Below, piece by piece: positions 1 through 64,000 of a stretch of 64,000 nucleotides of DNA (positions are counted from its first letter, which is position 1; every line of letters starts with the position of its first letter). The position numbers and the translations under genes are program-made. This DNA comes from Rhizobiales bacterium Ga0077537. Its GTDB lineage: Bacteria > Pseudomonadota > Alphaproteobacteria > Rhizobiales > Hyphomicrobiaceae. Under the pieces are notes generated by a model, which saw only the letters and a list, made by a program, of their open reading frames with translations, ran no database searches and was not told the origin of the DNA. The stretch covers positions 1 to 64,000 of the forward strand of contig LNEM01000025.1 of assembly GCA_001464955.1 (NCBI GenBank), written 5' to 3'.

Positions 1-104
1 CGACCTTGAACTCACGCCCGAACCGTCTTCGCTGCATAGGCCACCTCCGGCTTCATGAAACACCCAATCTCGGTGTCCGCGAAACCGGCAGCAGGCCACT
101 TACC

Positions 105-155
105 GCCAGCGTCTGCCCTGGCCTACGCTACGCTCCGGCCAGACCAGACGCTGGC
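105..155. repeat. Inverted repeat / long hairpin with perfect 11-bp arms
   Basis: gccagcgtctg (105-115) pairs exactly with cagacgctggc (145-155); inner arms ctggcc (118-123) and ggccag (137-142) also pair. Confidence 0.6.
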
Positions 156-231
156 CGATGACGGCCGGATTCTAACTTGATTCCCGGTATCGCGATCAGG
201 GGCAGTTGGTACGCGGGCGTCAGAAGTTTTC

Positions 232-509
232 TCACAGCAACTCCGTCAGCGTCGCGTTATCCATCACCTCCTCGACCATGATCGACGGCGGCGGGTCTTC
301 GAGGCCAGGCGGCAGCTTGACCGCGGACGGGATCTCGACCGCCGCTAGCGATCACGTGGCTGCACAAGCGTGATCGGCAGGACCGTCGAGATACGGGCCC
401 CATCCTCGGCCCACTCGAGGGCCGGCACGATCACGCTCGGCCGATCCTTGCGGCCTTCGTCCTGTCCAGCCACGGCGGCGACGGTCTTGCCGACGACGAC
501 GGCACTGGC
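232..509 (-). pseudogene. Decayed PemK/MazF-like toxin remnant (frameshifted)
   Basis: Minus-strand translation in one frame ...GRKDRPSVIVPALEWAEDGARISTVLPITLVQPRDR* (stop 345-347), continuing in another frame as AVEIPSAVKLPPGLEDPPPSIMVEEVMD...* (stop 232-234). Resembles the G..KDRP..V...PITH..P..(V)EIP..VK..LGL pattern of PemK/MazF-like proteins; no plausible start codon. Confidence 0.4.
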
Positions 510-677
510 TTAAGCTGCAGGATGGCTGGTACAGGCCGACGGCCGGTCCCGGCCTTGGCTCGACACGAGTCCTGGTATCATGAGCGGCGCGCCAGCCGGG
601 AAAGTCCACCTCAACGTCGCCGACGTGATCACGATCGGCTCGAGTTCAGCGGAAACAATGGCGGGCAATCCATATCC

Positions 678-1670
678 ATGACCGCACAGAAGAAAGTGCT
701 GGTGACAGGCGGCGCCGGTTACATCGGGTCGCATACGTGCCAGGCACTCGCGCGCGCGGGCTATCTTCCCGTCGTCTACGATAGTCTCGTCTACGGTCAC
801 GACTGGGCAGTGCAGTGGGGACCGCTCGAGCGCGGTGACATCCGCGACAGTGCGCGGCTTGATGAGGTGATGCGGCTGTATGAGCCTTGCGCCGTCGTCC
901 ATTTTGCAGCCTTCGCCTACGTTGGCGAATCCGTCCATGATCCAAGCAAATACTACCTGAACAATGTGGCCGGATCGCTGTCTCTCATCGACGCGGCTCA
1001 ACGCAACGGCATCGCCAACTTCATCTTTTCGAGCACCTGCGCGACCTACGGCACACCGGAGCGATTGCCCATCACGGAGGACAGTCCGCAGAACCCCATC
1101 AACCCCTACGGCGCATCAAAGCTGATGGTTGAACGCATGCTGGAGGATTTCGCAGCGGCGTACGGGTCTCGCTTTATCGCCCTTCGTTACTTCAATGCGG
1201 CAGGTTGCGACGCCGACGGAAGGATAGGGGAGGATCACGATCCCGAGACCCACCTCATCCCACTGGTCCTCGACGCGGCATCCGGCCGTCGCCCCGACGT
1301 CACCGTCTTCGGCCTGGACTACGATACGCGGGACGGGACGTGCATCCGCGACTATGTCCACGTCTGCGATCTGGCCTCGGCCCATGTGCTGGCCCTCGGC
1401 GCGCTCCTGTCGGGGCAGCCTTCGGCCAAGCTCAATCTCGGGCTGGGTTACGGCTTCTCGGTGCTCGACGTGATCAACTCCGTCGAGCGCGTGACGGGAC
1501 TGAAAGTGCCAGTCGTCCATGGCGCCCGCAGGGCCGGCGATCCGGCTGCTCTTGTCAGCGATCCGACCCGTGCCATGGCCGCCCTCGGCTGGAAGCCCGC
1601 CTTCACGGATCTCGACCGCATCGTCGAAACCGCCTGGGCTTGGCATCAGAAGCATCGGCCGGTGCGCTGA
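678..1670 (+). CDS. galE: UDP-glucose 4-epimerase
   Basis: MTAQKKVLVTGGAGYIGSHTCQALARAGY, YGASK motif, RYFNAAGCDADG; ORF track begins at 522 but internal ATG 678 matches the family N-terminus. Confidence 0.93.
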   Translation: MTAQKKVLVTGGAGYIGSHTCQALARAGYLPVVYDSLVYGHDWAVQWGPLERGDIRDSARLDEVMRLYEPCAVVHFAAFAYVGESVHDPSKYYLNNVAGSLSLIDAAQRNGIANFIFSSTCATYGTPERLPITEDSPQNPINPYGASKLMVERMLEDFAAAYGSRFIALRYFNAAGCDADGRIGEDHDPETHLIPLVLDAASGRRPDVTVFGLDYDTRDGTCIRDYVHVCDLASAHVLALGALLSGQPSAKLNLGLGYGFSVLDVINSVERVTGLKVPVVHGARRAGDPAALVSDPTRAMAALGWKPAFTDLDRIVETAWAWHQKHRPVR

Positions 1671-1811
1671 GCCCATCGCCTCATGCTTTACTATGCTAGG
1701 CAGACCTCGTGTGCGTGAAAGCGGCGGCGGGCCATGATGGTGTACGTCTTTCAGGCCTGGGCATGGGAAGTGTTGCTCACAGGCCTGTTGGCGAAAGCGT
1801 CATTCGGCTGA

Positions 1812-3095
1812 TTGGGTGGCCAGATGTATCGTGCCGAAAGAACGTTGATGGCGCGCGTCGCCACGGCGGGTCGCCTCTGCGTGCTGCTCCTGACGGCGGC
1901 GCAGCTGGCGCTGCTCGGCTCGCCGACCCGAGGGGCCGGGCGCGAGTTCATCGAAGCGTTCGACGGAGCGCCGGGGAAGCCGACCGCGTGGTCTTCCCCT
2001 CGATGGGACGTGATCGTGCACGACCGCACCGACGGGGCGACCAATGCCATGGAGGCAGATCACGACCACTCCTGCGGTGCGCCGCCCGCCACGCACGCTT
2101 TGCACGGCGCGGGTGAAGCGGTGTTCCTGTGCCGCGACCACGTGATGACAGCGCTGAACTCGTCTGATCCGGGATATGCCGTGATCTACCTGACGCCGTC
2201 GGCGATGGCTGATTGGAGCGACGGTCCGGCGGAGATTTCGTTCGACGTTTCGACCGGACGCTCGACGAAGCGCGATTGGATCGATCTTTGGCTCACGCCG
2301 TGGGAGCAGGCGATGGCGCTGCCGTCAGAGCCGCATACGCCAGACCTGAGTGGGCCACCGCAGAGAGCTTTGCACTTCCGGGTCACGAACGAATTCGCAT
2401 GGCTGATCTACAGATTCCCTGAGGAGGTCAAGCTCTCGCGCAACGACTGGCGGAACGTTCCGGTCCCCTTTGGCCGGGCGCAGCGCGACACATTCAGGTT
2501 CACGATCGGCGGCGGGTTCATCACCATAACTTACAAAAATGTGGCGACCGGCAAGACGCTTGAGGTCGAGCGCGTGCCCCTGCCACGCGATCTGGGTTAC
2601 TCCCGTGCGGTTGTCCAGATTGGGCATCACTCCTATACACCCGGCAAGGACTGCGACTTCATGAAGATCGGCTCGTGTGGGCCGAACACATGGCATTGGG
2701 ATAACGTGAGGATCGCTCCGGCGTTGCCCTTCAGCATGAAAAAGCTGGGCCGGCTGACCGATGCGGGAACCGTGCCGGTCTCGTCAGGACTGCTTCGCTT
2801 CGCGGCCCGCGGCGAGACCGAGATCGATTGGGGCACGGGCTGGCAGCCGGTTCGGCCCGTCAACCGCCCCATCGCCAACGATGGCCATTTCGCCTCCTAT
2901 TCGTTGCCCGTTCCCCATGGCGCCGTGCGGGCGGCGATCCGCGGCAAGCGCTCATGGGCAGGACCGTGGCGCGCAGAGAACATCGCGATCTGGTCGCTGG
3001 GCGTCTCAGGGGATTCGGCGGTGGTTCCGCAGGTAGCGCCGCCGCCCGTATCGGTACCGTCCGGAGCGGTCCCGCACCATCGCCACGGCAATTAG
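1812..3095 (+). CDS. Exported protein of unknown function, possibly lectin-like (concanavalin-type) fold
   Basis: 427-aa ORF with hydrophobic N-terminal segment (LCVLLLTAAQLALLGSPTRGAG) and beta-rich body; no family confidently recognised. Start uncertain (1812 or 1824). Confidence 0.6.
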   Translation: MGGQMYRAERTLMARVATAGRLCVLLLTAAQLALLGSPTRGAGREFIEAFDGAPGKPTAWSSPRWDVIVHDRTDGATNAMEADHDHSCGAPPATHALHGAGEAVFLCRDHVMTALNSSDPGYAVIYLTPSAMADWSDGPAEISFDVSTGRSTKRDWIDLWLTPWEQAMALPSEPHTPDLSGPPQRALHFRVTNEFAWLIYRFPEEVKLSRNDWRNVPVPFGRAQRDTFRFTIGGGFITITYKNVATGKTLEVERVPLPRDLGYSRAVVQIGHHSYTPGKDCDFMKIGSCGPNTWHWDNVRIAPALPFSMKKLGRLTDAGTVPVSSGLLRFAARGETEIDWGTGWQPVRPVNRPIANDGHFASYSLPVPHGAVRAAIRGKRSWAGPWRAENIAIWSLGVSGDSAVVPQVAPPPVSVPSGAVPHHRHGN

Positions 3096-3944
3096 CCCTG
3101 GCGTCCGATGCCAACGGTCTGACCCGGCCGCCTCCCGGCTCATGGGACCGGAGGATTGGTCGGTACGGCGAAGCTGGACGCGGCGCGTCGAAAACCGGCG
3201 CTTCAGGTGAAGGTTCGACGTCGAGGCCACGCGGCGTTTCCCCGAGTCTCGCGCTTCATCGGAACAGGCGTTGGCGACCCTGATGCGCCAAGGGCCGCCA
3301 CGCGGATCTCCGAGCCGACGAAGATAGATGTTGAAGAACTGAAGGCCGCCGCTACAGACGGCGAGATCGCCAGCGCGCAGCCGGCGGCTCTATCCGAGCA
3401 CGAGTGCTCGCCAGAAACGCGTCACGTCACGGGGGGGCGATCGGCGCTCTATTTGCGGAATTCGTGGAACGCTGCCCGACGATCCACTCGTAGGCCACAC
3501 CAGCCTCGCCGACAGAAGTGAGGCCCGGACGGCGGGAGCGGAAGAGCGCCGTCCGTCTCCGGCAAGTTTCGTGAGGCGCTCCTCGGCCTCATATGGACCC
3601 GTCCAGCGCATGGTCCAGGCTCGCCGCCGCGCGATTGCCACCCTCGAAGCGACCGATCACCTCCCAGCCCACCTTCGTCCAGGCACGAATTGGTCTCTGT
3701 CGCCGCCCCGCCGGATCCTCGCGACCCGCAAGGCCGCCGCGCCTTCGACCCATCGCAGGACCGCCCAACTGGAGCAGCCGTCTGGACGGTGGGGACCAGC
3801 CCCGTGTTAACCCTGATCCGACCAGTTAGGGCCTCGAGCTCCACCAGTACTGGACAAAAAGTTACAAAATCGTTGATTATCCGACAAAAGTGATACAGCG
3901 CAGCGTCGCGCCGTGTAGACGCGTGGTGGTGTCGGGGTGGCAAT

Positions 3945-5414
3945 ATGGGTGTCCCTTCAGCAGGTGCTGATCGTCGCGAGGCGCCGGCTGAAGTGTTGAC
4001 TGGAGTGTCGCCCGCAACCTTCGTACCGCTTTCGTCGGCGGGGTTGCCGCTCTCGGTGGCAAAAGCCGCCGTGGCAACCGTTGAGGTTGTCCTCGTGTTG
4101 GCGACCGCGATCGTCGCGAAATTGATTTATCTCGATTGGCTTCTGAACAGCCATCCGCCGTCTCAGCCTTATCTCGAGATTGCGTTCCTGATGTGTGTGG
4201 CAGTGCACATCGTCTATAATCAAATGGGGCTCTACGAAATCGAGAATGTGACGCGATCGGAATTCGGGGTCGGAAGTATAATAGGCGGTTTGTTCATTTC
4301 ACTGGCGACTGTTTTGGGGTCGCTCTACGCGCTGAAACAATTGGGCGATCTTTCGAGGGGCTGGGTATTTGTCTGGCTAGGCCTGATGGCCGTTTCAATA
4401 CCCCTATTGAGACATGTCGTCGCCCGTTGGGTAAAGCGCGCCATGGCGTCTGGTCTGCTCGTGCAGCGCATCGCGATCGTTGGCACGAAAGAGTTTCCCA
4501 TCGAGCTCGCAAATCGCATTCGCGCGAAAGAGGGCCTGTCGGGCGCGATCGACCTCTACCACTGCGGCCCGCCCAACGATGATATCCGCTTCGCCGGCGG
4601 TTTGCGCGAACTCGAGGCGACCATGGCGGTCCGGCCATATGATCGCGTCGTCGTCGGCATTCCGAGTAGTGAAGTCGAAGCGGTCCGAAGCACCGTGAGA
4701 CTGCTTGGTGCCTACACGACCGAACTGTTGCTCTGTACGGATCTCGCGCCCGAATCGGTGGCGATGAGCGGCGCGCGACAGATCATGGGAATCAAGACCG
4801 AAGTCGTCCATCTGGTGCCGAAATCCGAGTCCTGGGCGTTGCTGAAGCGGACGATGGACGTTGTCGTGGCTGCGTCGGCCCTGGTCCTGCTGGCCCCGGT
4901 GTTCCTCATCGCGGTGATCGCAATCAAGCTCGATAGCCCAGGACCGGTTCTATTCCGTCAGCGGCGGATCGGCCGGAATAGCTCCATCTTCAGAATATAC
5001 AAATTCAGGACGATGAACGTCACGGAAGATGGCGCCAACATCGCGCAGGCGACCCGCGATGATAAGCGCGTGACGCGCGTGGGACGACTTCTCCGAAAAA
5101 TCAGCATCGACGAACTGCCGCAGCTCTTGAATGTGCTGGCGGGGGATATGTCGCTTGTCGGCCCGCGCCCTCACGCAATCGCTCATGACACCGAGTTTGA
5201 ACAGAAATTCGATCTCTTCGCACGTCGGCGGCGAGTGAAGCCGGGGATGACGGGCTGGGCTCAGGTGAATGGATATCGTGGTGAGACGAAGACCACCGAG
5301 CATATTCGTCGTCGAATGGAGCATGATCTCGATTACATCGAAAAATGGTCGATATGGCTGGATGTCGAGATACTATTTCGCACGGTGTTCGTTCTCGCGC
5401 GCGGGGCCTACTGA
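3945..5414 (+). CDS. Exopolysaccharide biosynthesis polyprenyl glycosylphosphotransferase (undecaprenyl-phosphate sugar phosphotransferase)
   Basis: N-terminal TM segments, central nucleotide-binding-like domain, C-terminal sugar transferase signature [20 protein letters not shown]...[15 protein letters not shown]...KFRTM...[28 protein letters not shown]. Confidence 0.92.
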
Positions 5415-5522
5415 AGAGCCGAGGGAGAGATCAGAGAAAACCGGATCAAGAACCTGATCGGACCAGAGAGTTGTGGCCCAGGAAAAATAGAAGTGGGATG
5501 ATGTTCATATAGGAAACGTGCC

Positions 5523-6290
5523 ATGCCAGAGTTGTGTATTGAGGGCGTCCGAGTGAACAGCGTAGCGCTGGGGGCGACGGTCGAGCGGATTGTTTCGGAC
5601 TGCAGCAAGGGAAGTTCATTCAGCGTTTTCACGCTCAATCTGGATCATGTCGTCAAGTTGCAGCAAAATAAGGAGTTTAATGCGACATACAAGGCGGCTC
5701 GATACGTGACAGCCGACGGGTTTCCGATCGTGTGGGCCGGTCGACTGCGAGGAGTGGATATCGAGCGGGTGACTGGCGCCGATCTCATCGAGCCGTTGTG
5801 TGCGGCATGCGAGAAGTCCCGAATTCCGGTTTATTTGTTCGGGAGTAGTTTTCGCGCGCTGGCTGGGTCGGCGAAATATTTGACCCGTCGCTTCCCGGGG
5901 CTGGAAATTGTAGGCGTCTCGGCGCCGAAGTTCGGGTTTGATCCAGGTTCTACGGCGGCTGCGGAGGAGGCGCTGAGGATCGCGGAGTCCGGTGCGGGAC
6001 TGTGTTTCGTTGCTCTCGGGGCGCCAAAGCAAGAGCTCTTTGCCTCCGCCGCGATGGCACTTGCACCCAAGACGGCGTTTGTGTGCATCGGTGCTGGGCT
6101 CGACTACCTCGCGGGTGAGCAGATCAGGGCCCCAGGCTGGGTTCAGGCTGTTGGAGCCGAGTGGTTATGGCGTTTGCTCTCCGCGCCGGGTCGCCTGGGG
6201 AGGCGCTACCTGAAATGCCTGCTGGTTCTGCCGAGCTTGTTGTGGGCCGTTGTCAACGAGCCGGTCGGATCGGTGCCGGGAGGTGGATGA
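5523..6290 (+). CDS. WecG/TagA/CpsF family glycosyltransferase
   Basis: FTLNLDHVVKL...TADGFPIVWAGRLRG...RVTGADLIEPL...YLFGSS...GLCFVALGAPKQE...IGAGLDYLAGEQIRAPGWVQAVGAEWLWRL. Confidence 0.92.
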   Translation: MPELCIEGVRVNSVALGATVERIVSDCSKGSSFSVFTLNLDHVVKLQQNKEFNATYKAARYVTADGFPIVWAGRLRGVDIERVTGADLIEPLCAACEKSRIPVYLFGSSFRALAGSAKYLTRRFPGLEIVGVSAPKFGFDPGSTAAAEEALRIAESGAGLCFVALGAPKQELFASAAMALAPKTAFVCIGAGLDYLAGEQIRAPGWVQAVGAEWLWRLLSAPGRLGRRYLKCLLVLPSLLWAVVNEPVGSVPGGG

Positions 6291-6771
6291 TTGAGGTCGT
6301 GGGGTGGAATTGATCCGCCCTGGCAGAAGCGCAGCACCAGAGAGCGCTTGCCCTGGACGAGAGAAGTTGACGGCTTTGAGCCGTGTGGCGCCCCAGCCGC
6401 AATGCACGGCTCGCAAGGGGGCCGCCGGCCGCCGTGATCAATCAGTGCGCCTCGGGTTCGATCGATCATCGCTGTGCCGGAATTGTTCTTGACGTGCCAT
6501 GTCGACATGATGCGCAACACGACGACGCAGGCGCCGGGCTTCCTTCTGTCGTGCGCAATGGGCTGTATGTCGTTGCGTCAGTCGGTCTCCGTTGCCCAGG
6601 CAGTCGACAACAGGTCACGATCGCGACGGACAGTCCTTCGGCGCAGGGTTTCACGGCCTGTCGACCAGATGGACGGAGAAATTCAGCATAGGCAGAAGGT
6701 TCGCTTGCGATCCGAGTTGAAGTGCTTCGATTTAGATCATCGTTCGACCGGTTTCAGATGCGTGGGATGTC

Positions 6772-7713
6772 ATGGAATTCTTACCGGACGTAGTCACGTC
6801 GCCCGGCGGCCACCATCGACTGCGACTGATGTCTCATTCGCGTATCATCTCCGATGACGACACGGAGTATTCCGTGGCAGACGACATCATGAGCTTCATA
6901 CCCTGCCAAGAGGGTGAAGGCCCACAGGCCTTCTACGACAAGTTTGGTTGGCAGAAGAACGAGAATGGCGACTATTGCGAGACGGTTGCCTTCTCAGACC
7001 GGAGGCCGCTGGCGGCTGGTCTTACGAGCCACTGCATGTTGAGACTGAAAGACAAGTATTTCTCGAAGGGCGGAAAATTTCTGCTCGACGCCGGGTGCGG
7101 ACCCATCGCGCATCCCGAGCTCTTGAGTTACGGCGACGCGTTTGAGACGCGCGTATGCCTGGATGTTTCAAGCGTCGCCTTGCAGCATGCGCGGGCTGCC
7201 TGCGGAGGCCGAGGGGTCTATCTTCACGCCTCGATCGCCGACATCCCGCTCGCATCCAGTTCGATGGACGCCGTGATGTGCTACCACGTCATATACCAGC
7301 TGCCTCTGCAACTGCAGGTGAAGGCCTTGTGTGAGTTGTGGCGCGTTTTGAAACCCGGGGGCGTGGGTGTGTTCGTCTATATGTGGCCACGGCCCGCGAT
7401 CCCGGGAATTCTCGGGCGAATGGCCAGGGTCCTGGGACTGAGAAATGAGGGACGGAACGGCGCGTCCGTCGAGGTGCCATCCTCCGACCACGATCGCCTG
7501 CAGCCGAGAGAGTGGCTCGAGGCCCAGCGGTTACCGTTCGATTTCGACTACGATGTCTACCGGGTGGTCGACAATAACTTCCTCCGTGACTACGTGAGTG
7601 CGGACCGTGCCGGCCGGAGCCTGGTTGGTTTCCTGCGGCTGATGCAGGACTTCGCCCCGCGATTGTGCGGTCGGCATGGCAGTATGCCCGCGATCGTCGT
7701 GCGCAAATCATAG
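6772..7713 (+). CDS. Class I SAM-dependent methyltransferase
   Basis: LLDAGCGPIAHPELL (motif I), LDVSSVALQHARA, ELWRVLKPGGVGVFVY; start ambiguous (6772, 6829 or 6889). Confidence 0.8.
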   Translation: MEFLPDVVTSPGGHHRLRLMSHSRIISDDDTEYSVADDIMSFIPCQEGEGPQAFYDKFGWQKNENGDYCETVAFSDRRPLAAGLTSHCMLRLKDKYFSKGGKFLLDAGCGPIAHPELLSYGDAFETRVCLDVSSVALQHARAACGGRGVYLHASIADIPLASSSMDAVMCYHVIYQLPLQLQVKALCELWRVLKPGGVGVFVYMWPRPAIPGILGRMARVLGLRNEGRNGASVEVPSSDHDRLQPREWLEAQRLPFDFDYDVYRVVDNNFLRDYVSADRAGRSLVGFLRLMQDFAPRLCGRHGSMPAIVVRKS

Positions 7714-7750
7714 GTTTGAAACGGATCACCGCAATGGCGGGTCCCTTTGA

Positions 7751-8665
7751 ATGCGTGGCCGGGAAGATCGTATGAGCGCTCACCCCATCGTCAGCGTCAT
7801 CGTGACGACGAAGAACCGCTCGGCACTACTCCAGCAGGCGCTCGACAGCGTGATGCGTGCGAGGGACAGCCGCTACGATCTCCAACTCATCGTCGTGAAC
7901 GACGGCTCCACGGACGACACCGAGAGTGTCCTGTCACGCTATCCTGTCACCGTGATCCGCACCGAAGGCATCGGCATGGCGCGCGCCCGCAATCTCGGCC
8001 TCGCAGCGGCCACCGGCGACTTTGTCACGTTGCTGGACGACGACGACATCTGGTTACCCGACAATATCGTCCACCATCTCGAAATGTTCGAGCGCCACCC
8101 CGAGTACGCCGCCGTCCACGGCCAGAGCCAGCTTGCGCACGCGGACGCCACCCCTTTCGGCGATCCGGTGCCGGCCGGTCCGCTGTCCTCTGGCATGATC
8201 TTCGAAAGCCTGCTCGGTTACATGCCGCAGGTCGCGACTGTTCTGACCCGCCTCTCCGCCGCGCGAGAAGCCGGTGACATGGATGTGACGCTGACCGGCG
8301 ACACGGACTGGGATTGGTTGCTGCGCATTGCGTGGCGGCACCCCATCGGACGCTTCGAGAAGCCGGTCATGTTGTTCCGGCAGCGCGACGGTATGAACCT
8401 GGAACTCGCCTGGCGTCGGGCTCCGGCGACCTTCCGCGTCTTTCGTCGCCATGCGAGGAGGTTGCCGCCGCTGCAGCGTCTGAGAGTCGCGCGAGTCCTC
8501 CTTCGACATCGTGGGCACTGGGCGTCGGGCTTCTTTGATCACGCCCTCGACTGCTGGCGACGCGGCGAGAGCGCCGAAGCCTTGAAGGCTTTCTCTTTCG
8601 CTGCACGAACGTCGCCCGCCCACACCGCTGTGTTGGCCGCTCGCCGCCTTGGTCGCCGCAGCTGA
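7751..8665 (+). CDS. Glycosyltransferase family 2
   Basis: IVSVIVTTKNRSALLQQALDSVM...IVVNDGSTDDT...ARNLGLAAATGDFVTLLDDDD; probable start ATG 7772. Confidence 0.9.
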   Translation: MRGREDRMSAHPIVSVIVTTKNRSALLQQALDSVMRARDSRYDLQLIVVNDGSTDDTESVLSRYPVTVIRTEGIGMARARNLGLAAATGDFVTLLDDDDIWLPDNIVHHLEMFERHPEYAAVHGQSQLAHADATPFGDPVPAGPLSSGMIFESLLGYMPQVATVLTRLSAAREAGDMDVTLTGDTDWDWLLRIAWRHPIGRFEKPVMLFRQRDGMNLELAWRRAPATFRVFRRHARRLPPLQRLRVARVLLRHRGHWASGFFDHALDCWRRGESAEALKAFSFAARTSPAHTAVLAARRLGRRS

Positions 8666-8696
8666 GCCGAGACTTGGACGCGCAGTCGCGTCGTGG

Positions 8697-9527
8697 CTAA
8701 GCCAGGGCCTTCAGGGTTGGTGTTTGCGTCTCGGCGTAGGCTGGGATCGACAGCAGATCGGAGACCGTCGAGAACTCCAGTCCCTTGTCCCGCACCATGG
8801 GAACAAGCGCTCGCACCGCCCGCACGGTCTGGGTTTTGGTCCAGGTGGTCGCAAGCGCGCAACCGTCGTGAAACAGGATGATCGATCCACCGATGACCTG
8901 TGGTAGCGCGGTTCGGGCCATCAGTTCGCCGTCCGTTTCCGGGAGCTTCCAGTCGCGGGTGTAGACGTCCCACCCAACGACCGTGTAGCGACGCGAACTG
9001 AGCCGCGCACGCTCGAACGGTGAGAGCCACCCCCACGGCGGGCGATAGAGGCGTGGGACTTTGCCGATCGCATCTGCGATCACCCGCTCGGCGGCATCGA
9101 TATGATCCCCGCCCAGCGGCATGAGACCCTGCTTGCGGCTGTGGGACATGGAGTGATTGCCGACGTCGTGGCCTTCGCGCGCCGCCCTCGCCGCGATGTC
9201 AGGGTACTGCTGGACGTTCCAGCCCACGCAGAAGAAGGTCGCCGGCACGCCCAACTCGCCCAGAGCGTCCAGCAGATCCTCGGTGCATGGCCTGTTGGGC
9301 CCGTCGTCGAACGTCAGGCACACTCTGTTGTCGGTTCGTTTCCCGTAATTGACGTGGCCCCCGCCGAAAGGAGGGCTCAATGCGAGCGTCATGAGCTGAT
9401 TTGGCAGGCCGGTCGGCGCGAGCGCGTCCCAATTATCCTTGGCCATAGCCCAGCGACGCTTTTGCGCACCCGAAAAACTCGACGGCATAGAAATGTCTCT
9501 GAAGTCGAAGAGGCAACGAACTCGCAT
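8697..9527 (-). CDS. Polysaccharide deacetylase (NodB homology domain)
   Basis: VCLTFDDGPNRPCTEDLLDALGELGVPATFFCVG...HDVGNHSMSHS...LYRPPWGW...ILFHDG; start uncertain (9527 or 9488). Confidence 0.88.
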   Translation of the reverse strand: MRVRCLFDFRDISMPSSFSGAQKRRWAMAKDNWDALAPTGLPNQLMTLALSPPFGGGHVNYGKRTDNRVCLTFDDGPNRPCTEDLLDALGELGVPATFFCVGWNVQQYPDIAARAAREGHDVGNHSMSHSRKQGLMPLGGDHIDAAERVIADAIGKVPRLYRPPWGWLSPFERARLSSRRYTVVGWDVYTRDWKLPETDGELMARTALPQVIGGSIILFHDGCALATTWTKTQTVRAVRALVPMVRDKGLEFSTVSDLLSIPAYAETQTPTLKALA

Positions 9528-10384
9528 GGAACTCTCAAGGTCGGAAAAAAACTACCATGGCCCTCCGCATCGGTAAAGCGATGGTGGGACGAACACGGCT
9601 AAGTCCTATGGCTGGGCCAGACGCGAGGCAGTCACTGAACGCATGCCTCAATGTGTGAGGATAGCCCGTCGATCAAGTCGACGACACCGAATCTGCCATG
9701 TCATTGGAGCATGATCCCCGCCGAACGCGTGGCTTCATGACTTTCAACCATAATGCGCTAAAAGCGGGCCTAGAAATTGATCTGGAGATAAGTTCGCCTG
9801 AAGATGAGAGTAGATTATCGTTGCCTGTCGGGTCGACGAGCACATGAGTAGGTTTGCGGCGGGGGCCGACTGGATTGAGCTGGGACCCGAGTAGGCCAGC
9901 TGCATGTTGGCGTCTCGCCGAGATTTGCGGATGCTCCAAAGCCCTCTGTCGGTTTCCACGGCCCGATTGCCAGGCGAATACGTGTCGCAACCTGGTCTCT
10001 CGGTGACATGCTTCGCGACGTGTCGCTTCTGGGCCGGTGCTTGCATGCCATTGCCAATGAGCACGATTTCGATGGGACCCGTATTGTCGCCGCAAGACGC
10101 CCGTCACGGTTGGCTGCGCTCCGGACAACGCACTCTGCGGCGGGACGAGCACCTCCACAGGCGTCCGAGAGCCGATCGAGCATGACCACGACGAGATCGA
10201 CGAGAGGTCCATCTGGCTCGACATCGGGATCGCGACGCAAGCTCAGCGTAGTTGCGTGTGGCGTTGAGCCAGCGGTCTCGACATCGAGCCGGGTAGGGGT
10301 TTGGCGACACTCGGGGAAAATCGAGCGATGGTGATTCCGGTCGCTTGCATGCGACGCCAGGCGTCAATCTGGCAAGAGAATTGA

Positions 10385-11698
10385 ATGTACGATCTGTCCA
10401 CACTCCCGCCGCCAGGTGAACGTACCGTGAGCGACTTGACCAACCGTATCGACGACGACGCGCCACGGACCGCACCCGCCACGGCTCAAGCGCCCTCGCG
10501 GCCAGGGAGGGCGCTGCCCCGACGGGTTCTGCTCACCGTCTCTGGCACGATATCGCCAACCCTCGCGGCGGATATCGAAGCGCGAAAGCGGCCGCGGGCC
10601 GATTATCTGGAGATCGCGCGGCGGCTGGGGGCGGATCTCCTCGACTATGCCGGCGCTCGAGCCCTGACCGGCCGCGTCGGTTCTGCGCTGGAGAAACTTG
10701 GCGGTCCAAACCTTGTGCTGGCTTATGCCTGCTGGCGGATGCGGTCGCGCTACCGCGCGATTCTGACCGACGGCGAGCAGGTAGGCTTGCCTCTGGCGGC
10801 CTTGTTCAAGCTCATTCGACGGGGGCGCCCGCAGCACGTCATGATCACTCACGTCATCTCGCCACCCAAGAAGACGAGGGTGATCGACGCGTTGCGCCTC
10901 GTGTCTGGCATTGACCGGTTTGTCGTGTACTGCAGCCGGCAGCGCGAGTTCGTCCTCCATCGTTGGCGCTTGCAGCCCGAGCGTGTTCCCTGCATTCCGT
11001 TCATGGTCGACGCGGACTTTTTCGATCCCGTGACCGTGACGCCGCAGCCTGGACCTCGCCCGCGGATCTGCTCTGTCGGCCTCGAGCGCCGGGATTATCC
11101 GACCCTGCTTGCTGCCGTCGACGGCCTCGAGGTTGATCTCGTCGTAGCGGCCGCTTCTCCATGGTCGAAGCAGACCGATGGCATGTCGAGCGTGCGGATA
11201 CCTTCGAACGTCACCATCCGCCGCTTCACCCAATACGAGTTGCGGCAGCTCTACGCCGATTGCGACCTGATGGTGATGCCGCTGCAGGACGTCGATTTCC
11301 AGGCTGGTGTCACGGCGATCCTCGAAGCGATGGCCATGGGCAAGCCCGTCGTCTGTTCGCGGACCTCTGGCCAGACCGATGTCATCGTGGATGGCGTGAA
11401 TGGCTGCTACGTGCCGGTCGGCAATGCCTCGGCACTGAGGGCGCAGATCATCCATTTGCTGGAAAGGCCACAGGAACGGGCCCGGCTTGGCGCCGGGGCT
11501 CGCGAGGCTGTGGTGCAGCGCTTCACTCTCGATCGATATACGGAACGCCTTTTCACCATTCTGCAGGATGTCGGGTGCGGATGCGGCGAAGAAGGTGCGA
11601 CAACCAGCGCTGGCGGTCATGACGAGCGGAGCGCATCTGACGTGGCGTCGCCGCGTGCGGCTGATCTCAAAAGCTGGCGTCAGACGTCGGACGGGTAA
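10385..11698 (+). CDS. Glycosyltransferase family 4 / GT1-like
   Basis: C-terminal ELRQLYADCDLMVMPLQDVDFQAGVTAILEAMAMGKPVVCSRTSGQTDVIVDGVNGCYVPVGNASALRAQI. Confidence 0.87.
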   Translation: MYDLSTLPPPGERTVSDLTNRIDDDAPRTAPATAQAPSRPGRALPRRVLLTVSGTISPTLAADIEARKRPRADYLEIARRLGADLLDYAGARALTGRVGSALEKLGGPNLVLAYACWRMRSRYRAILTDGEQVGLPLAALFKLIRRGRPQHVMITHVISPPKKTRVIDALRLVSGIDRFVVYCSRQREFVLHRWRLQPERVPCIPFMVDADFFDPVTVTPQPGPRPRICSVGLERRDYPTLLAAVDGLEVDLVVAAASPWSKQTDGMSSVRIPSNVTIRRFTQYELRQLYADCDLMVMPLQDVDFQAGVTAILEAMAMGKPVVCSRTSGQTDVIVDGVNGCYVPVGNASALRAQIIHLLERPQERARLGAGAREAVVQRFTLDRYTERLFTILQDVGCGCGEEGATTSAGGHDERSASDVASPRAADLKSWRQTSDG

Positions 11699-11747
11699 TC
11701 GTCGGCAGGAAAATACTCGCCTCAGCGCCGGCCGCGTAAGGTCGAAC

Positions 11748-12362
11748 ATGTCGAAGAGCATCGTCACAGTGCCGTCCGAACCAGAACGATCCCCTGCGTC
11801 CTCGCGGGCAACCGAGTTGCTCAGGGCGAAGCCGTCCGCGATCCTGAACAACGTCGGCGCAGTCCTTCGCGCCCGATGGTACCTGCGCGGCGCCACGTCG
11901 TTGGGCGCGCGGGTGCGCGTCTGGGGACGCCCGGTGGTCAATAACCACGGACAAATGATCATCCGTGACAGGGTGCGCCTCGTGTCGACGGTCGCCACGC
12001 TCGAACTGTCGGCAGGGGCGGGAGCCACCCTCGAGATCGGCGAGGGGACCTTCGTCAACTACGGCTGCTCGATCGCCGCTACCAAGCTTGTCAGCATCGG
12101 GGCGGGATGTAGCATCGGCACCCATGTCATCATCATCGACACGGACTTCCACGAGCTCGATCCCGAGCGCCGTGACCAACGGCCGCCGTCGCGGCCGGTC
12201 GTGCTCGAGGACAATGTATGGATCGGTGCGCGAGCGATCATCCTGCGCGGGGTGACGATCGGTGCCGGCAGCGCGGTGGGAGCGGGCAGCGTCGTCACGC
12301 GAAGCATTCCACCGCGTTCCCTCGCTGTGGGCCAGCCAGCCCGTGTCATCCGCCGGCTGTGA
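11748..12362 (+). CDS. Acyltransferase, left-handed beta-helix (hexapeptide) family
   Basis: LEIGEGTFVNYGCSIAATKLVSIGAGCSIGTHVIIIDTDFHEL...PVVLEDNVWIGARAIILRGVTIGAGSAVGAGSVVTRSIPPRSLAVGQPARVI; internal ATG 11748 chosen over upstream 11487. Confidence 0.87.
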   Translation: MSKSIVTVPSEPERSPASSRATELLRAKPSAILNNVGAVLRARWYLRGATSLGARVRVWGRPVVNNHGQMIIRDRVRLVSTVATLELSAGAGATLEIGEGTFVNYGCSIAATKLVSIGAGCSIGTHVIIIDTDFHELDPERRDQRPPSRPVVLEDNVWIGARAIILRGVTIGAGSAVGAGSVVTRSIPPRSLAVGQPARVIRRL

Positions 12363-12417
12363 TGAAGCGAACGCTGACAGGTATCGTCATGCTCGCCCCC
12401 GACAATGGCCGCTCCCG

Positions 12418-13923
12418 ATGAATGAGGAGCGACAGGCGACGCCGACACCCCCGGTTCGGCCTCAAGGGCGAATTGCTCACAGCTTCCTGCTTCTGGGCGG
12501 CGGACAGATCGTCGGCGCCATCATCGGGCTCATTCTCAATGCAGTGCTGGGGCGCACTCTCGGCCCGTCGGACTTCGGATTGTACTTCCTGATAATCACG
12601 ATCGCCGGAGCGATGGGCCTGGTGGCAGACTGGGGACAGGCCAGCAACGTCGTCAGGGAGATTGCGAGCGGCGGACCGGACCGGGCGCGCTACATCGGCA
12701 GTGCCGCGGCACTGAGGACCATCCTGACATTCGTGGCAGCCGCCATCGCATCCTCCGTCGCATACGTGACGGGTCGGCCGGACCTCGTTGTAGTGCTTTC
12801 AGGAATCGCCGTGTTTGCCGGCTACCCGAACTACTTCGTGCAGTTCCTCGGCTATGCGCTGCGCGGAATCGATCGGACCGAACTCGATGTCCTCGCTCAG
12901 ATCTTGTCGAGGGCATTGCTCGCGATCATGATCATTTTCGCGCTGTACTTCGGCGGCGGCGTCGTCGCCGTGGTGCTGATTCAGGCCATGAGCGGCGTCA
13001 TCGTCCTTGGTGTAACTCTGAGAATGTTCAGGAGCGCAGGCCTTTCGATGGCCTGGCCGGACCGCGCGACGATGCAGGCCATCCTTGTTGCCGGAGCGCC
13101 GATCGTCGCGATGTCGTTGACGATCTCGGTGCAGGGCCTCATCGACGTTGCGTTACTCTCGATGCAGACGAACTCCGAATCTGTCGGCTGGCTCGGTGCG
13201 GCAAGGACATTCATCGGGATACTCGTGTCGCCTGCGATGGTTCTCGCCACGGCGTCGTTTCCCGAAATGTGCCGCGTCCATGATCGGCCCGACGAACTCC
13301 GTCGCGTCCTGGCGACCACCGCACGGCCGCTGCTGGCAGTTGGCGCATTAGCAAGTTGCGGCGTCTTCGTTCTTGCCCTGCCCGCCGTGCAGTTCGTCTA
13401 CGGCGCAGGACACTTCGACCCCGCGGCGCTCGCTCTCCAGGTCTTCGCGCCGTTCTTTCCCGTCTTCTTCGTCAACTTCCTGATCGGCTACGCGGCGGTC
13501 GCCATCGCGAAGAGCAGGGAAATCGCCATTGCGAAGGCAGTGTGCGTCGCCATCTCCGCCGTTCTGAGCTGGTTCTTGATCCCGCACTTCCACGCGAGTA
13601 TCGGCAACGGCGTCGTCGGCCTCATGATCTCGTTCTGCGCGGCCGAACTCTTGATGACCGCCGCTTACGTCGCCATCCTGCCACGTGGCACGGTCACCGG
13701 CGACATGCTGGTGCACGTCGCACGTGCGTACCTTTCGGCTGCCGTCGTCGCCGGTATCGCGCTCCAGTTCGCTCCCATGATGTCGTTCTGGCTCGCTCTC
13801 CCGCTCGTTCCCATCCTGTTTGGCGCAGTTGCGCTGATGACCGGACTTCTGCGCCTTGCGGATATCGAGACGATGGTCGGGATGGCCCGATCGTTTGCAG
13901 GCAGAATGAAGAAACCCGAATGA
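12418..13923 (+). CDS. Oligosaccharide flippase / Wzx-like polysaccharide exporter
   Basis: Polytopic membrane protein; LLLGGGQIVGAIIGLILNAVLGRTLGPSDFGLYFLIITIAGAMGLVADWGQASNVVREIA is typical of the Wzx/MATE-like polysaccharide exporter group. Confidence 0.88.
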   Translation: MNEERQATPTPPVRPQGRIAHSFLLLGGGQIVGAIIGLILNAVLGRTLGPSDFGLYFLIITIAGAMGLVADWGQASNVVREIASGGPDRARYIGSAAALRTILTFVAAAIASSVAYVTGRPDLVVVLSGIAVFAGYPNYFVQFLGYALRGIDRTELDVLAQILSRALLAIMIIFALYFGGGVVAVVLIQAMSGVIVLGVTLRMFRSAGLSMAWPDRATMQAILVAGAPIVAMSLTISVQGLIDVALLSMQTNSESVGWLGAARTFIGILVSPAMVLATASFPEMCRVHDRPDELRRVLATTARPLLAVGALASCGVFVLALPAVQFVYGAGHFDPAALALQVFAPFFPVFFVNFLIGYAAVAIAKSREIAIAKAVCVAISAVLSWFLIPHFHASIGNGVVGLMISFCAAELLMTAAYVAILPRGTVTGDMLVHVARAYLSAAVVAGIALQFAPMMSFWLALPLVPILFGAVALMTGLLRLADIETMVGMARSFAGRMKKPE

Positions 13924-15140
13924 ACGATGGCTCCAGTGAGGACATGATCGTGGCACAGGATGGCCGTGAGGCCGCGTCAGGCTCCGCCTCTGGCAGCGCC
14001 CGTCGTGCGCGGACCTGCAACATCGGCTTCGTGTTGGAGCAGGCCCTCGGGCACATTACGCACACGAAGAACCTTCAGGCCCATGTGCAGAACGATCCTG
14101 AGGTCAGCCCGTCTTGGGCACTGATCGACTTCAAGGCAGAAGGTATCGGCGCGCGCATTCCGGTGTTTCGCAGCAATTGGTCGGTACGCGCGGGCATCAG
14201 AGCCAACCGTCAGCTCGCGGCCATCGCCCGCACGACGCGGCTCGATGTCCTGTTCTTCCACACTCAGGTGCCAGCGGTCCTGGCGCAGCGCTGGATGCAT
14301 CGCATCCCCAGCATCGTCTCCCTCGACGCGACGCCCCTTCAGTATGACGCCCTCGGCGCTTTCTATCAGCACGAAGCGGGACCCCGATGGCTCGAGACCA
14401 TCAAGTGGCATCTAAACCGCGACTGCTATCGCGCCGCTCGTCAGATCGTCGTGTGGGCCGAGTGGACGCAGCGGGGGCTCGTCGCCGACTACGAGGTGCC
14501 TGATGACAAGATCACAGTCATACCTCCAGGCGTGATCGTTCGCGATTGGGAACGAAAGGATCAGCGCCGTGCCGAGTCCAGCATGGTCAGGATACTGTTC
14601 GTCGGCGGTGACCTCCGCCGCAAGGGCGGACATCTGTTGCTTAAGGCCTTTCGTGAGTTGCGCACGCCCTCGCTTGAACTGCACCTCGTCACCAAGGACG
14701 CGGTGCCGCCGGAGCCGGGGCTCTTCGTCTACAACGACATGCAGCCGAACAGCGCTGAGCTGAAGGCGCTTTACCACCGCTGCGATATCTTCGCGCTGCC
14801 GACGTCTGGCGATTGCCTGCCGATGGTGTTGTCGGAAGCTGGCGCCGCAGGGCTTGCCGTGGTGTCGACCGACGTGGCCGGCATTCCCGAGATCGTCCGC
14901 CACGAGCAAACCGGACTGACCGTTCCTGCCGGCGACGGCAACGCGCTCACGGCAGCTCTGCGCCCGTTGATTGCCGACCCGCAGCTTCGCCTTGATCTTG
15001 GCGCCCGCGCGCACCGGCACGTGAGCCGATACTACGATGCCGACAAGAACTCGACGCGTCTGCTGAGCCTCCTCAAGGCCGAGGCGCGCACCTCCGTTGG
15101 GGGCCGGGACAGCAAGTCATCGGCCCACGAACGCCGATAG
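13920..15140 (+). CDS. Glycosyltransferase family 4
   Basis: SMVRILFVGGDLRRKGGHLLLKAF...LYHRCDIFALPTSGDCLPMVLSEAGAAGLAVVSTDVAGIPEIV; ATGA overlap with the flippase stop. Confidence 0.87.
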   Translation: MNDGSSEDMIVAQDGREAASGSASGSARRARTCNIGFVLEQALGHITHTKNLQAHVQNDPEVSPSWALIDFKAEGIGARIPVFRSNWSVRAGIRANRQLAAIARTTRLDVLFFHTQVPAVLAQRWMHRIPSIVSLDATPLQYDALGAFYQHEAGPRWLETIKWHLNRDCYRAARQIVVWAEWTQRGLVADYEVPDDKITVIPPGVIVRDWERKDQRRAESSMVRILFVGGDLRRKGGHLLLKAFRELRTPSLELHLVTKDAVPPEPGLFVYNDMQPNSAELKALYHRCDIFALPTSGDCLPMVLSEAGAAGLAVVSTDVAGIPEIVRHEQTGLTVPAGDGNALTAALRPLIADPQLRLDLGARAHRHVSRYYDADKNSTRLLSLLKAEARTSVGGRDSKSSAHERR

Positions 15141-17153
15141 TAACCGGATGAAGTAGACTTGGTACCCGGTCGAAGGTTCGGTGACCTCCCAGGAATTGGC
15201 CGGCCAGTTGTCGTTGAACTGCAGATAGGATTTGGCGGGAGGCTGGCCCATCGGGGGATGGAAGTTCAGCGCACATATCGCGTTGGCGGCCGAACTCCAG
15301 CAGGCAGGTTTCCCCGCATCCCGCGTGCAGCAGCCGTCGCGGCCGAAGGATGGATTGGGCCCACCGACCAGGAAGCCGGGCGGGGGGCCAGGGCGCCCGC
15401 CGCCGGTGCTCTCCCATCGCGTGCGCTTTGCGAACCAGGCGTGAAACATCGTGTTGGCGGAGTGCGCCGCACCAGCGCGGCCCATGTTCGTCAGGTAGAC
15501 GAGACCGAGTGGATTGACCCCGTGGATGTAATGCACGTAGTCGAGTGCGGCGGCGCGGGCAGCGGTCCGCACTTCCTGATCCTCGGCGTAGTTGGCAACG
15601 AGCATCATGACCCGTCCCTGCATCGCCTTCGCCTTGTTGCTACCCCACGTGTAGTCCGGGATCGGTGCCCGGTATGGATCCGTGCGATCGAGATCGACGG
15701 CGAACGTCCTCGCCTCAGCTCCGGCGTGGCCCAGGAACCAGGAGCGAATTCTGTGCGACACCTGCTCCGCGACGGCCGCGGTGCCGGCAAGCCGTAACAA
15801 GGCATCGTGCGTGTCGACCTCCCAAAGCGTTGGGGCGTACGCGGGGATCATGGCATCGACGTCCGCCACCGCGGCTACCCGCAAATCCGCGTCGCCAGTG
15901 GCCTCATGGAGATACAATGCAGCCTCGAACCTCGCCAGTCTGCGGTCGCGCTCGCTGAGTTCCTGCTGTCCGTGCGCAAGCCCCTTCGAGCCTGGCTGCC
16001 GCGCCTCGTCGTTATTGTAGTAGAGAATGCCGGGGTTCTGCTCCGCCCACTGCCACGCCCGCCGCGCTCGCTCAGCCAAGTCCTCGCCGAACGATCTCGA
16101 CGACGCATCGCTGAGCGATCGGTAGATCAGTGATGCTCGGGCGAAGGCGGCGGCCGTCGAGAGTGTTGCGGCGGTTGTGGGTGGGCCGTAGAAGCTGGGG
16201 CCCGTTGCCGCCGAGGGAGGGCTGCCTCCCGCCAACGCTTGAACGCACAGAACCGAGCCGTCTTCGGCCTGCATTCGCACCAGCCACTCGAGGCCCCACC
16301 TGACTTCATCGAGCAGGTCGGGGTTCCCGTTCCCTGATTCCGGGATTTCGGTATCGTCGCCGAACGCTGCCGGGCTTTCGCTGTACGCGCTCAGCAGCAC
16401 CAGGATGTTACGCGCCGTCCACGTCGTATACTTGTTGTAGTCGCCAGCGTCGTACCACCCGCCGCGCAGATCCCTGACGGGCGGCGAGGAGCCAGGAAAC
16501 GCCGCGGGCCACGGTCGCGATTGAGCGTCCTGCCCCGGGCCGAGATGGCTCGCCCGGTCCGCCCACGCCGCACCGGCATGCTCCGGCAACTTTGCGGAGC
16601 CCGCACGCTGGTAGAAGAGCATCCTCACCGCGTGTTTGAGGACGTCACGATAGACGTCCTCTGCGATCTTGAAGTCTGCAGAGCGGAGCCCCCGGTCGAG
16701 ATCAACGACGACGTAGCGTCCGGGACGTTTGACGTCGGAAAAGTCGAACCACCATGCGCGATCGCCGGAGCGAGGATCGACTTGGCCCTGGTTCCAGAGG
16801 ACAACGTCGGCCGTCTTCATGACGGCGCCACTTGCGGCGTCGACCAGAGCCATGCGGCCCCCCGGTGTGAAGCGGGCCACGCTGTCGTAACCGACGACCG
16901 GATCGCGGATCACGGCGATCTTCCGGCTAGCCGGCAGGTAACCGAACTGGTCGACGACGATCGCCGGAACAGGACCGTTGCGGCTCATTCCGGGCGACGA
17001 CTGGAGCGAGAGGGCATCGGGCACCAGGAGCGCCGTGGCACCTTCGCGATCGCTATCCGCGGCATCCGCGCCACTCGTCATTGCGAGCATGAGAACCGCT
17101 GCGGCCACCGCCGTTTGCGCCGCCGTCCGTGATCTCCGCCCGCGAGGCATCAT
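15117..17153 (-). CDS. Secreted glycoside hydrolase family 9 (cellulase-like) with N-terminal CelD-type Ig-like domain
   Basis: Signal peptide MMPRGRRSRTAAQTAVAAAVLMLAMTSGADAAD; VDQFGYLPASRKIAVI; catalytic-type GGWYDAGDYNKYTTW; HGVNPLGLVYLTNMG...NTMFHAWF; PNPSFGRD; C-terminal NSWEVTEPSTGYQVYF. Confidence 0.9.
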   Translation of the reverse strand: MMPRGRRSRTAAQTAVAAAVLMLAMTSGADAADSDREGATALLVPDALSLQSSPGMSRNGPVPAIVVDQFGYLPASRKIAVIRDPVVGYDSVARFTPGGRMALVDAASGAVMKTADVVLWNQGQVDPRSGDRAWWFDFSDVKRPGRYVVVDLDRGLRSADFKIAEDVYRDVLKHAVRMLFYQRAGSAKLPEHAGAAWADRASHLGPGQDAQSRPWPAAFPGSSPPVRDLRGGWYDAGDYNKYTTWTARNILVLLSAYSESPAAFGDDTEIPESGNGNPDLLDEVRWGLEWLVRMQAEDGSVLCVQALAGGSPPSAATGPSFYGPPTTAATLSTAAAFARASLIYRSLSDASSRSFGEDLAERARRAWQWAEQNPGILYYNNDEARQPGSKGLAHGQQELSERDRRLARFEAALYLHEATGDADLRVAAVADVDAMIPAYAPTLWEVDTHDALLRLAGTAAVAEQVSHRIRSWFLGHAGAEARTFAVDLDRTDPYRAPIPDYTWGSNKAKAMQGRVMMLVANYAEDQEVRTAARAAALDYVHYIHGVNPLGLVYLTNMGRAGAAHSANTMFHAWFAKRTRWESTGGGRPGPPPGFLVGGPNPSFGRDGCCTRDAGKPACWSSAANAICALNFHPPMGQPPAKSYLQFNDNWPANSWEVTEPSTGYQVYFIRLLSAFVGR

Positions 17154-18349
17154 TTCTTGATCGCTTCCACGGCGGCAATTCCCGGAAGCGGCCGACGACC
17201 GAGCAACACCCGCACGAGCCAGCGCTGGACCGGCTGCTCGAAGTACATCCAGCTCACGTAGGCCGCTACGAGGCAGAGTGCGACGAACACGAACCCTGCC
17301 CACGGCGTGTAGGCCGCGATCTTGGTTCCCCAAATCACCTGAGGCAGGCCGGCAAAGCCGATCATCAGCGGGGTCTGCAGGAGATACACCGAATAGGAGA
17401 TCCCGCCCGCCAGCCAGGCGACGGAGTTGCCCCAGGATCGAAAGCGCGTTCTGAGTGCGAGCACGAGCAGTGCAGGAAATGCTACGATGACGATCAGGCA
17501 ATCGACGATCCCGTTGGCTGCCGGGGACGCGCCGCGAGGCAGACAAACCAATGCGAGGGTCGCCACCAATCCGAACATCAACGGAGCGGGACCGAAAAAG
17601 CGGCTCTCGGCGGGCGGCCGCATTCCCCGGTAGAGATAAACGCCGAGAAAGAACGTGAACGCTACGCGTGGAAAGCCGTACACGAAATTAGCCGTCGACC
17701 AGCCAACGTCGATGTTGCCGTAAGCGATACCCACTGCCATGAGCATGCAACCGCTCAGGCCGATGATCACGAGGAGCAGGCCCCGGGTCAGGAAGGGCAC
17801 CAGCAGTATGTAGGCGAGGTTGGCCACCAGCTCGAAAAAGATCGACCACGCTGCCCCGTTCAAGGGAAACAGGAACTCGGTGGGGCTCATCGGCGAGGGC
17901 AACGACGCGCCGTTGGAGATCGCGGTTACAGCGATCGCAAAGGGGTCGAGGCCTCCCCACTCGCGCTGCGCTCGCGGAAGCTGGACCATCAGCCCGATCA
18001 AAGTGGTCAGCGCAACCAGCGGCCACAGCCTTGCCACGCGCAGGGCCACGAACTCGAAGAAACCGAGGCCGGCCTCGATTTTCCTCTCGTAGCTGTTGGC
18101 GATAACGAATCCGCTCAAAAGGAAGAAGAAGTCGACGCAGAGGTAGCCGCGCTGGAAGCGGCTGTGGTCGTCCCAGAAAAGAAACTGAATATGATAAAGG
18201 AGCACCAGAAGCGCGGCGAGCCCACGGCACAGGTCCAGTGAGCGAATATGTTCTGTCGTCCTCGGCACGCCCCACCCGCCACGAAATCTCAATGCCGAAA
18301 AAACAGTAGTCGAGCTCCGGAGTGACTGCAAACCCTTACGGTTCAACAA
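17150..18349 (-). CDS. Acyltransferase family 3 (OafA/YrhL-like membrane O-acyltransferase)
   Basis: IRSLDLCRGLAALLVLLYHIQFLFWDDH...GYLCVDFFFLLSGFVIANSYERK with multiple TM helices; 4-nt ATGA overlap with the GH9 start. Upstream-most start is TTG 18349; GTG 18268 fits the family better. Confidence 0.9.
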   Translation of the reverse strand: MLNRKGLQSLRSSTTVFSALRFRGGWGVPRTTEHIRSLDLCRGLAALLVLLYHIQFLFWDDHSRFQRGYLCVDFFFLLSGFVIANSYERKIEAGLGFFEFVALRVARLWPLVALTTLIGLMVQLPRAQREWGGLDPFAIAVTAISNGASLPSPMSPTEFLFPLNGAAWSIFFELVANLAYILLVPFLTRGLLLVIIGLSGCMLMAVGIAYGNIDVGWSTANFVYGFPRVAFTFFLGVYLYRGMRPPAESRFFGPAPLMFGLVATLALVCLPRGASPAANGIVDCLIVIVAFPALLVLALRTRFRSWGNSVAWLAGGISYSVYLLQTPLMIGFAGLPQVIWGTKIAAYTPWAGFVFVALCLVAAYVSWMYFEQPVQRWLVRVLLGRRPLPGIAAVEAIKK

Positions 18350-18809
18350 GGTTTCTCTCGAGGTGCAACGTCCCGCCGCTCAGTGTAATCCTACTCGGAT
18401 GGCGCGCTTCCCCACCGTGCAGCTTCGCGAGCCGCGTGGTGCCCTCACGGCGGTGCCGACCCGCGGCGGTCGAGCGCCGAGCGATTCGGCAGTGATGCCC
18501 GCCGGCAACGGCGGTGCCTCGATCGGAAGGCTGCTGTGGCCGCCTAGGAGCGAATCATGTGAAACCCTGTAGGAGCAAGAGTGAGCGTAGCGTCCGGTCC
18601 GTACCGGTGCATCGCGCTTGTTCCGATCTGCCGGCCTCTGATCGGCGGGTGAAAAGAGCAGTTGATACGCGTCGCGTAAGCCATTGAGTACGATCACATA
18701 AGCGTCCCGAAAGCACATCCGGATCGGCCTGCCTCGGTGAGAGGCAGCATGTATTGCGAGCGCGAGGGTCTTCCGCGTTGGCGAACGATTGCAAAGTGGG
18801 ACGTAGGGG

Positions 18810-20030
18810 ATGCGGCAAATCGTGAAGCGGCTTGGAATATCTCTGGTTGGTCTCGCACTGGCGGGTTGCACGAACCTGCCCGTAGCTGGGCCATCACACC
18901 GCGAGATCGAGGGCAGCGCGGTCGCCGGCGTCGTCATGGACCGCCGCACAGTGGTGCAGGATTACGTGCTGGTTGACATCAGCAACGATGTCTTGAGGGA
19001 GGTCCCTCGCGTCGGACCGGGAGCCTTCTTCCAGACATTTGGTGCCAAGCGCAATGTTTACCCGTCCTTTAAGGTCGGGGTCGGCGACTTGCTGACCGTT
19101 ACGATTTTCGAATCGGCCTCCGGCGGCTTGTTCACGCCCGGTGATGCGAGTTTGCGGCCCGGCAGCTTTGTCAACCTGCCAACTCAAGCGGTCAACCGGA
19201 GTGGGACCATTACCGTCCCGTACGCGGGGGAGGTCCGGGCATCTGGGCGGACCTTGATCGAGATACAAAAGGATATCGCGAAAAAGTTGTCCAACCGGGC
19301 GATCGAGCCGCAGGTCGTCGTGACCGCCAGCGAGCAGGTCGCGTCGTCCGTAACGATCATCGGCGAGACATCCAACAAGCTGGTCGTCCGAGGCGACGAG
19401 CGTGTCCTGGACGTCATTGCAAGATCGGGAGGTTCGCGTTTCCCGACCTACGAACTCTACGTCACGCTGGTCCGTGACGGGCGCAGTGCAACCGTCTACT
19501 TCCCCGTGCTCATCAGGGATCCGCGCGAGAATATCTACGTGGCGCCCGGCGACACGATCTATCTGTTCCGCCAGCCTCAGAAGTTCGTTGCCGTGGGGGC
19601 GCTCGGCGCCGGCGGTCAGACACAGGGCGTAACGGGGTTGTTCCTCTTCGAGGAAGAAACGCTGTCGCTGAATGAAGCCGTAGCGAAGGCCGGCGGCCTC
19701 GTCGACACCAGAGCGAACGCGCAAGTCTTCCTGTACCGCCACGAGTCGCGAGATGCTCTCATCCGGATGGGCGTCGATGTGAGCCGCTTCCCCGAGAAAG
19801 AACCCGTTCCTACAATCTACCGCGCGAACTTCCGCGATCCCTCGGTGTTCTTCTTCACGCAGCAGTTCCCGATGCGGCATCGCGATGCGATCTACGTGTC
19901 GAACTCCGACAGTGTCGAGCTTGAGAAGTTCCTCTTCCACACGCAGGCGATTTCCGGAACGATCTCCGGTGTGTCGGGTGATATTCTCTCCACTCGCAAC
20001 ACTTGGCGCGCCTTGGGAACCGGAAGGTAG
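18810..20030 (+). CDS. Polysaccharide biosynthesis/export lipoprotein (Wza-like outer membrane)
   Basis: Lipobox LVGLALAGCTNLP; FKVGVGDLLTVTIFESASGGLF...GTITVPYAGEVRASGRTLIEIQKDIAKKLSNRAIEPQVVV; SLBB-like C-terminal repeats. Confidence 0.92.
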   Translation: MRQIVKRLGISLVGLALAGCTNLPVAGPSHREIEGSAVAGVVMDRRTVVQDYVLVDISNDVLREVPRVGPGAFFQTFGAKRNVYPSFKVGVGDLLTVTIFESASGGLFTPGDASLRPGSFVNLPTQAVNRSGTITVPYAGEVRASGRTLIEIQKDIAKKLSNRAIEPQVVVTASEQVASSVTIIGETSNKLVVRGDERVLDVIARSGGSRFPTYELYVTLVRDGRSATVYFPVLIRDPRENIYVAPGDTIYLFRQPQKFVAVGALGAGGQTQGVTGLFLFEEETLSLNEAVAKAGGLVDTRANAQVFLYRHESRDALIRMGVDVSRFPEKEPVPTIYRANFRDPSVFFFTQQFPMRHRDAIYVSNSDSVELEKFLFHTQAISGTISGVSGDILSTRNTWRALGTGR

Positions 20031-20216
20031 ATCGGACCGCTGCGCGGGGTGACGGGGGGCGTCCTGCCCCGCGCAATCGTGGAGTTGTGGCCACTCGCAT
20101 TGGTTGCCGCCATGAGCCGGGCGAAAGATCGGGTTTGTAAACTACGGCTCGATCTTCATGGTACGAAACTTGGATACCTGTGCGAATAATTGCACCTCGG
20201 GAAATCATGGCGAGCG

Positions 20217-21209
20217 ATGCCGAGTCCTCAAGTAAGCGTCATTATTCCGACGTACAACCGTATTGCCCGCATCAAGCGCGTCGTCGAAGCGCTGGAGCGT
20301 CAGACTTATCCTCGTGAAGCCTTCGAGATCATCGTCGTTTCGGACGGATCGACGGACGGTACGGACGATTTTCTACGTTCGATTGCCGCCTTGGGGCGGC
20401 TGAAGCCTATTTTCCAGCCGAATGGTGGACCGGCAGTGGCCCGAAACACGGGCATCCGTGCCGCGATCGGGGATCTCATTGTTTTCATCGACGACGACGT
20501 CGTGCCGGCGCCCGGCTTCCTGAGGGCTCATGTCGAGATTCACGGGGCGGCAAGCCGAGAGGTCGCCGCTATCGGGCCTCTGCTGACGCCGAAGGACGTC
20601 AGGCTCTCTCCGTGGATCGAGTGGGAGCAGGCGATGCTCGAGAAGCAGTACGAGGCGATGGCCGAGGGGAAGTGGTGTCCTACGGCCCGGCAGTTCTACA
20701 CGGGCAACGCATCCATAAAACGGGAGCTACTCGTTGCGGTCGGCGGCTTCGACGAGAAGTTCCGCCGCGCCGAGGACGTCGAACTTGCCTACAGGCTGGC
20801 TGAACGCGGGATCGGGTTCATCTTCTCGTTGGAGCCGGCTGCCTACCATTATGCCGAGCGCAGCTTCGCCTCCTGGATGGCCACGGCCCGGGCTTACGGG
20901 CGCAATGATGCGATCTTCGCACGTGATCGTGGACAGGATTGGCTGATCCCCACCGTCCGGGAGGAGTTCCGCTTGCGCAAGCGCCCTCTTCGGATTTTCA
21001 TCACGGCCTGCCTCAAGAGCAAGCCCCTCGCGGGCCTGGGCTTGGCGAGCATGCGCGGCGTAGCAGCCGCCGCGGGGTGGAGCGGGCTCCGCAAGATCGC
21101 GGGTGCTGCCTACAGCGCGGTATTCGGGCTCGCCTACTACCAGGCATTTGTCGAAGAACTTGGGGAGCCTGATCTACTCTTCCGGCAGCCCTCACCGCGT
21201 CCGCTCTAG
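20217..21209 (+). CDS. Glycosyltransferase family 2
   Basis: QVSVIIPTYNRIARIKRVVEALERQ...IVVSDGSTDGTDD...ARNTGIRAAIGDLIVFIDDDVVPAPGFL...GGFDEKFRRAEDVELAYRL. Confidence 0.9.
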   Translation: MPSPQVSVIIPTYNRIARIKRVVEALERQTYPREAFEIIVVSDGSTDGTDDFLRSIAALGRLKPIFQPNGGPAVARNTGIRAAIGDLIVFIDDDVVPAPGFLRAHVEIHGAASREVAAIGPLLTPKDVRLSPWIEWEQAMLEKQYEAMAEGKWCPTARQFYTGNASIKRELLVAVGGFDEKFRRAEDVELAYRLAERGIGFIFSLEPAAYHYAERSFASWMATARAYGRNDAIFARDRGQDWLIPTVREEFRLRKRPLRIFITACLKSKPLAGLGLASMRGVAAAAGWSGLRKIAGAAYSAVFGLAYYQAFVEELGEPDLLFRQPSPRPL

Positions 21210-21224
21210 CGCCGCGGGGCTCGC

Positions 21225-22532
21225 TCAGGGTGGCGCCACGACAACCCTGTTGGCGGTCTGAAGTCCCATCAGCCCCACCCGCGATTGGGAGAACAGGTGT
21301 GGCTTGGTCAGTTGCGCGTCGGGGGGCAGCGGGGCGGCGAAGGCCGTCGTGCTGTGGCGCATGGCCTCCCCGGTGACCAGCAGGAACAGGACCCAAAGTG
21401 GATCGAAGTGGATGAACCAGATCGTCTCCATGAGGTTCATGATCAGGATGTAAATGAAAAGCGCCAGCAGCGCGAAAGCGCGGCGTGGATTGATGCGGCG
21501 CACGTGTTCGAGCGAATAGACCGCTGCAACGACAAACGCCAGGAAGATGGCGAGGCCCACGTAGCCGGTCTCGAGTCTCATGTCGAGATATCCGCTGTGG
21601 CTCGACGGCATATCTCGGACGAATCCCGGCGCGTTGTTGATCGGACTGAAGGGAACGAACCAGAACGAGCGGAAACCCCAACCGAACCAGGGCTTGAGCG
21701 CGGTTTGCGTTTCGATGAAGTCCCAGATGAAGATGCGGCCGGTGAATGTGGCATCACCGTAGACGCGGAAGGCGACACGGCTGGCCAGGTTGCTGATGAC
21801 GGCGGCGAGGCCGAAATAGGCGATCGGTATGGCCGCGAGGACGGCGGCCATCGGCAGCTTGAGCTTCCCGCTGCCGAAGAACACGATGGTGGCAATGAGC
21901 GGTGTGAGCAGCGCGAATCCCAAAGCCGTCTTCGAATTGCTGGCCACGACGAGCCATACGGACGCACCGATCATCGCGACCGACAACAAGCGCCGCTTGC
22001 CGGCCAGAAGTGAATAGAAGGCGACGAGGATTGCGCAGGACGCGCACATTCCAAGATACTGCTTATGCAGAAAGTAGCCCGAATGGCCGAGTTCGACGCC
22101 GGTCCACGCAAGCATCGGGGGCGTCGACAGAACGAAGCCGGAATTGATGATGATCGCGGCGGCAAAGCACCAGAAAATGCCAGCCATGACGTCGATCTTG
22201 GGATCCCTCACGGCAAAAGGAACGAGCATCACCGCTATCAGCATGACGGCCTGCAGCCACCGTTTGACAGTTTCTGGCGGGCTAAAGGCCCAAAGAATGC
22301 TGACCGCCGCGTAGCACAGGAATGCGATCAGCAGCAGTCCAGGCGCTCGTAAAAGCACGCTGAAATCCATGTGCTTGCGACAGAACAAGGCGAGCATCAA
22401 CGTCAGCGCGAACAGGGCCGGCCACACGACCTGCGTGTTGAGAGCGCCGGGTGCGATCCGGTCGGCGACGGGCTGGATGATCTGGACGTAGGCGAAAGCG
22501 ACGATCGGAATGAGGGAGAGAAGGTAGGTCAT
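21225..22532 (-). CDS. O-antigen ligase / polysaccharide polymerase-like membrane protein (Wzy-like)
   Basis: Polytopic protein with WaaL/Wzy_C-type region: FIWDFIETQTALKPWFGWGFRSFWF...SSHSGYLDMRLETGYVGLAIFLAF. Confidence 0.85.
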   Translation of the reverse strand: MTYLLSLIPIVAFAYVQIIQPVADRIAPGALNTQVVWPALFALTLMLALFCRKHMDFSVLLRAPGLLLIAFLCYAAVSILWAFSPPETVKRWLQAVMLIAVMLVPFAVRDPKIDVMAGIFWCFAAAIIINSGFVLSTPPMLAWTGVELGHSGYFLHKQYLGMCASCAILVAFYSLLAGKRRLLSVAMIGASVWLVVASNSKTALGFALLTPLIATIVFFGSGKLKLPMAAVLAAIPIAYFGLAAVISNLASRVAFRVYGDATFTGRIFIWDFIETQTALKPWFGWGFRSFWFVPFSPINNAPGFVRDMPSSHSGYLDMRLETGYVGLAIFLAFVVAAVYSLEHVRRINPRRAFALLALFIYILIMNLMETIWFIHFDPLWVLFLLVTGEAMRHSTTAFAAPLPPDAQLTKPHLFSQSRVGLMGLQTANRVVVAPP

Positions 22533-22616
22533 TCGAGCAGATCCACGATCGTCCGCAGGAAAGTGCCGGGCGACCGCTGCCATCGAAGACGCGGACGGCC
22601 GCCCATGATGCGCCCA

Positions 22617-24842
22617 TCATTGGAAGTAGGAATGGTAGTCCTTGCCCTTGTAGGCATCGATCGACTTGAGCGCTCCCTCGTCCGCCTTGTTGAGCACGAC
22701 GCAGAGGACGCGCTCCCAAAGGCCGGGTTGCTCCGAGAAGGTCTCGAGCACGAGTTGTTGGCTCGTCTTGCCCCACTCGACGACGTAAACGAAGCCGTCA
22801 CACAGTGGGTAGAGCATCCGGAAGTCGGTCAGCGGTGAAATCGGCGGAGCCTCGATGATGATCAGATCGTAGGAGCGCTTGGCTTCCTGGATCAGCTCCT
22901 CCATTTTTCTGGAGCCCAGCAACTGGGCCGCGTTCGGCAGTCTTGCGCCATAGGGGCATGGCAGAACGTGGACCCCGGAGCCGTCCATCCTGGTCACGTA
23001 CTCGCCGAGCTTCGCCGGCTGGTCGAGCGCCTCCTTCAAGCCGACCGTGGCGCCTGCCGCGACCGACCGCGTCAACGTCTGCTGGTGCAGGTCGGCGTCG
23101 ATCAGGAGTGTGCGCAGTTCGGCGTGCATGCCGACCTGATTGGCCAGGTTGGTCGCAATCGTCGTCTTGCCTTCCCCGGCAAGCGCTGAGATCACGCCGA
23201 CCACCTGCACCGGCCGCTCTCTGCGGCCTGAACTGATGAGAGTCCAGATCAGGCGGATGCCTTCGGCGAAGCGCGAGTACGGCATCTGCAGTGCGATATC
23301 GCCGAGTGGCGCCGCGCGGCTCCGCGATCGTCTGCGCACCTTTGGCAGGATGACCGGCATGAGGCCGAGCGAAGCTTTGACCTGCCGCGGCGAGCGAAAC
23401 ACGCCAATCGGCGATCCGCGTCCGAACAGCAGCGCTGCGCCGAACAGGAGGCCTAGCGACGTGCCGCTCGCCAGCACGAACAGCCGCTTTTTCGACGACT
23501 CCGTTCGCGTGGGCGGGGTGGCGCGCGAAAGAATTCGGGCGTCGGGGAGAACGAGCTGATCGTTGTCGAGCTTGTTGTCCTCGCTGACATGCTTGAGCAG
23601 TGAGCCATAGAGGGCCCGGAGCATCGCGGCCGAACTCTCGAGTTCCCGAGCCCGTGCAGTGACATCGCTATTGGTGGACTCCTGGCTCATCACGACGCTC
23701 GCCGCCGATCGCAACTCGTCGAATCGGGCCTTGGCAAACTTGAGCTCGACCGCAAAAGTGCTTGCAATGCGCCGGCGCTCGGCCGCCATGACCGCGGAGA
23801 TCTCGGCCAGTCGCTTCCGGATTTTACGTGAGGCTGCATGGGCGGTCCCGACGCGGCTCTCCATATCGAGAGCGCGGGTCTCGACCTCGATGTATTGCTC
23901 GCGCAGGCGACTGAGCAGCGAGTTGTCTGGAATATAGCTCGCCCAGCTATCGGTGCCGTCGTTGAGTTGGACGCCTTCCCAGCGGCCGCGCGCCTCCAGC
24001 ACGGCGAGCCGCGCACTCTCGATATGACTGCCCATCGAGTTGGTCTTGTCGCCCGTCGCGGGATTGGGGTCAGATGAAAGAATGTTGTTCGAGATCTTGT
24101 ACTCCAGCAGTTCCCGTTCCGCAGTTGCGGCCTGGGTTCGAAGCTCTGCCAGTCGGTCCTGCAACGCCCGGGCCGCAATGCGGGCAAGCGCTCGCTTGGA
24201 CTCGATCGTGTAATTGATGTAGCTCGCAGCGACCTCGTTGGCGATCAAGGCAGCTTTTGCCGGGTCCTTCGATTCGAACGAGACATTCATGACGGCCGGC
24301 TGGGCCTCCCAGGTCACGAACAGCCGCTCGAACATCGCCTTGTAGACGGCGGTCTCATTGGGTTGATCGTCGGTCGGTTTCGCGGCCTGTATGCCGAGCC
24401 CACTTGCGATCCCCCTGATCCCGGACCTCAATTTGCGAACCGGGCTATCGTCTTGCTGCCCCGGGGGGGCCACTCCGATCTCAGGGTCCTCCATCAGATT
24501 GAGCTTTTTGATGACGGGCAGAAGGACGGCCTCGGACGTGACGATATGAAGCTGCGCCCACGACTCGTCCCCGAGTGCTGGGCCATGCGTCACTTTGTTC
24601 GACTGCAGGTAGCGATTGCCGCTGCTCTCGAGAACGAGCCGTACGTTGGCCTTGTAGGATGGTGGCATGGACGCCAGCATGCCCGCGCCGGCCGCGGCTC
24701 CCAGGAGCAGGAACAGGCCCCATATGGGCCACCCGCGTCTGACGATCCCCAGAATGTCCAGAGGATCCGGCGGCGCCGGTGTGAATGACGGATCTGACGT
24801 CTTCGTGTGTCGGATGGGGTTACGCATCGCACTCAACACCAC
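22617..24842 (-). CDS. Wzz chain-length determinant fused to BY-kinase-like tyrosine kinase domain
   Basis: Wzz N-terminus (VRRGWPIWGLFLLLGAAAGAGMLASMPPSYKANVRLVLES), coiled coil, Walker A SALAGEGKTTIATNLA, TLLIDADL, LIIIEAPP, tyrosine-containing tail DAYKGKDYHSYFQ. Start possibly 24827. Confidence 0.92.
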   Translation of the reverse strand: MVLSAMRNPIRHTKTSDPSFTPAPPDPLDILGIVRRGWPIWGLFLLLGAAAGAGMLASMPPSYKANVRLVLESSGNRYLQSNKVTHGPALGDESWAQLHIVTSEAVLLPVIKKLNLMEDPEIGVAPPGQQDDSPVRKLRSGIRGIASGLGIQAAKPTDDQPNETAVYKAMFERLFVTWEAQPAVMNVSFESKDPAKAALIANEVAASYINYTIESKRALARIAARALQDRLAELRTQAATAERELLEYKISNNILSSDPNPATGDKTNSMGSHIESARLAVLEARGRWEGVQLNDGTDSWASYIPDNSLLSRLREQYIEVETRALDMESRVGTAHAASRKIRKRLAEISAVMAAERRRIASTFAVELKFAKARFDELRSAASVVMSQESTNSDVTARARELESSAAMLRALYGSLLKHVSEDNKLDNDQLVLPDARILSRATPPTRTESSKKRLFVLASGTSLGLLFGAALLFGRGSPIGVFRSPRQVKASLGLMPVILPKVRRRSRSRAAPLGDIALQMPYSRFAEGIRLIWTLISSGRRERPVQVVGVISALAGEGKTTIATNLANQVGMHAELRTLLIDADLHQQTLTRSVAAGATVGLKEALDQPAKLGEYVTRMDGSGVHVLPCPYGARLPNAAQLLGSRKMEELIQEAKRSYDLIIIEAPPISPLTDFRMLYPLCDGFVYVVEWGKTSQQLVLETFSEQPGLWERVLCVVLNKADEGALKSIDAYKGKDYHSYFQ

Positions 24843-25425
24843 ATTGCTGGAATCCTGCCGACCGGCGCGGATCCATGGGCCGTGACACTACCGCCATCAG
24901 GCGGCACACATACTGATCGCCAGACCTTCGAGCACATCCAGACATGATGGATGCGGTCAAATTCGGAACGCTGTCATATTCCAGAGCGCTTGAAGATAAG
25001 CTCGCATGGCCAAGACAATGCAAGAATACTTCCAACTACCCTAATTCGGCAACCATGACTTTGCCGAGCGGTCTCGGTGCGGAAACCTCGGCACCCATCG
25101 GTCCGCGGACCATTTCTGAAATCGGACCGGAACGTCCCAGCATCGGGAGGCGTTGGCGCCGGGACGCCGCATCGGGATACGGGCGAAAGAGGCTCCATCG
25201 AAGTTCACCAAGCCGAGAAACTGATCGCTGTCCCGGCTTGTTGTGCCGTGACGTCGCCGGGCCATTTCGATAGCTTGGCGGTGCGGCCGATGACGTAATG
25301 TCGGAGGCACAAGCTGCGAGCCCTCCAATCTAATGGAGTAAATTGGGAGATGTCCGCGCGCCAGTTTGACGGCGCGGAGACGAACCCGAGTGTGCAGCGG
25401 GACTTCCCCGGATACTGTAAGGTGA

Positions 25426-26634
25426 TTGGTCTTGCTGTACTCGAGTGCCCTGGGCGTGGTTCATGCTGGCTTTGTCTTTGCAGCAGCCGTGCTTCTCATT
25501 TTGACATTGGTGCTTGCGTTGGAGTTGGCCGCTACGGCCCTGTTGCCCGCGCGCGGAGCGTCTGGTTCGGAACGGCGTGCAAGCTCCTACGTCGTTGTGA
25601 TGCCGGCTCATAACGAAGCCGCTGTCATCAAAGGCACGCTGGCAGGCGTGCTCGCCGATCTCACCGAAAGCGGTCGGGTGCTGGTTGTGGCGGACAATTG
25701 CACGGACGCGACGGCCGCGATCGCGCGCGATTGCGGCGTTCAGGTGATCGAGCGTATCGACCCCGCCCGCCGCGGCAAGGGCTACGCGCTCGCGCATGCG
25801 GTCCGCTTTATGGGTGCCGATCCGCCGGCCGTAGTGATTGTCCTCGACGCCGATTGCCAGCCCGAACGAGGTAGCCTGGCTCTACTGGCAGCGACCGCCG
25901 AGCACCGGAATTGTCCAGTACAGGGGCGGTACGAGTTGATCGCGCCCGGCGAGAACGCGGGCACCCTGGCCCGCGTTGGAGCTTTCGCGTGGCGGATCAA
26001 GAACAGCTTGAGGCCGCAGGGACTAGCCGCCCTGGGCGCGCCGTGTCTCTTGATGGGAACCGGCATGGCCTTTCCCTGGCGCGTGCTCTCGCCGTCGCAT
26101 CTCGACACGGGGCATCTCGTCGAGGACATGGTTCTCGGCCTAGAACTCGCAGCCGAGGGCCAATACCCGGTGTTCTTTCCTCAGGCCTGCGTCCGCAGCG
26201 CGATCCCGCCGAGCGTCGAGGGCCAGAAGTCCCAACGGGCACGCTGGGAGACGGGGCATCTGCAAGTCATCCGGACCTGGGTGCCGCGCCTGATGGCGCG
26301 ATCTCTGGCGAAACGAGACTGGCGGCTGGCGCTGCTCGCGCTTCATACGGCGGTGCCACCGCTGGCGCTCCTGGTACTCTTGTTGGTGCTTGTGACGGCG
26401 GGAAGCACGATCGTTGCGCTGGCAGGTGGCCCCGCGTTCGCGCTTGCGACTGCTCTCGTGGCCGTCGCGGTTGCCGGTGGCGTCTTCTGCACCTATTGGC
26501 TGCGGTCTGGGCGTGATGTCTTGACGCCAGGCGAGTTGGTGCTGTTACCCGGTTACATTTTGTCGAAGGTGCCGCTCTACGTTCATGCCGCCGCCGGCAA
26601 GTCGCTCGAGTGGGTGCGCTCGAAGCGCGATTGA
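25426..26634 (+). CDS. Membrane-associated glycosyltransferase family 2
   Basis: SSYVVVMPAHNEAAVIKGTLAGVL...VLVVADNCTDATAAIARD...VLDADCQPERGSL, C-terminal TM helices; TTG start at 25426. Confidence 0.87.
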   Translation: MVLLYSSALGVVHAGFVFAAAVLLILTLVLALELAATALLPARGASGSERRASSYVVVMPAHNEAAVIKGTLAGVLADLTESGRVLVVADNCTDATAAIARDCGVQVIERIDPARRGKGYALAHAVRFMGADPPAVVIVLDADCQPERGSLALLAATAEHRNCPVQGRYELIAPGENAGTLARVGAFAWRIKNSLRPQGLAALGAPCLLMGTGMAFPWRVLSPSHLDTGHLVEDMVLGLELAAEGQYPVFFPQACVRSAIPPSVEGQKSQRARWETGHLQVIRTWVPRLMARSLAKRDWRLALLALHTAVPPLALLVLLLVLVTAGSTIVALAGGPAFALATALVAVAVAGGVFCTYWLRSGRDVLTPGELVLLPGYILSKVPLYVHAAAGKSLEWVRSKRD

Positions 26635-26721
26635 CGGATCGCAGCCATGCCGTCGAGGGTATGGTTCGGTTGGCCGTTGGCAGGCACGCTCGTTTCCAAG
26701 CCTCACCGCGAAGATCAGGTC

Positions 26722-27288
26722 ATGGCGCAACTGTTCGACTATCTCAGGCGACTGGCGACTGAGCCGGCACTGCTTTTCTACGGACTGAATGCGCAGCTGC
26801 GCATGAGGCCGAGGGCGCGTGTGCCGTTCTCTGTAAGACTGCGGGGCGGCATTCGCATTCGGGGACGCGGCGAGATCTTGCTCGGCGACCAACTCGTTCT
26901 CGTCGGGACGATCGTGCCGATCGAACTCATCGCTCACGAAGGAGCCCGGATCGAGATTGGCGAAAAGTGCTTCATCAATTATGGCGCGTCGATATCCGCG
27001 CACCAGCTGATCCGCATCGGAAAGCGGTGCAAGATCGGTCACTACGTCTTCATCATGGACAACGACCAGCACGACGTGATGGAACGCACGCGGACGCCGC
27101 CTTCGCGCCCGGTCGTCATCGAGGACGACGTCTGGATCGCGTCCCACGCAGTCATCCTGCCGGGCGTTCGCATCGGCCGCAACGCCGTCGTCGGTGCGGG
27201 CAGCATCGTGACCAAGGACGTTGCACCGTACACGATCGTCGCGGGGAACCCGGCGAGGCCCGTGCGTAGCCTTGAACCGCCAGCTTGA
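26722..27288 (+). CDS. Acyltransferase, left-handed beta-helix (hexapeptide) family
   Basis: IEIGEKCFINYGASISAHQLIRIGKRCKIGHYVFIMDNDQHDV...PVVIEDDVWIASHAVILPGVRIGRNAVVGAGSIVTKDVAPYTIVAGNPARPV. Confidence 0.87.
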   Translation: MAQLFDYLRRLATEPALLFYGLNAQLRMRPRARVPFSVRLRGGIRIRGRGEILLGDQLVLVGTIVPIELIAHEGARIEIGEKCFINYGASISAHQLIRIGKRCKIGHYVFIMDNDQHDVMERTRTPPSRPVVIEDDVWIASHAVILPGVRIGRNAVVGAGSIVTKDVAPYTIVAGNPARPVRSLEPPA

Positions 27289-27292
27289 GCCG

Positions 27293-28462
27293 TCAGGCTG
27301 CAGGCGCGCGCGGCACATGCATCGGCTCGGACGCGCTCTCCCGTCGCCGCGCGATCCGGCGAAGATACTCGAAGGTCGTGGCGGCGTTACGATGGAGATC
27401 GAACCGCTCCTCGGCGATGGCCCGGGATTGCACAGCCATATCTTCCTTGAGCCGGGCGTCCCCCATGATCCTCTCGATCGCCCCACCGAGATCAGCCGTG
27501 CTGCCGCCGGCCACGATGAAGCCGTTGCGTCCCTGATCGATGATATCGGCCGTGCCGCCGACGTCGCTGGCGATCACCGGCAGGCCGGCGCCCATCGCCT
27601 CCACGGTGGCGATCCCGAAGCATTCTCCCAGGCTCGGCAGCACGAAGAGGTCGCACTTTCGGTAGAGGCCGATCAGTTCGTCGCTGTTCGGGTTGATTCC
27701 GCGATAGATGAAGACGCCCTCCGTTGCGCGGACATCCTCGCGCGTCACGATGTGGAGTTCGCATCGGGCCGGGACTTGCCCACGATACCACTCCAGCAGC
27801 AACTCCCCGCCTTTGCGTCGGAAGTCGCCGCCGACGAACAGGATGCGGAACGGGGAAGTGGCTCCTTTGTCTGCGCGATCGGGTTTCCAAAAGCCGAGAT
27901 CGATGCCGGGCGGATTGACGATGATCTTCTCCGGAGCGACGCCATACTCGTCGATCGCCGACTGCCGGGCCCATCGGGACCAAGCCTGCAGGACCGTCGC
28001 GGAATGCATCATATTGCGCGACAGCCGCCATTTGAGGTGAGCCACTGGTGCCGGGTCGGCGCTACTGCCGTAAGCCTGCATGCGGTCGATCTGCAGGGGC
28101 GTCGAATCGAAGTCGATCATCGTCGGCACGCGCCGGAACTGTCTGCAGAAGAACACGGCGACGCTTGCATTCGTGAAGAGCGCATCATAGCTCGTGTAAT
28201 CCCGCAGCGACCGACGCATCTCTAAGGCACCACGAAGCACGCCCGAGAAGTAGCTGGGGACGAACGGCAGCAGGTTTTCGCGCACCCGTTCGATGTCACC
28301 GCCAGCCTTGTAGTACGCGATTTCGTGCCAGTCTGCCGCGAGGTTGGGAGCTGCACGGCTTGCCCGGCGCAGATTGTGATAGTTCGTCACGTGACCTGCG
28401 ATCATGTCCATGAAGAAGCCAACGCGGCAAATGCCGGCCGCGGCAGCGGTGCGGTCACCCAT
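27293..28462 (-). CDS. Glycosyltransferase family 4
   Basis: SPFRILFVGGDFRRKGGELLLEWYRG...LYRKCDLFVLPSLGECFGIATVEAMGAGLPVIASDVGGTADIIDQGRNGFIV; internal ATG 28462 overlaps the upstream gene end. Confidence 0.88.
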   Translation of the reverse strand: MGDRTAAAAGICRVGFFMDMIAGHVTNYHNLRRASRAAPNLAADWHEIAYYKAGGDIERVRENLLPFVPSYFSGVLRGALEMRRSLRDYTSYDALFTNASVAVFFCRQFRRVPTMIDFDSTPLQIDRMQAYGSSADPAPVAHLKWRLSRNMMHSATVLQAWSRWARQSAIDEYGVAPEKIIVNPPGIDLGFWKPDRADKGATSPFRILFVGGDFRRKGGELLLEWYRGQVPARCELHIVTREDVRATEGVFIYRGINPNSDELIGLYRKCDLFVLPSLGECFGIATVEAMGAGLPVIASDVGGTADIIDQGRNGFIVAGGSTADLGGAIERIMGDARLKEDMAVQSRAIAEERFDLHRNAATTFEYLRRIARRRESASEPMHVPRAPAA

Positions 28463-29639
28463 GAGAGAGTTCTCCGATCGCCCGGGCCACGCGCTGGGCC
28501 GAGAAATGCTCGAGGACCCTTTGCCTCGCAGCTTGGCCGAGCGACGCCTGGAGTTCGGTGTCCCGGAGTATCGCGATCGTGAAATCAGCGATGGACTGCG
28601 GATTTCTCGGCTCGGCGCAGAATCCGCTGTCGCCATGGTTCACCGCCTCGCCGGTGCCGCCGAACGTTATGACGACGGCACGCTCCATGGCCATGGCTTC
28701 CAGCAGTCCGATCGACATCGAGCCGACGGGAACCGGAAGCACGAAGACATCCATCAGCCCGAGGTAGGGCCTCGGGTCGTCCTTGAACCCGACGAAGTGG
28801 ACGCAGTCGGAAAGGCCCAACCGCGCGACCTGCCCCTCGAGTTCGGACCGGAGCGAGCCATCGCCGACCATCAGGAAATGCACGTCGGGCACCGCGGAGC
28901 GGATGGCGGGCATGGCATCGATCAAATAGTTCAACCCCTTCTCCGGCTCGAAGCGGACCGCGGTGCCGACGATCGGCGACGAAGGGGGAATTCCGATAGC
29001 GGAGCGAAGCTCTGCCAACTGCTGCTCTGCAATGGGTCCGAACCGCGCGACATCGACGCCGTTGTCCACCACCGTCGTTCTGTTCGTGGGCGTGTAGATG
29101 AAGGCGCGGCGTGCCTCCATATTCTTCTGTGACACGCAAATGACGCCGGACACGGCCGCCGTGAACGCATTGCGCAGCCAGCGTGCGAACAGGGGAAGCC
29201 GTTCCTCCGGTGCGAGATGCTCGGTGATGTAGACACGCTGGACGCCGGCGAGCCGGGCGGCGGCGAGTGCGAACAGCTGCCCTCGATAGGTCGTCGAATG
29301 CAGATGGACGATGTCGATGTTCCACTCGCGCAGGCGGCGATGCAGGTGCCTCGTCTCAGTGATCAGCCGCCCGATCCCCCAGCGTCTATCCGGCGTGAAC
29401 GTTTCCACATGATCCGCATCTTCGGCCAATGACCGATGAAGACGCTCGGTGGCGGGCCAATCCGGACACCCCGCAAAGACCTCGAACTCCGAGCGATCGA
29501 GGTGTCTCGCGAGCAGCACCACATGCTCTTCCATGCCGCCCATCGTGACGCTGTTCGTAAGGATAAGGACACGCTTGCGCCGCGGCGGCGCGCCTGCGTG
29601 GGGTTTGTCGTGATCCAGAAGGGTCGGCTGAGCCGTCAC
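28455..29639 (-). CDS. Glycosyltransferase family 4
   Basis: RVLILTNSVTMGGMEEHVVLLARHLDRSEFEVFAGCP...[40 protein letters not shown]...GSMSIGLLEAMAMERAVVITFGGTGEAV; GTG start with GTGA overlap to upstream gene. Confidence 0.88.
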   Translation of the reverse strand: MTAQPTLLDHDKPHAGAPPRRKRVLILTNSVTMGGMEEHVVLLARHLDRSEFEVFAGCPDWPATERLHRSLAEDADHVETFTPDRRWGIGRLITETRHLHRRLREWNIDIVHLHSTTYRGQLFALAAARLAGVQRVYITEHLAPEERLPLFARWLRNAFTAAVSGVICVSQKNMEARRAFIYTPTNRTTVVDNGVDVARFGPIAEQQLAELRSAIGIPPSSPIVGTAVRFEPEKGLNYLIDAMPAIRSAVPDVHFLMVGDGSLRSELEGQVARLGLSDCVHFVGFKDDPRPYLGLMDVFVLPVPVGSMSIGLLEAMAMERAVVITFGGTGEAVNHGDSGFCAEPRNPQSIADFTIAILRDTELQASLGQAARQRVLEHFSAQRVARAIGELSHG

Positions 29640-30811
29640 GCGGCGGCTCCGACGCTGGATTGCAGTGCTGCCCGTAACTCTTCGCAGACATGGACCTGCT
29701 CCTCGACGGTCATCTGCGGATAGAGCGGCAGGATGATCGCGCGATCCTGCGCCCGCTCCGATTCGGGCAGCTGCATCCCGCTCGAACTCTCGATGTACGG
29801 CTTCTCTCGATGCGCGCACATGATGCCGCGGCGGCTGGCGATACCCCGGTCGAGCAGACGCTGCATGACCTGCTTCTGGCCGCAGCCGTCGGGCAGGCGG
29901 ATCTGGTAGCTTTGCCAGTTCGAGCGTGCCCAATCGGGCTCATGCGGCAGGATCAGCCCGGGGATGTTGCCGAGCATGTCGGTGTAGCGCACCGCGATCG
30001 CGCGGCGGTCCGCCACGATTTGGGGCAGCCGCTTCAGCTGCTCGCGCCCGACCGCCGCCTGGATGTCGGTCATTCGGTAGTTGAAGCCGACAACATCGTG
30101 CGTTTCGAAGATGATCTCCTTCGCGCTATGGCGCAAACGATCGTTGACGCTCATGCCATGCTGGCGAAGCAGTCTGAATTGCTGATCGTAGGACGCATTT
30201 CGCGTCGTCAACATGCCGCCGTCGCCGGTCGTCATCACCTTGCGCGGATGGAACGAGAAACACGCGATATCTCCCCGAGGCGCTCCGATCCGCTCAAAGA
30301 TCCCGTCGATACGGATCTCGCTACCGATCGCACACGCCGCATCCTCGACCACCGGCAACCCGTATCGCGCGGCCTCCGCCATGATCGCCGGCATGTCGCA
30401 CGGCATCCCGACCTGATGCACGCACAGGATCGCTCTGGTCTTCGACGTCACTGCCGCCGCTATCAGGTCCGGCCGCAAGTTGAATGTCGCCGGATCGATG
30501 TCGATGAACACCGGATCGGCTCCGCAGTAGCGGATCACATTCGCGGTCGCGATATAGGAATGGCTGACCGTGATGACCTCATGTCCCGCGCGCACCCCGA
30601 CGGCAAGGAGCGCGAGATGCAACGCGGTCGTGCAGTTCGAAACAGCGCACGCGTGAGGCGCGCCGACGAATGCCGCGAATTCCGTCTCGAAGGCCGCGAC
30701 CTCGGGGCCTTGCGTCACCCAGCCCGATCGGATCACGCGGCTGGCGGCCTCGGCCTCGGGCTCCCCCATCAGGGGACGTGTCAACGGCACTTGGCGCACG
30801 GGTGTTGTCAT
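29636..30811 (-). CDS. DegT/DnrJ/EryC1/StrS family PLP-dependent aminotransferase
   Basis: VPLTRPLMGEPEAEAASRVIRSGWVTQGPEVAAFE...VVEDAACAIGSEI...ISFHP-type motif IACFSFHPRKVMTTGDGGML. Confidence 0.9.
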   Translation of the reverse strand: MTTPVRQVPLTRPLMGEPEAEAASRVIRSGWVTQGPEVAAFETEFAAFVGAPHACAVSNCTTALHLALLAVGVRAGHEVITVSHSYIATANVIRYCGADPVFIDIDPATFNLRPDLIAAAVTSKTRAILCVHQVGMPCDMPAIMAEAARYGLPVVEDAACAIGSEIRIDGIFERIGAPRGDIACFSFHPRKVMTTGDGGMLTTRNASYDQQFRLLRQHGMSVNDRLRHSAKEIIFETHDVVGFNYRMTDIQAAVGREQLKRLPQIVADRRAIAVRYTDMLGNIPGLILPHEPDWARSNWQSYQIRLPDGCGQKQVMQRLLDRGIASRRGIMCAHREKPYIESSSGMQLPESERAQDRAIILPLYPQMTVEEQVHVCEELRAALQSSVGAAA

Positions 30812-30822
30812 GGTCTCGGTCT

Positions 30823-31842
30823 CTACTTCTGCGATCGCCACCAGGCCACCAGCTTGCGCAGGCCTTCGTCGAGTGAAATCTGGGATCGGAAGCCGAGCTG
30901 CTCAGCGGCGCGCCGCGTGTCGGCGAGCCGTCGCGGCACCGCGTTGACTTTCCGCTCCGGACCGTACTCCGGGCGCAAGTCCGAGCCCATGACCCTCGCC
31001 AGGGCGATTGCCAGGTCGTTGAGGCTGGTTTCGGTTCCGCTCGCGATGTTGAAGGCGGTATCGCTGACCGGCGCGTGAGCGGCCAGAATGTTGGACCGCG
31101 CAATATCCTCTACATGGATGAAGTCCATCGTTTGCTGGCCGTCGCCGAAAATGAGCGGTGGCTTGCCAGCCGCGATGCGTTCCATCCATCGGATCAGCAC
31201 CTCCGTGTAGGCGCCGTGGATGTCCATGCGGGGACCGTAGACGTTGAAGTAGCGCAGTGCGACGTATTGCAGGCCGTACATGTCGGCGAAACTGCGCAGC
31301 ACGCCCTCGTTCATCACCTTGAGCGCGCCGTAAAGCGTGCGATTATTGTAGGGATGGTGCTGTTCGTCGGTGGGAAAGTGATCCGCGAGGCCATAGACCG
31401 ACGCCGTCGACGAAGCCACGACCCTTCGGACGCCGGCCTTGGCAGCCGCCTCGAAGACGTTGAACGAGCCTTCCCCCAGCACGTCGAATGCAAGACGCGG
31501 CTCCTCGGCACACTGCGTGATGCGGATGGCCGCGAGATGGAACACGATATCGACACCCTCCATCAGTTGGGCCAATAGCTTGCGGTCGCGGATGTCCCCG
31601 TCGACGAGATCGATGTCGCCGATTGACAGTGCCTTCGCGAGGTTCTCCTTGCGGCCGCGCACGAGATTGTCGAGGACCACGACTTTTCCGTAGCGTTGCT
31701 CGCTCTGCCCCGCGGCCAGGAGATCGCAGACATGCGAGCCGATGAGGCCGGCACCGCCAGTCACCAGAACGCGTCTCAACGGCTCCACACCCATCAGGTC
31801 CTCCTCGGCGCGCAGCGCGTAGCGCGCCCGCTTGGTTTCCAC
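30823..31842 (-). CDS. NAD-dependent epimerase/dehydratase (extended SDR)
   Basis: RRVLVTGGAGLIGSHVCDLL...VVLDNLVRGRKENL...YGALKVMNEGVL...LRYFNVYGPRMDIHGAYTEVLIRW; probable start ATG 31794. Confidence 0.9.
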   Translation of the reverse strand: METKRARYALRAEEDLMGVEPLRRVLVTGGAGLIGSHVCDLLAAGQSEQRYGKVVVLDNLVRGRKENLAKALSIGDIDLVDGDIRDRKLLAQLMEGVDIVFHLAAIRITQCAEEPRLAFDVLGEGSFNVFEAAAKAGVRRVVASSTASVYGLADHFPTDEQHHPYNNRTLYGALKVMNEGVLRSFADMYGLQYVALRYFNVYGPRMDIHGAYTEVLIRWMERIAAGKPPLIFGDGQQTMDFIHVEDIARSNILAAHAPVSDTAFNIASGTETSLNDLAIALARVMGSDLRPEYGPERKVNAVPRRLADTRRAAEQLGFRSQISLDEGLRKLVAWWRSQK

Positions 31843-31857
31843 TTCGTGCGGTCGGCG

Positions 31858-32973
31858 TCACGCCGCGCGCTTGGCCAACCAGTCCTCTAGCGCGGCCATC
31901 ACCACGTCCTGCGCGGACGTCTCGAGCTCGGGATAGAGCGGCAGAGACAGCACCTCTTTCGCTGCCCCCTCCGCATGTGGGAAGGCGCCGGCCCCGTAGC
32001 CGAGATCGGCGAAGCAGGGCTGCAAGTGCACGGGGACCGGATAATGGATTCCGGTCGCAATTCCTTTCGCCTGAAGGGCGGCTTGGAGGGCGTCGCGGTG
32101 CGGATGCCGGATCGCGTAGATGTGGTAGACGTGCCGGACGTGCGCCGGCACCGATTGCGTCCGCACGAGCGCCGCCAGGCGTCGGTCGTAGTAGGCTGCG
32201 CATCCCCGCCGCGCCTCAGTCCAACGCTCGATGTGGCTCATCTTGACCTTGAGGACGGCGCCCTGCACGCCCTCGAGCCGGAAATTGAAACCCTTGAGTT
32301 CGTGCAGGTATTTTCGCTCGGCGCCCCAGTCGCGAAGCATCCGGACCTTGCGCGCGATCTCGGGCGCGTCTGTTGTCACCGCTCCGCCCTCGCCATACGC
32401 GCCGAGGTTTTTCCCCGGATAGAAGCTGAAGCAACCGGCATCACCGATGCTGCCGACCCGTCGCCCCCGGTATTCGGCGCCATGCGCTTGCGCCGCGTCC
32501 TCGATGACGGCGATTCCATGCCGCTTCGCGATGTCCATGATCGCGTCCATCTCCGCCGGCTGGCCGTAGAGGTGCACCGGGAGGATGGCCTTGGTGCGCG
32601 ACGTTATGGCGGCCTCGATCAGCGCCGGATCGATTGTCAGCGTCGCGGGATCGATGTCGACCAGGACGGGTCGCGCGCCCGTGTAGACGATCGCGGACAC
32701 CGTCGCGATGAACGTGAAAGGCGTCGTGATGACCTCGTCTCCCGGCCCGACCCCGATCGCGAGGAGCGCCAGATGGAGCGCACTTGTCCCGGTGTTGACC
32801 CCGATCGCCTCGCGGGTCTGGCAATAGGCCGAGAACATCTCCTCGAACGCCTTGACTTCCGGTCCGAGCACGAACTGCGTGCTGTCGAGGACCTTGAGTA
32901 CGGCGGCATCGACTTCAGGTTTGATCGAGAGGTACTGGGCGCGCAGATCGACGAATGGAATCATGGTGTTCAA
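31858..32973 (-). CDS. DegT/DnrJ/EryC1/StrS family aminotransferase (WbpE-like)
   Basis: MIPFVDLRAQYLSIKPEVDAAVLKVLDSTQFVLGPEVKAFEE...VIEDAAQAHGAEY...GCFSFYPGKNLGAYGEGGAVTTD. Confidence 0.9.
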   Translation of the reverse strand: MNTMIPFVDLRAQYLSIKPEVDAAVLKVLDSTQFVLGPEVKAFEEMFSAYCQTREAIGVNTGTSALHLALLAIGVGPGDEVITTPFTFIATVSAIVYTGARPVLVDIDPATLTIDPALIEAAITSRTKAILPVHLYGQPAEMDAIMDIAKRHGIAVIEDAAQAHGAEYRGRRVGSIGDAGCFSFYPGKNLGAYGEGGAVTTDAPEIARKVRMLRDWGAERKYLHELKGFNFRLEGVQGAVLKVKMSHIERWTEARRGCAAYYDRRLAALVRTQSVPAHVRHVYHIYAIRHPHRDALQAALQAKGIATGIHYPVPVHLQPCFADLGYGAGAFPHAEGAAKEVLSLPLYPELETSAQDVVMAALEDWLAKRAA

Positions 32974-33989
32974 AAACCCGAATTGAGCTCGACCGGCGCG
33001 CCGCGTTTCTTGAGCGAGGCCGACGCCGCCTCGAGTATTCGCACCAACCGCAATCCCGCCTCGCCGTCGGAACTGGGACGCTGGCCGTCAAGAATGCAAT
33101 CGACGAAGTGCTGTGTCTCGACCCGCAGTGCCTCGATGTTGTCGAGCCTCGGCGCCCACATGTCGCCGGCCCGGTAGCCGACCTTGAGCTGATAGATGCC
33201 CTCCGGCCGGCTATCGAGCGTGATGCCCTTGTCGTAGAGCTTCACCTTCTCGCTCAGCTCCATGTCGTCGTAGACGATCATCTTGTCGGTACCGCCGATC
33301 AGCGTCCGCCTGATCTTGACCGGGGCAATCCAGTTGACATGGAAATGAGCGATCAGCTGATCGGAGAAGTAGCATGTCAGGTAGCCTAAGCTCTCGTGCT
33401 GCCCGCGCACGCTGGCGATGCCGCATGCAGCCACCGCGACAGGTCTCTCCTGGATCACGTAGTCCATGATGGACAGATCGTGCACGGCGAGGTCCCACAG
33501 CACGTTTACGTCGCGCTGGAACAGGCCGAGGTTGACGCGAACACTGTCGTAATAGTTGAGCGCGCCAAGTTCGCCCGCATCGACCAGATCTTTGATCTTG
33601 GCGACGGCGCTTGTGTAGACGAACGTGTGCCCGACCATAAGCACCTTGCGCTGTTGCTGCGCGTAATTGACGAGTTCGGCACCTTGTGCCGAATTCAGGG
33701 CGAGGGGCTTCTCGACGAACACATGCTTGCCGTTGCGCAAGGCCTCCATCGCCAGGTCGTAGTGCGTCGCGACCGGCGTCGCGATGACGAGTGCATCGAT
33801 TGTCGTGTCCGTCATCAACTCCCGCACGTCACCGGTCACGCGCACTGCGGGATAGATTGCCTGCGCCTGCGCTCGTTTCGCTTCGCTGAAATCGCAAATT
33901 GCAGCGACGCTGGCTCGGCTCGCCTGGGAGAGATTGCGCACGAGATTCGGACCCCAGTAACCGAAGCCGATGACACCAATCGTCACCAT
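32970..33989 (-). CDS. Gfo/Idh/MocA family oxidoreductase (WbpB/sugar-nucleotide 3-dehydrogenase-like)
   Basis: VTIGVIGFGYWGPNLVRNLSQ...DALVIATPVATHYDLAMEALRNGKHVFVEKPLAL...MVGHTFVYTSAVAKIKDLVDAGELGALNYYDSVRVNLG. Confidence 0.9.
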   Translation of the reverse strand: MVTIGVIGFGYWGPNLVRNLSQASRASVAAICDFSEAKRAQAQAIYPAVRVTGDVRELMTDTTIDALVIATPVATHYDLAMEALRNGKHVFVEKPLALNSAQGAELVNYAQQQRKVLMVGHTFVYTSAVAKIKDLVDAGELGALNYYDSVRVNLGLFQRDVNVLWDLAVHDLSIMDYVIQERPVAVAACGIASVRGQHESLGYLTCYFSDQLIAHFHVNWIAPVKIRRTLIGGTDKMIVYDDMELSEKVKLYDKGITLDSRPEGIYQLKVGYRAGDMWAPRLDNIEALRVETQHFVDCILDGQRPSSDGEAGLRLVRILEAASASLKKRGAPVELNSGF

Positions 33990-34023
33990 GAGAAACTATC
34001 CTGTACTATCCTCACACATTTTC

Positions 34024-34584
34024 TCAGGGCGCACCGGGTGCCTGCTCTGAGCGCGTTATGTCCATTGCTTCCTGTTGCGACTTGCAGCGCGTGCCGCCAG
34101 CGCTGACGTAGCCGATGAGGCGAGCCGGGTTGCCGGCAACTAGGCCGTGATCCGGGACGTCGCGCGTGACGACGGAGCCCGCACCGATCATCGCCCAGCG
34201 TCCTATCGTGATACCCGTCACGACCACGGTTCCGGCGCCGACTGCAGCACCATAGCGGATCAATGTGCGTCCACAGGTCCAGTCCGCGAGTGATTTTATG
34301 GTGCCGTCTGGATTGATGGATCGCGGCAGCTTGTCGTTTGTGAAAAGCGCGTGCCCGCCGATGAACACACCGTCCTCGACTTCGAGGCCGTGATACAGCG
34401 AGGCGTTGTTATGGATCTTGACGTTGTTGCCGATCACCACGCCGGTGTCGATGTAGGCGTTCTGGCCGATGTTGCATCCGGTTCCGATCAGCGCGCCTTC
34501 GCGGACCTGCACGCCTCGCCAGATGCTGGTGCCCTCGCCGATCTTCGCCTTCGGTGAAATTTCCGCCGTCGGATGGATACGCAC
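34024..34584 (-). CDS. Hexapeptide-repeat N-acyltransferase (WbpD/FdtC-like)
   Basis: VRIHPTAEISPKAKIGEGTSIW...IGQNAYIDTGVVIGNNVKIHNNASLYHGLEVEDGVFIGGHALFTNDKLPRS...GAGTVVVTGITIGRWAMIGAGSVVTRDVPDHGLVAGNPARLIGYVS; GTG start at 34584 with a GAGG upstream. Confidence 0.88.
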   Translation of the reverse strand: MRIHPTAEISPKAKIGEGTSIWRGVQVREGALIGTGCNIGQNAYIDTGVVIGNNVKIHNNASLYHGLEVEDGVFIGGHALFTNDKLPRSINPDGTIKSLADWTCGRTLIRYGAAVGAGTVVVTGITIGRWAMIGAGSVVTRDVPDHGLVAGNPARLIGYVSAGGTRCKSQQEAMDITRSEQAPGAP

Positions 34585-35423
34585 CGCAACCTCATGAATA
34601 AGCAGGCAACAGCCTTGACGATGTCGCACCGACGGACCCGGTGAACGTAGTTTCGGACCGAATGCACCGCAACGCATTCGTGGGCTCCATCTTGAGTTAG
34701 ACTTAACAAGAGTGGCGCTGCCATTGCGGACAGCACAGCATTTGTTATCCGCGCCTGAAAGCGATCGGGAGCGAGCATGGCGGCGAGAATATTCACGCTC
34801 CAAACAGCGGCCGACGACGTCACGGTGTCGTCTGCTGCAGAGAAAATCGATCATGACGCCGTCTGATACTCAGTGATGAGCGAAATCTGATCGCAGTACG
34901 GTTTAACGGGGGGGAATGTTTCAATGGTGTCGCGTGTCCGATGATCTGCGGTTTTGAGTGTGGTCCCAACGCGGGTGTCGAAGCCGGAAAGTGCGAACTC
35001 GGAAAAAAGAGACCCTGTCCCCGACGCGTTCTCACTCATCAGTGCGTTCAGTCCGTGGTTCGGTCTGGTTGATCGCCTTGGTGTCTGGACCGGTGTAAGG
35101 CCGACCAGACTTGTCAGCGGCCGCGCTTGGTCGCAGTCGACACTCCATGGCGCGATGGGGTCACGGCTGCCGTGGCCTGAGCGAAGCATGTGCGCGTTGA
35201 GGCCTTCGTCCCGGAGCCGGCCGACGAGCCGCTCCGGGCGCGCGCTCTGAATCGGCCGACCGGATGGATGGAAGACCTCGACCAGAAGCGCCAGCACGTG
35301 GAGCTGGACGGCCCTGCGCCGAACCCGTTTGCAGCCAGGTCCGCCATGGACCACAATCGGCCACGTCTCGTGATGAACGACGACACGGTGACGGTAGGTC
35401 AGGGATCAATGGGGAATTCGGCG

Positions 35424-36590
35424 ATGCGGGACGTGTGCATTACGGGCATAGGTTCGACGGTCTTTGGCCGCCATCGGGACAGGTCCATTCAGGCCCTGGC
35501 GATCGAGGCTGCGGAAGCCGCCATCATGCGCGCCGGCATTGAGCGGCGCCAAATTGGCGCGCTGTATCTCGGCAACTTCATCGCCGGCCCGCTCACGGGG
35601 CAGGAAGTTCTTGCCGGGATCGTCGCCGATCGTCTCGGGCTGTCCAATATCCCATGCACAAAGGTGGAGGGGGCCTGCGCATCCGGGGGCATCGCCTTCC
35701 GCCATGCCGTGCTGGCCGTCCAGTCGGGGATGTGCGACGCGGCAATCGCCGTCGGCGTCGAAAAGATGACACAGGTGCCACGCGAGGACGTGACGAACGC
35801 GCTGCTCTGTGCCCGCGACAATGTCGAGGATGGGGACAGCGCCCTGACTTTCCCCGGCCTCTTTGGTCGCGCCTGGAAGGCCTACGAAGCCCGCTACGGC
35901 ATCACGCGTGAGGAAGTGGCAGCCGTCAGCATCAAGAACAAGTCGAATGGCCTGAAGAACCCTCTGGCCCAACTCGGCGCGAGCGTCACTCTCGATACGA
36001 TCAGGCAGTCTCCGATGATCGCTGATCCGGTGCAACTCTACGACTGCTGCCCGGTCAGCGACGGCGCAGCCGCCGTGGTGGTGACGACGCGGGACCTCGC
36101 CCGCGACGCTCCGGACCTCGCTATCGATGTCGTCGCCTCCGTGCAGACGCGCGGCGCGCCGCACCTGGCGGGCCATCCCGATCTGAGCACGTTCGAGGCG
36201 ACCGTCTGTGCCGCGCAGCGCGCCTACGCTGCTGCGGGATTGACGGCTCGGGATCTTGATTTCGTGGAGCTTCACGACTGTTTCTCGATCGCCGAGATCA
36301 TCGACGCCGAAGACCTGGGCATCGTCCCCCGAGGTCAGGGAGGCAAGTGGGCGTCCGAGGGACGCACGGCCGTCGGTGGAGACATTGCCATCAATCCCTC
36401 CGGTGGCCTCCTGTCCAAAGGCCATCCCGTGGGCGCGACCGGTGTGGGCCAGATCTACGAAGCCGTCCTCCAATTGCGCGGCATGCATGGAAATCAGGTG
36501 CGCGACGCCGGGATTGGCCTGACACACAACCTTGGTGGCGTTGGTGTCGCCTGCACCGTCAACATCCTGCGTCGCCCCGACGCCCGCTGA
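35424..36590 (+). CDS. Thiolase family protein (acetyl-CoA acyltransferase / SCP-x-like)
   Basis: DVCITGIGSTVFGRHRDRSIQALAIEAA...VEGACASGGIAFRHAVLAVQSG...GGLLSKGHPVGATGVGQIYE; ORF extends upstream to 35190, ATG 35409 also possible. Confidence 0.9.
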   Translation: MRDVCITGIGSTVFGRHRDRSIQALAIEAAEAAIMRAGIERRQIGALYLGNFIAGPLTGQEVLAGIVADRLGLSNIPCTKVEGACASGGIAFRHAVLAVQSGMCDAAIAVGVEKMTQVPREDVTNALLCARDNVEDGDSALTFPGLFGRAWKAYEARYGITREEVAAVSIKNKSNGLKNPLAQLGASVTLDTIRQSPMIADPVQLYDCCPVSDGAAAVVVTTRDLARDAPDLAIDVVASVQTRGAPHLAGHPDLSTFEATVCAAQRAYAAAGLTARDLDFVELHDCFSIAEIIDAEDLGIVPRGQGGKWASEGRTAVGGDIAINPSGGLLSKGHPVGATGVGQIYEAVLQLRGMHGNQVRDAGIGLTHNLGGVGVACTVNILRRPDAR

Positions 36591-36604
36591 ACAGGGACGG
36601 CATC

Positions 36605-37399
36605 ATGGCTGATATACGTGTCGAAAAGCACAAGGCTGTCTGGCTGGTCGTCATCGATCGTCCATCGAAGATGAATTCGCTCGACTTCAAGGCTCACGAA
36701 GAACTGGTCGCGATCTGGCGGGCTTTTGATCAGGACGAAACGGCGCGGGTGGGCGTCATCACCGGGGCTGGCGACAAGTCGTTCTGTGCCGGTGCGGACC
36801 TCAAGACCTATACGATGAACTTCGCAACCTTGCCGCCGCACGAGTTTCGCCAGAAATGGGTGGACGGCGTCGGCCTCGGCGGCATCACGCGCGGACTGGA
36901 GATCGACAAGCCGCTGATTGCCGCGGTCAATGGCTTTGCAATTTCCGGCGGTCTCGAGATCGCACTGGCTTGCGATCTGCGGTTCTGCTCGCACAATGCC
37001 GAGTTCGCGCTCCAGGACTCCAAATGGGGCTTTCACGCGTGTGATGGCGGCCTCGTGCGCCTCCCGATGGTCGTCGGTCACGGCAACGCCATGGAGATCA
37101 TTCTTTCGGGCGAGCGGATCGATTCTGCGCACGCCTTTCGCATTGGCCTCGTCAACCGCGTCTTCGAGCAGAAGGATCTGGTCCCCAAGACGCTCGAATA
37201 CGCGGAAATGCTCGCCAAGCGGGCTCCGCTTGCGCACCGATTTGCGAAGAACACGATGCGCCGTATCGCCTCGATGCCGGTGCAGGAAGCCCTGAAGGCC
37301 GAAGTGCGCTCGTTCTACGAACTCGGCCAGACGGCTGATCTCGAGGAAGGCACGACGTCGTTCCGTGAGCGGCGCGAGGCGGACTTCAAGGGGCGCTGA
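36605..37399 (+). CDS. Enoyl-CoA hydratase/isomerase family protein
   Basis: VWLVVIDRPSKMNSLDFKAHEELVAIW...VITGAGDKSFCAGADLK...IAAVNGFAISGGLEIALACDLRFCSHNAEFALQDSKWGF. Confidence 0.92.
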   Translation: MADIRVEKHKAVWLVVIDRPSKMNSLDFKAHEELVAIWRAFDQDETARVGVITGAGDKSFCAGADLKTYTMNFATLPPHEFRQKWVDGVGLGGITRGLEIDKPLIAAVNGFAISGGLEIALACDLRFCSHNAEFALQDSKWGFHACDGGLVRLPMVVGHGNAMEIILSGERIDSAHAFRIGLVNRVFEQKDLVPKTLEYAEMLAKRAPLAHRFAKNTMRRIASMPVQEALKAEVRSFYELGQTADLEEGTTSFRERREADFKGR

Positions 37400-37460
37400 T
37401 ACCCGGGGGGGAGCGCGCCAGCGAAGGCGGCGACACCGTCCGGCCACTTGCCGATCCGGC

Positions 37461-38351
37461 TTAGCGGACCAGCGCTGCGCGATCGCCACCGAGCTTCAGG
37501 TTGATCAACGCCACCGCCAATGTCACGACGACCATGCCGGCGACCTGTATCGGCTCCAGCTGTTCGCCGAGTACGAGATAGGCGAGGGCAGCCGACGCGG
37601 CCGGGACGAGGAAGAACACCGACGCAGCACGTGACGCGCCCCGCGAACGAAGCATCAGCATCAGCAATGCGACGGCGCCGATGGAGACGATGGCGGTCTG
37701 CCACAACAGGCTGGCGACCATCAGCGGGCTCCACGCGACGATGCGCGTTTCAAGGAGGAGCGCCCCGACACCAGTGACGATACAGCCGCCGGCGTTCTGG
37801 ATGCACGTGGCCGAAAGGGGCGGCATACCCGGCGCGAGCCCCTTCTGGATGACGGTGCCCGAGGACATGAACGGAAAGGCCGCCACACAAAGACCCAGGG
37901 CTGCGAGCGGAAGGTCGTCGAGCCCGACGTCGAGCTTCGGCCAGAGCACAAGGAGCGCCCCGACGATCCCGAGCACGAACCCGAGCCAACCGAGTGGGCG
38001 AATTCGCTCACCGAGCGCGACGGAGGACAACAGCGCCGTCGTGATCGGGTGGAGACTGACGGTGAGCGCCACCACGCCGGCCGGCAGGCCCAGATAGATG
38101 CTCCAGACGACGCAACTCAGATAGAGGCCCTGCATCAGACCGCCTGCAACGAGCGTGGCCGAGAACTCTCGCGCCGTCGGCCGCGACTTGGCGAACACAA
38201 CGAACGGCAACAGTGCGATCACGACGAGGCAGAAGCGCAGGAACAGGAAGGTACAGGGTTCGGCGAACGGCACGGCGATCTTTGCCGCGATGAAGCCGCT
38301 CGACCAGAACAGCACGAACAGGAGTGGCGCGATCGCGAGAAGAATTGTCAT
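37461..38351 (-). CDS. EamA/DMT family transporter
   Basis: MTILLAIAPLLFVLFWSSGFIAAKIAVPFAEPCTFLFLRF, two ~5-TM halves; begins at ATG 38351 overlapping the MFS stop. Confidence 0.87.
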   Translation of the reverse strand: MTILLAIAPLLFVLFWSSGFIAAKIAVPFAEPCTFLFLRFCLVVIALLPFVVFAKSRPTAREFSATLVAGGLMQGLYLSCVVWSIYLGLPAGVVALTVSLHPITTALLSSVALGERIRPLGWLGFVLGIVGALLVLWPKLDVGLDDLPLAALGLCVAAFPFMSSGTVIQKGLAPGMPPLSATCIQNAGGCIVTGVGALLLETRIVAWSPLMVASLLWQTAIVSIGAVALLMLMLRSRGASRAASVFFLVPAASAALAYLVLGEQLEPIQVAGMVVVTLAVALINLKLGGDRAALVR

Positions 38352-39550
38352 GCGCGACCGACCAAGCTCTGCGCCCGAGGCTGCGCCGCCCTCAGTGGCA
38401 GCACGAGGGCAAAGGCGAGGGCGCCGAGGATGAACGCAACCGCAATGCCCGCCATGTCGGTGCCCCAATAGGCGATCGCGGCGCTCGATGCCGTCGGCGC
38501 GACGAGGCCGGCAATCCCAGTCGCGGTGAAGAAGGTGCCGAGAAGTCCGCCGAGGTGACGGGCACCGAAAAGTTCGATGAGTACCGGCGCGACGAGTGCG
38601 ATCCGCACGCCGTACGCGATGCCGAGGAGCGCCGCGAAAACAATCAGCCAGCCGAAGCCCGGAAGCAGGAACCAGAGGAGGTAGCTGGCAGCCATGGCGA
38701 GAATTGAACCCTTGTAGAGCAGAAGCGTGGAGGCCCCCCCGACGTAACCGATCCCGAGGCGGCCGAGGACACTGGCGCCGCCGATGATGGAAATCAGCCA
38801 GGATGCGGCGACCGGGTCGGCCCCCCGCGCCACAGCGAAAGCCGGCAGGAAGACCAGCGGCACGAACAGCGCGATGGTCCCGAACACCCAGGACGCATAG
38901 ATGCGCAGAAACACCGGTGATCGAACCGTCTGCCCGAGAGGCTCGCTTGCTCCGGGCCTCGCTTGTGGCGCCGCGCGCACAAGGGCTGCGCAGATGAAAA
39001 GCGTTGTTCCACTGATGCCGGCGAGAGCCAGGACCGCAGCCCGCCAGCCGTGGTTCCGGATGATGACGGCGCAAAGTGGCGGCAAGGCGAGCATCCCGAC
39101 ACCGGTGCCGGCCGCCGCAATGCCCAACGCCCGCGTCCGCCACCGGTCGAACCAACCGCCGAGCACAGCGAACGTCGGGATATAGGCGCAGGCGGCCCCC
39201 AAGCCGACGCCCAGTCCATACGTGACATAGGCGACGGAAAGGTCCGTGACGAAAGCTGTGCACGCGAGACCACCTGCCATGAGCAGCGCGCCGAGAGCCG
39301 TCAGAGCCTGTGGTCCCCAGCGGTCGCCGGCCGAGCCCGTGGCAGGTCCCAGGAAATAGAAGGCCGAACTGGCGATGGCATAGAGCGCGGCAGTGGCCGA
39401 GCGGCTCCCTCCGAACTCGGCCATCAGCGGCTCGAGGAACACGCTGAAACTGTAGACGACGCCAAAGACGATGAAGCCCGTGGCGAAGGCCACGCCTGCC
39501 ATCCGCCAGGCGAGCGGCGTGTCGATCGGCGATTGAGCCATGGGGGGCAT
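38348..39550 (-). CDS. MFS transporter (monocarboxylate/oxalate:formate-antiporter-like)
   Basis: MAGVAFATGFIVFGVVYSFSVFLEPLMAEFGGSRSATAALYAIASSAFYFLGPATGSAGDRWGPQ..., 12 TM pattern; internal start MPPMAQSP. Confidence 0.87.
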   Translation of the reverse strand: MPPMAQSPIDTPLAWRMAGVAFATGFIVFGVVYSFSVFLEPLMAEFGGSRSATAALYAIASSAFYFLGPATGSAGDRWGPQALTALGALLMAGGLACTAFVTDLSVAYVTYGLGVGLGAACAYIPTFAVLGGWFDRWRTRALGIAAAGTGVGMLALPPLCAVIIRNHGWRAAVLALAGISGTTLFICAALVRAAPQARPGASEPLGQTVRSPVFLRIYASWVFGTIALFVPLVFLPAFAVARGADPVAASWLISIIGGASVLGRLGIGYVGGASTLLLYKGSILAMAASYLLWFLLPGFGWLIVFAALLGIAYGVRIALVAPVLIELFGARHLGGLLGTFFTATGIAGLVAPTASSAAIAYWGTDMAGIAVAFILGALAFALVLPLRAAQPRAQSLVGRA

Positions 39551-39833
39551 GCGGTCTGCTCGGTGGGGAGAGGGGAGGCGAGTAGCGCACCGAACACCCC
39601 CACCGACAACCCGTTTCTTGCGCGGGATCAGCGACGGGACGCGCCCGCGTCTGGCCAGTGTCATCCGGCCGATGCGCGCCCCTTCCATCGTCCCGGCTCG
39701 AACGTCGCAGCGCGCCGGAAATTGGACAGCCAGGCGGTCCGCAGCCTGAGCGGGAGTGATCTTTTGAACTCGGATGTGCGTTGAATGAACACGCGTCATC
39801 CACCAGCAACAGACCGACGCGCCCGGAGGATAC

Positions 39834-41387
39834 GTGCACCAGTCCAGCCCCGTCGGCATTGTCTGGTTCAAGCGGGATCTGCGCGTCGCGGACCACGCCC
39901 CCCTTGTGGCCGCCGCCGCGCGTGGTCGGGTCGTGCCGCTCCTTGTGGTCGAGCCCGGGCTCTGGTCCGAGCCCGATGCATCACGCCGGCAGTTCGACTT
40001 CATGCGCGCCTCGGCCGCTGAACTGGCCGAAGAGCTGACCGCGCGCGGCGCGCCGCTCGTGGTGCGCGTCGGGTCGGTGACCGATGCCCTGACGGATCTG
40101 CGCCGGAGTGTGCCCTTCACCAATCTCTGGTCGCACGAGGAGACTGGCAACATCTGGACCTACCGGCGGGATCGGCAAGTCGCAGCATGGTGCAGGGAGC
40201 ACGGCGTGACGTGGCGCGAGATCCCCCAGACCGGCGTCGTGCGCCGGCTGTCGAACCGCAACGGTTGGGCCACCCGCTGGGATCGCTTGATGGCAAGTCC
40301 GGTGGCTGCCCCACCCGATCGGATCGAGTCTGTCGCCGGCATCGCCACCGACGCCATGCCGGCGCCAGAGGCGCTGGGCCTCGCCGTCGATGGCTCCGTG
40401 ACCCTGCAGCGCGGCGGCCGATCTGCGGCAGTGGACACGCTCGGTTCGTTCCTCGATCACCGCGGCAAGACCTATCGTCGCGCCATGTCGAGCCCTCTCG
40501 ATGGCGCGGTCGCGTGTTCTCGACTGTCCCCGCATCTAGCGTGGGGCACGGTCTCGATGCGTGAGGTGGCACAAGCCACCTGGCAGCGCCAGCGCGAGCT
40601 GAGAGGTGACCCGACGCCGGATGCCGTCCAGTGGCGCGGCGCGCTGGCCTCGTTCGCGGGGCGGCTGCATTGGCACTGCCATTTCATGCAGAAGCTCGAA
40701 AGCGAAGTGTCCATCGAGTGGCTGGAACTGCACCCGGCAACCCGCGGTCTTCGCGCTCGCCCGGGAGACGCGGTTCGCTTGGCGGCCTGGGCGGACGGCA
40801 GCACCGGATACCCGTTTCTCGACGCCTGCATACGCTCGCTGACAGCAAACGGATGGCTGAACTTTCGCATGCGCGCCATGCTCGTATCGTTCGCGAGCTA
40901 TAACCTCTGGCTGCCCTGGCAGGAGACCGGGCAAGTCCTTGCGCGCCGGTTCACGGACTACGAGCCGGGCATCCATTGGCCGCAGATGCAAATGCAGTCC
41001 GGTGTGACGGGGATCAATACCATACGCGTCTACAACCCGGTGAAGCAGGGCTTCGACCAGGACCCCGACGGCCGCTTCGTGCGCCAATGGGTGCCGGAAC
41101 TGGCGGTTGTCCCGGACGTCTTCCTGCACGAGCCGTGGACGTGGCCCGGCGCAGCCACGATCATCGGCACCCGCTATCCCCAACGCATCGTCGATCTGGC
41201 CGTCTCGTCGGCCGAAGCCAAGTCTCTCATCTTTGCGTCCCGCAAGGCTGCCGGCTTCGGTAAGGCCGCCGACGCCATCCAGAGCCGCCACGGCAGCCGC
41301 AGGAGCGGGCTTCCGATGACCGGCCGGACGGACGGCAAGCGCACTCGCAAGACCGGTGCGTCTGGCCAGCTCGAGTTCGATCTCTAG
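39834..41387 (+). CDS. Cryptochrome/DNA photolyase family protein (divergent)
   Basis: [89 protein letters not shown]...[29 protein letters not shown] start. Confidence 0.92.
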
Positions 41388-41565
41388 ATCGGGCGGCCGC
41401 AGGCCGGGATCGGAAGCTGTCTTCTCGCGCCTTCATGCCCAACTGCCCATGGCCGTTCGTTGGCGGATTTGCTAGACTTGCGCCGGTCATTGTCGGGCGG
41501 CGTCGTGCCCTCGCCGATTTTGGCGCGCGAGGCGGCGCTCGGGACGCGGGAAGGGGAGATTTCAG

Positions 41566-42102
41566 ATGATCGGCGGGGGAAACCAGCAGCGCTTCGTGCG
41601 CGGCGGTCGAGGAGCGACGCGGGTTCTGGCGCGAGGTCTCGCCGCACTGTGCGCGATCGCCGGACTGGCGTTTTCCAGCGACCATGCGTCTGCCGAAGGC
41701 CCCTTCGCCGGCCTCACGGGCACATGGCGCGGCGCGGCCCAGATCAAGCTGCAGAGCGGCAACGCCGAGACGCTGAAGTGCAACGCCTACTACACGCCGA
41801 AAGGATCCGGCACGGAACTCGGCATTGCGATCCGTTGCGCGTCCGCAAGCAACAAGATCGAGTTGCGCGCCCAGCTCGTGCATTCCGGCGGCCAGGTCAG
41901 CGGTCGTTGGGAAGAGCGCACGTATAATGCAGCCGGCGACGTGACGGGGCAGGCGAATGATGGTCGCCTGAGCTTGTCGATCGATGGCGGCGCGTTCAAA
42001 GGCTCGATGGCGGTGCGCACGACCGGGGCCAGCCAATCTGTGACGATCAAGACCGAAGGAGTCGCCCTTCAGGGGGTCAACATCAGTCTGTCGAAGGGTT
42101 GA
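41566..42102 (+). CDS. Exported protein of unknown function
   Basis: 178 aa, signal peptide-like ARGLAALCAIAGLAFSSDHASAEG followed by GTWRGAAQIKLQSGNAETLKCNAYYTP; family not recognised. Confidence 0.65.
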   Translation: MIGGGNQQRFVRGGRGATRVLARGLAALCAIAGLAFSSDHASAEGPFAGLTGTWRGAAQIKLQSGNAETLKCNAYYTPKGSGTELGIAIRCASASNKIELRAQLVHSGGQVSGRWEERTYNAAGDVTGQANDGRLSLSIDGGAFKGSMAVRTTGASQSVTIKTEGVALQGVNISLSKG

Positions 42103-42422
42103 GCGGGCGGCAGCCGCCGTCGTCCACGCACGAACGATAGGCGATCGGATGCAGAATTGAGCGACAGCCCTTCGGGCTCGTCGCCGATGTCCGTTTGCAG
42201 GGCACCAATTGCGCCCCGACTGTGCAGGTTGCCAGCCGGTTGTCCGAAGTCCCGCTCGAAATTTCAGCGCCTGATTTTTGTGCACGATTTCCGGGCGATT
42301 GCCCGAACAACGGCCGCCGATCGCTGCGGGCGTGCCCGACGCCTGCGCTCGGTCAGGCCCGCCACCGTCGAATTCGTTGATGTTTCAATAAGATCCACCG
42401 GCAGCGCTGGGCGGGTCTCGAT

Positions 42423-42439
42423 CTGGCACGGGTGTTGCT
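42423..42439 (+). promoter_or_regulatory. Sigma-54 (RpoN) -24/-12 promoter upstream of urtA
   Basis: ctggcacgggtgttgct matches YTGGCACGRNNNTTGCW exactly, 38 nt upstream of the urtA ATG. Confidence 0.85.
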
Positions 42440-42477
42440 GATTGAGACAGGTTCGAACCGCTCTGTTGGAGGACTTG

Positions 42478-43764
42478 ATGGTGATGACCAGACGTGGCGT
42501 GCTCACGGGAGCCGCTTTGATTGCGACACTGGCGGCGGGGATTCCAGCCGCAACGGCGCAGGATACGATCAAGGTCGGCGTGCTCCACTCGCTTTCGGGC
42601 ACGATGGCGATCAGCGAAACGACGTTGAAGGACGTCATGCTGATGCTCATCGAGGAGCAGAACAAGAAGGGTGGTCTGCTCGGCAAGAAGCTGGAAGCCG
42701 TCGTCGTGGACCCGGCCTCGAACTGGCCGCTGTTCGCCGAGAAGGCGCGCGAGCTGATCGCACAGAAGAAGGTGTCGGCGGTGTTCGGCTGCTGGACCTC
42801 GGTCAGCCGGAAGTCGGTCCTGCCGGTCTTCAAGGAGCTGAACAACATTCTGTTCTACCCCGTCCAGTACGAGGGCGAGGAGAGCGAGCGCAACGTGTTC
42901 TATACGGGTGCCGCCCCGAACCAGCAGGCCATCCCCGCCGTCGACTATCTGATGTCGAAGGATGGTGGCGAGGTGAAGCGCTGGGTGCTCGCCGGCACCG
43001 ATTACGTCTATCCGCGCACGACCAACAAGATCCTCGAGGCCTACCTGCTCGCGAAGGGCGTGGCCAAAGAGGATATCATGATCAACTACACGCCCTTCGG
43101 TCACTCCGACTGGCAGACGATCGTTGCCGACATCGTGAAGTTCGGCTCGGCCGGCAAGAAGACGGCCGTGGTCTCGACGATCAACGGCGACGCCAACGTG
43201 CCGTTCTATAAGGAACTGGCCAACAAGGGCGTGAAGGCGACCGACATTCCGGTCGTGGCGTTCTCGGTCGGCGAGGAAGAGCTCGCAGGCATCGACACGA
43301 CGAACCTTGTCGGCCATCTCGCGGCCTGGAACTACTTCCAGTCCGTCAAGGATCCGGCGAACGCCGCCTTCATCAAGAAGTGGCAGGAGTTCACCAAGAA
43401 CCCGAAGCGCGTCACGAACGATCCCATGGAGGCCCACTACATCGGCTTCAACATGTGGGTGAAGGCCGTCGAGAAGGCCGGCACGGTCGATCCCGACAAG
43501 GTCATTGCGGCACTGCCGGGCACCGAGGCCCCGAACCTCACGGGTGGCATATCGAAGATGCTGCCGAACCACCACATCACGAAGCCTGTGCTGATCGGCG
43601 AGATCAAGGCCGACGGCCAGTTCGACGTGGTGTGGCAGACCAAGGGGCTGGTCCCGGGCGACGCCTGGACCGACTACCTCGAGGGCTCGAAGGATCTCGA
43701 GGCCGATTGGGTCGGCAAGAAGTGCGGCAACTTCAACACCAAGACCAACAAGTGCGGCAGCTGA
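42478..43764 (+). CDS. urtA: Urea ABC transporter substrate-binding protein
   Basis: TIKVGVLHSLSGTMAISETTLKDVMLMLIEEQNKKGGLLGKKLEAVVVDPASNWPLFAEKARELI...FGCWTSVSRKSVLPVFKELNNILFYPVQYEGEES; followed by urtBCDE and urease genes. Confidence 0.95.
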   Translation: MVMTRRGVLTGAALIATLAAGIPAATAQDTIKVGVLHSLSGTMAISETTLKDVMLMLIEEQNKKGGLLGKKLEAVVVDPASNWPLFAEKARELIAQKKVSAVFGCWTSVSRKSVLPVFKELNNILFYPVQYEGEESERNVFYTGAAPNQQAIPAVDYLMSKDGGEVKRWVLAGTDYVYPRTTNKILEAYLLAKGVAKEDIMINYTPFGHSDWQTIVADIVKFGSAGKKTAVVSTINGDANVPFYKELANKGVKATDIPVVAFSVGEEELAGIDTTNLVGHLAAWNYFQSVKDPANAAFIKKWQEFTKNPKRVTNDPMEAHYIGFNMWVKAVEKAGTVDPDKVIAALPGTEAPNLTGGISKMLPNHHITKPVLIGEIKADGQFDVVWQTKGLVPGDAWTDYLEGSKDLEADWVGKKCGNFNTKTNKCGS

Positions 43765-43841
43765 TCGCCTGAGCTTGAACGACACCGCCCGCCGCGCCGA
43801 TCGTGCGTGGCGGGCGGCGCTGACCCGAGGGGGGGCCGTCC

Positions 43842-45470
43842 GTGTCGAAGCACGCCAATCGTTCCGCGCTTGCCAGTCTCGCACTGGCGCTGTTGCTGGT
43901 GATGGGGATCGCGGCATCTCCCGTGCGGCTCGCGGCCCAGACCCTTGATGCGGCTTTCGACCGTCTCGCCGCCGACAGTTTCTCCGACACGGCCCGTGCG
44001 ATCGACGACCTCGCAGCCTCCGGCGCGCCCCAGGCCGAGAGCCTGATCGAAGCGCTGGGCGCACGCCGCCTCCTCGCCGACAAGGCGACCGGTACCATTG
44101 CCATCCAGACGCCGGCAGGCGCGCTCCTCGACGCGCGCACGGGCAAGCCTTTGGCGTCGCCTCCTCCGGGGCTGGCGGTCGTCCGCATCAACAATCGTTT
44201 GCGCAGCGCGATCGATGCCGCGCTCGGCACTCTCGCCATGGTCTCACCGGATCGAAGCAAGCGTCTCGTCGCGGCCGAAGCCCTGTTCAAGTCGCGCAAG
44301 GCGTCCGATCTCGCGCCGCTCGACAAGGCGATCGCCGCCGAGAAAGACGACGCGGTCAGGTCGGCGTTCGGCAAGGCCCGGTCGGCGATCGTGCTGGCCG
44401 ACGACAAGCAGCCATTGGCCGACCGTGTTGCCGCCGTGCAGAGCCTCGCGGAATGGCCCGATTCCGACACGCTCGGCTTTCTCCGCCAGGTTCAGGCCTC
44501 GACGCAGGAGCCGGCGCTGAAACAGTCGATCGAGACTGCAGCCGTCGCCATCGAACATCGCCGCCAGCTTCTGTCGGGCTTGCAGAATGTGATCTACGGG
44601 CTCTCGCTCGGCTCCGTTCTGCTGCTGGCTGCCATCGGCCTCGCCATCACGTTCGGCGTCATGGGCGTGATCAATATGGCCCACGGCGAGATGGTCATGC
44701 TCGGCGCCTATACGACGTTCGTCGTGCAGGAAGGCTTCCGCGCCTTCGCTCCGGGCGCCTTCGATCTCTCGCTCCCGGTGGCCATTCCGTTGGCGTTCAT
44801 CGTCGCCGGCACGGTGGGCATCGCCATCGAGCGCGGCATCATCCGCTTTCTTTACGGCCGTCCCCTGGAAACCCTGCTCGCCACCTGGGGCGTCAGCCTG
44901 ATCCTCCAGCAGGTCGTACGCACGGCGTTTGGCCCCACCAATCGCGAGGTCGGCAATCCGAGCTACATGTCCGGCGCTTTCGATCTCTACGGCATCTCCA
45001 TCACCTGGAGCCGCCTGTGGATCATCGTGTTCACGCTCACCGTGTTCTTCTCGCTGCTGTTCGTCCTCAAGCGGACGCGTCTCGGCCTCGAGATGCGCGC
45101 CGTCACGCAGAACCGCCGGATGGCGGCCTCGATGGGCATTCGCTCGGCGCGCGTCGACGCGCTGACGTTCGGCCTCGGCTCTGGCATCGCCGGCATCGCC
45201 GGCGTGGCGCTGTCGCAGATCGACAACGTCTCGCCGAACCTCGGCCAGTCCTACATCGTCGACAGCTTCATGGTCGTGGTGTTCGGCGGCGTCGGCAATC
45301 TCTGGGGCACGCTGGTCTCGGCTTTCTTCCTCGGCATCGCCAACAAGATGCTGGAGCCGGTCGCAGGTGCCGTGCTCGGCAAGATCCTCATCCTCGTGCT
45401 CCTCATCCTCTTCATCCAGAAACGCCCGCGGGGGCTCTTCGCACTCAAGGGACGGGCGGTCGAAGCATGA
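43842..45470 (+). CDS. urtB: Urea ABC transporter permease UrtB
   Basis: Long N-terminal periplasmic-type domain then LQNVIYGLSLGSVLLLAAIGLAITFGVMGVINMAHGEMVMLGAYTTFVVQ; GTG start. Confidence 0.94.
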   Translation: MSKHANRSALASLALALLLVMGIAASPVRLAAQTLDAAFDRLAADSFSDTARAIDDLAASGAPQAESLIEALGARRLLADKATGTIAIQTPAGALLDARTGKPLASPPPGLAVVRINNRLRSAIDAALGTLAMVSPDRSKRLVAAEALFKSRKASDLAPLDKAIAAEKDDAVRSAFGKARSAIVLADDKQPLADRVAAVQSLAEWPDSDTLGFLRQVQASTQEPALKQSIETAAVAIEHRRQLLSGLQNVIYGLSLGSVLLLAAIGLAITFGVMGVINMAHGEMVMLGAYTTFVVQEGFRAFAPGAFDLSLPVAIPLAFIVAGTVGIAIERGIIRFLYGRPLETLLATWGVSLILQQVVRTAFGPTNREVGNPSYMSGAFDLYGISITWSRLWIIVFTLTVFFSLLFVLKRTRLGLEMRAVTQNRRMAASMGIRSARVDALTFGLGSGIAGIAGVALSQIDNVSPNLGQSYIVDSFMVVVFGGVGNLWGTLVSAFFLGIANKMLEPVAGAVLGKILILVLLILFIQKRPRGLFALKGRAVEA

Positions 45471-46612
45471 TCACGAAGCTGCTGATCGAGAGCCTGGATC
45501 GCCGCTCGGGTTGGTTTCTCGGCATCGTGGCCGTGGCCATGGTCCTGATCCCCATCCTCAATCTCGCCGTGCCGGAGGGCTCGTTCCTCCACGTGCCGAC
45601 GTACCTTGTGTCCCTGCTCGGCAAGTACGTCTGCTTCGCCATCCTGGCGCTCGCACTCGATCTCGTCTGGGGCTATTGCGGCATCCTTTCGCTCGGCCAC
45701 GGCGCGTTCTTCGCGCTCGGCGGCTACGCGATGGGCATGTACCTGATGCGCCAGATCGGCAACCGTGGCGTCTATGCCAATCCGGATCTGCCGGACTTCA
45801 TGGTGTTCCTGAACTGGAAGGAACTGCCGATCTTCTGGTACGGCTTCGGCTGGTTTCCCTACGCCTTCTTCATGATCCTGTTCGTGCCGGGCATCCTGGC
45901 GTTCCTGTTCGGATGGCTCGCGTTCCGCAGCCGTGTCACGGGCGTCTATCTCTCGATCATCACGCAGGCGCTCACCTACGCGCTGATGCTCGCCTTCTTC
46001 CGTAACGACATGGGCATCGGCGGCAACAACGGCCTGACCGATTTCAAGGACATCCTGGGCTTCCCCGTGCAGGCACAGACGACGCGCATCGCGCTTCTGG
46101 TGCTGTCGCTGGCGTTGCTGGCGCTGGCGTTCGCCCTCGCCCGTGTTCTCGTGACGTCGACCTTCGGCAAGGTGCTGGTCGCGATCCGTGACGCGGAGAG
46201 CCGCACGCGCTTCCTCGGCTATCGCGTCGAGCACTACAAGCTCGTCGTGTTCACGCTTTCGGCCTGCATCGCGGGTCTTGCGGGCGCGCTTTATGTGCCG
46301 CAGGTGGGCATCATCAACCCGTCCGAGTTCGCTCCCGCCAATTCGATCGAGGCGGTGATCTGGGTCGCGGTCGGCGGGCGCGGGACGCTGGTGGGCGCCG
46401 TCGTCGGGGCCTTCGTCGTCAATTTCCTGAAGTCGTTCTTCACCACGGGTGCGCTCGCGGCCTATTGGCTCTTCGTCCTCGGCGGCCTCTTCGTGTTCGT
46501 GACGCTGGTGCTGCCGAAGGGCATCGTCGGCGCCGTCGAGGAGTTCCTCGCCAAGCGTCGCGAGGCGCGTCAGGCCGCGGCCCCCGCCCCGAAACCCGAA
46601 CCGGCGGAGTAG
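45467..46612 (+). CDS. urtC: Urea ABC transporter permease UrtC
   Basis: CFAILALALDLVWGYCGILSLGHGAFFALGGYAMGMYLMRQ; ATGA overlap with urtB. Confidence 0.94.
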   Translation: MITKLLIESLDRRSGWFLGIVAVAMVLIPILNLAVPEGSFLHVPTYLVSLLGKYVCFAILALALDLVWGYCGILSLGHGAFFALGGYAMGMYLMRQIGNRGVYANPDLPDFMVFLNWKELPIFWYGFGWFPYAFFMILFVPGILAFLFGWLAFRSRVTGVYLSIITQALTYALMLAFFRNDMGIGGNNGLTDFKDILGFPVQAQTTRIALLVLSLALLALAFALARVLVTSTFGKVLVAIRDAESRTRFLGYRVEHYKLVVFTLSACIAGLAGALYVPQVGIINPSEFAPANSIEAVIWVAVGGRGTLVGAVVGAFVVNFLKSFFTTGALAAYWLFVLGGLFVFVTLVLPKGIVGAVEEFLAKRREARQAAAPAPKPEPAE

Positions 46613-46616
46613 CCCC

Positions 46617-47384
46617 ATGATCGAGGCCCTGACCCCGCCGAACGTCACCAATGCGCTGCTCTATCTGGATGCCGTGTCCGTGTCCTTCGACGGCTTCAAG
46701 GCGCTGCGCGAACTGTCGCTCTATCTCGAACACGGCGAGATGCGCGCCATCATCGGCCCGAACGGCGCCGGCAAGACGACCATGATGGACGTGATCACGG
46801 GAAAGACGCGCCCCGACACCGGCACCGTCTTTTTCGACGGCCTCGTGGACCTCACGAAACAGGACGAGGCGTCCATCGCCGAACTGGGTATCGGCCGGAA
46901 GTTCCAGAAGCCGACGGTCTTCGAGATGCACAGCGTCGCCGACAACATCCTGCTGGCCCTGAAGGCGCCACGCGATCCGTTCTCGTCCCTCTTCGGGGCC
47001 CGCAATCGCATCGCGCGCGAGCGCATCGACGCAGTGCTCGAAACGGTCCGCCTCCAGGATCTCGCCGGACGCCAGTCGGGTAGCCTCAGCCACGGCCAGA
47101 AGCAATGGCTGGAGATCGGCATGCTGCTCGCGCAGGACCCCAAGCTCCTGCTGGTCGACGAGCCCGTCGCCGGCATGACAGACGCCGAGACCGAAGCCAC
47201 CGCCGACCTGCTCCGGGACATCTCGCGCAGTCACTCCGTGATCGTCGTCGAGCACGACATGCACTTCGTCCGCGCCCTCGGGGTCAAGGTGACCTGCCTG
47301 CACGAGGGCTCGGTGCTCGCAGAAGGAACCATCGACGAAGTGTCCGCCAACGAGCGGGTGGTCGAGGTTTATCTCGGCCGTTGA
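46617..47384 (+). CDS. urtD: Urea ABC transporter ATP-binding protein UrtD
   Basis: IIGPNGAGKTTMMDVITGKTRPDTGTV; LSHGQKQWLEIGMLLAQDPKLLLVDEPVAGMTDAET. Confidence 0.94.
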   Translation: MIEALTPPNVTNALLYLDAVSVSFDGFKALRELSLYLEHGEMRAIIGPNGAGKTTMMDVITGKTRPDTGTVFFDGLVDLTKQDEASIAELGIGRKFQKPTVFEMHSVADNILLALKAPRDPFSSLFGARNRIARERIDAVLETVRLQDLAGRQSGSLSHGQKQWLEIGMLLAQDPKLLLVDEPVAGMTDAETEATADLLRDISRSHSVIVVEHDMHFVRALGVKVTCLHEGSVLAEGTIDEVSANERVVEVYLGR

Positions 47385-47397
47385 GGAGGGAACGAGA

Positions 47398-47583
47398 ATG
47401 CTGCCGCCACATCTGCCGAAGCGAGGCAAGCGCCGCAAGGCGGCCGCGAAGCCCAAGCATTCTTCGACGTTCGCGCGCCGGGCGCCGGTGGCGCGTCAGG
47501 TGCCCGATATGAAGGTCCTCGGCCGCGAAGTGCCGGAGCCGAGGATCGTGGCTGCGAAGCTCGGGAGGCGGGTCCCATGCTGA
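47398..47583 (+). CDS. Small basic ORF between urtD and urtE (61 aa)
   Basis: ATG preceded by gaggagggaacgag (strong Shine-Dalgarno); stop overlaps the urtE start by 7 nt; MLPPHLPKRGKRRKAAAKPKHSSTFARRAPVARQVPDMKVLGREVPEPRIVAAKLGRRVPC. Confidence 0.5.
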   Translation: MLPPHLPKRGKRRKAAAKPKHSSTFARRAPVARQVPDMKVLGREVPEPRIVAAKLGRRVPC

Positions 47584-48272
47584 GCGTCGAGGCGCTGGAT
47601 CTCCACTATGGGGCGGCTCAGGCGTTGCGCGGCGTCTCCGTGACGGCGAAGGCGGGCGCGGTGACGTGCGTGCTCGGCCGCAACGGTGTCGGCAAGACCA
47701 GCCTGCTGCGCGCGATCTGTGGGCAGCACCGGTCGAGCAAGGGCCGCATCGTCTGGAACGGAGAGGACATCTCCGCCTTGCCCCCACACGAGCGCGCCCG
47801 CCGCGGCATCGCCTTCGTGCCGCAGGGACGCGAGATCTTTCCGCTGCTGACCGTCCGCGAGAACATCGAGACAGGGTTCGCTCCGTTGCGCCGCGCGGAC
47901 CGGACCATCCCGGAGTACGTCTTCGAGCTGTTCCCCGTCCTCAAGAGCATGTTGCACCGGCGAGGCGGTGACTTGTCGGGCGGCCAGCAGCAGCAACTCG
48001 CCATTGCCCGCGCGCTGACCATGCGCCCGAAGCTCATCGTGCTCGACGAGCCGACGGAAGGCATCCAGCCCTCGATCATCAAGGATATCGGCCGCGCCAT
48101 CGATACGCTTCGCCAGCGCGGCGACATGGCTATCCTGCTCGTCGAGCAGTATTTCGAGTTCGCACGCGACCTTGCCGACACGTACGCAGTCATGGACCGC
48201 GGTCAGGTCGTTCTCGCCGGCACCCGGGCAGAGATGGTGGAAAGCGATGTCAGGAGACGGCTCTCCGTCTGA
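47577..48272 (+). CDS. urtE: Urea ABC transporter ATP-binding protein UrtE
   Basis: CVLGRNGVGKTSLLRAICGQHRSSKGRI...FVPQGREIFPLLTVRENIETGF...LSGGQQQQLAIARAL. Confidence 0.94.
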   Translation: MLSVEALDLHYGAAQALRGVSVTAKAGAVTCVLGRNGVGKTSLLRAICGQHRSSKGRIVWNGEDISALPPHERARRGIAFVPQGREIFPLLTVRENIETGFAPLRRADRTIPEYVFELFPVLKSMLHRRGGDLSGGQQQQLAIARALTMRPKLIVLDEPTEGIQPSIIKDIGRAIDTLRQRGDMAILLVEQYFEFARDLADTYAVMDRGQVVLAGTRAEMVESDVRRRLSV

Positions 48273-49104
48273 CCGCGACAGCATTCCCGGCGCAAGTCCG
48301 TTGCACGCAGTACGCGTCGCGGGCGGGATTCGCGCAGGCTTTGCAGCGGACGGCACGACGACGCGTGCGACGCACCTGTCGGAGCGCGGCGGCTACCGAT
48401 TGGCGTTTCCATCGACATTCGCGCCGCACCTGGAGGCCCTTCAGGTCAACACCGGCGGTGGCGTCGTCGGCGGCGACCGGGTCGAGATCGACTATGCCGT
48501 CGGCGCCGGTGCCGACGTCGTCCACACCACGTCTTCCGGCGAGCGAATCTACCGGACGGACGGTCCGCCCGCCGAACTGGATTTGCATCTTTCACTCGCA
48601 GAGAACGCCCGTCTCGACTGGCTGCCGCAGCAGACCATCGTTTACGCGGGCGCGGGCCTCAGCCGTCGCATCACCGTCGACATGGCCTCCGGCAGCCGCC
48701 TCCTGATGGTCGAGATGATGACCTTCGGCCGCCCGGAAAGCCGTGAGCGCAAGGCGCCGGCCTCGATCCGCGACAGCTGGCGGATCAATCGTGGCGGTCG
48801 GCTTGTCCTCGCCGAGGAGATCAATCTGGCCGGCGAGTTCGGAACGGTCCTCGACCGGCCCGCTATCGGCGGGGGGACGCGCGCGTCCGTCATGGTTCTG
48901 CTGGTGGCGCCCGACGCCCGCGATCGGCTGGAGTTGGCGCGCGCCGCCCTCGAGGAGTATCCTTGTGACTACGGGGTGAGCGCGTGGAACGGCCTCCTGG
49001 TGCTCCGCGCCATGGCGGTTCACCCGGGCGAACTGGTCCGCGCCGTCACCCGAACGATATCGTTGTTGACCGATCGCGCGCTGCCGCGGGTATGGTCGTC
49101 TTGA
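48247..49104 (+). CDS. ureD: Urease accessory protein UreD
   Basis: LEALQVNTGGGVVGGDRVEIDYAVGAGADVVHTTSSGERIYRT...LDWLPQQTIVYAGAGLSRRITVDMA; internal ATG 48247. Confidence 0.93.
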   Translation: MSGDGSPSDRDSIPGASPLHAVRVAGGIRAGFAADGTTTRATHLSERGGYRLAFPSTFAPHLEALQVNTGGGVVGGDRVEIDYAVGAGADVVHTTSSGERIYRTDGPPAELDLHLSLAENARLDWLPQQTIVYAGAGLSRRITVDMASGSRLLMVEMMTFGRPESRERKAPASIRDSWRINRGGRLVLAEEINLAGEFGTVLDRPAIGGGTRASVMVLLVAPDARDRLELARAALEEYPCDYGVSAWNGLLVLRAMAVHPGELVRAVTRTISLLTDRALPRVWSS

Positions 49105-49126
49105 ACGTCACCGAAGTTGAGGCCGC

Positions 49127-49429
49127 ATGAACCTGACCCCTCGCGAGAAGGACAAGCTTCTGATCTCGATGGCGGCCGTCGTCGCCCGTCGCCGCCTCGA
49201 GCGCGGCGTGAAGCTCAATCATCCTGAAGCCATTGCGCTCATCACGGATTTCGTCGTGGAGGGCGCGCGCGACGGGCGCACGGTCGCCGACCTGATGGCC
49301 GCAGGCGCGCAGGTCCTGACGCGGGCCGAGGTCATGGAGGGCGTCCCCGAGATGATTCACGACGTGCAGGTCGAGGCGACGTTTCCGGACGGAACGAAGC
49401 TCGTCACGGTCCATAACCCCATCAGATAG
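49127..49429 (+). CDS. ureA: Urease subunit gamma
   Basis: [57 protein letters not shown], 100 aa. Confidence 0.97.
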
Positions 49430-49441
49430 AGACGAGGTTCC

Positions 49442-49693
49442 ATGCGACGTCATCCGGCAGCACGTCTCGGCGTGATCATAGGGCTGGCCGCAGTCCCGGG
49501 CTCGGCGTGGGCGCACCCGGGCGCCCATCATCACCTCACGATGGCGGAGCTGATCGACCATCTCGCGACGCCGTGGCACGTGAGTGTGCTCGCGGCGGTG
49601 GCGCTGCTTGGCCTCGCCGCGGCCCCCGCGAGCCGCCGCTGGCTCCGCGCTGCGCTGGACGCGCGCCGACATCGGAAGGGGACGCGGCGATGA
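49442..49693 (+). CDS. Small His-containing exported/membrane protein between ureA and ureB (83 aa)
   Basis: [83 protein letters not shown]; stop overlaps the ureB start. Confidence 0.7.
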
Positions 49694-49995
49694 TCCCGGG
49701 CGAGATCATGACGGCGGCCGGCGACATCGAGATCAACGCCGGGCGCGAAACGGTCACTCTGGCCGTGAGCAACTCCGGCGACCGGCCGATCCAGGTGGGG
49801 AGCCACTATCATTTCGCCGAGACCAATCCGGCCTTGGTCTTCGATCGTGTGGCCGCACGCGGCTTCCGGCTCGATATCGCTGCCGGAACGGCCGTTCGCT
49901 TCGAGCCCGGCCAGAGCCGTGACGTGACGCTCGTCACCATCTCCGGCGCGCGCACGATCTATGGTTTCCGGCAGGCCGTGATGGGCAAGCTGTGA
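49690..49995 (+). CDS. ureB: Urease subunit beta
   Basis: [53 protein letters not shown]. Confidence 0.97.
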
Positions 49996-50384
49996 TGGCG
50001 ACGGCGCTGTTTCCCGCGCGCCGGGTCATGTGGATGCCGCCCGATTTTCCCTGGCAGCCGCCGTCGCCCGGCAGCACCCATTGCTGCGGGACCATGACGG
50101 AGAGCCTCGTCATCGATTGCGGCCAGCACGACGATCCGTTCGACTGCCCGGACGTGCCGCTCGTTCATCATGAGGTCTTCGGAGAGTACGGCGTGCCGAT
50201 CCGCGATGATGGCATGAGCTATCTCGTGATCTCGCACTGCCCATGGTGCGGCGCGAGGCTACCGAACTCGTCGCGCGACCGCTGGTTCGACCGTCTCGAC
50301 GCAGAAGGCCTTGCGGACACCCCCTTCCTGGAGCTGCCTGTGGCGCTCCGCACGGCCGCCTGGCGTCTGGCCCCGCGGACCTGA
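49992..50384 (+). CDS. Cys-rich small protein between ureB and ureC (DUF6980-like)
   Basis: HCCGTM...[59 protein letters not shown] 49992 or ATG 49995 start, coupled to the ureB stop. Family name from memory. Confidence 0.75.
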
Positions 50385-50398
50385 TCGAGGAAACACCC

Positions 50399-52117
50399 AT
50401 GCCCAACCGTATGTCGCGCGCCGCCTACGCCCAGATGTTCGGTCCGACGACCGGCGACCGGGTCCGCCTCGCCGACACCGAACTCGTGATCGAGGTCGAG
50501 CGCGATCTGACGATTTACGGCGAGGAGGTGAAGTTCGGTGGCGGCAAGGTCATCCGGGACGGCATGGGCCAGTCACAGGTGACCCGCGCGGCCGGCGCCG
50601 TCGACACGGTGATCACCAACGCGCTGATCCTCGACGCCGTGCAGGGCGTGGTGAAGGCCGACGTCGGGCTTAGGGACGGCAACATCGTCAGGATCGGCAA
50701 GGCGGGCAATCCGGACATCCAGCCCGGCGTCGACATCGTCGTCGGGCCGGGCACCGAAGTGATCGCGGGCGAAGGCAAGATCCTGACCGCGGGCGGCTTC
50801 GATCCGCATATTCATTACATCTGCCCGCAGCAGATCGAGGACGCCCTGATGTCGGGCCTCACCACCATGTTGGGTGGCGGCACCGGGCCGGCTCACGGAA
50901 CGCTCGCGACCACCTGCACGCCGGGGGCGTGGCACATCGGCATGATGATGCGGGCTGCCGACGCCTTCCCCATGAACCTCGGCTTTTCGGGGAAGGGCAA
51001 CGCGGCGCTCCCCGGCGCGCTGGTCGAGATGGTCGAGGGTGGTGCCTGCTCACTGAAACTGCACGAGGACTGGGGCACCACGCCGGCCGCGATCGACTGC
51101 TGCCTCTCGGTCGGCGACGACTACGACATTCAGGTGATGCTGCACTCCGACACGCTGAACGAGTCGGGCTACGTCGAGGACACCATCGCCGCCTTCAAGG
51201 GCCGCACCATTCACGCCTTCCACACCGAGGGCGCCGGTGGCGGCCACGCCCCGGACATCATGAAGGTGGCGGGACTGCCGAACGTGCTGCCATCCTCGAC
51301 CAATCCGACGCGGCCGTTCACGGTCAACACCATCGACGAGCATCTCGACATGCTGATGGTGTGCCATCACCTGTCGCCGCGCATCCCTGAGGATCTCGCC
51401 TTCGCCGAGAGCCGCATCCGGAAAGAGACCATCGCGGCCGAGGACATCCTCCACGATCTCGGCGCCCTCTCGATGATGTCGTCCGACAGCCAGGCCATGG
51501 GCCGCGTCGGCGAGGTGATCATCCGCACGTGGCAGACGGCGCACAAGATGAAGGTCCAGCGTGGTCCGCTGCCTGAGGACAAGGGGAAGGGCAACGACAA
51601 CTTCCGCGCTCGTCGCTATATCGCCAAGTACACGATCAATCCCGCCATCGCGCACGGGCTCTCGCGTCACATCGGCTCGGTGGAGGTGGGGAAACTCGCC
51701 GATCTCGTGCTCTGGTCGCCGGCCTTCTTCGGCGTCAAGCCGGACATGATCATCAAGGGCGGCGTCATCGCGGCAGCCCCCATGGGCGACCCGAACGCCT
51801 CGATCCCGACGCCGCAGCCGATGCATTACCGGCCCATGTTCGGCGCCTTCGCCGGCGCCCGGACCGCGACCGCGTTCACGTTCACCAGCAAGGCGGCGGT
51901 CGCCAACAATCTCGGTGACAAGCTGGGGCTCGCCAAACGCCTGGTCGCCGTCGAGAATGTTCGCGGCGGCATCTCGAAGAAGAGCATGATCCTGAACGAC
52001 GCGACGCCCGTCATCGAAATCGATCCCGAAACCTACGCCGTGCGCGCGGACGGGGAACTGCTCGTCTGCGAGCCCGCGAAAGTGCTGCCCATGGCGCAGC
52101 GCTACTTCCTGTTCTGA
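50399..52117 (+). CDS. ureC: Urease subunit alpha
   Basis: [117 protein letters not shown]. Confidence 0.98.
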
Positions 52118-52125
52118 GGCCCACC

Positions 52126-52656
52126 ATGCTTCGCGCCACCACCGTCGTCCGCCGCGCCGTTCTCGGCAAGCGGATCACCATCGACACCATTACATTGGAC
52201 CGTGAGGCCCGCTATCGCCGCCGCATCGCCATGGCGACCGATCGCGGCCACGAGTTCCTGTTGGATCTGCCGGAAGCCACCTATCTGGCCCACGGCGATG
52301 CGCTGCAGCTCTCGAACGGCGCGCTCGTGAAGGTGCAGGCGGCGCCGGAAGCACTGATGGAGATCCACACCCACGGCCCTCTCGAACTCGCGCGCATCGC
52401 GTGGCACATCGGCAACCGCCACACGCCTGCCGAGATCACCGCCGACGCCATCTACATCAAGCCCGATCACGTTCTGGCGGAGATGGTCGAAGGGCTCGGC
52501 GCGCACGTTCACGCCGTGACCCGTCCGTTCGAGCCTGAGGGCGGCGCTTATGGCTCCAAGGGGCCGCTGCAGATGGGCCACCATCACGGCAGTCACGCGC
52601 ACACTCATGACCATGACCACAGCCACGGTCATCACCACAAGCACGACAAGGCGTGA
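52126..52656 (+). CDS. ureE: Urease accessory protein UreE with His-rich C-terminus
   Basis: [36 protein letters not shown]...[10 protein letters not shown]; tail [25 protein letters not shown]. Confidence 0.95.
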
Positions 52657-53420
52657 GCGTGTCAGAGCGCCGGCGCGATGGGGTGGGGGCAAACACGGCG
52701 CCCTCGGCCGACGAAAAGGCGAGCGATGCGGCCGCGCCGACGCTGCCGCCCATCGATCCGCGCCTGTCGGTCTGGCTATCGCCTGGCTTTCCGGTGGGCG
52801 CCTTCGCCTACAGTCACGGGCTGGAACTTGCCGCCGACCGCCGCTGGATCGCCGGGCGCGACGGCGTCGAACTCTGGCTCCGGGACCTTCTCGAGCGGGG
52901 ATCGCTCCGCAACGATCTCATCATAGCATCCGCGGCCTGGCGGGCGACATCGGCGTGCAACTGGCCGGATCTCGTTTCGGTCCACGATCTGGCGCTGGCG
53001 CTGCAACCCTCCGCGGAACGGCATCTCGAAGCCGTGACTCAGGGCAACGCCTTCATGATGGCTATCGCGGCGTCGTGGCCGAACACCGCCCTCGACGCAG
53101 CACGCGAAACGGCGGCCGGCGACATCGCTTATCCCGTGGCGGTGGGCTTGACGTCCGCCGCGCACGCGATCGACCTCGACGGCACGCTCGTCGCCTACGC
53201 CATTGCGTTCGTGTCGAACCTCGTCTCGGCGGCGATCCGCCTCTCGCTCATCGGGCAGACGGATGGCCAGCGCATCATCGCGGCACTGCTGTCGCCGATC
53301 CACGACACGGCCCGCGCTGTAGCCGGCACGACACTCGCCGATCTCGGGAGCGCGACCCTTCGCTCCGATCTCGCCTCTCTCGCCCACGAAACGCAATATT
53401 CGAGGCTCTTTCGCTCATGA
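52653..53420 (+). CDS. ureF: Urease accessory protein UreF
   Basis: [25 protein letters not shown]...[23 protein letters not shown] start overlapping ureE. Confidence 0.93.
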
Positions 53421-54055
53421 CCGAAACGCTCCAGACACAGCACTCCCATGGCCCCCTTCGCGTCGGCATCGGTGGCCCCGTCGGCTCCGGCAAGACGACG
53501 CTGACGGCAGCCCTCTGTCGCGCCTTCCGCGACCGCTACGACATCTGCGCCATCACCAACGACATCTACACGAAGGAGGACGCCGAGATCCTGATGCGCA
53601 TGCAGGCGCTGCCGCTCGAGCGGATCATGGGCGTCGAGACGGGCGGCTGCCCGCACACCGCCATCCGCGAAGACTGTTCCATCAACCTCGCGGCGATCGA
53701 CACGATGCGAAAGAAGTTCCCGCGCCTCGATGTGATCCTGATCGAATCGGGCGGCGACAATCTCGCGGCCACGTTCTCGCCCGAACTGGCGGACCTGACG
53801 ATCTACGTCATCGACGTGGCGCAAGGCGAGAAGATCCCCAGGAAGGGCGGACCGGGCATCACCCGCTCCGACCTCCTGGTGATCAACAAGACCGATCTCG
53901 CGCCGCACGTCGGCGCTGATCTCGGCGTGATGGAACGTGACGCTCGCCGCATGCGGGGCGAAAAGCCGTTCGTCATGACGACCATCCACGATGGCGGCGG
54001 CGTGGCCGATATCGCGGCGTTCATCGAGCGGGCCGGCGGCTTGCAGGCCGCCTGA
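53417..54055 (+). CDS. ureG: Urease accessory GTPase UreG
   Basis: [50 protein letters not shown]...[26 protein letters not shown] overlap with ureF. Confidence 0.97.
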
Positions 54056-54076
54056 GCCGCTCGCAGCACGCCCTCG

Positions 54077-56743
54077 TCACGCCGAGGCGAGACGTGCCTC
54101 GATGGCGTCGAGCGCAAGGGACGCCTTGGCGCCGTCGGGGCCTCCGGCTTGCGCCATGTCGGGCCGCCCGCCGCCACCTTTGCCGCCGGTCGCTTCCGAG
54201 GCCGCTCGGACTAGGTCGACGGCACTCACCTTGCTAGTCAGATCATTCGTTACGGCGACGACGATGCTGAGCTTGCCGTCAGCGCCGTTGTTCGCGATTG
54301 CCACGACCCCTGAGCCGACCTTTGCGCGTCCGTCATCGGCGATGGATTTCAAGTCTTTGGGCTCTGCACCTTCGAGAGCGCGGTAATAGAACTTGACGCC
54401 ACCGATCTCCTTGATGGGCTCCGACATTGTCTGCCCGCCGCCCCCGAGCGCGATCGCCCGCTTGGCGTCCGCGAGCTGCCGCTCGAGCTGGCGTTGCGTC
54501 TCGACCAGCGACTTGACGCGCTCGACGATGTCCTCGGGCCGCGTCCGCAGAAGCGACGCGAGGTCCTTCACGCGCGCGTCCTGTTCCGCGAGGTACTGCC
54601 GCGCACCGTCCGCCGTGACGGCCTCGATGCGCCGCACACCCGCCGCCGACGCGCTCTCGCCGACGATCCGGATGAGCCCGATATCGCCCGTGCGCCGGAC
54701 GTGCGTGCCGCCGCACAATTCGATCGACCACGGCTTGTTGGCCTTGGCGCCCGACTGCCCGACGCCCATCGACACAACCCGCACCTCATCGCCGTACTTT
54801 TCGCCGAAGAGCGCCATGGCGCCCGTCTCGCGCGCATCCTCGATGCTCATGAGCCGCGTTTCGACCGGGCTGTTCTGCAGCACGTATGCGTTGGCCATCG
54901 CCTCCACGGCGGCGATCTCGTCGGCAGCCATCGGCTTGTTGTGCGAGATGTCGAAGCGTAGCCGCTCCGGCGCGACGAGCGATCCCTTCTGTGCGACGTG
55001 CGTGCCGAGCACCTGCCGGAGCGCTTCGTGAATGAGATGCGTCGCCGAGTGGTTGGCGCGGATCGCCGAGCGATTGCCGTGATCGACAGCCATGACGACC
55101 TGATCGCCGGCCTTGAACGTCCCGGCCTCCACTGTTCCGTAGTGGACGAACAGCACGCCGAGCTTCTTCTGCGTGTCCGTGACGCGGAACACGGCCCCAC
55201 CCGGGCCTGTGATGAGGCCGCTGTCGCCGACCTGGCCGCCACTCTCGCCGTAGAACGGTGTCTGGCTGACGATGATCTCGCCCTGATCGCCGGCCTTGAG
55301 CGCGCCCACCACCTTGCCGCCGCTGAGCGTCGACTTGATCACCGCTTCCGCCTGCTCGGTGTCGTAACCGAGGAATTCGGTCGCGCCGGTCTCTTCCTTC
55401 ACCTCGAACCAGACGCCCTCGGTGGCCGCCTCGCCCGAGCCCTTCCAGGCCCGCCGCGCTTCGTCTTTCTGCTTCTCCATCGCCGCGTTGAAGCCGGTGA
55501 GATCTACGTTCACGCCGCGCGGCCGCAAGGCGTCCTGCGTCAGATCGAGCGGGAAGCCGAACGTGTCGTAGAGGCGGAACGCCACCTCGCCCGCGAGCGT
55601 GTCGCCCGTCCGCAGATTGTTGGTCGCCTCGTCGAGGAGCCCGAGGCCGCGCTCCAGCGTCTTGCGGAACCGCACCTCTTCGAGCTTCAGCGTCTCGGTG
55701 ATCAACGCCTGCGCCTGCACGAGTTCCGGATAGCTCGTCCCCATCTGGCGGACGAGCGTACCGACGAGCCGGTGCATCAGCGGATCTTTCGCGCCCAGAA
55801 GATGCGCGTGCCGCATGGCGCGCCGCATGATCCGGCGCAGCACATACCCCCGCCCCTCGTTCGACGGCAGTACGCCATCCGCGATGAGGAAGCTCGTCGC
55901 CCGGAGATGATCCGCGATGACGCGATGGCTCGGCGTCTTGTCACCCTTCGCGGGCACGCCCGTCTCGGCAACCGACGCCTCGATCAACGCCTTGAAGAGG
56001 TCGGTGTCGTAGTTCGAGTGGACGCCCTGCAGGATGGCCGTGATGCGCTCGAGACCCATGCCGGTGTCGATCGAGGGCCGGGGCAGGTTCACGCGCTTTC
56101 CCGGCTCGAGCTGGTCGAATTGCATGAAGACGAGGTTCCAGAACTCGAGGAACCGGTCGCCATCCTCGTCCGGGCTGCCGGGCGGTCCGCCCTTCAGCTT
56201 GTCGCCCTGATCGATGAAGATCTCCGAGCACGGCCCGCAGGGCCCCGTGTCGCCGGCGGACCAGAAATTGTCCGACGTGGCGATGCGGATGATCTTGTCG
56301 TCGGAGATGCCGGCGATCTTCTTCCAGAGCGTGGCCGCCTCCTCGTCCTCCGAGTAGACAGTGATCAGCAGCTTCTTCTTGTCGAGCCCGAACTCCTTGG
56401 TGACGAGGTTCCAGGCGAGACTGATCGCCTGCTCCTTGAAGTAGTCGCCGAACGAGAAGTTGCCGAGCATCTCGAAGAACGTGTGGTGGCGCGCGGTGTA
56501 GCCGACGTTGTCGAGGTCGTTGTGCTTGCCGCCGGCGCGGAGGCACTTCTGCGCAGTCACGGCGCGCGTGTAGTCGCGCTTCTCCTGGCCCGTGAACAGG
56601 TTCTTGAACTGGACCATGCCCGCAGACGTGAACATCAGCGTCGGGTCGTTGCGTGGCACCAGTGAGGAACTCTCGACGTGCTCGTGGCCGTTTTTCTTGA
56701 AGTAGTCGACGAAGGTCGAGCGGATCTCGTTGAGGCCGGTCAT
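54077..56743 (-). CDS. alaS: Alanyl-tRNA synthetase
   Basis: [107 protein letters not shown]. Confidence 0.98.
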
Positions 56744-56981
56744 GTGCCTGTTCTGCTCCGGGTGGCGAAGGCGGCCGAGCGGCCTCCGTAGGACGACGTT
56801 TCGGAGGCTATCTAGCGGCGGGCGAGGGGGATTGTCCATGAATTCGCAGGCTTACGGGCACGATCGCTGGACCCTTCAGGCGCGGCCGCTGCAACTCGGG
56901 CCGGCAGCCCGCCTGCCGGCGTTTGACAAGGCCCGGTGAGCGTGCGAGCCACGCCCGGAAACCAGCCTCCGGGAGGATACC

Positions 56982-57635
56982 ATGAGCGGCGACGGCAAGC
57001 TGACATTGCGGGCGGCCATCGTGCCGGTGACACCGCTCCAGCAGAACTGTTCGCTGGTCTGGAGCGAGGCGACGAAGAAAGGCGCGGTGATAGACCCGGG
57101 CGGCGATGTGCCGGTCATCCTCGATGCGATCAGGCAGGTCGGTATGACGCCCGAGAAGATCGTCCTGACCCACGGCCATCTCGACCACGTCGGCGGCGCC
57201 ATGGAGTTGAAGGAGGCGTTGGGCGTCGCCATCGAGGGGCCGCACCTCGCCGACAGGTTCCTCATGGAGCGCGCCGAGGAACAAGCCCGGAGCTACGGTC
57301 TCTCAGGGATGCGCAACGCCACGTCGGACCGTTGGCTCGTCGAGGGCGACCCGCTTGAGATCGGCGGCGAGGCCTTCCAGATCCTGCATTGTCCGGGCCA
57401 TTCGCCGGGCTCGCTCGTCTATTACAACGCGACGAACCGCTTGGCAGTCGTTGGTGACGTGCTCTTCCAGGGCTCCATCGGCCGCACCGATTTCCCCTAT
57501 GGCGATCACGAGGCGCTGATCACCGCCATCAAGACGAAGCTCCTGCCCCTCGGCGACGATATCGCCTTCATCTGTGGCCACGGGCCCACGAGCACCTTCG
57601 GCAACGAGCGCGAGACGAACCCGTTCCTCGCCTAG
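56982..57635 (+). CDS. MBL-fold metallo-hydrolase (glyoxalase II-like)
   Basis: LVWSEATKKGAVIDPGGDVPVILDAI...LTHGHLDHVGGAMELKEA...LHCPGHSPGSLVYYN...FICGHGPTSTFGNER. Confidence 0.93.
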   Translation: MSGDGKLTLRAAIVPVTPLQQNCSLVWSEATKKGAVIDPGGDVPVILDAIRQVGMTPEKIVLTHGHLDHVGGAMELKEALGVAIEGPHLADRFLMERAEEQARSYGLSGMRNATSDRWLVEGDPLEIGGEAFQILHCPGHSPGSLVYYNATNRLAVVGDVLFQGSIGRTDFPYGDHEALITAIKTKLLPLGDDIAFICGHGPTSTFGNERETNPFLA

Positions 57636-57653
57636 CCGGACGACGAAAGAGAA

Positions 57654-57679
57654 GAGGCCGGACGTTCCCGCCCGGCCTC
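57654..57679. terminator. Probable terminator hairpin between convergent MBL-hydrolase and icd genes
   Basis: gaggccgg (57654-57661) pairs with ccggcctc (57672-57679); a T-rich stretch follows on the minus strand (ttctctttcg). Confidence 0.6.
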
Positions 57680-57721
57680 CGTCGATCTGGATCGTCGTAC
57701 GCGATCGTCGCGCCCGCAGGA

Positions 57722-58939
57722 TCACGCACCCATCGCGATCTTCAGGTTCTCGTCGATCTTGTCGAGGAAGCCTGTGGTCGAGAGCCACGTCTGCTGGTCG
57801 CCGACGAGGAGCGCGAGGTCCTTCGTCATGAACCCGGCCTCGACGGTGTCGATGCACACCTTCTCGAGCGTGGCCGAGAACTTGGCGAGCTCCGGATTGT
57901 CGTCGAGCTTGGCGCGGTGCGCGAGGCCCCGCGTCCAGGCGAAGATGGAGGCCATCGAGTTCGTCGACGTTTCACGGCCCTTCTGGTGCTCGCGGTAGTG
58001 GCGCGTCACCGTGCCGTGGGCGGCCTCGGCCTCGACCGTCTTGCCGTCCGGCGTGAACAGCACCGACGTCATGAGCCCGAGCGAGCCGAAGCCCTGCGCC
58101 ACCGTGTCGGACTGCACGTCGCCGTCGTAGTTCTTGCACGCCCACACGTAGCCGCCCGACCACTTGAGCGAGGCCGCCACCATGTCGTCGATGAGGCGGT
58201 GCTCGTAGGTCAGCTTCGCGTCGGCGAACTTGTCCTTGAACTCGGCGTCGAACACCTCCTGGAACAGGTCCTTGAAGCGGCCGTCGTAGCGCTTGAGGAT
58301 GGTGTTCTTGGTCGACAGGTAGACCGGATAGTTGCGCATGAGCCCGTAGTTGAGGGACGCGCGGGCGAAGTCGCGGATCGAGTCGTCGAGGTTATACATG
58401 ACCATGGCGACGCCGCCGGCCGGGAAGTCGAACACCTTGTGCTCGATCTTCTTCGAGCCGTCCTTCGACACCCACGCGACGGCGAGCGAGCCTTCCTCGG
58501 GCACGACGAAGTCGGTGGCGCGATACTGGTCGCCGTAGGCATGGCGGCCGATGACGATCGGCTGCGTCCAGCCGGGCACGAGACGCGGCACGTTCTTGCA
58601 GATGATCGGCTCGCGGAAGATGGTGCCGCCGAGGATGTTGCGGATGGTGCCGTTCGGCGACCGCCACATCTCCTTCAGGTTGAACTCCTCGACCCGCGCC
58701 TCGTCCGGCGTGATGGTCGCGCACTTGACGGCCACGCCGTGCTTCTTGGTGGCGTTGGCGGAATCGATGGTGATCTGGTCGTTCGTCCGGTCACGCGACT
58801 CGACGCTGAGATCGTAGTATTCGAGATTGAGGTCGAGATAGGGGTGGATCAGCTTGTCCTTGATGAGCTGCCAGATGATGCGGGTCATCTCGTCGCCGTC
58901 CATCTCGACGACGGTGCCGTCCACCTTGATCTTCTGCAT
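57722..58939 (-). CDS. icd: Isocitrate dehydrogenase (NADP+)
   Basis: [80 protein letters not shown]. Confidence 0.97.
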
Positions 58940-59071
58940 TGGGTCCTCTTGGCGTAGGTCGTGGCCTATCAAATCGCGGCGCACCATAGGGCGCGCCCCC
59001 CGACATGCCAAGTGGATGCCGTCGAGAGATCGCGATACAGAGCCGCCGGCACCTGTTCAAGAGTGAGGTCC

Positions 59072-60325
59072 ATGACGACGATCGGCACGAAAACGGCAGA
59101 CGGTGCGGCGGCCCCGGTCTACGGCGAGACGGGGGTGACGGTCGCCGCGATCGTGCACGCCTGTCATGAGCGCACGATCGACGAGGGGCTTGCGGGCCTC
59201 GCACTTCCGGGCCTCGACCGGGCGAGGCTCGAGCCCCTCTTGACGTATTGCGCCGAGTTGCGGTGCGAGGCCGAGGCCGTCACGTGTCCGGGCTGCAAGC
59301 GCCGCACGGAGGCGAAGGGGCTGCACACCCTCGACGACTTCATCCGCGCCCACGCCGAGGTCATCGTCGGCGATGGCGCGGTGCGTCTGGTGGGGCAAGG
59401 GCAGGCGGTGGTAACGACGCCGGAGCTGGCCGCGCTCGAGAAGACCTGGTCCGGCGAGAATTACTGGTTCTGGGCCCGCCGCGTGCTGCGCAAGCTGCGG
59501 CACGGCATCCGGCGCGCCCATATCCAGGGGAGCGCCTTCTCCGGCACCGGCGAGACGCCGTCGGTCATCCTGATGGAGCCGCAACTCGCCGACAACATAG
59601 GCATGGTGGCGCGCGCCATGGCGAATTTCGGCCTCGACGAGTTGCGCCTCGTGGCCCCGCGCGACGGCTGGCCGAACGAGAAGGCACGCATCGCGGCTTC
59701 GGGTGCCAACTACGTTATCGACGACGGCCGCGCGTATCCGTCGCTGTCAGATGCCACCGGCGATCTGAACTGGGTCGCGGCCACCACGGCCCGCCAGCGC
59801 GACCTCCGCAAGCCCGTCCTCACGCCTCTGGAGGCGGTGGCCGAGATGCGGTCGCGCATCGCGAAGGGCGAGCGGTGTGGCGTGCTCTTCGGGCGCGAGC
59901 GTAACGGACTGGAGACCGACGAGTTGGCCGGCGCGGATGCTCTCGTCATGATTCCGGTGAACTCCCGCTTCGCTTCCCTCAATCTGGCGCAATCGGTGCT
60001 CATCCTCGGCTACGAGTGGATGCGCACGTCCGGCGCTGCGACTCTCGGGCGCGTCACCACCTACGAGACGCCCCAGGCCCCCGGACTGGATCTGGGCGAC
60101 ACCCGTCCGGCCACCAAGGCGGAACTCGAGGGCTTCTTCGAGCATCTGGAGAACGAGTTGGATCAGATGGGATTCTTCAACCCCGCCCACAGGCGCCAGG
60201 CGATGGTCAGGAACCTGCGTACGATGTTCACCCGGATGGGGGCGACGGAGCAGGAGGTCCGCACCCTGCGTGGCATAGTTGTCGCACTCGCGCACGGTAA
60301 GGGACGGGGACGCAAGCGGCCATAA
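59072..60325 (+). CDS. TrmJ/TrmH-family (SPOUT) RNA methyltransferase with N-terminal extension
   Basis: PSVILMEPQLADNIGMVARAMANFGLDELRLVAPRDGWPNEKARIAASGA...GVLFGRERNGLETDELAGADALVMIPVNSRFASLNLAQSVLILGYEW, preceded by ~160 aa not typical of TrmJ. Confidence 0.9.
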   Translation: MTTIGTKTADGAAAPVYGETGVTVAAIVHACHERTIDEGLAGLALPGLDRARLEPLLTYCAELRCEAEAVTCPGCKRRTEAKGLHTLDDFIRAHAEVIVGDGAVRLVGQGQAVVTTPELAALEKTWSGENYWFWARRVLRKLRHGIRRAHIQGSAFSGTGETPSVILMEPQLADNIGMVARAMANFGLDELRLVAPRDGWPNEKARIAASGANYVIDDGRAYPSLSDATGDLNWVAATTARQRDLRKPVLTPLEAVAEMRSRIAKGERCGVLFGRERNGLETDELAGADALVMIPVNSRFASLNLAQSVLILGYEWMRTSGAATLGRVTTYETPQAPGLDLGDTRPATKAELEGFFEHLENELDQMGFFNPAHRRQAMVRNLRTMFTRMGATEQEVRTLRGIVVALAHGKGRGRKRP

Positions 60326-60488
60326 GTTTGCCCACTTTGGAGCCGACCCCTCGCCCCGCACGCGGAGCGGGGGGCCGGCCGCGATTGAGGGCGCGAATGT
60401 GGTGGCGCCGACGAGACGGTCGGGCAGAGTCCCGGGCACGGGACGGGCCTTCGACGGTCGGAACAGGCAACGGGTGAGGGGCGGAATT

Positions 60489-61097
60489 ATGAAGGAGTGG
60501 CAGACACGGACGCTGGCGGTGGCCGTGCTGGGCTTGGCGAGCCTGGCATTCGCGGGTCCGGTTTCGGCGAAGGAGCTGAGCGAGAAATCGGTGCGCGTGC
60601 TCATGGAGTACGCTTGGACGATTCTTCCGGCGAAGTTCACCATGCCCGATGGCAAGGTCATCGAAGTCGACAAGAAGTCGAAGAAGAAGGAGACGCTGGT
60701 CCCGATCGAGGCCGCGCGCGAGGTCATCAAGACCGGCTACAACTCGGCCCAGGCGCAGCTCTGCGAGATGTGGGAGGAGCAGACGGTCAACTATGACGCC
60801 ATGATGCTCACGCAGCGCATCAAGAACAAGTGGACCGACCAGCAGCTCCTCTACATCACCACGCTGCACCGCATGACCATCCATATGGCGGCCGGCAAGC
60901 TGAAGGTGAGCGAGAAGGACGGCGAGCAGATCGTCAGCCTTGAGCCGATCACGCCGAGCAAGGACACCTGTAACGACGAGAAGCGCAAGAAGGTCCGCGA
61001 GGCCGTCGCAGCGCAGGTCGAGGCGGCCAAACCCTTCGTGCCGACCAAGAAGGCGGATGGCCCCGCCCAGCCGGTCCCGGCGTCGCAGAAAAAATGA
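60489..61097 (+). CDS. Exported protein of unknown function
   Basis: Signal peptide MKEWQTRTLAVAVLGLASLAFAGPVSA; 202 aa; MEYAWTILPAKFTMPDGKVIEVDKKSKKKETLVPIEAAREVIKTGYNSAQAQLCEMWEEQ. Confidence 0.8.
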   Translation: MKEWQTRTLAVAVLGLASLAFAGPVSAKELSEKSVRVLMEYAWTILPAKFTMPDGKVIEVDKKSKKKETLVPIEAAREVIKTGYNSAQAQLCEMWEEQTVNYDAMMLTQRIKNKWTDQQLLYITTLHRMTIHMAAGKLKVSEKDGEQIVSLEPITPSKDTCNDEKRKKVREAVAAQVEAAKPFVPTKKADGPAQPVPASQKK

Positions 61098-61162
61098 GCT
61101 GGGCACCACGGACCGGTCTCGACCTTGACGGGACCGGACTCGAAGCGCTATTGAGCAGTCTT

Positions 61163-61191
61163 CGCGGGCCTTTCGGGGCCCGCGTTGTTTT
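61163..61191 (+). terminator. Rho-independent terminator
   Basis: cgcgggcc-tttcgg-ggcccgcg perfect 8-bp stem followed by ttgtttt. Confidence 0.85.
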
Positions 61192-61281
61192 GAGCGCCTT
61201 CGCGGCCCGGGCCTTGAGCCTCGGTCTGTCGGGACTGTTCCGGGCAGCACGCCCTGAACGAAGGTCCAAAGGAGAAGGCGC

Positions 61282-61320
61282 ATGCAACCCGTGAATATCG
61301 AAAGACGGAGACGGACGTGA
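61282..61320 (+). CDS. Putative 12-aa Arg-rich leader ORF upstream of rpsD
   Basis: aaaggagaaggcgc-ATG CAA CCC GTG AAT ATC GAA AGA CGG AGA CGG ACG TGA ([12 protein letters not shown]); SD-like aaggag; stop overlaps the rpsD GTG (GTGA). Confidence 0.4.
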
Positions 61321-61934
61321 CGAAACGCATTCGCGCCAAGCACAAGATCGACCGGCGCCTCGGTGAAAACATCTGGGGCCGCTCGAAGAGCCCCCTCAAC
61401 CGGCGCGCCTCGCGCCCCGGCCAGCACGGTGAGCGTCGGGCCGGCAAGATCTCGGATTTCGGCCAGCAGCTCCGCGCCAAGCAGAAGCTGAAGGGCTACT
61501 ACGGCAACATCACCGAGCGCCAGTTCAACCGGGTCTACAAGGAAGCCGCGCGCCTCAAGGGCTCGACGTCCGAGCACCTGATCGGGCTCCTTGAGCGCCG
61601 CCTCGACGCGCTGGTCTACCGGGCCAAGTTCGTCCCGACCGTGTTCGCGGCGCGCCAGTTCGTCAGCCACGGCCACGTCAAGGTGAACGGCCAGCGGGTC
61701 GACATCCCGAGCTATCGCTGCAAGGTCGGCGACGTGATCGAGGTGAAGGAAGCCTCCCGTCAGTTGCCCCTCGTCATGGAAGCGACCAAGAGCGCCGAGC
61801 GTGACGTGCCCGACTACATCGAGGCGGACCACACCAAGATGACCGCGCGCTTCGTGCGCGTACCGGCTCTCTCGGACGTTCCCTATCCGGTTCAGATGGA
61901 GCCGAACCTGGTGGTCGAGTTCTACTCGCGCTGA
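61317..61934 (+). CDS. rpsD: 30S ribosomal protein S4
   Basis: [73 protein letters not shown] start. Confidence 0.98.
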
Positions 61935-61965
61935 TCCGACATCGAGGGGGCGGCAACGACCGCTT

Positions 61966-63153
61966 TCAGGATCGGATCAACGAAGACGACGAAACTGGAG
62001 CCGGAACCGCTGCACGCGGTTGCGGCTCTTGGTTTATGGGGCTGTCGTGATCGAGCACGGCACCAGGAGAGTCGGCGGGATCCTCGTCGCCACGATCCTT
62101 GGCGGCTGCGGCGGAAGACGGACTGCGGTCGGCCTCTGCTGACGGCTTGGGCACGAAAGGTGCCGCAACCTCCTGGGTTTCGAGGCCGACCGCGGCAGCG
62201 ACCAGCTTGAGCCTGGGACCTGCCGGAACGATGGTCGCGTCCGTGGACGGGGGCACATAGACGACACCCGTCCCGCCCCCCGGCTGGTTGACCACCCGGA
62301 TACGAGGGTCCCGACGCGCAAGTTCCACCATCAGCGTCCGGTAGCTGCTCTCCCCGAACAGCGCCGCCGGGCCGCTCCGCTTGAAACCTGCAACCTTGTC
62401 CAGCTCGGCCATGATTCGCTTCTGCGAGACATAGTTGCGCGGTTGCGCGACGAGCATCGTTGCAACGCGCTGGGCGGCTTCGTCGAGGCGGGTGCCGGGC
62501 CCCTCGAGGCCAATGGCGGTCCGGCCGTTGAGGGCGGGGATGGAGGCGGCCGTCTTGACCGGCCGCGGCGGTGGCGCTGCTCCACGAGCACTCGTGGGCG
62601 GGCGATCGCGCTGTGAAGGTGAAGCGCCGCGTCCGAAGAGACGCTCGAGTAGCCGGCGACGGGGCCGTTGGTAGCTAGCGGCTTCGGCGAGGAGGCGCGA
62701 CGGGATGAGGAAATCCGCCGTGGCATTGTAGGTCGTATGGATGTTCGGCCGATGTTCGGTCACGACGACGGCCGTCGCTTTGGTCTTGTGCCGCAGGCGC
62801 TCCAGCACGGGCACGAAGTCGGAATCGCCCGTCAGCAGGATGAATTCCTTGATCTCCGGGCGCGCATAGGTCGTCTCCACCACATCCATCGCCATCCGGA
62901 TGTCGGCGGAGTTCTTCAGGCCGGAGAACTTGCCGACAAGTATGGCCTCGAAGCCGTGCGCCTCGAACAGGTCGCGATGCCGTTCGGCATGCGAATTCCA
63001 GTAGACGCGCTTCTGCAGGTATTTGCGCCGCCGACCTGACGGATCAAAAACGCCGTCCTCGAGCCAGTCCAGCCAGTTGCCGATCGACTCGGGCGGCAGA
63101 GGTATGTTCTCGAAGTCGATGTAAAGGGCGCTGCGGATACGCTGGCGAAACAT
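61966..63153 (-). CDS. NYN-domain (LabA/DUF88-like, PIN-fold) protein with C-terminal winged-helix-like domain
   Basis: SALYIDFENIPLPPE...KVYWNSH-like VYWNSHAERH...KNSADIRMAMDVVETTYARPEIKEFILLTGDSDFVPVLERLRHKTKATAVVVTEHRPNIHTTYNATADFLIPSRLL. Confidence 0.87.
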   Translation of the reverse strand: MFRQRIRSALYIDFENIPLPPESIGNWLDWLEDGVFDPSGRRRKYLQKRVYWNSHAERHRDLFEAHGFEAILVGKFSGLKNSADIRMAMDVVETTYARPEIKEFILLTGDSDFVPVLERLRHKTKATAVVVTEHRPNIHTTYNATADFLIPSRLLAEAASYQRPRRRLLERLFGRGASPSQRDRPPTSARGAAPPPRPVKTAASIPALNGRTAIGLEGPGTRLDEAAQRVATMLVAQPRNYVSQKRIMAELDKVAGFKRSGPAALFGESSYRTLMVELARRDPRIRVVNQPGGGTGVVYVPPSTDATIVPAGPRLKLVAAAVGLETQEVAAPFVPKPSAEADRSPSSAAAAKDRGDEDPADSPGAVLDHDSPINQEPQPRAAVPAPVSSSSLIRS

Positions 63154-63517
63154 GCCTTGCCTCGATTGCAAGGCCGCGAGCCCCGGCGGCCGTTGTCGGT
63201 TCTCGTCTATGCACCGAGGCCAGCCCGCCCGTGTGCCCCGAAACTATCCGGTCCGATCGAAGAGTGTGCAAGCGAAAAGCCCCACCATTCGCAGAAAGTC
63301 GAAGCGATGTGGCACGCCGGACGGCGCCGGGTTGCAGCCGATCCACGGCTGACGCCAGGTACTATGCCTTAAGTCTGCCAGCGCGCCGTCACCCACGGGA
63401 CACTCTGAAATGTGATAAGGTTGCTGAGGGCAGAGCCGATGGGGCCTGGAGCCCGTCGCGGCGGTGTCCCGGGCGCTTGCCGGGCGCTCCGCCGAAGCAG
63501 AAAGGAACGGGTGACGC

Positions 63518-64000
63518 ATGCACATCGTTGTCGTGGGCTCGGGCTACGTCGGGCTCGTTTCGGGGGCATCGTTCGCTGATTTCGGGCATTCCGTCGTCTG
63601 CGTGGACAAGGACGCCGGCAAGATCGCGAAGCTCGAGGCCGGCGTGATGCCGATCTTCGAGCCCGGCCTCGACCAGCTCGTCGAGACCAACTGCCGCGCG
63701 GGTCGGCTCGCGTTCACGACGGATCTGGCCAAGAGTATTTCCGGGGCCGACGTCGTTTTCCTGGCCGTCGGCACGCCGTCGCGTCGCGGTGACGGCCACG
63801 CCGACCTGACCTTCGTCTATCAAGCCGCTCGCGAGGTGGCCGAGGCCGCGACCGGCTCCCTGGTCGTTGCCACGAAATCCACTGTCCCCGTCGGTACAGG
63901 CGACGAAGTCGAGCGCATCGTCCGCCAGGCCCGCCCCGATCTCGAGATCACTGTCGCATCCAATCCGGAGTTTCTCCGCGAGGGCTCCGCGATCGAGGAT
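63518..64000 (+). CDS. ugd: UDP-glucose 6-dehydrogenase (5' part; truncated by window end)
   Basis: MHIVVVGSGYVGLVSGASFADFGHSVVCVDKDAGKIAKLEAGVMPIFEPGLDQLV...FLAVGTPSRRGDGHADLTFV...TKSTVPVGTGDEVE...ASNPEFLREGSAIED; no stop before 64000. Confidence 0.94.
   Translation, partial: MHIVVVGSGYVGLVSGASFADFGHSVVCVDKDAGKIAKLEAGVMPIFEPGLDQLVETNCRAGRLAFTTDLAKSISGADVVFLAVGTPSRRGDGHADLTFVYQAAREVAEAATGSLVVATKSTVPVGTGDEVERIVRQARPDLEITVASNPEFLREGSAIED

Follow-up and report, generated by a model that had tools for sequence, protein, structure and literature searches.

Bacterial glycoside hydrolases of family 9 (GH9) are usually annotated as biomass cellulases. In the window analyzed here, a stretch of 64,000 nucleotides from Rhizobiales bacterium Ga0077537 (Hyphomicrobiaceae), a GH9 gene lies next to an acyltransferase-3 (AT3) gene among exopolysaccharide (EPS) genes, which raises the question of whether the enzyme acts on plant material or on a polysaccharide of the bacterium itself.

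The AT3 and GH9 genes are located inside a complete Wzx/Wzy EPS locus at about 0.7-34.9 kb of the window (Table 1). The EPS setting proposed in the first-pass annotation was borne out, as a priming PHPT of the WcaJ type, Wzx, Wzy, a Wzc-type co-polymerase and OPX are all present together. Several glycosyltransferases (GTs) of the window matched models of the Myxococcus xanthus EPS (EpsB) locus. Further, the polysaccharide deacetylase and the amino-sugar genes suggest that the polymer contains a sugar that is N-acetylated and in part deacetylated. For the orphan protein at the head of the locus, a search of 103 family genomes gave no homologue, and its structure prediction without an alignment (mean pLDDT 35) was unusable. 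Downstream of the EPS locus, positions 42442-54055 (+) encode a urea-type ABC transporter and a urease operon, which look ordinary by their translations.

Table 1. Features of the EPS locus (positions in the window)
Feature	Position	Strand	Basis or remark
GalE-like UDP-glucose 4-epimerase (probable start 678)	678-1670	+	translation; 385 bits with the pSymB GalE region
Secreted orphan protein, 417 aa, family without assignment	1842-3095	+	no Pfam/NCBIfam match
WcaJ-type undecaprenyl-phosphate glucose-1-phosphate transferase (priming)	3945-5414	+	TIGR03023 411.1 bits vs cut-off 410.75; PF02397
GT26 (WecG/TagA/CpsF; family of xanthan GumM)	5523-6290	+	PF03808; sole GT26 in genome
Methyltransferase	6772-7713	+	
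GT2 glycosyltransferase	7751-8665	+	
Polysaccharide deacetylase (NodB/PgdA-like)	8697-9527	-	
GT4 glycosyltransferase	10385-11698	+	
Hexapeptide O-acetyltransferase (probable start 11748)	11748-12362	+	
Wzx flippase	12418-13923	+	
GT4 glycosyltransferase	13932-15140	+	convergent with GH9, sharing 24 bp at the 3' ends
GH9 glycoside hydrolase, 678 aa	15117-17153	-	signal peptide ~1-31, CelD_N 63-149, GH9 domain 168-671
AT3 membrane acyltransferase (probable start)	17150-18268	-	PF01757; R15-X10-H26, R77-V-A-R80; stop overlaps GH9 start
OPX/Wza-type export protein	18810-20030	+	PF02563
GT2 glycosyltransferase	20190-21209	+	344 bits to M. xanthus EpsD model
Wzy polymerase (Wzy_C)	21225-22583	-	
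Wzc-type co-polymerase with tyrosine autokinase	22617-24842	-	
GT2 (EpsU-like)	25426-26634	+	
Second hexapeptide acetyltransferase	26647-27288	+	translation
Two GT4 glycosyltransferases	27293-29933	-	
Amino-sugar genes: two DegT aminotransferases, SDR epimerase/dehydratase, Gfo/Idh dehydrogenase, hexapeptide acyltransferase	29636-34854	-	

The GH9 protein matched the catalytic domain PF00759 (E=1.4e-55; 189.9 bits vs the curated cut-off of 27.7) and the Ig-like CelD_N domain PF02927 (E=6.4e-13), and neither a C-terminal nor a carbohydrate-binding module was found in it. Its N-terminus, MMPRGRRSRTAAQTAVAAAVLMLAMTSGADA/AD, has the basic, hydrophobic and AxA regions of a Sec-type signal peptide, with a maximum KD12 of 2.3 from residue 14 and the cleavage motif ADA/AD. 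Thus, the signal peptide and the Ig-like N-domain described in the first-pass annotation were both confirmed. The catalytic motifs that it had called intact, WYDAGDYNKY (from residue 233) and SWEVTEPS, were present as well, and D235 and D238 of the DAGD pair and E659 are catalytic and invariant across the aligned relatives; however, the acid in SWEVTEPS is the second glutamate (E659), not the first, which varies (A/S/P/Q). Because the signal peptide and catalytic residues are intact, we ruled out a cytoplasmic protein or a pseudo-enzyme. A Sec signal alone delivers a protein to the periplasm, and secretion beyond the outer membrane is therefore not implied. None of the NCBIfam models of EPS systems matched GH9.

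The AT3 protein matched PF01757 (E=1.1e-28, 100.7 bits) and possesses the motifs that define the family, namely R-X10-H in TMH1 (R15/H26) and RXXR at TMH3 (R77-R80), as described previously (PMC9833829). A crude hydropathy method gave 8 segments, compared with the approximately ten transmembrane helices expected of the family. The boundary at 18349 only marks where the longest possible frame opens (TTG). Since the Pfam domain begins 9 residues after the GTG at 18268, the true start is probably near this codon. The end of the AT3 gene (...AAG AAA TGA) shares an A and TG with the first ATG of GH9 at 17153, which is the ATGA overlap noted at the first pass. Scans for promoters and terminators around the pair yielded no more than chance.

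To what extent does the genome fit a cellulolytic or a cellulose-producing bacterium? The assembly (4.84 Mb, 100% complete) contains a single GH9 gene, the one inside the EPS locus. No cellulose synthase (BcsA/CelA) exceeded the cut-off in this genome (best 40.8 vs 699 bits), and neither GH8 nor GH5, the other two cellulase families searched for and likely companions in a biomass degrader, was found. Without a cellulose synthase the bacterium has no cellulose on which GH9 could act, and trimming of bacterial cellulose by GH9 was thus ruled out.

Close relatives of GH9 (53-61% identity) were detected in seven genomes from three further genera of the family, and the clade is accordingly carried by 8 of the 103 family genomes, including that of the window, in four genera. 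The gene is accessory, as it is restricted to these genomes and is absent from three genomes of the same genus. The dN/dS values among four of the relatives (0.10-0.14) indicated purifying selection. In four Hyphomicrobium-like genomes (G042, G047, G054 and G056), GH9 is located in loci with WcaJ and Wzy and mostly also Wzc and OPX. The GH9 locus of G019 contains wzy, a GT4 gene and an AT3 gene, and that of G025 contains wzy, GT2 genes and an AT3 gene. The two short contigs of G028 contain only a GT2 gene and a bactofilin fusion, the latter also present in G025. Four of the relatives' EPS loci were clearly complete, fewer genes being visible on draft contigs, and all of the compared loci came from one family. 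The bactofilin is fused to a calcineurin-like phosphoesterase and adjoins GH9 in two relatives (L100:10667-11899 and L101:1401-2639), which is unusual for an EPS-type region. The EPS locus of G042 also encodes a second hydrolase, an apiosidase-like glycoside hydrolase (PF13204; L098:11324-12841).

EPS neighbours were missing around nearly all of the approximately 79 more distant GH9 homologues (36-50% identity). The genome-collection set comprised 80 GH9 relatives, with at least 20 kb of sequence in 46 and at least 10 kb in 71. At the sensitivity of this search, which recognized the exo region of Sinorhizobium meliloti pSymB as a control, wzy and GT neighbours were found at only one of the 80 collection loci, a Hyphomicrobium locus on the same contig as G047; a few others showed single weak matches to EPS genes. 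EPS neighbours were also not found at distant GH9s of other Alphaproteobacteria. When 62 neighbours at 14 non-EPS loci were scanned with Pfam, a fucosidase, GH43, TonB receptors and housekeeping genes were identified, and no glycosyltransferase or export family was matched by at least two of the 62. At one of the 80 collection loci, that of Massilia frigida, a WcaJ-like gene and a GH9 from a different branch are 8 kb apart (L065:1660 and 9767), possibly a second, independent EPS association.

In a tree of 83 GH9s, the EPS label required one change, indicating an EPS-associated GH9 lineage. The window GH9 grouped with that of G019 (SH-aLRT 99) and then with that of a Bradyrhizobium MAG (97); support was 83 for the EPS lineage alone and 100 for this lineage together with a Polyangiaceae sequence. 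Plasmid-borne members of the clade were rejected, because plasmid matches reached at most 33-40% identity and none fell in the clade. The GH9 genes present on Klebsiella plasmids were only distantly similar (about 29%). On these gene comparisons, the assignment of GH9 to an EPS-dedicated lineage is well supported.

The nearest GH9s outside the clade (44-50% identity) are from lineages that include the cellulolytic Cellvibrio, Fibrobacter and Cytophaga, as would be expected if the enzyme were an ordinary exogenous cellulase or hemicellulase, used in nutrition or plant colonization and placed in the EPS locus by chance. The authors who described the gum-like cluster of Kozakia baliensis also view its endoglucanase in this manner (PMC5050591). 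However, the lack of GH8 and GH5, the single GH9, the lack of a carbohydrate-binding module and an EPS position kept in four genera render this explanation quite improbable, and we rejected plant-wall degradation as the main role of GH9 on the basis of genome content and the conserved EPS context. The EPS role favoured over plant-wall degradation in the first-pass annotation was thus supported, also by the more distant GH9s, most of which have no such neighbours. With one GH9, no cellulose, an EPS cluster next to AT3, and the GH9s of relatives in similar clusters, GH9 most likely trims the bacterium's own polysaccharide.

We then consider whether AT3 is a dedicated partner of GH9, as had been claimed. 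In five loci, an AT3 gene precedes GH9 in the same orientation, at a distance of no more than about 5.5 kb. The two genes overlap in the window and are directly adjacent only there; AT3 is about 2 kb upstream in G019 with wzy between, and 1.6 kb upstream in G042 with a GT4 gene between, and G047 and G054 each possess two AT3 genes upstream. In G025, AT3 is 7 kb from GH9 on the opposite strand, and in G056 the two are split between contigs. When the relatives' loci were searched with the window AT3, only the AT3 of G019 was found and those of the Hyphomicrobium type were not; we therefore rejected orthology of the AT3s across the GH9 loci. Further, EPS loci often contain AT3 genes, and proximity of AT3 and GH9 alone is thus weak evidence. 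The association of GH9 with EPS loci is conserved and the presence of AT3 is common, and tight pairing is local.

Accordingly, the claim of a dedicated partner held for the upstream, same-strand position and did not hold for adjacency or for the Hyphomicrobium-type AT3s. AT3 and GH9 may each serve the EPS independently, their overlap reflecting operon packing, and we give this reading somewhat less than an even chance: the unique adjacency, the abundance of AT3s in EPS loci, the unmatched AT3s of the g10 loci and the GT4 gene next to GH9 in three of these are consistent with it, whereas the recurrent upstream AT3, the matching AT3 kept in the same gene series by the closest relative (G019), and a total of only two AT3 genes in the window's own genome argue for a functional pair.

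Regarding the bond that is cut, the AF2 model of GH9 (pTM 0.88) is an (alpha/alpha)6 barrel with an N-terminal Ig-like domain. Foldseek ranked endoglucanases first (3X17, 6DHT and CelD; TMt 0.85-0.86), followed by the xanthanase 6FHJ and then the exo-glucosaminidases 5DGQ and 6GDT (TMt 0.66-0.68). Sequence matches were to endoglucanases, cellobiohydrolases, a xyloglucanase and, weakly, a xanthanase. Alternatively, GH9 might act on the EPS not at a beta-1,4-glucan but at an amino-sugar linkage or some different bond, as an exo-beta-glucosaminidase would. This reading would be in line with the exo-glucosaminidases of the GH9 family and with the amino-sugar genes and deacetylase of the locus, but is unlikely given the far better fit to endoglucanase structures and the nature of the sequence matches.

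A beta-1,4-glucosyl main chain is plausible from the gene content. In xanthan synthesis, the carrier is loaded with Glc-1-P by GumD, and GumM, a GT26 enzyme, then adds the second glucose beta-1,4 to Glc-PP-Und (PMC4443731). WcaJ and GT26 genes are side by side in the window, and the likeness to xanthan/acetan-type (gum) loci is one of enzyme families. Because the WcaJ-type gene is directly followed by that of GT26, the same two families as GumD and GumM, a cellobiose-type start of the EPS is plausible. The GT26 family also makes ManNAc and ManNAcA linkages, and the beta-1,4-Glc linkage is for this reason one that we infer. GH9 xanthanases, which have the same family and fold (6FHJ, MiXen), cut a bacterial EPS in its decorated, cellulosic (beta-1,4-glucan) backbone (PMC10881899). 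These enzymes are multi-modular and degrade the xanthan of other bacteria, whereas the window GH9 has no accessory module and is encoded in a biosynthetic locus.

Trimming enzymes known in EPS loci belong to GH16, GH8 and other families. In bacterial cellulose operons, the gene of the beta-1,4-glucanase BcsZ (GH8) adjoins those for synthesis and export of the polymer; the glycanase gene of the window is likewise beside synthesis and export genes, but belongs to a different family and to a genome without cellulose synthase. The AT3-GH9 arrangement most resembles ExoH-ExoK, its nearest working analogue, with GH9 in place of GH16, the family of ExoK. In the exoHKLAMON operon for S. meliloti succinoglycan, as in the EPS locus of the window, the gene directly after that of an AT3 encodes a glycanase, but ExoK is a beta-1,3-1,4-glucanase. 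Succinoglycan of the exoH mutant is refractory to ExoK/ExsH (PMC4916376), and AT3s acylate both xanthan (GumF/G) and succinoglycan (ExoH/ExoZ) (PMC9558356). The K. baliensis cluster, with GumD and GumM-type genes, is similar in containing a glucanase-type gene together with a priming enzyme and a GT26-type GT; its product is described as a putative endoglucanase of unstated family (PMC5050591). Plant KORRIGAN-type GH9 endo-beta-1,4-glucanases are implicated in cellulose biosynthesis (PMC3557191), and these plant enzymes resemble the window GH9 in role only. Apart from the Kozakia protein, our literature search found no earlier report of a GH9 in EPS trimming. A glycanase with an acyltransferase in an EPS locus is thus already known, and the GH9 in that role is the variant.

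We consider it probable that GH9 is the dedicated glycanase of the Wzx/Wzy EPS of this locus, with AT3 O-acylating the polymer and GH9 cutting beta-1,4 bonds of its main chain. The repeat unit would first be made and flipped. On the periplasmic side AT3, which is in the same transcription unit as GH9, would then acylate the polymer or the lipid-linked repeat unit with a group that it moves through the inner membrane. The acylated units would be polymerized by Wzy/Wzc and the polymer exported by OPX. GH9 would take the Sec route to the periplasm, perhaps further out, and hydrolyze some of the beta-1,4-glycosidic main-chain bonds, thereby setting chain length or clearing stalled polymer. In this scheme, we infer the beta-1,4-glucosyl substrate, the site of GH9 action, the effect on chain length and the AT3 acceptor. 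Acylation-gated cleavage by AT3/GH9 is speculative. It is doubtful that this GH9 lineage derives from degradative cellulases and trims, as a module with AT3 and under the control of acylation, a cellulose-backboned heteropolysaccharide. Such a module would be convergent with ExoH/ExoK, and acyl groups would decide in it where or whether the cell's own polymer is cut.

The link between this GH9 clade and Wzx/Wzy EPS loci means that annotation of such genes as biomass cellulases can mislead. Further, the presence of the clade in these loci suggests polymers with main chains that GH9 can cleave, probably beta-1,4-gluco chains, and GH9 offers a specific enzyme for dissecting these EPSs. The overlap of AT3 and GH9 opens a direct test of acylation-dependent trimming outside the succinoglycan system.
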